IMG/VR virus record: IMGVR_UViG_3300025769_000762
Location: 1 to 25,419 of that record
Length of the DNA: 25,419 nucleotides
Source of the DNA: a virus
Strand: one strand, 5' to 3'
In this document: piece by piece, positions 1 through 25,419 of the stretch
Layout: every line of letters begins with the position of its first letter
Position numbering within the stretch: the first letter of the stretch is position 1
Translations under genes and position numbers: made by a program
The notes under the pieces: generated by a model
The model's input: only the letters and a program-made list of their open reading frames with translations
The model's database searches: none
Told to the model about the DNA's origin: nothing

Positions 1-1
1 G

Positions 2-157
2 AAAACTGAATCAGCTGGTACAGTTTCAAGTGACGAGGTTACATTTGGCGCACAGTATACTGTAGCACCAGGTCTAGTTGCATTTGCTGAAATGACAGAC
101 GACGATAAGACTGCTAGTGAAAAAACTACTGCACTAGGTCTTTCAGTAAAATTCTAA
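2..157 (+). CDS. Porin-like outer-membrane beta-barrel protein, C-terminal fragment
   Basis: The last 51 codons of a gene that begins outside the window are visible, ending at TAA 155-157. The peptide contains VTFGAQYTVAPGLVAFAEM, then a short acidic turn, then a strand ending ...TTALGLSVKF. The 'Y-x-VAPG-x-x-x-(F/Y)-AE' pattern followed by a last strand with a terminal phenylalanine is typical of Gram-negative general porins, where the final aromatic residue is the BAM recognition signal. Only two to three strands are seen, so the family call is tentative. It is followed by a terminator and meets a convergent gene. A porin gene is unexpected beside phage replication genes; it would act in the host outer membrane. 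A virion protein with a similar beta-rich end is the main alternative. Confidence 0.6.
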   Translation, partial: KTESAGTVSSDEVTFGAQYTVAPGLVAFAEMTDDDKTASEKTTALGLSVKF

Positions 158-174
158 TAAAAATACAAAATAAT

Positions 175-203
175 AAAAAAGCAGCGTTTTCGCTGCTTTT
201 TTT
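175..203. terminator. Bidirectional rho-independent terminator
   Basis: A perfect 6-bp stem (GCAGCG 181-186 with CGCTGC 191-196) closes a TTTT loop. It is preceded by six A (175-180) and followed by seven T (197-203), so it can terminate transcription from either side. It lies between the porin-like gene ending at 157 and the convergent minus-strand gene ending at 208. Confidence 0.92.
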
Positions 204-207
204 GTGA

Positions 208-1062
208 CTATAATTTATTCCGTATACGATTCCATTGCACATCTATTTCGTCGGCAAACCATTCTGTATATGTCATACGGTTTAACCAGTTGTGTCTATC
301 AGGCTTGCTTAACCATGAGTCCATCTTTGTGCTAACATCCCAGGCTAAACTACTTTCACTAACAACAGCAGGCACACCATGTATAATGCTAGTAATACCA
401 GCGTTGCTACTGTGACTTACAGTGAAGTGTGTGTGCTTTAGCATATGCTCTAAATCAAAACTGTCATAGGTTTGCTGCACATGCTTGGGTATGTTCCAAG
501 TGACACCTTGCTCTTTGTACCACTGCATATCACATGCCCAGTGTAGCGACTCTCTGAAGCGAGGATGACTGCGAACAACTATGGGCTTGTCAGTGACTTG
601 ACGTATCTCTCTAATAGTATTGCGATAATATGTATCCATATCAGGCATACCACGCCACTGCTCACTGTATCCATGCTGCCCACATATTATCACATACTCA
701 CCATCCTGCTTCCAAGGCTGTAATACGATACCAAACTTTTTTACTCTGTCGCCTGGCATGTAAGCATCCACAGCAAAGTCTGCATCTCTGTTGATCCCGT
801 TTATACCCAACTTCCAAGTTGTGTTGCGTATAAGCCCGCCCACTTCAATGACAATGACTGGCTTGTTTCGTGCGCGGTAGTGATCCCATACTGCTTTGTT
901 AGCACCCATCTTACCATACCACAGCACACTCCATATAAGTGCAGCATCAGCATCCAAGTCATTTTCAACCAGTGTGTCTGTTTGTTGTATGGCATTTATG
1001 AGTTGCGGATAAACTTCCTGTGCATTGTTGGGCAAGTTGTTGGGGAAATGGGATATTTTCAT
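208..1062 (-). CDS. KpsC/KpsS-like glycosyltransferase homologue (GT-B C-terminal half)
   Basis: The protein has 284 residues. The C-terminal half carries VVRSHPR (162-168) and SHSSNAGITSIIHGVPAV (216-233), resembling the donor-binding half of capsule polysaccharide (Kdo) glycosyltransferases of the Capsule_synth type: a basic 'R-x-HP' segment, then 'a-x-x-S-x-x-G-x-x-a-x-x-x-G-x-PvV'. The tail motif 'RHNWLNRMTYTEWFADEI' is shared with the three tandem genes at 4858-7569, so they are paralogues. The likely role is transfer of a sugar to a surface glycan or to virion protein; the substrate cannot be read. It stands alone on the minus strand, divergent from the next gene, and ends at a shared bidirectional terminator. 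No strong ribosome-binding site is seen before ATG 1060-1062. Confidence 0.55.
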   Translation of the reverse strand: MKISHFPNNLPNNAQEVYPQLINAIQQTDTLVENDLDADAALIWSVLWYGKMGANKAVWDHYRARNKPVIVIEVGGLIRNTTWKLGINGINRDADFAVDAYMPGDRVKKFGIVLQPWKQDGEYVIICGQHGYSEQWRGMPDMDTYYRNTIREIRQVTDKPIVVRSHPRFRESLHWACDMQWYKEQGVTWNIPKHVQQTYDSFDLEHMLKHTHFTVSHSSNAGITSIIHGVPAVVSESSLAWDVSTKMDSWLSKPDRHNWLNRMTYTEWFADEIDVQWNRIRNKL

Positions 1063-1078
1063 TGTGTATTTTCAAACC

Positions 1079-1086
1079 TATAAATA
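1079..1086 (+). promoter_or_regulatory. T4-type late promoter
   Basis: An exact TATAAATA octamer, the consensus of T4-family late promoters read by the gp55/gp33/gp45-modified polymerase, lies in the 29-base divergent gap. Transcription would start near 1092-1094, at or next to the ATG of the downstream gene. No sigma70-like -35 element is obvious at the right distance. Confidence 0.65.
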
Positions 1087-1091
1087 GTTAT

Positions 1092-1991
1092 ATGCGCACA
1101 TTATCAGTATTTACCACTTGGAACGAGACGGGTTATAAGAAATACGGCAAGCAGTTTATCCAAGGATATAATGCTAACTGGCCCAAGGAAGTTCCTTTAA
1201 CAATATATCCTGAGGATCACAATCCAAGTGTACAAGGTAATCACAGTATTACACTTTACGATCAACGAACAACCTTGCCAGACCTTAAGGCTTGGCAACT
1301 AAGACACAAAAACAATCCACACGCACACGGACACAACAAAGATAAAACTAAAAAAAGTTTTCTCTGGGACGCAAGTCGCTTTGCTAACAAAGTATTTGCA
1401 CTGTGGCACTTTGCAGAACACTGTGACACAGACATCTTCATTTGGTGCGACGCTGATGTAAGAACACATACACCTATGACGCTGGAGTTTTTGCACAGCA
1501 TTGCTCCCAACGAAAATCAACTTGCAACATACTTGGGACGTAAAACTTGGCCCGAGTGTGGATGGATGATGTTTAATCGTAACCACCCAAAGTTTGCTGA
1601 GTTCATGGAGCAGTGGCGTTGGATCTACGAAAGCGATGACATCTTTGAACATGATGAATATCACGACAGTTTTATCTTTGGAGAACTAATTGAGGACTTT
1701 AAAGCGGTGGGCGTAGAGTTTAATGACTTAGGTGGACCAAACGCTAGTGGACATGTGTTTATCAACAGTGTGTTAGGTGCTTACATGGATCACTTAAAGG
1801 GCTTTAGAAAAGAAGTAGGCAAGAGTCTCAAAGGTGATATTGTTGGCGGCTTTCAGCATGATGCAGAATGGTGGAAGGATTTGAGACAGGTTACTAAAGA
1901 ACAGATACGCCAAGAGAAACTAAAAAATCCTCATGAATATGATGCACCACAACAGCAAAAAAGTGAGGGCATAAAAAAATGGAAGAACTAA
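1092..1991 (+). CDS. Glycosyltransferase-like protein with DxD motif
   Basis: From ATG 1092 the protein has 299 residues. I prefer this start to the longer frame from 1020 because it lies just after the TATAAATA promoter and does not overlap the divergent gene. The peptide has 'IFIWCDADVRTHTP' near residues 115-128, a hydrophobic strand ending in a DxD metal and nucleotide-sugar site as in GT-A enzymes. 'RKTWPECGWMMFNRNHP' further on fits an acceptor or donor loop of the same fold. The C-terminus is charged and low in complexity. It is the first gene of a tightly packed plus-strand run (1092-7569) and overlaps the next gene by 13 bases. The sugar and acceptor are unknown. Confidence 0.6.
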   Translation: MRTLSVFTTWNETGYKKYGKQFIQGYNANWPKEVPLTIYPEDHNPSVQGNHSITLYDQRTTLPDLKAWQLRHKNNPHAHGHNKDKTKKSFLWDASRFANKVFALWHFAEHCDTDIFIWCDADVRTHTPMTLEFLHSIAPNENQLATYLGRKTWPECGWMMFNRNHPKFAEFMEQWRWIYESDDIFEHDEYHDSFIFGELIEDFKAVGVEFNDLGGPNASGHVFINSVLGAYMDHLKGFRKEVGKSLKGDIVGGFQHDAEWWKDLRQVTKEQIRQEKLKNPHEYDAPQQQKSEGIKKWKN

Positions 1992-2632
1992 AGTTTGAAC
2001 AAGATTTGTACCAGGACAATGGCGAACTTGTTTATTCACATGATGGTTTAGGTATTAATCAAATACACAAGCATTACGCTTATATGCAAGACTTCTTTCC
2101 TAAAACACAGGGCAGAACTGCAATTGATGTTGGCTGTCGCTTTGGTGAATACACACACTACTTACTTAAACATTTTGATAGTGTAAAATGCTTTGAGCCT
2201 CGCAGACAAACACTGGTAGGGCATTTCAATAGAAACATTCCTAAATCTCGTGTGCAAGTTTGGAACTGTGGTATTGGAGAGAAGCAAGGATTAGTAAACA
2301 TGAATGGTGGCGCAATACACAAAGACAATACAGTGGAAATACAACCTAGTAAGTATAGAACAGATGTGCCTGTTTATACACTTGACAGTTTTGAGTTTGA
2401 TAGTGTAGACTTTATTAAAGTAGATGTTGAAGGCTATGAACTTAAAGTATTACAAGGCGCACTAAAAACAATAGAAAAATACAAACCCATGATAGTAATC
2501 GAGCAAAATGGCGGTGACATTAAATATGGCTGGGCAACAGAAGAAAATCAAGCAGGCACTTTTTTAGAAACACTGGGTTACACTAACACTGGTGTATGGA
2601 AAAATGATTTTGTGTTTGAGTACAAAGGATAA
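1979..2632 (+). CDS. FkbM-family SAM-dependent methyltransferase
   Basis: The protein has 217 residues. Motif I is AIDVGCRFGEY (about 48-58), an acidic residue follows in 'KCFEPRRQ' (70-77), and the diagnostic FkbM block VDFIKVDVEGYELKVLQGA spans about 143-161, followed by 'KPMIVIEQNGG'. The length and motif order are normal for the family. FkbM enzymes O-methylate small molecules and sugars, so here it probably methylates a glycan made by the neighbouring transferases. It overlaps the upstream gene and is separated from the next by three bases. A second, more diverged FkbM gene occurs at 22402-23187. Confidence 0.82.
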   Translation: MEELKFEQDLYQDNGELVYSHDGLGINQIHKHYAYMQDFFPKTQGRTAIDVGCRFGEYTHYLLKHFDSVKCFEPRRQTLVGHFNRNIPKSRVQVWNCGIGEKQGLVNMNGGAIHKDNTVEIQPSKYRTDVPVYTLDSFEFDSVDFIKVDVEGYELKVLQGALKTIEKYKPMIVIEQNGGDIKYGWATEENQAGTFLETLGYTNTGVWKNDFVFEYKG

Positions 2633-2635
2633 ACA

Positions 2636-3409
2636 ATGAGCAATTTAAGTGTAATACAAAATGTAACAGAAGTGCGCAGTGATCCGTTTCCTTATGTTTG
2701 TGTAGAAGGCGCAATGCCTGATAGACTGTACAGAGAACTAGAAGCAACCTTTCCAGAGGATATGATTGTTAAACACACACAGCCACATGATGGCGGTATT
2801 ACATATCGCTTTAAATGTAAAGAAGCAAAAATTTGGCAAGTGCCTGCTATTTGGCAAGACTTTTTTGCATATCACACAAGCCCAGAATACTTTCGCGCTT
2901 GTGCAGAACTATTTGCACCGCATATTGTTGCAGCATATGGTGAAGAGTTTTATGAAAATTTAAAAACAAAACCAGTTAGTGTGCGTGATGTAGATAACAG
3001 TGGGCACTATGTAACAGACTGTCAATTTGTTGTACACGAGCCTGTAGATCAAACAGGTACTAGTCGCACACCGCATGTGGATAACCCTGTAGAGATTTAT
3101 GCTGGACTGCTATACATGCGCAAGCAAGCAGACATGGCACAGGGCGGCAACTTTACAGTGCATCGTGTAACTGGAGAGATCACAGAAGTAAACAAGAGCT
3201 TGGGCAGACAAGTTGACAACAGTTTGCACGAGCCTGTGTTTGAAGTGCCATATCGTGCAAATAACTTTTGTATGTTCCTAAATGTAAAAGACAGTGTACA
3301 CAGTGTCACATCTCGTATTGCTCCGACAGAGCGTAGACACAGCATTAATATTATTGGTGAATTTAATGGCACAGGTAAGATGTGGAAGGTGCGGGAGATT
3401 AAAAACTAA
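2636..3409 (+). CDS. 2-oxoglutarate/Fe(II)-dependent oxygenase-like protein
   Basis: The protein has 257 residues. It shows 'TPHVDNPVEIYAGLLYMR' with the HxD iron ligands at about H147 and D149, a glycine-rich turn 'AQGGNF' near 169-173, the distal histidine in 'DSVHSVTSRIAPTERRHSINI' (H222) and a basic residue near 233-234 to bind 2-oxoglutarate. This is the double-stranded beta-helix pattern of prolyl-4-hydroxylase-like enzymes common in marine T4-like phages. It sits between two methyltransferases in the glycan operon, which suggests hydroxylation of a sugar or of a virion protein; the substrate is unknown. Its stop codon shares a base with the next ATG (TAATG), so translation is probably coupled. 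Confidence 0.75.
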   Translation: MSNLSVIQNVTEVRSDPFPYVCVEGAMPDRLYRELEATFPEDMIVKHTQPHDGGITYRFKCKEAKIWQVPAIWQDFFAYHTSPEYFRACAELFAPHIVAAYGEEFYENLKTKPVSVRDVDNSGHYVTDCQFVVHEPVDQTGTSRTPHVDNPVEIYAGLLYMRKQADMAQGGNFTVHRVTGEITEVNKSLGRQVDNSLHEPVFEVPYRANNFCMFLNVKDSVHSVTSRIAPTERRHSINIIGEFNGTGKMWKVREIKN

Positions 3410-4218
3410 TGGCATTTAACAATATAATGCAACTAGCAACGGCACACATCAGCAAACAGTTGCCACAAGGTGCAACAGTAGTTGAATGGGGCAATCAACG
3501 TTTTAGATACAGTGAAGGATGGCTAAATGAATGTGAAAAAATATCAGGACGAGTACATAGACGACCCACTAACTTTGTCTGGGAATACTTCGAAGACCTC
3601 GGCTTTAGTGACTATCTTGCTATTGACATTAACACTGAACTTCGTGCTATTGCTATGGACCTTAATTTCATACTAAAAGACAAGTACAATTATACAACTC
3701 AGTTTGACTATGTAACAAACAATGGCACAGGCGAACACATTTTTGATCAGCGTACAGTGTTTGAAAACATGCATAACCTGTGCAAGCCCGGTGGTATTAT
3801 GATTAATGTGCTGCCATTTGCACCGTGGTTTAATCACTGCTTTTATAGTTTTCATCCAGGATTGTTTCGCGACATTGCTGCAGCAAATGGTTATGAATGG
3901 CAGTTTATGTGGTTAGCGCAGAACACAGGCAAGTATGTTGATTGCCCAACAAGCATGGACAGTTGGGCGCACTATGAACAAAAGAAACCTCGTGCGCCCG
4001 TCAGTGAACTAGAACGAGCATATGACGAACTACACACCAGAGATGGTAAAGCACAAAATGTAAGCATTGTCACAGCATATCGTAAGATCGCCGACAAGCC
4101 ATTTCAAATACCATTCCAAGGTCGTTATGTAAATGATGTAGTAGATGAATTAAAAACAGAATACAGTGACACTAACATTGATGTTAGACAAGCAGATCAT
4201 AAGAGTGCAAACTATTAA
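3409..4218 (+). CDS. Class I SAM-dependent methyltransferase-like protein
   Basis: The protein has 269 residues. The N-terminal 'ATVVEWGNQRFRYSEGW' (about 22-38) is a degenerate SAM motif I strand. 'DYLAIDINTELRAIAMDLNF' supplies the acidic strand-2 motif, 'FDYVTNNGTGEHIFDQ' the strand-4 motif, and 'FENMHNLCKPGGIMINVLPF' the typical post-motif strand in which a lead-in helix ends in KPGG. It resembles Methyltransf_11/23-like small-molecule methyltransferases. It lies between the oxygenase and the sulfotransferase with one-base overlaps on both sides, so it is probably part of the same glycan-modification pathway. The methyl acceptor is not known. Confidence 0.65.
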   Translation: MAFNNIMQLATAHISKQLPQGATVVEWGNQRFRYSEGWLNECEKISGRVHRRPTNFVWEYFEDLGFSDYLAIDINTELRAIAMDLNFILKDKYNYTTQFDYVTNNGTGEHIFDQRTVFENMHNLCKPGGIMINVLPFAPWFNHCFYSFHPGLFRDIAAANGYEWQFMWLAQNTGKYVDCPTSMDSWAHYEQKKPRAPVSELERAYDELHTRDGKAQNVSIVTAYRKIADKPFQIPFQGRYVNDVVDELKTEYSDTNIDVRQADHKSANY

Positions 4219-4874
4219 TGTTCATTACTACCAATAAGAAAATAGGCTTTATACACATCCCAAAGTGCGGCGGCTCAAGTATAAGTTCAGCATTTCGTCA
4301 TGGTGAACAAGGCCCTAACAAAAATAATCATTTAGATCCGTGGTCACCGTGGTATCCTGTCAATACACATACAACTTATCTTAGAACTGTTAAAGATAAA
4401 ATAACGCAGCCCGAAACTTGGTTCACTGTGGTGAGAAATCCTTTTGCAAGATATCACAGTTGGTATTACTATCAGATTGCGTGGAATGAAAAACGGCTCA
4501 GTGGCGAACTCGGCATGAAAAATCTTGATCCGGTGTTATTAAAACAGCAGGTCGCAGCGTTGAAAAAAGTAGGCATAAAAAATACACTGTTAAACTTAGA
4601 TGAGATTTGTGAAAAGCATACACTTAAACAAATTAGAAGACCACAGTTTGAATGGATTGACGGTTGCAAAAATATCCGCTGGTTTAAACTTGAAGAAATT
4701 GAAACACTGTATGAGTGGCTAAACGAAATAGGATGCAATGTAGAATATTCGCATGTAAAGAAAAATCCTAAAAAGTTAACCTGGCAAGAAGAATTTGATG
4801 ATGAAATGATAGAATACATACAACAGCGTTACGCAATAGACTTTGAAAAGTTTGGGTATGAACTTATACTATAA
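4218..4874 (+). CDS. Carbohydrate sulfotransferase-like protein
   Basis: The protein has 218 residues. At the N-terminus, 'KKIGFIHIPKCGGSSISSAF' contains HIPKCGGSS (13-21), the 5'-phosphosulfate-binding loop of PAPS-dependent sulfotransferases. 'TWFTVVRNPFARYHSWYYYQ' (68-86) is the 3'-phosphate-binding motif, with the conserved R-N-P-x-x-R-x-x-S pattern. The length and order match the Sulfotransfer_2 family of membrane-free bacterial and phage enzymes. It would move sulfate from PAPS to a sugar hydroxyl. Within the operon it points to a sulfated glycan as product. It shares one base with the upstream stop codon and 17 bases with the downstream start. Confidence 0.82.
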   Translation: MFITTNKKIGFIHIPKCGGSSISSAFRHGEQGPNKNNHLDPWSPWYPVNTHTTYLRTVKDKITQPETWFTVVRNPFARYHSWYYYQIAWNEKRLSGELGMKNLDPVLLKQQVAALKKVGIKNTLLNLDEICEKHTLKQIRRPQFEWIDGCKNIRWFKLEEIETLYEWLNEIGCNVEYSHVKKNPKKLTWQEEFDDEMIEYIQQRYAIDFEKFGYELIL

Positions 4875-5646
4875 TACACAAAACAGTGAAAGCAAATGTA
4901 ACTGGGTAATGCGCAGTCTACTCAAAGGTTGGGCAGGTTCACAACCTGTGTATACAAGAGACGAGATAGCTCTTACACCCAGTCACTTCTGGGGATTTAT
5001 TCAAGACAATGAAAAGAGAATACAGGCACTAGAAGCAGCAGGCATTGACTGGTACTTTTGGGATATGCCCTATTGGGGAAGATGGCATGAACACATGGAC
5101 AAGGGTTACTATTGGCGTGTTAGCCGTAATAGCATTCATTATCGTAAGACAGTGGATTATCCCGGCGACAGATTCGCGCAATGGAATATTACACCTAAAG
5201 AATACGGAACAGGTAAAAAAATACTAATCTGTCCTAGTAGCGAAACAATGACACGCTATATTGCTGGTATGGATGTTAAAATGTGGGTGCAGATGATTAC
5301 AATGGCATTGCAAAAGTACACAGATAGGTATATAGAAGTAAGATATAAACCTAGAGCACGTGGCACTAGTGGACCTGCTGCAGCAACCATTCCATTTGAA
5401 GAACAAGCAAAAGATACACATTGCGTTGTAACATGTGTAAGTTTGGCTGCAATAGATGCACAGATAATGGGCATACCAACTATTTGTCATCCAAGTAGTT
5501 TTGCAGCAGATATAAGTAGTATTAGGTTAGAAGAAATCGAAAACCCTCGTCGTGTAGACAGACAGCAATGGTTTAACAATCTTGCATACAGTCAGTTTAC
5601 GCATGATGAAATAGAATCAGGATTAGCACAAGAATGCCTAACTTAA
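4858..5646 (+). CDS. KpsC/KpsS-like glycosyltransferase homologue, tandem copy 1
   Basis: The protein has 262 residues from ATG 4858; the in-frame TTG at 4843 lies deeper in the preceding gene and is less likely. It carries 'AAGIDWYFWDMPYWGRW' (about 60-76) and 'GYYWRVSRNSIH' (83-94), which match 'QQGIDYYYMDHAYYNPGY...GWMRITKNGHA' in the next gene. It also has 'VRYKPRARG' (161-169), 'VTCVSLAAIDAQIMGIPTI' (191-209) and the tail 'RQQWFNNLAYSQFTHDEIESG'. The last three blocks correspond to the donor-binding half of capsule-type glycosyltransferases. Here the usual 'nS' is replaced by 'VS' and the HP after the arginine is replaced by KP, so activity may differ from that of the copies. Confidence 0.55.
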   Translation: MNLYYNTQNSESKCNWVMRSLLKGWAGSQPVYTRDEIALTPSHFWGFIQDNEKRIQALEAAGIDWYFWDMPYWGRWHEHMDKGYYWRVSRNSIHYRKTVDYPGDRFAQWNITPKEYGTGKKILICPSSETMTRYIAGMDVKMWVQMITMALQKYTDRYIEVRYKPRARGTSGPAAATIPFEEQAKDTHCVVTCVSLAAIDAQIMGIPTICHPSSFAADISSIRLEEIENPRRVDRQQWFNNLAYSQFTHDEIESGLAQECLT

Positions 5647-6536
5647 TTGTATTTGACACCGACAGACGGCTTACTAAAGAATTTACAATTGCGTTTGCTC
5701 GCGGCGTGATAAGAAACAGACACACAACAAACGGCAAATGGGAAGTAAAGCATGTGCCTATAGTGCAATACCTACTGTCAGGAATACCCGCTAACACAGA
5801 TGCAGTAGCAACACTGGGTATACTTCGTGGCACTGGACTAATGCTAAAAGAAGCAAAGCAGCAAGGTATAGACTATTACTACATGGATCATGCTTATTAC
5901 AATCCAGGTTATAGTGGTAAAGGCTGGATGCGCATTACAAAAAACGGACATGCATGCACTACACTAAAACAATGTGATGCAGATGCTTACAATGGATTTG
6001 CAGCAAGCCAGGATAAAAATATAATGCACCCGTGGACAGGCCCAAAGGGCGATAAGATAATTGTTTGTCCTCCTACACATGCAGTGCAATGGTTCTTTGA
6101 TGAATACAATTGGGAAAACTCAATAGTACAACAGTTAAAAAATATACTACCTACAGATCAACATGATCGTATTGTAGTAAGACCCAAGCCCAAAGAACCT
6201 ATAGTTGATGAACGGGGCAACTTACTTGAACTTAGAATAAATCCACAGACAGGAAGTTTGGCAGAAGATTTAGAACAAGCCTGTTGCGTTATTGCATACA
6301 ACAGTATGGTAGCACTGGAAGCAACACTTAAAGGTATTCCAGTTATCACCAGCGAGCATAGTTGTTGTACACATGTTAGTTTTGATTTAGAGGATTTAGC
6401 AACACCAGAAGTGTTTAGCAGCGAGCCTTTAAATAGACAAGCAGTGCTGAACTGGTTAGCATATAATCAATGGAAGATGGCAAATCTAGAAGATGGTACT
6501 GCTTGGTCTAGATTGCAAGAGAACTACAATGGGTAA
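5634..6536 (+). CDS. KpsC/KpsS-like glycosyltransferase homologue, tandem copy 2
   Basis: The protein has 300 residues and starts at ATG 5634 inside the end of copy 1. Key blocks are 'GIDYYYMDHAYYNPGY' (78-93), 'KIIVCPPTHAVQWFF' (141-155, start of the C-terminal Rossmann half), 'IVVRPKPKEP' (180-189), 'CVIAYNSMVALEATLKGIPVI' (218-238) and the tail 'NRQAVLNWLAYNQWKMANLEDGTAW'. The order matches capsule-type GT-B enzymes: a substrate-facing N-terminal half, then donor binding. It is the most complete example of the four-member family in this window. It lies between its two paralogues with overlapping ends, so all three are probably co-translated and may add successive residues to one glycan. 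Confidence 0.6.
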   Translation: MPNLIVFDTDRRLTKEFTIAFARGVIRNRHTTNGKWEVKHVPIVQYLLSGIPANTDAVATLGILRGTGLMLKEAKQQGIDYYYMDHAYYNPGYSGKGWMRITKNGHACTTLKQCDADAYNGFAASQDKNIMHPWTGPKGDKIIVCPPTHAVQWFFDEYNWENSIVQQLKNILPTDQHDRIVVRPKPKEPIVDERGNLLELRINPQTGSLAEDLEQACCVIAYNSMVALEATLKGIPVITSEHSCCTHVSFDLEDLATPEVFSSEPLNRQAVLNWLAYNQWKMANLEDGTAWSRLQENYNG

Positions 6537-7569
6537 AACAACTGCAGAAAAACATAAAAAAAAATGGAGCGATTACCACAGTGACAGTGATGTTCCTATT
6601 GCAGAAATTGCAACACAGCCTCTAATAAAGCGACAAATGATTGCGTTCAGGCATCAAATGACTGACGACTTTCCTATAGAGTTTAATATTCCAGGCTGGG
6701 AAATAATTGATTTTGCAGACAGGCACAAATATAAATCACAATACTATTTTCAAATAAATGTAGATAAACCCAGCAATAGAACTAAAGAAGGCGAAGTAAT
6801 AGATCCAGTATATAATTATATCAAAGAAACTGGCAAGCCCTATCTAGTATGCGAACTAAGTTGTTTTAGACAAAATAGTTATCAGGGAGATCCTAACAAT
6901 TGGTATTATACACTAGGATGGTTTCATTTTTTAAGACAGGGCTTATTTCGTAACAATAATAGTCCCAGCGATAGATGGAACCAAATTCAAAAGCATCAGA
7001 ATATAGAAATACTGCCATGGCGAACACAAGTTCGCGATAATGATTATGCACTTGTATGTTTACAAAAGGTAAATGACAGTACACTTATTCCTATGCACGA
7101 AACACATGGGAAATATAAGTGGTGGATAGAAGTTGCGTGTAAGCAAATTAGAAATATATATCCCAAATTGCCTATAATAATTAGACCTCACTTGAGAACT
7201 AAACTAACAAACTATAAGTATTCGCTACACAACATCCAAAATGTACATTTAAGTAAAACATGGGAAGATCGTACCTATCACGAAGGCGGCGCAGGCTTGC
7301 AATCAGATTTAGATGGCGCAAGATTTGTTGTAGGATATAACAGTAATGTGCTAACGCAAAGTGTATTACAAGGCATTCCTACTGTATGTTGGGATATTCG
7401 TAGCGCAGCAAGTCCAGTTTGCCTGGATCCGAGTCAACTAAAAAACATAGAACAAGCACATAACATTGATCGTGAACAATGGTTATACGATTTAGGTTAC
7501 ACCCAATGGACTCGTGCTGAGATTAGCAATGGGCATGCATGGAATCATTTAAAGCAGTATGAGTTTTAA
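6529..7569 (+). CDS. KpsC/KpsS-like glycosyltransferase homologue, tandem copy 3
   Basis: The protein has 346 residues from ATG 6529, which overlaps the stop of copy 2; an upstream in-frame non-ATG start at 6493 is less likely. A lysine-rich N-terminus (MGKTTAEKHKKKW) precedes 'GKPYLVCELSCFRQNS' (102-117), matching 'NKPVIVIEVGGLIRNT' of the minus-strand paralogue at 208-1062. Donor-half blocks are 'PIIIRPHLR' (215-223), 'RFVVGYNSNVLTQSVLQGIPTV' (265-286) and the tail 'DREQWLYDLGYTQWTRAEISNGHAW'. It is the last gene of the plus-strand run and its stop overlaps that of the convergent gene at 7566. Sugar specificity cannot be read. Confidence 0.6.
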   Translation: MGKTTAEKHKKKWSDYHSDSDVPIAEIATQPLIKRQMIAFRHQMTDDFPIEFNIPGWEIIDFADRHKYKSQYYFQINVDKPSNRTKEGEVIDPVYNYIKETGKPYLVCELSCFRQNSYQGDPNNWYYTLGWFHFLRQGLFRNNNSPSDRWNQIQKHQNIEILPWRTQVRDNDYALVCLQKVNDSTLIPMHETHGKYKWWIEVACKQIRNIYPKLPIIIRPHLRTKLTNYKYSLHNIQNVHLSKTWEDRTYHEGGAGLQSDLDGARFVVGYNSNVLTQSVLQGIPTVCWDIRSAASPVCLDPSQLKNIEQAHNIDREQWLYDLGYTQWTRAEISNGHAWNHLKQYEF

Positions 7570-8255
7570 CTACTGTATAAGTTAATAACTTCTTTCTTCC
7601 ACACATGATCATATTCACAATCACGCATGTTCTCAAACCAAGGACCGCCTTCAGTATAGTGTAGCACATTGGGCTTACCGTCCTGAGGTTCTTTGTAGTG
7701 CCCCACTAACCAGTTCCACTCAGGGCCTAGTTCACCAATCTCACTGTCATCGCACCATTCAAAGCGGTGTAAGTATGCACCTGTTTGAGTATTAACAGTT
7801 TCCAAGTCCAAGTTCTTACAACTAGGATGTTCACAGTTAAACACCATAAAGCTCGACCAGTTCTTACGAGGATACTGCAACTGCATTTGTCCATCCATTT
7901 TTAATCCCTCTGGAGGATTGTATTCATGCTTTACTACCCAAACTGCTTTGCTATTATCCTTAAATCCATTGTTAAACAAATGATATGCATCAGTCAAAAA
8001 CACCATATCACTGTCACAAAACACTGCCAATCCTTTGTAGTTGTTTAGGTGCGGAATAAGAAAGCGTGTAAAAGTAAACTCTGTACTGGCAAGTTTATCT
8101 ACTTCACGCCAGTAAAGTTTTTGCTCTCTGAGTTCATTTTGTTTAAGAGGAACTACATTAATAAACTCTCGGTATGTGCGTCTTAGTATTGAATGTTCGC
8201 ATACTTGATATGCAATATCTTCACGGCTGTCCCAGCCAACATATATATTGTTCAT
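7566..8255 (-). CDS. DxD glycosyltransferase (family 8-like)
   Basis: The protein has 229 residues from ATG 8255-8253; the in-frame TTG one codon upstream is not needed. It begins 'NNIYVGWDSREDIAYQVCEHSI' (2-23), the first strand of GT-A folds such as family 8. 'TFTRFLIPHLNNYKGLAVFCDSDMVFL' follows, with FCDSDMV (79-85) as the DxD metal site, then 'WSSFMVFNCEHPSC' and 'LHYTEGGPWF', where the histidine is the usual C-terminal metal ligand of this fold. The motif set is almost complete, so the enzyme is probably active. It is encoded opposite to its neighbours and is divergent from the cytidylyltransferase-cupin gene. Confidence 0.7.
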   Translation of the reverse strand: MNNIYVGWDSREDIAYQVCEHSILRRTYREFINVVPLKQNELREQKLYWREVDKLASTEFTFTRFLIPHLNNYKGLAVFCDSDMVFLTDAYHLFNNGFKDNSKAVWVVKHEYNPPEGLKMDGQMQLQYPRKNWSSFMVFNCEHPSCKNLDLETVNTQTGAYLHRFEWCDDSEIGELGPEWNWLVGHYKEPQDGKPNVLHYTEGGPWFENMRDCEYDHVWKKEVINLYSS

Positions 8256-8273
8256 CAAAGGGTTTTCCTGTAT

Positions 8274-8281
8274 AATAAATA
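8274..8281 (+). promoter_or_regulatory. Possible late-like promoter element (AATAAATA)
   Basis: The 65-base divergent gap (8256-8320) contains AATAAATA on the plus strand, one base from the T4 late consensus, about 40 bases before the start at 8321. A similar GATAAATA lies on the minus strand at 8309-8302, in the direction of the gene starting at 8255. The region is very A+T rich, so chance occurrence is possible. Confidence 0.3.
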
Positions 8282-8320
8282 GAATAATAAAGTGCGTATA
8301 TTATTTATCTGAGGTAATCA

Positions 8321-9115
8321 ATGGAAAAAATAGTTTTAGTAACAGGCGGCTTTGATCCATTGCACAGCGGACACATTGCCTACTTTGAAGCAGCAAAACA
8401 ATTAGGCGATGAACTTTGGGTTGGACTTAATAGTGACGCTTGGCTTGCAAATAAAAAAGGGCGTAGTTTTATGCCAGTGCGAGAACGTGCAAGTATTGTT
8501 AAAAACTTGCGTATGGTTGATCGTGTTGTTACAGACTTTGACGACAGTGATGGCAGTGCCAGTGGAGCAATACACAAAGCATTTACACTGGGTGCAGAAC
8601 ACATTGTATTTGCTAACGGCGGTGACAGAGGCACAGGCAATACTCCGGAGCAGCACAACTTCAGGCACACACCAAACATTGAATTTGTGTTTGGCGTAGG
8701 CGGCGAAGATAAAAAGAATAGTAGCAGTTGGATCCTCAAAGAATGGCAAGCACCTAAAATAGAACGAGAATGGGGACACTATAGGGAACTATACAGCGGC
8801 GATGGGTTTAGTGTTAAAGAACTTGTTATTGCTCCGCACAGTAAACTTAGTATGCAACGGCATGAGCATCGTAGCGAAACTTGGAACTTGGTAAGCGGAC
8901 AAGCATATGTGCGTATGAATAGTGTAAGCACTCCTGGTTTAGATCCCAGTGACGGCGCACTAAGACGTACACTAAGCACACAAAATCCTATTGATATTCC
9001 AAAGCGTGTGTGGCATCAGGGCGTTAATGAAAGCGACGAGCCGGCGCATATTGTTGAGATTTGGAAAGGTAAGAGCGAATTACTATCTGAAGATGATATA
9101 GAACGCTGGGACTAA
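8321..9115 (+). CDS. Cytidylyltransferase-like / type II mannose-6-phosphate isomerase-like cupin fusion
   Basis: The protein has 264 residues and a good ribosome-binding site (GAGGT). Residues 1-140 are a nucleotidyltransferase of the TagD/HldE type: 'VTGGFDPLHSGHIAYFEAA' with HSGH (15-18), 'VGLNSDAWLANKKGRSFMP', 'VFANGGDRG' (97-104) and 'SSSWILK' (134-140). Residues 148-264 are a cupin like the C-terminus of type II mannose-6-phosphate isomerases: 'EREWGHYRELYSGDGFSVKELVIAPHSKLSMQRHEHRSETW' with probable ligands H181, H183 and E186, then 'IPKRVWHQGV' (H232), ending 'LLSEDDIERWD'. The fusion should activate a sugar or polyol phosphate and perhaps isomerise or epimerise a sugar, feeding the transferases around it. 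The exact substrate is inference. Confidence 0.78.
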   Translation: MEKIVLVTGGFDPLHSGHIAYFEAAKQLGDELWVGLNSDAWLANKKGRSFMPVRERASIVKNLRMVDRVVTDFDDSDGSASGAIHKAFTLGAEHIVFANGGDRGTGNTPEQHNFRHTPNIEFVFGVGGEDKKNSSSWILKEWQAPKIEREWGHYRELYSGDGFSVKELVIAPHSKLSMQRHEHRSETWNLVSGQAYVRMNSVSTPGLDPSDGALRRTLSTQNPIDIPKRVWHQGVNESDEPAHIVEIWKGKSELLSEDDIERWD

Positions 9116-9116
9116 T

Positions 9117-9842
9117 ATGAAAGAAGTAGCAGTTGTGCTTGCAGGTGACAAGTTTGATCCTGCACTGCACATAAAACAAATATACACGAATCTACATGCA
9201 AACTGCACTGACTTTAGACTAACTGTTTTTACTGATAGAGATGACATTGGATTGCCTGGCGTAAGAATTATCAAGTTGCCAGACTGGAACTTGCATGGAC
9301 CGCGACAGTTATGGTGGTACAAAGTGTATATGTTTAGTCCTCAGACTTGGACCGGTCCTGTGTTTTACATGGATCTTGATACTATTATTGTAAACAACAT
9401 AGACAAGTTTTGGGACCATGAAGTAGGCAAGTTTTGTATTTGTCAGGACTTTAATAGACAGTTTATCGAAGATTATCCCATAAGTAATAGCAGTGTTATG
9501 CGCTTTGACAGCGAAAAACATCACAAACTATACACAGATTTTACAGCAAACCCACAGAAAATTATGCGACAGCACAGAGGTGATCAGGACTATGTTACTG
9601 CTTATCTCAAAGAGCGCACGGATAAAGCATGGTGGCCCAAGCAGTGGGCTATGAGTTACAAGTGGGAAATACTACACGGCGGCGCAAAAACAGGCGGGCC
9701 TGGCATAAAACATCCAAATGATTATTATTATCCAGAGTACGACACTGTGCTACCAGATAGATGTAGCATAGTAGTATTTCACGGAAAACCTGACCCTTAT
9801 GACACATTATTTGGTCAAAAAAGGTTGACAGTTTTCAAATAG
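9117..9842 (+). CDS. DxD glycosyltransferase-like protein
   Basis: The protein has 241 residues. 'RLTVFTDRDDI' and 'VRIIKLPDW' form the first nucleotide-binding strands. 'GPRQLWWYKVYMFSPQTWTGPVFYMDLDTIIVNNID' contains the lysine before the DxD and YMDLDTI (84-90), as in GT-A enzymes related to family 8. 'GDQDYVTAYL' and a C-terminal 'IVVFHGKPDPYD' (histidine metal ligand) complete the pattern, so the enzyme looks intact. It follows the cytidylyltransferase-cupin gene by one base. Its last codons contain the TTGACA box of the first early cassette (9825-9830), so the coding end and the next promoter overlap. Confidence 0.68.
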   Translation: MKEVAVVLAGDKFDPALHIKQIYTNLHANCTDFRLTVFTDRDDIGLPGVRIIKLPDWNLHGPRQLWWYKVYMFSPQTWTGPVFYMDLDTIIVNNIDKFWDHEVGKFCICQDFNRQFIEDYPISNSSVMRFDSEKHHKLYTDFTANPQKIMRQHRGDQDYVTAYLKERTDKAWWPKQWAMSYKWEILHGGAKTGGPGIKHPNDYYYPEYDTVLPDRCSIVVFHGKPDPYDTLFGQKRLTVFK

Positions 9843-9880
9843 GTGCTATATTAATATAGTAAGTTGAAATTGAGGAGAGA
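9825..9880 (+). promoter_or_regulatory. Early promoter/leader cassette A
   Basis: TTGACA 9825-9830, 16-base spacer, TATATT 9847-9852, AGTAAGTTG from 9858, and ribosome-binding site GAGGAGAGA 9872-9880, three bases before ATG 9884. The -35 box lies within the last codons of the glycosyltransferase. It is one of six copies of the same layout in the window. Confidence 0.85.
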
Positions 9881-9883
9881 ACA

Positions 9884-10234
9884 ATGCAACAGCAAATTGA
9901 AAAATTGATCCAAGATATTGTTAACGATTATGCTAACTGGCAGAGACTTTGTGCTGCACGGAACGCAGACACTTGCAACAAAGTGCAAAAAGATATGTTT
10001 GATCGTTTTAAGTCGCGCATCTCTTTTAAAGAAGGTAAAAAGTATATCAAAATCTTTACTGAAGGCGGAAGCGTTTGGGGATTTGTTGTTAACACTGATA
10101 AAGATAATAAGTTTCGCAAAGGTGACATCCTTAAAGCAGCAGGATGGAACGCTCCTGCTCGCAATTCAGCACGTGGTAACATTGTTGATGGCGGCTATTC
10201 AATCCAGTGGACAGGTCCACATTACTTAAAATAG
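9884..10234 (+). CDS. Small phage protein of unknown function
   Basis: The protein has 116 residues and is preceded by early cassette A. I do not recognise a family. The N-terminal 40 residues are predicted helical and mixed-charge ('QQQIEKLIQDIVNDYANWQRLC'). The rest is a beta-rich, lysine- and glycine-containing part ('GKKYIKIFTEGGSVWGFVVNTDKDNKFRKGDILKAAGW...', ending 'GGYSIQWTGPHYLK'). The KGDILKAAGW stretch looks like a compact fold with a conserved turn. No membrane segment or signal peptide is present. Its place at the start of the early region suggests an early host-takeover or accessory role. Confidence 0.72.
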   Translation: MQQQIEKLIQDIVNDYANWQRLCAARNADTCNKVQKDMFDRFKSRISFKEGKKYIKIFTEGGSVWGFVVNTDKDNKFRKGDILKAAGWNAPARNSARGNIVDGGYSIQWTGPHYLK

Positions 10235-10243
10235 GAGACTACA

Positions 10244-10441
10244 ATGATGGCAATGGATAAAAAAGAGCAAGCAGCATATGATGCAGCAATGGCTGAATAT
10301 TTCGCTAAAGGTGGTAAAGTTACCACTTGTCCTGTTAATGAGCGCACAGAAGGTTTGGTAACGAACATTTGGAAGCGCGGCCCAGGTCGTCCAACCAAAG
10401 AGCAAGCAGAAAAAGCTGCCAAAGCAGATAGTGACGAATAA
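10244..10441 (+). CDS. Small protein with AT-hook-like GRP motif
   Basis: The protein has 65 residues; the ribosome-binding site AGGAG lies nine bases before ATG 10244. It is lysine- and alanine-rich with charged helices, and carries 'WKRGPGRPTKEQAEK', whose R-G-P-GRP core with flanking basic residues resembles an AT-hook that binds the minor groove of A+T-rich DNA. The short acidic end (KADSDE) is typical of small nucleoid-like proteins. DNA binding is inference from this one motif. It lies downstream of the first cassette gene by nine bases and is followed directly by cassette B. Confidence 0.7.
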   Translation: MMAMDKKEQAAYDAAMAEYFAKGGKVTTCPVNERTEGLVTNIWKRGPGRPTKEQAEKAAKADSDE

Positions 10442-10445
10442 AAGG

Positions 10446-10500
10446 TTGACATAATCTGTATCTGTGCTATGTTTAATAGTAAGTTGTTTTTGAGGAGAGA
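10446..10500 (+). promoter_or_regulatory. Early promoter/leader cassette B
   Basis: TTGACA 10446-10451, 16-base spacer, TATGTT 10468-10473, AGTAAGTTG from 10478, ribosome-binding site GAGGAGAGA 10492-10500 (followed by another G), ATG 10504. It starts four bases after the stop codon of the preceding gene. Confidence 0.88.
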
Positions 10501-10503
10501 GAT

Positions 10504-10878
10504 ATGCCCCAGATTTTTTCAGTTTATCAGATCGTTATTGACAAAGACCTTAGTGATCTTATCAACAAAGAAGGTCACAATTGTCATGTAAAGAGCAAAG
10601 CTCGTATGCAAGCAATGCTGGAAGGCGATGTGCGTCTTGGTGTAATGCATGATTGTTACACTAAGGTAGCAGAAGTTGTTGCTGATGATCTGGAGCATGT
10701 GTTCGAAGTTGGAAACATTGGTCCTGAGGATCGTATTACACGATTTGACAAGATGAACAGCATCAGTGTTGGCGACATCATTTCAGATGCAGATGGCGTC
10801 TGTAGTGTGGTTAACAATGTTGGATTTACTCCACTTGCACCGTCATTTCATAAAATGGTATTGAAGGAGGCAGCATAA
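10504..10878 (+). CDS. Small phage protein of unknown function
   Basis: The protein has 124 residues, driven by cassette B. I do not assign a family. It starts 'MPQIFSVYQIVIDKDLSDLINKEGHN', has a central 'LEHVFEVGNIGPEDRITRFDKMNSISVGDII' and ends in a beta-type 'VGFTPLAPSFHKMVL'. The segment 'MNSISVGDIISDADGVCSVVNNVGF' has the rhythm of a short SH3-like or 'DUF' barrel seen in many small phage proteins, but no functional residues can be named. It is soluble with no signal or membrane segment. Its stop codon shares a base with the next gene (TAATG). Confidence 0.75.
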   Translation: MPQIFSVYQIVIDKDLSDLINKEGHNCHVKSKARMQAMLEGDVRLGVMHDCYTKVAEVVADDLEHVFEVGNIGPEDRITRFDKMNSISVGDIISDADGVCSVVNNVGFTPLAPSFHKMVLKEAA

Positions 10879-10961
10879 TGTTTTTTGAAATCGTATTAGT
10901 TGCTTTAGCAGTTTCGGTTGGATTCCTTCCATTGTATATTGTATTAGCGGAGGTTTTGTAA
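10878..10961 (+). CDS. 27-residue membrane miniprotein
   Basis: The reading frame encodes 27 residues, MFFEIVLVALAVSVGFLPLY followed by IVLAEVL, almost entirely one hydrophobic helix. A strong AAGGAGG site lies in the end of the upstream gene, six to eight bases before ATG 10878, and the start and stop overlap both neighbours (TAATG on each side). The close coupling and good ribosome-binding site support a real gene. It would sit in the inner membrane. No family is recognised. Confidence 0.6.
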   Translation: MFFEIVLVALAVSVGFLPLYIVLAEVL

Positions 10962-11131
10962 TGTTGTATGAAGTTTATTTGGTAAATCAACGTTATACCT
11001 GTGGTGCATATAAAACCTTGGAGCAGGCTATTAAAATGGCTCGCAAAACAGGGTTCCAGTGCAACATCTTTCGTAGCAACAATCCCTTTAAGATTGTTAA
11101 ACATGTTTGCCCAATTGGAGGTACACGATGA
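10961..11131 (+). CDS. 56-residue unknown protein
   Basis: The frame encodes 56 residues, from ATG 10961 (ribosome-binding site GCGGAGG, about seven bases upstream, inside the previous miniprotein) to TGA 11129-11131. It is basic, with three cysteines (residues 14, 34 and 50) and 'YKTLEQAIKMARKTGFQCNIFR' as a likely helix and strand. The arrangement resembles a small alpha/beta fold that holds a helix against a short sheet. No function can be assigned. It overlaps the next start by four bases (ATGA). Confidence 0.65.
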   Translation: MLYEVYLVNQRYTCGAYKTLEQAIKMARKTGFQCNIFRSNNPFKIVKHVCPIGGTR

Positions 11132-11253
11132 TTAAGTTTTATTCGTTAGCCGCAGTCGGAGCAGCCGCAGCCGCCGCCGCGCAGTCCTATGTGATGCTGG
11201 GTTTGTCTTTGGCTATTGTATTCTTGCTTATGTATAGGGAGCGTGATCAATAA
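11128..11253 (+). CDS. 41-residue alanine-rich membrane miniprotein
   Basis: The frame encodes 41 residues: a short N-terminus, an alanine run (AVGAAAAAAAQ), then the helix 'YVMLGLSLAIVFLLMYRERDQ' with a positive cytoplasmic end. A ribosome-binding site GGAGG lies six bases before ATG 11128. It overlaps both neighbours (ATGA and TAATG). The GCC/GCA-rich alanine stretch is the most G+C-rich spot in this early region. It is probably an inner-membrane protein of unknown function. Confidence 0.6.
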   Translation: MIKFYSLAAVGAAAAAAAQSYVMLGLSLAIVFLLMYRERDQ

Positions 11254-11444
11254 TGGAAATCAAACTAACAGACGCTGGCACATTTGAGTTGCTGTATGAT
11301 AAAATGGATATGATAATCCATATTGCGGCATTTGCTTTTAGTGCGGCTATTTTTGTAATGATCATAAGCGCCGCTTTTAAACTAGGCTGGAAACTTTGGC
11401 CCTGGGTATTTGGGCTAGGACTACTAGCGTTTTTGTTAGTATGA
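11253..11444 (+). CDS. Small two-helix membrane protein
   Basis: The protein has 63 residues. Two hydrophobic segments are visible, 'MIIHIAAFAFSAAIFVMIISAAF' and 'LWPWVFGLGLLAFLLV', separated by a basic turn (KLGWK). The N-terminal 18 residues are soluble and acidic. The start overlaps the preceding stop (TAATG) and the stop overlaps the next start (ATGA). It is probably an inner-membrane protein expressed with the neighbouring miniproteins; function unknown. Confidence 0.65.
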   Translation: MEIKLTDAGTFELLYDKMDMIIHIAAFAFSAAIFVMIISAAFKLGWKLWPWVFGLGLLAFLLV

Positions 11445-11605
11445 GGCGAGGCAAGGCAAAAGATCCCGCTGAATATATTCATATACGAATGAAGCAGTTG
11501 TATGAAGAAGCGCATAAATGTCATGACGCACATGACAAACAATGGTACAACAGATGCGCAGAAGAATTGCATTGGGTACTTAAACTAATCAAAAAGGAAG
11601 ATTAA
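11441..11605 (+). CDS. 54-residue basic helical protein
   Basis: From ATG 11441 the protein has 54 residues; I prefer this start because of the four-base overlap with the preceding stop. A basic N-terminus (MRRGKAKD) leads into a long amphipathic helix 'AEYIHIRMKQLYEEAHKCHDAHDKQWYNRCAEELHWVLKLIKKED' with two cysteines and four histidines. The histidine/cysteine pattern could bind metal, but it does not match a known finger. Function unknown. Confidence 0.6.
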   Translation: MRRGKAKDPAEYIHIRMKQLYEEAHKCHDAHDKQWYNRCAEELHWVLKLIKKED

Positions 11606-11606
11606 G

Positions 11607-11795
11607 ATGGAACCAGTTGATCCAAGTCGCAAGCATTTTTACATTAGTCTTGTTAAAAGTGGGTTACGCCTAATAGGCTGTTATCTACTTTGGAGTGCAG
11701 GTTATGTAATGGATGACATTGCAGGCATATTTGTAATGTACACAGCATATGCACTAGGTGCTGCTGAAGTATTGGGCATTGTAGAGGAACTCTAA
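11607..11795 (+). CDS. Small two-helix membrane protein
   Basis: The protein has 62 residues and a ribosome-binding site AAGGA nine bases before ATG 11607. After a short soluble start (MEPVDPSRKHFYISLVKSG) come 'LRLIGCYLLWSAGYVM' and 'IAGIFVMYTAYALGAAEVLGI', two likely membrane helices. The stop shares a base with the next start (TAATG). No family is recognised. Confidence 0.65.
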   Translation: MEPVDPSRKHFYISLVKSGLRLIGCYLLWSAGYVMDDIAGIFVMYTAYALGAAEVLGIVEEL

Positions 11796-12010
11796 TGGGA
11801 CCTTATAGCGAAGAACAGCAAACACGCAGAGCAGAACTTATTGCTAGTGTGCTTGTAAATAATAGTAACAGTCCAGAAGTAAAACGCATCTGGAAAAAAC
11901 ATCTTGCTAACCTTGCAACAACAGAAGAACAGTATAACGCTCGTGTTGCATCATTGTATGGAGATAAAAAATGGAACCAATCTATTGGTACGCTATTGCC
12001 TACGCTGTAG
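11795..12010 (+). CDS. 71-residue unknown helical protein
   Basis: The protein has 71 residues, soluble and helical, beginning 'MGPYSEEQQTRRAELIASVLVNNSNSPEVKRIWKKHLANLATTEEQYNARVASLYGD'. The ribosome-binding site is GAGG in the end of the preceding gene. The basic patch 'VKRIWKKHL' suggests nucleic-acid or protein binding but is not diagnostic. It overlaps the next gene by 40 bases, an unusually long overlap for this region. Confidence 0.55.
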   Translation: MGPYSEEQQTRRAELIASVLVNNSNSPEVKRIWKKHLANLATTEEQYNARVASLYGDKKWNQSIGTLLPTL

Positions 12011-12195
12011 GCACAGGAATGGGATATTACTTTGGTCGCACATCTGTTGACCAAGTTGTTTCTGCAACAATTGCAACACTAATTGAATCAGGCTATGTAA
12101 AAACTCGTGAGGATGCAAATGGTGATCTTGATCTTGTTAAACTTACTTTTGAGGAGCGGTTAGATGACACTGCCACCAAAACAGAAGATTGTTAG
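11971..12195 (+). CDS. 74-residue membrane-anchored protein
   Basis: The protein has 74 residues with ribosome-binding site GGAG eight bases before ATG 11971. The N-terminal helix 'YWYAIAYAVGTGMGYYFGR' has GxxxG-type spacing typical of membrane helix packing. An acidic soluble tail follows: 'TSVDQVVSATIATLIESGYVKTREDANGDLDLVKLTFEERLDDTATKTEDC'. The 'LIESGYVKTREDANGDLDLVKL' part looks like a small winged or beta-hairpin element. Function unknown. Confidence 0.6.
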   Translation: MEPIYWYAIAYAVGTGMGYYFGRTSVDQVVSATIATLIESGYVKTREDANGDLDLVKLTFEERLDDTATKTEDC

Positions 12196-12406
12196 GTTTG
12201 GTCCGGACTATAAACTAAGCATTGTAGACGAAGTTAATCATACGGACAAGTTTGAACTTGCTGTATTCTACAAAGAGAACATGGTATCTATGCCAGGCAT
12301 TACTGATAACGGCGATACTGTAACACGTTTTAGAACAGTCGCCGACATCCAATTGATTATGAAAAAGATGTATAGTATTACAGGAGAAATGCCTGTAAAC
12401 GGTTGA
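12164..12406 (+). CDS. 80-residue unknown protein
   Basis: The protein has 80 residues, with ribosome-binding site GAGGAG about eight bases before ATG 12164. It is soluble, with alternating beta strands ('QKIVRFGPDYKLSIVDEVNHTDKFELAVFYKENMVSMPGI') and a C-terminal helix 'VADIQLIMKKMYSITGEM'. No family is recognised. Its TGA stop lies inside the TTGACA box of cassette C, so the gene end and the next promoter share bases. Confidence 0.65.
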   Translation: MTLPPKQKIVRFGPDYKLSIVDEVNHTDKFELAVFYKENMVSMPGITDNGDTVTRFRTVADIQLIMKKMYSITGEMPVNG

Positions 12407-12454
12407 CATATTCTGTATCCATGCTATGTTTAATAGTAAGTTGTTTTTAAGGAG
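12403..12454 (+). promoter_or_regulatory. Early promoter/leader cassette C
   Basis: TTGACA 12403-12408, 16-base spacer, TATGTT 12425-12430, AGTAAGTTG from 12435, ribosome-binding site AAGGAG 12449-12454. It is identical to cassette B through the -10 and AGTAAGTTG region, but its ribosome-binding site is AAGGAGATGG and lacks the GGAGAGA element of the other five. The -35 box contains the TGA of the preceding gene. Confidence 0.85.
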
Positions 12455-12460
12455 ATGGAA

Positions 12461-12661
12461 ATGGGAATGTCAAGTTATGTTTTCGACAGTGAAGAAAAGA
12501 TGTTCGATGTTATTGAACAAGCAATTGGAAATTGTGAACATCTAACTGATGTAATGGCTGAGGCTGTCAAGCAAAAGAATCTTGTACCGCATTGGAGTAC
12601 GGCAGAAATCGAAGATTGTTGCAGTGAAGCCTGGGAAGAATATTGGGCAAGCAAAATATAG
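12461..12661 (+). CDS. 66-residue acidic unknown protein
   Basis: I start the gene at ATG 12461, which is six bases from the AAGGAG site; the ATG at 12455 would abut it directly. The protein is acidic and helical, with four cysteines: 'NCEHLTDVMAEAVKQKNLVPHWSTAEIEDCCSEAWEEYWASK'. No recognised motif. An acidic early phage protein of this size could be a DNA-mimic or an inhibitor, but nothing in the sequence proves it. Confidence 0.65.
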   Translation: MGMSSYVFDSEEKMFDVIEQAIGNCEHLTDVMAEAVKQKNLVPHWSTAEIEDCCSEAWEEYWASKI

Positions 12662-12671
12662 GGAGGCAAAA

Positions 12672-12941
12672 ATGAAATGGATGTTGTTATTCAATCTTGC
12701 TATTGTGACTCCAGATGGTGGTGCACAGGATGAGATTATCAATGTGTACAGTAAACATTTTGACTCACAAGCCAAGTGTGAACAGTTTTTAGCAAACTAT
12801 AAAGGTTTAATTCACGGGCGTGGTCTTAAAAGTTTTCAGAGCATGTTTAAAGAAGGCTATACTGTAACACTTAAAAATGTAACATGTGATCAGCCTTACA
12901 AATCAGAACCACTAGAATTTAGTGGCACTGGCAGCAAATAA
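12672..12941 (+). CDS. 89-residue unknown protein
   Basis: I choose ATG 12672, preceded by GGGAGG five bases upstream, rather than the in-frame non-ATG start at 12582. The protein begins 'MKWMLLFNLAIVTPDGGAQDEIINVYSKHFDSQAKCEQFLANYKG'; the hydrophobic start could be a strand rather than a signal peptide, because 'TPDGGAQDE' offers no clear cleavage site. Two cysteines occur in the mature part (CEQF, VTCDQ). A small alpha/beta fold is likely. Function unknown. It ends just before cassette D. Confidence 0.65.
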   Translation: MKWMLLFNLAIVTPDGGAQDEIINVYSKHFDSQAKCEQFLANYKGLIHGRGLKSFQSMFKEGYTVTLKNVTCDQPYKSEPLEFSGTGSK

Positions 12942-12944
12942 AGG

Positions 12945-12999
12945 TTGACACATCCTATATATGTGTTATTGTTAATAGTAAGTTAAATGTTTGGAGAGA
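12945..12999 (+). promoter_or_regulatory. Early promoter/leader cassette D
   Basis: TTGACA 12945-12950, 16-base spacer, TATTGT 12967-12972, AGTAAGTT from 12977, ribosome-binding site GGAGAGA 12993-12999, ATG 13005. The spacing places the upstream ATG at 12987 before the ribosome-binding site, so it is not the start. Confidence 0.85.
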
Positions 13000-13004
13000 A
13001 ACAA

Positions 13005-13325
13005 ATGAACTATTCACCAGAACTTCAGAACGCATTAGATGCAATGCGTAAGATTACTGATACATCAGATATGCATGTATTGGCTCAGCAGTACAATTCA
13101 CATGTAACATTCCTTGGCAAGCGCAAAGGCGCTGGCATTGTAAAAGGCGACAAGATTGCTTGGGAGTATGGTGGATTGCAAAAGGTTGGTATTGTAACCA
13201 AAGTTAATCGCAAGACCATTGAAGTACAGGACTATGGTAACACACCATTTGGTTCAACACGCACACGCTTGGACAAGTCAATGATCCTTGGCAAGGTTGC
13301 TGAATCAACTGAGACATTTGCATAA
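13005..13325 (+). CDS. 106-residue unknown protein with SH3/KOW-like segment
   Basis: From ATG 13005 the protein has 106 residues. The N-terminal half is helical ('SPELQNALDAMRKITDTSDMHVLAQQYNSHVTFLGKRKG'). The C-terminal half, 'GIVKGDKIAWEYGGLQKVGIVTKVNRKTIEVQDYG', has the strand-turn rhythm of KOW/SH3-like barrels that bind nucleic acid. The family is not named here. It is followed by the SWIM-like gene with a one-base overlap, so the two are probably co-translated and may act on nucleic acid together. Confidence 0.7.
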   Translation: MNYSPELQNALDAMRKITDTSDMHVLAQQYNSHVTFLGKRKGAGIVKGDKIAWEYGGLQKVGIVTKVNRKTIEVQDYGNTPFGSTRTRLDKSMILGKVAESTETFA

Positions 13326-13519
13326 TGGCACACGCCAGTGAAATTGTAAACACAAAAGGACACCCATTTGTGGGTGTTCAGTGGCCAGTACTGGGTAGCA
13401 AGGGCGATACTTATACAGTTGAAATGACCGATTACGGATTTGATTGTAACTGTGTTGCTTATCGTAAATGTAAACATATTAAGAGTGTAGAAGAACGTTT
13501 TTGTGAAACATTGGACTAA
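13325..13519 (+). CDS. SWIM zinc-finger miniprotein
   Basis: The protein has 64 residues. 'YTVEMTDYGFDCNCVAYRKCKHIKSVEERF' matches the SWIM zinc-binding pattern CxC...CxH: C41-x-C43, five residues, C49-x-H51, preceded by the usual beta strands ending in an aromatic residue. In larger proteins SWIM domains bind DNA or protein partners; here the domain is nearly the whole protein. Its 5' end overlaps the preceding stop (TAATG) and its end overlaps the next frame. A role in nucleic-acid binding is inference from the fold. Confidence 0.72.
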   Translation: MAHASEIVNTKGHPFVGVQWPVLGSKGDTYTVEMTDYGFDCNCVAYRKCKHIKSVEERFCETLD

Positions 13520-14507
13520 CATTGTCAGAGAAGTTTTCCCCAGGGCAGAAGTATTAGACGCTGCTCTGGCGTATCCTATTACGGACTTTGGTTGGGATGT
13601 AAATGTTCCTCGTAGCACAACTTTTTGCAATTTTGAGGATCCGCAGTATCGTTTAGTAATTAATCTGCAGGACATGTTAACTCGTTATGAAGATCACAAA
13701 GTCCCAAGCGAACTTACTAAACTGCATCAGCATTTTGAAAAAAACAATTTTCCCATGGATCGTATTATTGTATTGATCTGGCCCTTGGGTATTAAAAAAG
13801 ATTGGCCCAAGGACAGTTTTCATTTAATTGAATTTAGCAGTCATCAATATGAAACTTGGTGCAGTTATAAAAGCGCAGAAGATGTATTGCGTGAAGCGTT
13901 TAGTAGAGAATATAAAGACTTTGAATACAACTTTGTTTGTCCACAGCGTATCTACAAGCCACATCGTGCAGCATTAGACAGTATGCTAGATATTGGTAAT
14001 GTAAGTTTGCAAACCAAGGGTAAAGAACTTGCATATCCTAATTTTAGTGTAGAAGAGTACGACAACACTTATGATAATCTCGCTAACTTACTTGCGATGC
14101 GTAAGAACTATAACACTGCATTGTTTACTATTGTTAGCGAAAGTCAGTATAGTGAAGAATTTGGAATCATTACTGAAAAAACATTTAATGCTATTGTAGC
14201 AGGACATCCGTTTTTAATGTGTGCGCACCGGCATGCATTGGAGCATATTCGTCATTATGGATTTCAAACATACAATTACATTTTTGATGAAGCATATGAC
14301 GATTTAGATAATGTTGTTCGTATGAAGGACATGGTGAATAGCAATTGGCACTTTACAAAAGAACGCATGTGTGCAGTTGAGATGCAGAAAATATTTGAGG
14401 ATCTGCAAGGATTGATTAACTACAACAGAGATTACTTTTTTGATCAGTTTGGTGACCAAATGATTGACGAACTTAGAATGGATTTGTTAGACATGTGGGG
14501 TAAATGA
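13503..14507 (+). CDS. Glycosyltransferase-like protein (exostosin/GT10-like tail)
   Basis: The frame opens with GTG 13503 (334 residues), overlapping the SWIM gene; the exact start is uncertain, since no ATG occurs before about residue 58 (13674). The recognisable part is C-terminal: 'FTIVSESQYSEEFGIITEKTFNAIVAGHPFLMCAHRHALEHIRHYGFQTYNYIFDEAYDDLDN', with the 'T-E-K-x-x-x-a-x-x-x-x-h-P-x-x' donor-binding signature seen in exostosin and GT10-like enzymes and in many marine phage proteins, followed by 'LR-x-x-GF-x-T-x-...-DE-x-YD'. It shares this whole block with 14799-15737. Sugar specificity is unknown. Confidence 0.6.
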   Translation: MKHWTNIVREVFPRAEVLDAALAYPITDFGWDVNVPRSTTFCNFEDPQYRLVINLQDMLTRYEDHKVPSELTKLHQHFEKNNFPMDRIIVLIWPLGIKKDWPKDSFHLIEFSSHQYETWCSYKSAEDVLREAFSREYKDFEYNFVCPQRIYKPHRAALDSMLDIGNVSLQTKGKELAYPNFSVEEYDNTYDNLANLLAMRKNYNTALFTIVSESQYSEEFGIITEKTFNAIVAGHPFLMCAHRHALEHIRHYGFQTYNYIFDEAYDDLDNVVRMKDMVNSNWHFTKERMCAVEMQKIFEDLQGLINYNRDYFFDQFGDQMIDELRMDLLDMWGK

Positions 14508-14812
14508 TGGCACTGCCTAGACAGAAAAAGAATTGGGATCAAGATGCTGCATTGTTGTTTATGGAAAACCTAAACATGATGGTGCCCTACTATTTGATGG
14601 CTAGTTATGCTTATTACAAACAAGACGATCCTATTTTTAGCGATGCATTCTTTGATAACATGGGCAAGACAATGCTGGAACGCTGGGACGATATTGAACA
14701 CTGGCACAAAGAATACATTAACAAAGGTGACCTAGAAGCAGGCACATTCCTGGGAGAATATCCTACTAGAGTCGAAGGCGCATTAAGAAGTTTGAGAAAT
14801 GACAAAGTATGA
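14504..14812 (+). CDS. Unknown protein, about 102 residues
   Basis: It starts at ATG 14504, overlapping the preceding stop by four bases; a second ATG follows at once. The protein is soluble, helical and rich in aromatic residues: 'DQDAALLFMENLNMMVPYYLMASYAYYKQDDPIFSDAFFDNMGKTMLERWDDIEHWHKEYINKGDLEAGTFLG'. No motif is recognised. It lies between two paralogous glycosyltransferase-like genes and overlaps both, so it may be a partner of one of them. Confidence 0.7.
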   Translation: MMALPRQKKNWDQDAALLFMENLNMMVPYYLMASYAYYKQDDPIFSDAFFDNMGKTMLERWDDIEHWHKEYINKGDLEAGTFLGEYPTRVEGALRSLRNDKV

Positions 14813-15737
14813 TTTAGACAATCCTCCTCCTGAAGGACTGAATCAAATGCCGAAACAACCACCTGGTCGGATTAAAACAGATCTTACTATTAATCACAGC
14901 GTTGAAACAGGATGGCCTGTTAGGAAATTTAACTTACCAGCACATATATATCTTCAAGATGACCTTACATACAAGTCGGGAAAAATATTAGAACTCGAGA
15001 AATATATAGATTATTATGGAGATAACATTGATCAGGTAACTTTTTATGTTTGGCATAATCATCTGAGTACATTTTATCCATCATTAAATTTTGTATATTT
15101 TCCAAAATTTCATTACAATCATTTTCTAGAATACGTCAATAATCATGTGCCGGATAATTTTATATTCAATGAGCAAAAAGAATTTGTTTTCTTGTGTTTA
15201 AATATGAATCGCAGGCCGCACAGAGACAAAACTGTGCGACTGCTAGAAAATATGCCTAGTAGATTAATAAGTTATAAGTCTATGGGATTAGAAATACCTA
15301 ATCATAAAGATATGACACACACAGAATATAATACACAAGATAGTATGCACGAAGCAAACATTATAAATCTAACACAACTACAGCCTGTATATAATCGTTG
15401 CCAGTTCAGTGTTGTGACCGAAACTAGATATATCTTACCTTATGATTTTATAACAGAAAAAACAATACAGTGCTTTGTTGCGCTACATCCTGCACTTTAT
15501 GTAAGTAACAAAGGGCATGTTCAGGAACTTAGAAACTATGGATTTGATGTATTTGATGATGTGTTTGACCATAGCTACGACACACTGGAAGATGATAAAC
15601 GAATAGAACATATGGTAGAAAGTAATAGAGCAGTTCTTGAAAAAGGAATACCTAATTATAGTGACCTTAAAGATAGATTATTATCAAACAGACGGCATTA
15701 CTTGGATCCTAAGTGTCCGCTATATGAGGTAAAATAA
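14799..15737 (+). CDS. Glycosyltransferase-like protein, paralogue of 13503-14507
   Basis: The protein has 312 residues. Near residue 125 is 'EFVFLCLNMNRRPHRDKTVRLLENMP', a strand followed by 'N-x-R-x-H-R', then 'QFSVVTETRYILPYDFITEKTIQCFVALHPALYVSNKGHVQELRNYGFDVFDDVFDHSYDTLEDDKRIEHMV', the same TEK donor block as in the paralogue. By eye it is richer in A+T than its neighbours, which may mark a recently acquired gene. The start overlaps the unknown gene by 14 bases. Likely a sugar transferase that modifies a surface or virion component. Confidence 0.62.
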   Translation: MTKYDLDNPPPEGLNQMPKQPPGRIKTDLTINHSVETGWPVRKFNLPAHIYLQDDLTYKSGKILELEKYIDYYGDNIDQVTFYVWHNHLSTFYPSLNFVYFPKFHYNHFLEYVNNHVPDNFIFNEQKEFVFLCLNMNRRPHRDKTVRLLENMPSRLISYKSMGLEIPNHKDMTHTEYNTQDSMHEANIINLTQLQPVYNRCQFSVVTETRYILPYDFITEKTIQCFVALHPALYVSNKGHVQELRNYGFDVFDDVFDHSYDTLEDDKRIEHMVESNRAVLEKGIPNYSDLKDRLLSNRRHYLDPKCPLYEVK

Positions 15738-15914
15738 ATGGATGAAGCACAAGAACTTAGCCAACGATTATCAGTTGTGCTAACTGAGATTCGTGATATA
15801 ATGGAAAAACGCAAAGAACGTGTAGAACAATTGCGCGAACAAATTTCATTTATTGAAAATGAAAATGAAGATTTAGAACGAAAAATTAATGAATTAATTC
15901 GGGATGCTTTTTAA
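15738..15914 (+). CDS. 58-residue coiled-coil protein
   Basis: The frame runs from ATG 15738 (ribosome-binding site GAGGT about eight bases upstream) to TAA 15912-15914, which overlaps the next ATG (TAATG). The product is almost wholly heptad-like: it starts MDEAQELSQRLSVVLTEIRD and continues IMEKRKERVEQLREQISFIE, then ENEDLERKINELIRDAF. Charged e/g positions and leucine, valine and isoleucine at a/d suggest a dimeric coiled coil. Function unknown; it may be a partner of the exonuclease that follows. Confidence 0.75.
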   Translation: MDEAQELSQRLSVVLTEIRDIMEKRKERVEQLREQISFIENENEDLERKINELIRDAF

Positions 15915-16453
15915 TGACTATACATGCAATGATTGATTTAGAAACATTGGACACAGGTGTTAACAGTGTAATACTAACCTGTGGTGCTATTAAGTTTGAT
16001 CCGCTTAGTGATGCAGATCCATATGCAGAAATGTATCACCGTATTAGTGTAGATGACCAAACTGAACTAGGACGAACTGTCGACGACGGCACTATTGCCT
16101 GGTGGGGAACACAGCCAGAAGAAATTTGGCAAGAAGCATTAGGTGACGAAGATCGTGTTGGTGTAGATGAGTTTATCCGTGATTTGCAACGTTGGGTAGT
16201 AGGCGTGGATGTTATTTGGGCTCAAGGCTATGGCTTTGATATTACTATTATTGAAACACTGCTAACACAAAAAGGACATAACAAGCCTTGGAACTTTTGG
16301 AACCTGCGTGATAGCAGAACACTGTTTCAACTTATGCCAAAAGATCCTCGTAAAGCAATGAACTTTGCGGCACACAATGCATTGGAAGATTGCAGAGCGC
16401 AAGCAAAATGTGTTCAGTATTGTTATAGAGAATTAGGCATCGAAAAAGGTTGA
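15914..16453 (+). CDS. 3'-5' exonuclease, DexA/RNase T-like (DEDDh)
   Basis: The protein has 179 residues. Motif Exo I is 'HAMIDLETLDTG' with D8 and E10. Exo II is 'WAQGYGFDITIIETLL' with D109. Exo III is 'FAAHNALEDCRAQAKCV' with H154 and D159, the DEDDh type. The segment 'TIAWWGTQP' is typical of the T4 DexA-like 3'-5' exonuclease family found in T4-like phages. It would degrade DNA 3' ends, for host DNA breakdown or nucleotide recycling. The TGA stop is inside the TTGACA of cassette E. Confidence 0.85.
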   Translation: MTIHAMIDLETLDTGVNSVILTCGAIKFDPLSDADPYAEMYHRISVDDQTELGRTVDDGTIAWWGTQPEEIWQEALGDEDRVGVDEFIRDLQRWVVGVDVIWAQGYGFDITIIETLLTQKGHNKPWNFWNLRDSRTLFQLMPKDPRKAMNFAAHNALEDCRAQAKCVQYCYRELGIEKG

Positions 16454-16504
16454 CAGAACTTCTATTCGTGTTAATATGTATAGTAAGTTGATTTTGAGGA
16501 GAGA
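16450..16504 (+). promoter_or_regulatory. Early promoter/leader cassette E
   Basis: TTGACA 16450-16455, 16-base spacer, TAATAT 16472-16477, AGTAAGTTG from 16482, ribosome-binding site GAGGAGAGA 16496-16504, ATG 16509. The -35 box shares its TGA with the exonuclease stop codon. Confidence 0.88.
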
Positions 16505-16508
16505 CAAA

Positions 16509-16709
16509 ATGTCACATAAAGTTACAATTTATCGTTATGAAGATGATGGCGCAAAGATTAAAGTTCACATCACTGACAAATTTGATTGTGAAAAAGAAGC
16601 AGAAAGATTTGCATATGCTGATCCTTTTGTTCTAGCAGAACATCAATTTGACATGTATAAAGAAGATAACATGCTGTGTGGTTCTGGATATTATGCTGAA
16701 ATACGATAA
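16509..16709 (+). CDS. 66-residue unknown protein
   Basis: I start the gene at ATG 16509, four bases after the cassette E ribosome-binding site; the in-frame ATG at 16476 falls inside the promoter. The protein begins 'MSHKVTIYRYEDDGAKIKVHITDKFDCEKEAERFAYADPFVLAEHQFDMYKEDNMLCGSGYYAEIR', with two beta strands, a helix and a final strand. Two cysteines. No family is recognised. It is flanked by cassettes on both sides, so it is a single-gene transcription unit or a relay in a longer one. Confidence 0.7.
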   Translation: MSHKVTIYRYEDDGAKIKVHITDKFDCEKEAERFAYADPFVLAEHQFDMYKEDNMLCGSGYYAEIR

Positions 16710-16714
16710 AAAGG

Positions 16715-16780
16715 TTGACATACATACTACAGATGTTATTATATAAGAGTAAGTTAAACAAATGATGTTGGAGAGAGAGA
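16715..16780 (+). promoter_or_regulatory. Early promoter/leader cassette F
   Basis: TTGACA 16715-16720, 16-base spacer, TATTAT 16737-16742, AGTAAGTT from 16748, ribosome-binding site GGAGAGAGAGA 16770-16780, ATG 16782. Its leader is about ten bases longer than in cassettes A, B and E. Confidence 0.85.
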
Positions 16781-16781
16781 C

Positions 16782-17816
16782 ATGTCATATGTTCTAGTAA
16801 AAAGCGGAGAATACAGGAACCGCACAGTAAAGAATACTGTTTTCCCTGTTATTAAGAATTTCCAGTTTGGCGCAAACGGCGGATACATCACAGTTGATGG
16901 GTCAAGTGTGTTTGGTGCAGAATTTTCAAAAGTTCGCATTAAAACAACTCAGGATCAACTTGATTTTGTCGGACAAGATGTTTTCAATAAACAAGAAAAC
17001 GTTAAGGTCGAAGTTGCTGCCTCTTCTACATTTACAAAAGAGCAAGACGATCAGCGTATGAAAGAAATAGGCAATCGTTTTGAGATACTGGATCAGATGA
17101 CCAAGTCGCTTGTAAAAAGTGATATTCGTGCGTTAATTGTTACTGGACCTCCAGGTGTTGGTAAGAGTTATGGTGTAGAAGAAGAACTTACTAAGAGTTC
17201 ACTTTTCGGAGATATGACAAATCAACGGCGTAAATACGAAGTAGTAAAAGGTGCAATGACTGCACTAGGTCTTTACGCTAAACTGTATGAATACTCAGAC
17301 AAAGGCAACGTGCTTGTGTTTGATGATTGTGATAGCGTATTGATGGATGACCTCGCACTAAACATTCTCAAGGCTGCACTTGATAGCGGCAAGAAGCGGA
17401 TGATTTACTGGAATGCAGAGAGTAATAAACTGCGTAGCGAAGGCATCCCAGATAAGTTTGAATTTAAAGGCAGTGCTTGCTTTATTACAAACATTAAATT
17501 TGAGAATGTGCGTAGCAAGAAACTGCAGGATCACCTAGAAGCATTGCAGTCACGCTGTCACTACTTGGATCTTACACTGGACACTATGCGTGATAAGATC
17601 CTGCGTGTAAAGCAGATTGCAAAAGTTGGTGACCTGTTTAAGGATTACAGTTTCGATCTTGAAGAAGAAAAAGAGATCATCGACTTTATTGCTGATAACT
17701 GTAACAAGTTCCGTGAGGTAAGTTTGCGGATGGCACTTAAAGTTGCCGATCTTAAAAACATCTCACCAAACAACTGGCGTGCGCTTGCAGAAAGCACTTG
17801 TATGAAACGAGTGTAA
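16782..17816 (+). CDS. AAA-type ATPase
   Basis: The protein has 344 residues. An N-terminal part of about 110 residues (basic beta-rich, then helical 'EQDDQRMKEIGNRFEILDQMTKSLVKSDI') precedes a single ATPase domain. Walker A is GPPGVGKS (122-129), Walker B is 'NVLVFDDCDSVL' with DDCD at 181-184, and a sensor-like 'SACFITNIKF' and arginine 'ALQSRCHYLDL' follow. Proteins of this architecture occur in many T4-like marine phages near replication genes; the role may be remodelling of a replication or packaging complex, and it is not the gp44 clamp-loader ATPase. It is driven by cassette F, and the structured gap 17817-17927 follows it. Confidence 0.8.
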   Translation: MSYVLVKSGEYRNRTVKNTVFPVIKNFQFGANGGYITVDGSSVFGAEFSKVRIKTTQDQLDFVGQDVFNKQENVKVEVAASSTFTKEQDDQRMKEIGNRFEILDQMTKSLVKSDIRALIVTGPPGVGKSYGVEEELTKSSLFGDMTNQRRKYEVVKGAMTALGLYAKLYEYSDKGNVLVFDDCDSVLMDDLALNILKAALDSGKKRMIYWNAESNKLRSEGIPDKFEFKGSACFITNIKFENVRSKKLQDHLEALQSRCHYLDLTLDTMRDKILRVKQIAKVGDLFKDYSFDLEEEKEIIDFIADNCNKFREVSLRMALKVADLKNISPNNWRALAESTCMKRV

Positions 17817-17840
17817 CGGTTGTTAAAAATTTGACGGTTT

Positions 17841-17915
17841 GGGCCGCGGCTCCTCTCTCCTCTCTCCTCCAATCGCGGTCCTGGGTGGGTAGTTTAGAAA
17901 TAGACTACCCACTCA
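17841..17915 (+). ncRNA. Candidate structured anti-Shine-Dalgarno RNA (two abutting hairpins)
   Basis: Hairpin 1: GGGCCGCG 17841-17848 pairs with CGCGGTCC 17874-17881 (8 bp, one G-U), exposing a 25-base loop made almost only of C and T. In the loop, CTCCTCTCT is repeated, and TCTCTCC occurs twice. Hairpin 2 starts at the next base: TGGGTGGGTAGT 17882-17893 with ACTACCCACTCA 17904-17915 (12 bp, one G-U). No T-run follows, so this is not a normal terminator. The loop is complementary to the GGAGAGA ribosome-binding sites of five early cassettes, by up to ten bases for cassette B. No promoter is visible directly upstream, so it would be made as part of the ATPase transcript's 3' end or processed from it. 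Expression is unproven. Confidence 0.5.
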
Positions 17916-17927
17916 CTTTATGTTATA

Positions 17928-18584
17928 ATGGATATTATGCTTTATACAGTTGGCGACAGTTTTACATACGGACAAGAATTACCCAATCCAGAACAGCAAG
18001 CCTGGCCTGTGTTACTTGCTGATCGTCTTGGTTACCGTTTGATTAATGATGGCAGACCTGGTGTTGGCAATGAGTACATTGTGAAACAGACTATTAAAGC
18101 AGTTGCCAAGTACAAACCAGAACTAGTAGTTGTTGCTTGGACAAGTTGTGGCAGACAAGAGCATGCTGATGAATGGGGTGCTTATGACATATGGCCCGGA
18201 TGTAGTAGTCGTGTGTTTGATGAAGATCCCAAACTGCAATATCGCAAAGAACTTATTAAATATATTACTGTGAATAACAATGCCGAGCATGAATACAGGC
18301 GTTGGTTGCGGCAAGTTATACTTTTACAAAGTTTCTTGCAAAATCACAGCATAGAGTATATAATGTGTAATGTGTTTGATAATCAGCACCGTTTTGGCAA
18401 ACACTATAAAGACAATCAAGGATACTACGAACTGATAGACCATACTAAGTTTGTGGGTTGGCCCATGGATGGATTTGTTGAATGGGCATATGATACACCG
18501 CATGGGCCCGGCGGACATCCACTGGAACAAGGCCACAAACAAATAGCGGAAAAGATACATGAAGCCTGCAATAGTACATGTTAA
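17928..18584 (+). CDS. SGNH/GDSL-family hydrolase-like protein
   Basis: The protein has 218 residues (ATG 17928; ATG 17937 would also work, giving 215). Block I is 'LYTVGDSFTYGQE' with the nucleophile serine at residue 11. Block II/III glycine and asparagine are in 'INDGRPGVGNEYI'. Block V is 'HGPGGHPLEQGHKQIAEKI' near the end, where the HP histidine completes the catalytic pair but the usual aspartate before it is a glycine. Such proteins de-acetylate or esterify glycans or lipids. No good ribosome-binding site is seen. TATAAT at 17924-17929 overlaps the start and could be a promoter for a leaderless transcript. The end overlaps the UvsW start by 26 bases. Confidence 0.72.
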   Translation: MDIMLYTVGDSFTYGQELPNPEQQAWPVLLADRLGYRLINDGRPGVGNEYIVKQTIKAVAKYKPELVVVAWTSCGRQEHADEWGAYDIWPGCSSRVFDEDPKLQYRKELIKYITVNNNAEHEYRRWLRQVILLQSFLQNHSIEYIMCNVFDNQHRFGKHYKDNQGYYELIDHTKFVGWPMDGFVEWAYDTPHGPGGHPLEQGHKQIAEKIHEACNSTC

Positions 18585-20016
18585 AGACGAAGTGAACTGT
18601 AAGATCGAAGGACTTGACTTGGATACTCGCAAGAAGTTATCCAACATGTTCAAGTATGAGATTCCTTATGCACGTTACTTGCCCGCTGTTAAACTTGGTC
18701 GCTGGGATGGCAAAAAAGCATTCTTTCAACTGGGCGGTAGCACATACATTAACCTACTGCCAGATATTCTTCCTGTGCTAGTATCACAAGGATATGACAT
18801 AACACTAAATGATACTCGTGATTATCAGTGCGAGTTTGTGTTAGAGCCTGTTGATGAAAATACATTTGCAGATACAGTATGGCCCAAAGGGCACCCAATG
18901 GCAGGGCAACCTATTGTGTTGCGTGACTATCAGATCGAAACAATCAATAACTTCTTAACTAATCCACAAAGCCTACAAGAGATCGCTACAGGTGCAGGCA
19001 AGACACTGATGACTGCAGCACTGAGTAAGAGTGTTGAGAACTATGGACGCAGTGTTGTTATTGTTCCTAACAAAAGCCTAGTAACACAAACAGAAGAAGA
19101 CTATGTTAACATGGGCTTGGATGTTGGAGTGTACTATGGTGACCGTAAAGAGTTTGGAAGAACACATACTATCTGTACTTGGCAAAGTCTAAACATTCTA
19201 CTAAAGAACACAAAGAATGCAGTAGCACCTATAAGCATTGGTGAGTTTTTAGAGGATGTGGTGTGCATTATGGTGGATGAGGTGCATATGGCTAAAGCAG
19301 ACGCTCTCACAGCCCTGCTAACGGGCGTAATGAGCCACATACCCATACGTTGGGGACTAACAGGCACAGTACCTAAAGAGAAGTTTGAGAGTGTAGGCAT
19401 TGTGTGTAGTATTGGTCCTGTTATCAATCAAATCAGTGCAAAAGAACTACAGGACAAAGGTGTGCTTGCACAGTGTCATGTTAATGTTGTACAAATGATT
19501 GACACAGTAGTACACACAAATTATCAAAGTGAGCTTAAATACTTGTTAGAGGACAAGGATAGACTGGACTATATTGCAGGCTTGTGTGACAGTATTAAAG
19601 ACACGGGCAATACACTTATACTAGTAGATCGTATTGCGGCAGGCAATGAACTAGCAACTAGAATACCAGACAGTGTATTTGTATCAGGGAGTACAAAGGG
19701 TGCAGACAGAAAAGCAGAATATGACGAGGTATCAACTGCTACAGGAAAGGTTATCATCGCGACCTACGGTGTTGCGGCTGTTGGTATCAATATTCCTCGC
19801 ATCTTTAATCTGGTGCTTGTTGAGCCCGGTAAAAGTTTTGTTCGCGTTATCCAAAGTATTGGGCGTGGAATTCGTAAAGCGGAAGATAAAGACTTTGTTC
19901 AAATCTGGGACATAACCAGTACAGCAAAATACGCTAAAAGACATTTAACAAAAAGAAAAGCCTTTTATAAAGAGGCTAATTATCCATTTACAGTAGAGAA
20001 AGCGGATTGGAATTAA
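18559..20016 (+). CDS. uvsW: UvsW-type ATP-dependent DNA/RNA helicase
   Basis: The protein has 485 residues. Like T4 UvsW it has an N-terminal DNA-binding part ('RYLPAVKLGRWDGKKAFF' matches 'RFRYGNWDGRIRLL'), then an SF2 core: Q motif region 'RDYQIETINNF', Walker A ATGAGKT (143-149), DEVH box (240-243), 'LTGT' (267-270), 'VSGSTKGADRKAEY', motif V 'IIATYGVAAVGINIPR' and the motif VI 'QSIGRGIRKAED'. UvsW unwinds R-loops and branched structures, promotes recombination-dependent replication and shuts off origin replication. Length and motif order match T4-like phage members (about 500 residues), so I am confident. It overlaps the SGNH gene and is followed by the ClpP-like gene with a one-base gap. 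Confidence 0.92.
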   Translation: MKPAIVHVKDEVNCKIEGLDLDTRKKLSNMFKYEIPYARYLPAVKLGRWDGKKAFFQLGGSTYINLLPDILPVLVSQGYDITLNDTRDYQCEFVLEPVDENTFADTVWPKGHPMAGQPIVLRDYQIETINNFLTNPQSLQEIATGAGKTLMTAALSKSVENYGRSVVIVPNKSLVTQTEEDYVNMGLDVGVYYGDRKEFGRTHTICTWQSLNILLKNTKNAVAPISIGEFLEDVVCIMVDEVHMAKADALTALLTGVMSHIPIRWGLTGTVPKEKFESVGIVCSIGPVINQISAKELQDKGVLAQCHVNVVQMIDTVVHTNYQSELKYLLEDKDRLDYIAGLCDSIKDTGNTLILVDRIAAGNELATRIPDSVFVSGSTKGADRKAEYDEVSTATGKVIIATYGVAAVGINIPRIFNLVLVEPGKSFVRVIQSIGRGIRKAEDKDFVQIWDITSTAKYAKRHLTKRKAFYKEANYPFTVEKADWN

Positions 20017-20017
20017 C

Positions 20018-20581
20018 ATGAGTGAAGATTCAAGACCTAAACTAGGCGAAACTATGTATAACAATGGAGTTGCTTATTTTTATGAGCAGTTCAATAATAA
20101 AAGCACGGCACCGTTTGTGACTTGGATCATTGAGCAGAATATGCTACCAGCTAATCAGCGTCCTAAAGAACTTACACTTATTATCAATAGCCCAGGTGGT
20201 AGTGTGCATGCTGCATTTGCACTTATTGATACTATGAAGGGCAGTAAGATTCCTATTCGTACTGTTGGACTAGGGCTTATTGCAAGTTGTGGTATCCTAA
20301 CATTTATGGCTGGCACAAAAGGTCGCCGTGTTGTTACGCCTAATACAAGTATCCTTAGTCACCAATACAGTTGGGGATCACGCGGTAAAGAACATGAACT
20401 GTTTGCTACAATGCGCGAGTTTGAACTTAGTAGTGAGCGTATGCTAGAACATTATAAGAAATGCACAGGCTTGACCGAAAAGAAGATCCGCGAAGTATTG
20501 CTTCCTGCAGAAGATAAATGGCTTAGTGCAGAGGAAGCAAAGAAATACGGCATTGCTGATAAAATCGTAGAGGTATATTGA
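20018..20581 (+). CDS. clpP: ClpP-like serine protease
   Basis: The protein has 187 residues, close to the usual ClpP length. 'LTLIINSPGGSVHAAFALIDTM' is the oxyanion-strand signature (PGGSV). The nucleophile is S90 in 'GLGLIASCGILTFMAG' (canonical ClpP G-x-A-A-S-M). H115 is in 'NTSILSHQYSWG'. D166 is in 'LLPAEDKWLSAEEAKKYGIADKIV', and the ending 'YGIADKIVE' is typical. All three catalytic residues are present, so the protease is probably active. It could degrade host regulators with a host ATPase or act as a prohead protease; T4-like phages normally use gp21 for the latter. The stop overlaps the next start (TGATG). Confidence 0.88.
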   Translation: MSEDSRPKLGETMYNNGVAYFYEQFNNKSTAPFVTWIIEQNMLPANQRPKELTLIINSPGGSVHAAFALIDTMKGSKIPIRTVGLGLIASCGILTFMAGTKGRRVVTPNTSILSHQYSWGSRGKEHELFATMREFELSSERMLEHYKKCTGLTEKKIREVLLPAEDKWLSAEEAKKYGIADKIVEVY

Positions 20582-21213
20582 TGACACTACTGCTAAATGG
20601 CTGCAGTTTTGGATGGGCCTGGCAAAGTTTTCCTGGCACTAATTTAAGTCAAAGTGGCGGTAGTATTGCTCGTAGTGTAAGAACTACAATGGAATGGATT
20701 GTTACTAACGGCAAACCTAACTATGTTTTTATTCCATTGACAATGACTAGTAGATTTGAAATTGCAATGATTGAAGAACAAAACATTCCAATTGAAGGTC
20801 CTTATATAGTGGGAAGTCATGTTAATAATTATGAGATTGGCGCAAAACTAAGCGATAGTTTTTATATGGGATGGGATTATGCATTTATGCATATTGCAAT
20901 GTTTAGTGCATGGCTAGATTCGCAAGGTATTAAACATTTGATTTGGGATCAATGTAATATGTTTGACAGGGAGCATATTCAGGGGTTGCATGGATTAGAA
21001 AAACTAAAACTTATAGAAGCAAATCCAAGAGTCGTTCCTTTATTTAATTTTTGTGGCAATCAGTATATGTATGATAACGGAGCCGATTGGCAATCGGCAG
21101 ATGATAATATAGAAACTTTTATAAGGCACTACAAAGACGAAAGTTATGATATACTAAAAGAATATTTAAGCAAGTACATGAAAGATGTACTCAATGAAAA
21201 GGTAGATTGGTAA
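20581..21213 (+). CDS. SGNH-like hydrolase, second copy, block V unclear
   Basis: I use ATG 20581, which overlaps the ClpP stop; the TTG at 20578 is not needed. The protein has 210 residues. Block I is 'LLLNGCSFGWAWQ', in which the serine of GCSFG is the nucleophile. 'LSQSGGSIARSVRTTMEW' supplies the block II glycine. The C-terminus, 'FIRHYKDESYDILKEYLSKY', has no clear D-x-x-H, so the catalytic pair may be missing or changed. It differs from the 17928 copy in sequence and is more A+T rich. Its likely role is sugar ester or acyl modification. Confidence 0.6.
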   Translation: MTLLLNGCSFGWAWQSFPGTNLSQSGGSIARSVRTTMEWIVTNGKPNYVFIPLTMTSRFEIAMIEEQNIPIEGPYIVGSHVNNYEIGAKLSDSFYMGWDYAFMHIAMFSAWLDSQGIKHLIWDQCNMFDREHIQGLHGLEKLKLIEANPRVVPLFNFCGNQYMYDNGADWQSADDNIETFIRHYKDESYDILKEYLSKYMKDVLNEKVDW

Positions 21214-21716
21214 TGCGAATATTAACACTGGAAAATACTGCGTATGAGATGAATGACATACCAGACGAAGTGGATGATCTTCGCTTTGCAATACTGGACA
21301 ACAGTAATCCTGCTGATCCAGATTACTTTTTTATTCCCTTGATCTTTCTAGAAAGTTTTAACAGTCCAGCAGTGGTGTTAGATGTTGGTGGCAATATGAT
21401 TCGCATGCCAGTGGATTGGAAGATCCTTATTGGTGACAGAGACATTGGTGACCTTGAGATGCTTAACTTTAGTAGCCTAAATGATCGTGGGTTTGATGCA
21501 TTTGTGTTTAATCCCTTGGGAGACTTTAGACACAACTACTTGCCAGTGAATATTGTAGACATTTACAGCGATGTTAAATGGTTCTTTCCTAAACTTAAAC
21601 AAGGACAAATACTTGCTATTCCAATTGAAACAGGTGTAGAAAATCCTCGTTGTGTATTCTGTGCCAAAGAGATTAACAAACAAAACGAGATTGTTAGCAT
21701 TGATCGAGCCTGGTAG
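21213..21716 (+). CDS. Conserved-type unknown protein, about 167 residues
   Basis: The start is ATG 21213 (TAATG overlap); the TTG at 21207 is not needed. The protein has 167 residues, acidic and beta-rich. It begins 'MRILTLENTAYEMNDIPDEVDDLRFAILDNSNPADPDYFFIPLIFLESFNSPAVVLDVGG' and has 'MPVDWKILIGDRDIGDLEMLNFSSLNDRGFDAFVFNPLGDFRHNYLPVNIVDIYSDVKWFFPKLKQGQILAIPI'. The D/G-rich pattern and the well-formed reading frame suggest a conserved phage protein. I do not assign a family or function. It overlaps a small frame at 21652. Confidence 0.7.
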   Translation: MRILTLENTAYEMNDIPDEVDDLRFAILDNSNPADPDYFFIPLIFLESFNSPAVVLDVGGNMIRMPVDWKILIGDRDIGDLEMLNFSSLNDRGFDAFVFNPLGDFRHNYLPVNIVDIYSDVKWFFPKLKQGQILAIPIETGVENPRCVFCAKEINKQNEIVSIDRAW

Positions 21717-21966
21717 AATAATCCGCACAGACCATAGAGTGTTTAGTTGGAGCGGGTATGTAAACTACGAAACCACCCGTAAACAAGCAGCCGGTATGGA
21801 AAATCTAATGCAAAGAATAGAAAGATATCTAGAAAATAGATCTGGGCATGAGATTAAATTTGAGAATTATAAATTTATTCTCGAGTTTGAAAGACTTGAC
21901 GATGCTCGTATGTTTGTGTTATCATTTAGTGATGTAATAGATACACATGGAGTTAAGTTTGACTGA
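21652..21966 (+). CDS. Small unknown protein upstream of gp62, start uncertain
   Basis: The open frame begins with GTG 21652, but that lies 65 bases inside the preceding gene. Likelier starts in frame are TTG 21691 or TTG 21700, giving a protein of 88-91 residues. The conserved-looking part is 'MENLMQRIERYLENRSGHEIKFENYKFILEFERLDDARMFVLSFSDVIDTHGVKFD', with strands flanking a helix. No family is recognised. It overlaps the 5' end of the clamp-loader gene by about 20 bases, which suggests coupled expression. Confidence 0.55.
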   Translation: MYSVPKRLTNKTRLLALIEPGRIIRTDHRVFSWSGYVNYETTRKQAAGMENLMQRIERYLENRSGHEIKFENYKFILEFERLDDARMFVLSFSDVIDTHGVKFD

Positions 21967-22405
21967 TAAGTTACCATTAAACACAGTGCTTGCTGCAATT
22001 GATCGCAAAGACTATGCATTCTATGATGGGCTTACACCAGAGCATCAAAAGCAAGTTGCACCATTCTTACTAAACCGTTATGTAAGTCTAGTAAAAGGTA
22101 GTAGTGAACTACAAGCATACTATCTAATGGCTGGCAATCAGCGTGTTAACAAAACATACTTTGAACTAGCAAAGCATCCTAAACTTGTGTGGCAACTGCT
22201 ATGCACAGTGAGTCCTGGCATGGGAACACAGTTTCATCAGTGGGTAGGACACAAAAAGAAAGATAAGAACAACAGTAGCAAGCGTCGTAAAGAAGTAGAA
22301 CGTTTGCATCCACTTGCAAAAAGTGATGAACTAGACATGCTTGCAAACATGTACACAGACAAGGACCTTAAGGCAATAGCAAAACTTTACGGTGATGTAC
22401 CATGA
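21947..22405 (+). CDS. 62: Clamp-loader small subunit, gp62-like
   Basis: The protein has 152 residues from ATG 21947; TTG 21959 is also possible and has GGAG six bases upstream. It is helical: 'LPLNTVLAAIDRKDYAFYDGLTPEHQKQVAPFLLNRYVSLVKGSSELQAYYLMAGNQRVNKTYFELAKHPKLVWQLLCTVSPGMGTQFHQWVGHKKKD', ending 'LDMLANMYTDKDLKAIAKLYGDVP'. This is the pattern of the gp62 subunit of T4-like marine phages, which with gp44 loads the gp45 sliding clamp. No gp44 or gp45 is seen next to it, unlike the T4 order 45-44-62, so they must lie elsewhere in the genome. Confidence 0.78.
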   Translation: MELSLTDKLPLNTVLAAIDRKDYAFYDGLTPEHQKQVAPFLLNRYVSLVKGSSELQAYYLMAGNQRVNKTYFELAKHPKLVWQLLCTVSPGMGTQFHQWVGHKKKDKNNSSKRRKEVERLHPLAKSDELDMLANMYTDKDLKAIAKLYGDVP

Positions 22406-23187
22406 CCAGGTACAGTATGAACAGTTGTGCATATTATGATATTAAAGATGCAATCGGAGAAGAATGGCCCGAGTACGAGGAGTTTTTAGCACTTAAAAAT
22501 TTACCAAAGCATATAGAACTGCATGTACTAAAAGATCCTAAGTTTCATTCAAGTTTAAAAGATATATTAAAATTTAAGTTTAGAAATGTAGAACTAATTA
22601 CTCAATGTTACAGCCAGTCTTGGCAAGACTTTTTTGTATTGACTGCACTCGATGGAAAAAAAGAAGGCACATGGTTGGAATTAGGTGCTGGTTGTCCTGA
22701 CGCACAAACAAATACATATCTATTGGAAACTGTTTTTAATTGGTCAGGTATTAGCGTAGATATTCAAAGTTTTCCTTACAGTGATTATAGTAGTATTAGG
22801 CCTAAAGCAGAATACGTTATATCAGATGCTACTAAAATAGATTATACGAAGTTGCTAAAAGATATGCCTGCTACAATAGATTATCTACAAGTTGATATAG
22901 ACCAAGAATGGTTACCTACATTTATAAAATCACAAGAGTTCAGTGTGATTACACATGAGACGGATGTTTTCACTGGTAACAATGCTGAACCTAGTAGACA
23001 ATTTTATCAAGATCACGGATACTTGTTACTAGTAAAAAATGTTGCCGTAAGAGATAGTAATACAGATTGCTGGCAACCGTTTGAAGACTGGTATGTTAAT
23101 CCCCGCACGGTTAGTTCTCAGATAATACAATGTCTAAAAGACACAAGCGACGCACTTAAACCTCCGCACACGGTTTTTGTAAAATGA
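22402..23187 (+). CDS. FkbM-family methyltransferase, A+T-rich insertion
   Basis: The protein has 261 residues. The FkbM entry is 'SQSWQDFFVLTALDGKKEGTWLELGAGCPDAQTNTYLLETVFNWSGISVDIQSF', with the 'S-Q-x-x-Q-D-x-x-V' lead, the SAM motif 'LELGAGCP' and the acidic strand ending 'VDIQ'. 'TIDYLQVDIDQEWLPTF' is the later D-x-D strand, and 'HETDVF' follows. It lies in a replication operon between gp62 and the zinc-finger protein, with ATGA overlaps on both sides. It is more A+T rich than its neighbours and has nothing to do with replication by family, so it may be a later insertion with a surface-modification role. Confidence 0.75.
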   Translation: MTRYSMNSCAYYDIKDAIGEEWPEYEEFLALKNLPKHIELHVLKDPKFHSSLKDILKFKFRNVELITQCYSQSWQDFFVLTALDGKKEGTWLELGAGCPDAQTNTYLLETVFNWSGISVDIQSFPYSDYSSIRPKAEYVISDATKIDYTKLLKDMPATIDYLQVDIDQEWLPTFIKSQEFSVITHETDVFTGNNAEPSRQFYQDHGYLLLVKNVAVRDSNTDCWQPFEDWYVNPRTVSSQIIQCLKDTSDALKPPHTVFVK

Positions 23188-23915
23188 ATGACTTTACAAG
23201 CGTCATAAAAGATGCTATAATTAACTATAGTATGGAAACAAAAGACTACACATGTCAATACTGTGGCAAAGGCTATCGCAAGGAAAGTACCCTTGTGGCG
23301 CATTTGTGCGAGCCAAAGCGCAGAGCACAACAAGAGAATGAAGCAGGTGTCAAACTAGGCATGACTGCTTACTTGCGTTTCTATGAACTTACGCAAGGCA
23401 GTGCCAAGTTTAAGACATACAAGGACTTCAGTGACAGTGCATACTATAATGCATTTGTAAAGTTTGGCAGACACATGGTTAATATCCGTGCAATTAACAC
23501 TGCTAAGTTTATTGACTGGGTTATTAAAAGCAACAAAAAGCTGGACTATTGGTGCAAAGACGCAGTGTATCAAGAATACTTGTTTGATCACTTGCGCAAA
23601 GAAGCAACACAGGATGCACTGGAGCGCAGTATTAAAACCATGGAAACCTGGGCAGAAGAAAAGGACAGTGTATTCAACCATTACTTTAACTATGTGAATA
23701 CTAATGTCCTTGTGCAGCATATCACAACAGGACGCATCAGTGCTTGGATTATTTTTAACTGTGCAAGTGGACAAGCGGCGCTAGACAAACTAAGCACAGA
23801 GCAGATTGAAATGATCTTTCCGTATATTGATCCGGACTATTGGAAGCGCAAGTTTGTGGACTATTTTGCAGACACAGAATGGGTAAAGCATATATTGAAA
23901 GAGGCAGGGCTATGA
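23184..23915 (+). CDS. Zinc-finger protein of unknown function
   Basis: The protein has 243 residues. A single finger 'YTCQYCGKGYRKESTLVAHLCEPKRR' (22-47) has C24-x2-C27-x12-H40-x-C42, a C2HC variant of the classical finger. The remaining 195 residues are mostly helical and aromatic: 'GMTAYLRFYELTQGSAKFKTYKDFSDSAYYNAFVKFGRHMVNI' and 'VLVQHITTGRISAWIIFNCASGQAALDKLSTEQIEMIFPYIDPDYWKRKF'. It overlaps the miniature DnaE-like gene by four bases, so they are co-translated, and it may deliver or position that protein on DNA. The pairing is inference. Confidence 0.72.
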   Translation: MNDFTSVIKDAIINYSMETKDYTCQYCGKGYRKESTLVAHLCEPKRRAQQENEAGVKLGMTAYLRFYELTQGSAKFKTYKDFSDSAYYNAFVKFGRHMVNIRAINTAKFIDWVIKSNKKLDYWCKDAVYQEYLFDHLRKEATQDALERSIKTMETWAEEKDSVFNHYFNYVNTNVLVQHITTGRISAWIIFNCASGQAALDKLSTEQIEMIFPYIDPDYWKRKFVDYFADTEWVKHILKEAGL

Positions 23916-24478
23916 AATACGACATGCCAGATGTAGACATTGACTTTGGTGATCGCACACAGTTACTAAAACATGTGCCCAGCGTTGGTGCCAGACTTGA
24001 AAACGGAAACAAGCACAACACAGGTGTTTACTTTAACCGTATTCCACAAGCGCACGATGGACTTGCAACACTGGATCACAAGCGAGCAGAAGAACTTGGA
24101 TACTTTAAACTAGACTTGCTAAACGTTGGTGTGTACTCGCATGTACGCAATGAACTGCATCTAGTAGAACTTATGCGTGAGCCCAACTGGAGCAAACTGC
24201 ATGACAGAACATTCTTTGAACAACTAATACATGTAGGCAAACACTATGAAACAATGGCAAAGATGCCTGAGGATATTACAAGCATACCTCGCATGGCAAT
24301 GTTTCTTGCTGTTATTCGTCCTGGTAAAAGATACTTAATAAGCAAAACATGGGCAGAGGTTGCACAAACTGTTTGGGATAAAGCAGGTTTGGACAGTTAT
24401 AGTTTTAAGAAAAGTCACAGCGTAGCATATGCACAACTAGTCGCAGTACACATGAATATATTAGAGGAAAGCAAATGA
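23912..24478 (+). CDS. Miniature DnaE-like protein (DNA polymerase III alpha remnant)
   Basis: From ATG 23912 the protein has 188 residues. Colinear DnaE signatures: 'MPDVDIDFGDR' (5-15; D9 and D11 match the first two catalytic aspartates of E. coli DnaE, D401 and D403), 'KHNTGVYFNRIP' (34-45; like KH-x-x-GVV), 'LDHKRAEELGYFKLDLLNVGVYSHV' (54-78; D68 matches D555), 'SIPRMAMFLAVIRPGKR' (124-140; the RPG of the fingers) and 'GLDSYSFKKSHSVAYAQLVAVHMNILE' (159-185; like GFNKSHSAAYALVSY). The second and third aspartates are 57 residues apart instead of about 150, so the thumb is missing, and there is no PHP domain, beta-binding site or OB fold. A full polymerase is very unlikely; a regulator, decoy or subunit mimic is possible. 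Confidence 0.8.
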   Translation: MKYDMPDVDIDFGDRTQLLKHVPSVGARLENGNKHNTGVYFNRIPQAHDGLATLDHKRAEELGYFKLDLLNVGVYSHVRNELHLVELMREPNWSKLHDRTFFEQLIHVGKHYETMAKMPEDITSIPRMAMFLAVIRPGKRYLISKTWAEVAQTVWDKAGLDSYSFKKSHSVAYAQLVAVHMNILEESK

Positions 24479-24732
24479 GCGATAATACAAAACGCATGGA
24501 AGAAATACAGAATCAACTAGTAGCACATATCCAAACACAATTAACCACAGACGAAGATTTTATGTATGTGGCTACTATGCTGTTAAAGCACAGCCTGGTA
24601 TTGTATAAAACATTTTTAGATGATGAGCAAATACAAATGATGCTTGCACATGTAGCAAAAACAATCGCTGATGATTTAGATGTTAATGATTACACTACGT
24701 CAAACAACGACGGCGGCACTACACGCCACTAG
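24475..24732 (+). CDS. 85-residue helical unknown protein
   Basis: The protein has 85 residues and starts inside the preceding stop (ATGA). It is helical and acidic: 'MSDNTKRMEEIQNQLVAHIQTQLTTDEDFMYVATMLLKHSLVLYKTFLDDEQIQMMLAHVAKTIADDLDVND'. No family is recognised. It ends the plus-strand replication run and overlaps the convergent gene by 33 bases. Confidence 0.7.
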   Translation: MSDNTKRMEEIQNQLVAHIQTQLTTDEDFMYVATMLLKHSLVLYKTFLDDEQIQMMLAHVAKTIADDLDVNDYTTSNNDGGTTRH

Positions 24733-25059
24733 CGCATAGTATGTTAGCACATGCAGGCACTGGTCTAGTACATTAGTCCACCACCAGGTTACACTTCTAG
24801 CCTCACATTTGAGATACCTATTTAAGTGATGTTTGCCCCAGTCAATGTGCCAGTGTATAACATAGTCAAGCAATCCTAGTACTACTGCAATCTCTGGCGC
24901 AAACCACAGTGCAATGAACATTGTTGCTAGTCCATGCTCCAAATAATGTCTGTGACCATCGCCCAACCATTCGTGTTTGGCTCTAGGTCCGTGATATTGT
25001 TGCACACCTAAGTCAACAATGAAATGTTTAAGCATTAAAACTAAAAAGAATTCCATCAT
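24700..25059 (-). CDS. DUF3307-like membrane protein
   Basis: The protein has 119 residues with three to four hydrophobic segments. Conserved polar residues include 'LKHFIVDLGVQQYHG...AKHEWLGDGHRHYLEHGLAT', 'LLDYVIHWHIDWGKHHLNRY' and 'VLDQCLHVLTYYALV'. The spacing of histidines and aspartates (H-x-x-x-D, HWHIDWGKHH, DQ-x-x-H) is the pattern of small DUF3307 membrane proteins found in many phages and bacteria. Function is unknown; histidine clusters in membrane helices suggest metal binding. The start overlaps the upstream gene's stop by four bases (minus-strand ATGA). Confidence 0.65.
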   Translation of the reverse strand: MMEFFLVLMLKHFIVDLGVQQYHGPRAKHEWLGDGHRHYLEHGLATMFIALWFAPEIAVVLGLLDYVIHWHIDWGKHHLNRYLKCEARSVTWWWTNVLDQCLHVLTYYALVACSAAVVV

Positions 25060-25419
25060 TTTACTTTCTTTACTAACTGTATATTGCGTCTTTTGCTACG
25101 CTTTTTTGCTAGTTCTGCAATACTTACACTAGGACCTTTGACAACTTCTGTGTCTCGAATGTTAAATGTGATTAGTATACTGGCAAACTGTGCAAAGTCT
25201 TTTTTGAGAAACAAGTTAATAGGAATCATTCTATTTGATTCCCACCACCACGCATCGCCTAGTTCTAAAAAACTTGCTTTGAGATTGTCTGGAATCTTGC
25301 TATAGTCATACATGCTCAATACAGTGTCGTCTTGATTCTGTACTATTCCTACATACTCTGCGCCGCCGTAGGTAACCAAACTTAAAAAAGGGTATTTTTC
25401 AAATATTTCTTCTGCTAAC
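25056..25419 (-). CDS. Unknown protein, 5' end outside the window
   Basis: The frame runs from the right edge of the window; the TTG at 25379 is not a real start, because the frame stays open upstream, reading 'LAEEIFEKYPFFSLVTYGG'. The visible 121 residues include 'EYVGIVQNQDDTVLSMYDYSKIPDNLKASFLELGDAWWWESNRMIPINLFLKKDFAQFASILITFNIRDTEVVKGPSVSIAELAKKRSKRRNIQLVKKVK'. The strand 'IVQNQDDTVLSMYDY' and the basic tail (KKRSKRRNIQLVKKVK) suggest a soluble nucleic-acid- or protein-binding protein. I do not assign a family. It is followed by the DUF3307-like gene. Confidence 0.7.
   Translation of the reverse strand, partial: LAEEIFEKYPFLSLVTYGGAEYVGIVQNQDDTVLSMYDYSKIPDNLKASFLELGDAWWWESNRMIPINLFLKKDFAQFASILITFNIRDTEVVKGPSVSIAELAKKRSKRRNIQLVKKVK

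Follow-up and report, generated by a model that had tools for sequence, protein, structure and literature searches.

The six repeated units found in the phage fragment analysed here are likely to be strong T4-like early promoters for the host RNA polymerase, used as gene-plus-promoter modules that seem to come, go and change place in related phages. The fragment (hereafter the window) comprises 25,419 nt of the record IMGVR_UViG_3300025769_000762 (positions 1 to 25,419) and is assigned to a marine T4-type jumbo phage infecting marine bacteria. We propose that host RNA polymerase with the housekeeping sigma factor would read the six units by recognizing (i) a consensus −35 element (TTGACA after an A-rich GG); (ii) an extended −10 element, TGYTATNNT; and (iii) the 16-base spacing. 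RNA would start within (A)GTAAGTT, the conserved start region AGTAAGTT being followed by a leader that is short, unstructured and equipped with a ribosome-binding site (RBS). Early firing is probable, with a single small gene or a brief run of genes under each unit, and the units would form a regulon laid out on one strand over non-structural parts of the phage. Related phages would gain, lose and move the modules, probably via recombination in the shared promoter sequence. The evidence, all of it in the sequence, comprises the anatomy of the units, their phage specificity, their genome-wide copies in relatives, a gene–promoter linkage with changing neighbours and one case of presence or absence.

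Each unit combines TTGACA with a 16-base spacer that closes on TGn, followed by a −10 box TANNNT, AGTAAGTT 4–5 bases further on, an RBS and a start codon (Table 1). A pattern search of the window returned six forward and no reverse matches, and none with the pattern read backwards. Dinucleotide shuffling of the window, done 400 times, gave the full motif three times in total and at most once per shuffle, which bears out the six plus-strand copies located by an earlier, sequence-only reading of this DNA. The units are the top six sigma-70-like sites in 9000–18000: all six have TG before the −10 box, the 16-base spacer and 10–11 of the 12 hexamer bases, and all six combine a consensus −35, TGn and −10 within the 15–19 nt spacing of the T4 early type. 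The TG does not figure in the sequence-only reading. The six leaders fold no better than shuffled sequences (z from −0.72 to 0.44), and the idea of a structured leader was rejected.

Table 1. Promoter units, the genes behind them and associated features in the window.
Feature	Position	Strand	Details
Copy 1	9819–9886	+	TTGACA 9825–9830, TGC, −10 TATATT 9847–9852, AGTAAGTT 9858–9865, RBS, ATG 9884
Gene behind copy 1	9884–10234	+	116 aa; weak DUF7717, phrog_5014
Copy 2	10440–10506	+	TTGACA 10446–10451, −10 TATGTT 10468–10473, AGTAAGTT 10478–10485, ATG 10504
Gene behind copy 2	10504–10878	+	124 aa, no function assigned
Copy 3	12397–12463	+	TTGACA 12403–12408, −10 TATGTT 12425–12430, AGTAAGTT 12435–12442, ATG 12455 or 12461
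Gene behind copy 3	12461–12661	+	about 67 aa, no function assigned
Copy 4	12939–13007	+	TTGACA 12945–12950, −10 TATTGT 12967–12972, AGTAAGTT 12977–12984, ATG 13005
Gene behind copy 4	13005–13325	+	106 aa, no function assigned
Copy 5	16444–16511	+	TTGACA 16450–16455, −10 TAATAT 16472–16477, AGTAAGTT 16482–16489, ATG 16509
Gene behind copy 5	16509–16709	+	66 aa; no relative found in viral contigs
Presence/absence unit (P5 and gene 16509–16709)	16450–16714	+	absent from 4/4 relatives compared
Copy 6	16708–16784	+	TTGACA 16715–16720, −10 TATTAT 16737–16742, AGTAAGTT 16748–16755, ATG 16782
Gene behind copy 6	16782–17816	+	344-aa P-loop protein, phrog_1250, weakly clamp-loader-like
Terminator-like hairpin after last gene	17882–17915	+	terminator-like site scan

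Because each unit overlaps or adjoins the stop codon before it and extends to the start codon that follows, gene and promoter form a compact module. The claim that most units stand straight after a stop codon holds for copies 2 (TAA of the upstream gene 4 nt before TTGACA), 4 (stop codon 3 nt before it) and 6 (5 nt before it), but not for copies 3 and 5, where the TGA inside TTGACA is itself the stop codon of ORF 12164–12406 and of the exonuclease-like ORF 15914–16453, respectively, nor for copy 1, where the upstream glycosyltransferase-like ORF (9117–9842) terminates within the spacer.

The closest named relatives of the window's phage are PA5oct, Phosso and Atu_ph07. The promoters lie beside UvsW helicase and exonuclease genes, and UvsW and its adjoining genes are homologous to those of PA5oct and in a common order, as expected for the RaK2-like group. 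A Gp23-type capsid gene is present in three of the six records searched (G001, G024 and G031); the window itself has no capsid gene, and the Gp23 test bears on the relatives, not on the window. Compared with named phages, the region had no match by megablast, and a 78-base cassette had weak, unrelated matches only by BLAST.

Among the matches listed, the unit recurs in more than 100 viral stretches. TGnTA, an independent feature outside the search pattern, is correctly placed in 130 of the 139 viral matches listed versus 5 of the 77 matches in bacterial genomes, the latter from a search of 84,980 species. A class of bacterial host promoters was rejected, since the full unit is almost absent from bacterial genomes. 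Note that the one convincing bacterial match, L145, lies on a 335-kb contig with 12 copies that is probably a phage. We analysed 90 distinct units, that is, the matches listed that carry TGnTA and have 250 nt of upstream sequence. The spacer is 16 bases long in all 90, the gap between the −10 box and AGTAAGTT is 5 bases in 64 and 4 in 26, and in the 80 units with an RBS-preceded start codon located by script, this codon and the A of AGTAAGTT are 21–37 nt apart. An A-rich run directly precedes GGTTGACA in the 90 units; no conserved sequence was seen beyond ~10 bases upstream, the limit of the span examined.

The sequence-only reading had staked itself on finding copies in related phages, and they are there: 17 in G001 (306 kb; one strand only; reversed-pattern control, 1), 14–15 in G024 (316 kb; 14 with GG, 13 of these on one strand; control, 2), eight in G025 (131 kb; one strand only; control, 0), six in G003 (control, 1) and just five core matches in G026 (204 kb; control, 1). 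Seven of the eight named phages compared have two core-promoter matches or fewer. The statement that genes outside the region do not use the units stands within the window, where a search allowing one mismatch found no further match beyond the six, but fails in relatives, one G003 copy (at 3432) lying ~39 kb from the other five and the G001 copies being spread over ~180 kb. An early-type regulon becomes readable across a broad group of marine jumbo phages of the T4 type still uncultivated, with one pattern pointing to promoters, strand and candidate early genes in assembled genomes.

The promoter is linked to its genes. Of the promoter-bearing genes, five are traceable, and their homologues kept a promoter in 68 of 122 upstream regions versus 6 of 277 for other genes, the gene set having been picked for its promoters in the window and the related contigs not being independent; 183 of 20,000 random 90-mers contained it. 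This count covers distinct upstream regions of at least 70 nt, from matches that begin no later than residue 4, and motif-selected viral loci were left out of both the linkage and the start-region counts. The core promoter is missing in 54 of the 122 regions, mostly those of distant 9884 homologues (37 of 57 without it). Most genes neighbouring the linked homologues differ despite the retained promoter. The homologues of 13005 and 10504, genes separated by 2.5 kb in the window, lie 83 kb from each other in G024, and those of 12461 and 16782, separated by 4.3 kb in the window, lie 147 kb from each other in G001, with a promoter upstream of each. The core promoter is not found directly upstream of the 9884 and 16782 homologues in G024, nor of the 10504 and 13005 homologues in G001. 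L074, L080 and L325 likewise show an altered gene order, and in L300 copy 2 has a copy-1 type core but retains its own leader. The gene-order comparison called for by the sequence-only reading came out in its favour, promoter-bearing genes switching neighbours in relatives with the promoter retained.

In the four relatives that lack the promoter of copy 5 (P5) and its gene, a single promoter joins ORF 15914–16453 directly to the 16782 gene, and in all four alignments the joined flanks fit the relatives better than the intact stretch does. The modular 'gene plus promoter' layout suggested earlier is thus supported to the extent that a whole unit is present or absent, at this one site. From these junctions, we infer that the repeats may recombine to shuffle genes. 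The phages offer a test case for the acquisition of small genes ready for expression, the promoter being part of the inserted unit.

The −35/−10 core is constant, and the start region differs by lineage around an AGTT core located 8–9 bases after the −10 box, its forms being AGTAAGTT, ATAAGTT, ATAGTTA and ACAGTTAG. The exact-motif search had no match in G024 because this genome uses another start region. Among sites beginning with GGTTGAC (14 of 15 in G024), start-region likeness was 0.652 within versus 0.482 between genomes and spacer likeness 0.453 versus 0.379, neither difference being reached in 1000 label shuffles. It is possible, if doubtful, that the start region and its variants are the site of a phage-encoded repressor, activator or RNA-binding protein switching the whole set, in which case the promoters would not be simply constitutive early ones: the region exceeds in length and conservation what sigma-70 requires, lies at a near-fixed distance from the −10 box and is more alike within genomes. 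However, forms are mixed in single genomes (ATAGTTA, ATAAGTT and AGTAAGTT before three genes in L296; AGTAAGTT and ATAAGTT in G001), no palindrome was noticed in AGTAAGTT, and a slight excess of likeness within genomes holds for the spacer as well, so that shared descent of the copies explains part of the start-region likeness. Somewhat less probable still, the lineage-specific signature, common to most early-type promoters of a lineage on an unchanging core, might be a phage-specific initial-transcribed code, which a co-evolving phage factor would read or which would act as a 5′ RNA tag, and which incoming gene-plus-promoter modules would adopt. The function of the start region is directly testable by mutation. 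That the units are middle promoters needing a phage activator, as T4 MotA/AsiA, rather than immediate-early ones would suit their position before a replication-like P-loop gene and beside the UvsW and exonuclease genes, but is improbable given that they keep a consensus TTGACA, which a MotA box replaces in T4 middle promoters as the available part of PMC2988021 describes them. As a late-promoter contrast, TATAAATA was as frequent as its reversed control, and neither promoter type was seen by eye in the 400 nt upstream of capsid genes.

Host-read early promoters moving with their genes also have to be weighed against convergence on the best host promoter sequence, with no cassette history and with genes keeping their own upstream regions by descent. 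The −35/−10 core does have the look of strong sigma-70 promoters, and Phosso has 33 cores without AGTAAGTT; we nevertheless consider convergence unlikely, as the full unit is almost never found in bacterial genomes, P5 and its gene are present or absent as one piece, and the L300 copy 2 combines a copy-1 type core with its own leader. PeSL cassettes were reportedly treated by Arbiol in 2010 and Comeau in 2014. In T4 they consist of an early promoter plus a stem-loop, a definition given at second hand in the part of PMC4503421 available. Both systems, each belonging to a T4-type phage, have small genes that are shuffled around early-type promoters present in several copies, here as an association that would point to a mechanism, and two relatives have Gp23-type capsid genes. 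That the units are such recombination cassettes is nonetheless highly improbable, and identity with PeSL so defined was rejected, because none of the six copies has a plus-strand terminator-like stem-loop immediately upstream.

The preferred reading, of early promoters for the host polymerase, draws on T4 itself, whose early promoters, according to the available part of PMC2988021, combine a strong −35 with TGn and −10 and have A-rich sequence upstream and a consensus extending beyond the sigma-70 elements. The units here, likewise from a T4-type phage, share the −35, TGn and −10 and the added consensus and, as a putative counterpart of the upstream sequence, have the A-rich run before GGTTGACA; they differ from the promoters described there in the fixed 16-base spacer, in GGTTGACA, in the 8-base start region AGTAAGTT with its lineage variants and in that many overlap or abut the stop codon of the gene before. 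The SAS/ESAS repeats of Cluster K mycobacteriophages and Cluster EF Microbacterium phages, as portrayed in the parts of PMC3203893 and PMC7302621 available, are likewise confined to non-structural genes, where they precede start codons in one orientation, absent from host genomes and retained by the same gene families. However, SAS is described there as a 13-bp repeat of the GGGATAGGAGCCC type located at the RBS, 3–7 bp from the start codon, whereas the repeat here is a promoter 21–37 nt from it; identity was rejected, the SAS consensus having no match with two mismatches or fewer. Finally, the Sinorhizobium jumbo phage Phosso has the same GGTTGAC-N14-TGnTAnnnT core in 33 copies (24 on the plus and 9 on the minus strand; reversed control, 1). 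It differs in that AGTAAGTT occurs in none of the six Phosso sites read downstream and in that CCTRTGYTA spans the −10 box in 20 of the 33 (counted by eye).

Each of the six promoter units of the window consists of TTGACA, a 16-base spacer with a terminal TGn and a TANNNT −10 box, followed 4 or 5 bases further on by AGTAAGTT, and then by a purine-rich ribosome-binding site and the start codon of the gene served (genes are named here by their start coordinates: 9884, 10504, 12461, 13005, 16509 and 16782 for copies 1–6). The full motif occurs six times in the window versus a total of three times over 400 dinucleotide shuffles. The six units are also the top six sigma-70-like sites between 9000 and 18000, all with the extended −10 TG, and a search of the window for the core (GTTGAC-N14-TGnTAnnnT) allowing up to one mismatch gave no seventh site. 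The stop codon of the upstream gene ends 3–5 nt ahead of TTGACA in three copies, and lies within TTGACA in two and within the spacer in one. No unusual folding was found in the six leaders; a strong terminator-like hairpin is present at 17882–17915, 3′ of gene 16782–17816. AGTAAGTT also occurs five times on the − strand of the window (6219, 12140, 13711, 14085 and 17185; about 0.75 expected per strand), four times inside + strand genes, probably reflecting codon usage.

Promoter units and core copies in the window, in relatives (G-numbers) and in named phages
Sequence	Feature	Position or number	Strand	Reversed-pattern control
Window	Promoter units, 6 copies (motif search)	9825, 10446, 12403, 12945, 16450, 16715	+	
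Window	P5 (fifth unit) + 66-aa gene, between exonuclease-like gene and P6	gene 16509–16709		
Window	Core copies	6		0
G001 (306 kb)	Core copies	17	all −	1
G024 (316 kb)	Core copies	15 (14 preceded by GG)	13/14 of those with GG +	2
G025 (131 kb)	Core copies	8	all −	0
G003	Core copies	6	all +	1
G026	Core copies, not convincing	5		1
Atu_ph07	Core copies	2		
Pelagibacter phage Mosig (searched beside the eight named phages)	Core copies	1		

Such units could have belonged to a class of host promoters. A scan for GGTTGACA-N26/27-AGTAAGTT matched at least 118 stretches in viral contigs and gave 77 matches in 84,980 bacterial and archaeal species. Because the −10 box was left out of this pattern, TGnTA provides an independent check: it is correctly placed in 130 of 139 viral matches (among the matches listed) versus only 5 of the 77 genome matches, and the host class was therefore rejected. 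Only one genome match is convincing; its contig, of 335 kb and binned with a Neomarinimicrobiota genome, carries 12 core copies and is probably a jumbo phage misbinned with a bacterium. Among the viral matches listed, the spacer measures 16 bases in 90 of 90 distinct units; in the 80 of these for which both a ribosome-binding site and a start codon could be located, that codon lies 21–37 nt from the A of AGTAAGTT.

Relatives' genomes were then searched by the core alone, with the reversed pattern as control (see table). In G001 and G024, both large relatives, a capsid gene of the T4 Gp23 type (at 232–233 and 144 kb, respectively) lies inside a region free of core copies in G001 (180–307 kb) and of GG-bearing ones in G024 (73–173 kb). 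This arrangement would fit a non-structural regulon and says nothing on timing. Among eight named phages, only the Sinorhizobium phage Phosso (PV764938) is rich in the core, with 33 copies against 1 for the control, and AGTAAGTT is missing at the six Phosso sites read downstream; PA5oct, SCTP-2, HTVC008M, Munch, T4 and XaC1 have no copy. In Phosso, CCTRTGYTA spans the −10 in 20 of the 33 cores (counted by eye), and operator-like inverted repeats run from spacer to leader at two of the six sites.

The promoters go with particular genes. When relatives were fetched by protein and distinct upstream regions scored for a core promoter within 90 nt, homologues of promoter-bearing genes had one in 68 of 122 cases versus 6 of 277 for other window genes and 183 of 20,000 random 90-mers; 16509, with no relatives found in viral contigs, makes no contribution. 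Among promoter-bearing upstream regions, the window's neighbour is kept in 4/20 for 9884, 7/14 for 10504 and 0/27 for 16782. Gene order varies similarly at single loci: 10504 precedes 9884 in one (L074), is followed directly by a promoter and 13005 in another (L080), and in a third (L325) 9884 is followed directly by a promoter and 16782. Promoter-bearing homologues of 13005 and 10504 are 83 kb apart in G024 versus 2.5 kb in the window, and in G001 a distance of 147 kb separates those of 12461 and 16782 (4.3 kb in the window). There are contrary cases: no core promoter stands directly upstream of the 9884 and 16782 homologues of G024, both of which come after the 13005 homologue, or of the 10504 and 13005 homologues of G001.

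Four relatives have a single promoter at the place of P5, 16509 and P6, and the window flanks joined at TTGACA align to them better than the intact stretch (scores 420/315, 447/302, 271/183 and 280/172). The apparent stop of the exonuclease-like gene is, in all four (read by eye) and in the window, the TGA within TTGACA. The difference is compatible with a gain in the window or a loss in the relatives. At L300 (in G043), a core like that of copy 1 stands before the 10504 homologue with its own copy-2-type leader, and the upstream gene is shortened; this single case looks like a possible exchange within the promoter.

For the timing, start sites and polymerase at these promoters, we infer a scheme in which host RNA polymerase with the housekeeping sigma factor would bind the −35, TGn and −10, transcription would start within (A)GTAAGTT, and a leader of ~20–37 nt with a strong ribosome-binding site would yield either a single small protein or a short operon. 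This plan is that of T4 early promoters, which are described as UP/−35/TGn/−10 promoters with further consensus (PMC2988021). T4 PeSL cassettes, according to a second-hand description (PMC4503421), combine a stem-loop with an early promoter and bring about shuffling, whereas no stem-loop was found at the six window copies. The SAS/ESAS of Cluster K and EF phages are similarly distributed but are ribosome-binding-site repeats (PMC3203893, PMC7302621). The portions of the literature searched contained no description of this family, and the available parts of papers on Sinorhizobium and Agrobacterium jumbo phages do not mention promoters; within that scope, we rate the marine jumbo-phage family as an undescribed variant on a known phage promoter plan.

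The window is a fragment of 25,419 bases from a virus without close named relatives. UvsW and the genes after it have best matches of 34–55% identity to PA5oct, Phosso, Atu_ph07 and other jumbo phages, in an order common to the window and PA5oct. Adjoining the replication genes, a series of ORFs resembling glycosyltransferases, methyltransferases and nucleotidyltransferases (208–9115; few searched) is unusual phage cargo.

Finally, the start region was surveyed in 105 distinct core promoters from loci fetched by protein rather than by motif. Of these, 81 have AGTT no more than 16 bases from the −10, most commonly 8 or 9 bases past it, versus 19 of 148 (duplicates included) at a control place 100 bases further downstream. 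The forms are AGTAAGTT (34), ATAGTT (28), ATAAGTT (13), ACAGTTA (3) and other GTAAGTT (3). Likeness is higher within than between genomes (0.652 versus 0.482), with a smaller gap in the same direction for the spacer (0.453 versus 0.379); several forms are mixed in one genome in L296 and G001. From these comparisons, we read the start region as a putative conserved initial transcribed region that varies between lineages, possibly with a dedicated trans-acting reader. In other marine phages, loci 5′ of 9884 homologues (L354, L357, L371, L375 and L391–L393) have (A)GTAAGTT after a −35/−10 mostly missing the TG, and their spacer often holds a palindrome like GTAAGACGTCTTAC, perhaps a candidate operator.

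Follow-up and report, generated by a model that had tools for sequence, protein, structure and literature searches.

Two abutting hairpins in the gap after an AAA ATPase gene raised the question of what the pyrimidine-rich loop of the first may base-pair with, and to what effect. They lie at 17841-17915 of the window, by which we mean the whole 25-kb IMG/VR virus fragment that was analyzed (IMGVR_UViG_3300025769_000762). The original prediction gave their sequence and coordinates correctly, and RNAfold agreed: on the plus strand, 17835-17925 folded into this pair of adjoining hairpins and nothing else (-37.6 kcal/mol, z = -5.4), and none of 200 shuffles folded as well, whereas the minus-strand fold was unremarkable (z = -1.6). 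The first hairpin (HP1) had 9 pairs, including one G-U pair at the loop, and a 23-nt loop; the 8-bp stem and 25-base loop described earlier hold if that G-U pair is left uncounted. The second (HP2) was followed by a weak U tract (CACTTTATGTT), with terminator polarity on the plus strand. The window contained only one HP1-like hairpin, and each related record contained none to two. An Rfam scan of the window returned no covariance-model match over 17841-17915 (E up to 5), and phage records searched by BLASTN with this locus gave no match either.

Cassette F consisted of an early promoter, the ATPase gene, HP1, and HP2; its promoter (GGTTGAC ... AGTAAG) and AGTAAGTT leader were common to six cassettes. 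From the ATPase promoter to HP2, the plus strand had no further promoter-like site listed. The element is thus most readily taken as the 3' UTR of the ATPase transcript, which puts cassette F, whose own gene it follows, on the same transcript as HP1. A PDB profile search with the ATPase found no relative, and the helicase encoded downstream of the element was closest to those of large phages of Sinorhizobium, Agrobacterium, and Pseudomonas. HP2 was overlapped at 17901-17937 by a promoter-like pair (TAGACT-17-TATAAT, TG preceding the -10). The SGNH-type gene downstream has its second ATG approximately 7 nt past the end of this pair, with like spacing in several relatives, which suggests a leaderless mRNA without a Shine-Dalgarno sequence (SD).

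Table. Coordinates of cassette features and of the hairpin element in the window.
Feature	Position	Strand	Remarks
Cassette A RBS GAGGAGAGA	9872..9880	+	9-nt loop match
Cassette B RBS GAGGAGAGAG	10492..10501	+	10-nt loop match; best duplex energy in the window
Cassette D RBS GGAGAGA	12993..12999	+	7-nt loop match
Cassette E RBS GAGGAGAGA	16496..16504	+	9-nt loop match
Cassette F early promoter	16715..16742	+	TTGACA-N16-TATTAT, TG before -10
ATPase gene RBS GGAGAGAG	16770..16777	+	8 nt, perfect pairing with the HP1 loop
AAA ATPase, phrog_1250 / T4 NrdC.10 family	16782..17816	+	homologues annotated NrdC.10; HP1 and HP2 in its 3' UTR
AAATTTGACGG motif	17827..17837	+	duplicated in tandem-element relatives
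HP1	17841..17881	+	variable stem presenting the pyrimidine (anti-RBS) loop
HP1 loop CTCCTCTCTCCTCTCTCCTCCAA	17850..17872	+	predicted pairing region
HP2	17882..17915	+	terminator-like; closes the ATPase transcript with a stem of 15 pairs and a GAAA loop

The perfect loop matches claimed for cassettes A, B, D, E, and F were exact at every length, and cassette C was the weaker match it had been said to be (6 nt only). Shuffles of the loop composition attained the summed match in 69 of 5000 cases; this, together with the single such hairpin in the window and conservation of the element in relatives, argues that the matches were not due to chance. By duplex energy, the window's four best start sites were all among the five leaders A, B, D, E, and F, and the top four were early-promoter genes both in the window and in a relative (G001). 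To that extent the proposed shut-off of early genes as a set held at the level of sequence; what it missed was that the element forms the 3' UTR of the ATPase gene, whose own RBS emerges from comparison of relatives as the most widely conserved target.

ATPase relatives numbered at least 564 among the matches listed; their genomes were metagenomic fragments, and all evidence from them was comparative. The same design stood in the gap 3' of the ATPase stop in most of the close relatives, and some had a simple terminator only. Stems were unrelated between lineages (CCGCGG, TTAGTATC, CTGTGTC, AGTCGTG, and others): the sequences of 24 distinct HP1 arm pairs differed widely and still paired, while the loop stayed C/U-rich. 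Pairing averaged 7.75 of 8 positions compared with 3.5 when arms were swapped, a figure partly built in because the arms were picked by folding. As MAFFT misregisters the stems of whole HP1 elements when loop lengths are unequal, covariation was scored within a single clade of 12 sequences, in which 100% of stem cells were paired (17-48% in slid controls), both sides had changed in five of eight pairs, and covariation was 0.606 against 0.305 when shuffled.

The element at the ATPase 3' end belongs to a family of large aquatic phages. Isolates of the T4-like, KVP40-like, RaK2, and Ackermannviridae groups had leader/3' complements of 4-6 nt, not above background, and none of the cultured phages tested clearly carried the element. 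Nor did any of three ATPase relatives in bacterial assemblies (two alphaproteobacterial bins and one Methylophilaceae bin). The cultured PA5oct-like Pseudomonas phages L077 and L454 had an 8-nt leader/3'-end complement (ATGCTACT) at their NrdC.10 homologue, which was not counted as an instance because it lies inside a stem and is near chance (3% of genes reach 8).

Loop conservation in relatives with differing leaders, which the original prediction had named as a test of itself, came out in its favor, as loops changed together with leaders. Across 174 relatives, the core of the element co-evolves with the ATPase's own RBS: the mean longest complement between leader and 3' end was 7.21 nt, compared with 5.72 ± 0.09 after genome swap. 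The corresponding values in 82 genomes were 7.74 and 5.94 ± 0.14 nt, with 0 of 10,000 permutations above 6.55. When one genome was kept per cluster at 15% or 25% protein divergence, z was 8.6 or 5.8, respectively; with nine clusters only, z was 3.5 and single draws reached p = 0.10. Matches of at least 7 nt covering the RBS were found in 99 of the 174 genomes, compared with 29.7 when swapped (maximum 42), and the 3 nt beside (3' of) GGAG were matched in 53 of 89 genomes against 12.0 ± 2.9 expected. On the protein tree, leader and loop switched jointly at least nine times. The pairing segment was more unpaired than its surroundings (0.72 vs. 0.48), and it was predicted to be partly paired in 42 of the 99. 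A 7-nt RBS match was absent from 75 of the 174 relatives, in many cases because the next ORF begins at once, and many relatives with such an ORF had no element. The nearest-pair sign test (p = 0.06) was uninformative because near relatives share the same loop/leader pair, and the independent-pairs tests, as read from their output, had too few pairs and were underpowered. That element and RBS have kept matching in approximately 100 related viruses though both change points to a gene-silencing, base-pairing RNA.

The element/leader pairs included TAGCTCCT/AGGAGCTA, ATACTCCGTTA/TAACGGAGTAT, TTACTCCT/AGGAGTAA, AGCCTTTCAACA/TGTTGAAAGGCT, TAGTTACTCCT/AGGAGTAACTA, TTGCTCCTT/AAGGAGCAA, TTGCTCCG/CGGAGCAA, GAATGCTCCT/AGGAGCATTC, TTAGCTCCTA/TAGGAGCTAA, TTTAACTCC/GGAGTTAAA, and TGTGTCAG/CTGACACA, the last with its leader site upstream of the SD. 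A wobble intermediate was seen in L023 and L025, which keep UUGCUCCUU opposite AAGGAGUAA. In some lineages, the loop matched sites of the AAAGGC type or one lying upstream of the SD. Relatives L345-L364 (e.g., L350, L351, and L359) had the hairpin AACTC-TGTGTCAG-GAGTT after the ATPase stop, and its 8-nt loop matched the leader upstream of the SD, not the SD itself.

Start sites were also ranked over whole records, with gene starts predicted by a simple ORF rule. The ATPase RBS was the best match among predicted starts in 4 of 10 records examined (G009, G005, G003, and G006; 8-12 nt), and it was the only strong match there. Several starts, many with early promoters, matched in G020, G002, G001, and the window, and G004 and G007 showed no such preference for the ATPase. 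When each gene's own leader was compared with its own 3' end, the ATPase ranked first in G005, G001, G003, and G006 and tied for first in G009.

We consider it likely that the element is a 3'-UTR device directed at its own mRNA, whose RBS it would pair with either in cis or, once processed to a small RNA, in trans, and that in the window's clade it was retargeted to the RBS family of the early genes. HP1 would present an unpaired sequence complementary to the ribosome-binding region of the ATPase gene, and HP2 would terminate the transcript. Pairing of loop and RBS, within the mRNA or by a small RNA cut from its 3' end, would block ribosome binding, so that the ATPase gene would curb its own expression as transcript builds up. 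The loop has expanded, in the window's clade, to a tract of CTCCTCTCTCC repeats that matches the RBS shared by other early cassettes as well, and the same RNA would then probably lower the early genes as a group. That the RNA accumulates and represses, and whether it does so in cis or in trans, we infer from sequence comparison. A point against cis action is that, with translation under way during transcription, early ribosomes would already load while the 3' element is yet to be made.

A purely trans-acting phage small RNA that shuts off the early regulon, with the ATPase as one early gene and its 3' UTR merely the place where the RNA is made, is a possible though less probable account. It would suit the window, where cassette B offers the loop a better fit than the ATPase's own RBS does, and B, A, and E are all at least equal to F. 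It would also suit the tandem elements of L009, L010, L045/L046, and G020, in which copy a lies in the ATPase 3' UTR and copy b lies farther downstream, with copy a and its terminator-like stem between it and the ATPase. Other early leaders (of the GAGGAGAGA type) are matched over 9-10 nt by copy b and over 6-8 nt by copy a in L009 and L045. Against this account stand the four records with a strong match to the ATPase RBS only, and the element's constant place at the ATPase 3' end across widely diverged relatives. A single element, with a b-type prefix, is present in the window: the AAAAATTTGACRG motif lies directly 5' of b-type elements (window 17827-17837; the second element in L009 and L045), occurs in two copies in some relatives, is rare elsewhere in the records, and is followed by no recognizable -10.

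The self-pairing 3' UTR that we prefer can be extended, tentatively and with less confidence than we place in self-pairing, to a history in which a self-limiting element was duplicated and then redirected in trans, as a small RNA that silences the early genes, with co-evolution keeping its loop matched to the early RBS. Such an RNA might be the RNA counterpart of the T4 protein RegA, which represses early mRNAs at translation.

An ordinary terminator region with a low-complexity pyrimidine tract that complements RBSs simply because SDs are rich in purines is improbable. C/U tracts fit any purine SD, and some relatives have just the terminator; however, stem covariation, the genome-swap tests, and matching of flanks beyond the SD rejected this explanation at conventional levels, leaving phylogenetic non-independence as its remaining escape. 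Mimicry of the 16S rRNA tail (the anti-SD), titrating ribosomes or SDs generally, had been offered as an alternative and seems very unlikely. CUCC and CCUCC are frequent in the loops, but complementarity passes the SD core and switches with the phage leader (TTG, ATA, TTA, TCG, or ATG before CTCC; AGCCTTTCAACA), and the TGTGTCAG core matches a site upstream of the SD. The CsrA/RsmA sponge also proposed for the minus strand, which does carry GGA repeats, seems extremely unlikely, as terminator polarity and fold favor the plus strand and GGA is missing from the core's minus strand in lineages whose core is CCTTTCAAC or TGTGTCAG.

Pairing of a 3' UTR with its own start region has precedents in bacteria. 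In Staphylococcus aureus, a UCCCCUG motif in the icaR 3' UTR was shown experimentally to block initiation by pairing with the SD of its own transcript, with cis or trans action left open (PMC3868564). The phage element likewise has 3'-UTR sequence complementary to the SD of its own mRNA; icaR is a single bacterial gene, whereas here a phage gene is involved, the loop is often presented by a hairpin, and co-evolution extends over approximately 100 viral genomes. The 3' ends of the OppZ and CarZ transcripts of Vibrio cholerae, for which RNase E processing was shown, base-pair with their own transcripts and inhibit translation (PMC7398697). They share with our element a terminator-like 3'-end hairpin and a complement to the gene's own translation initiation region, but they are cellular, whereas the putative processed RNA considered here is that of a phage. 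Cuckoo RNAs (alpha-r14, NfeR1) have sequence-variable stems, an anti-SD seed in unpaired regions, and an ultraconserved CCUCCUCCC motif (PMC10746234). The variable stems seen here, presenting an anti-SD seed, resemble them, but the loop varies with the leader; we claim no membership, as the defining CCUCCUCCC is absent from the window loop CTCCTCTCTCCTCTCTCCTCCAA and the element had no Rfam match. In hok-type mRNAs, the 3' end folds back onto the translation initiation region (discussed in PMC3868564); those belong to toxin-antitoxin systems, a context that the phage element lacks. Among phages, the c4 RNA of P1 and P7 is believed to present RBS-complementary sequences in loops (in PMC12197685). 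It serves temperate-phage immunity and involves a different gene. The c4 RNA is not known to be a 3' UTR of its target.

If the proposed pairing is real, it would represent base pairing of 5' and 3' UTRs that reaches far back in evolution, here among viruses, with ready-made compensatory variants for testing and a simple route from a self-regulating 3' end to a regulator of a whole gene set. Comparison of a gene's own RBS with its own 3' end is a search rule usable on any phage genome. A separate observation came from L241 (the G020 record), where the leader of another gene (2245-3351, minus strand) had a 14-nt perfect complement within the 75 nt past that gene's stop.
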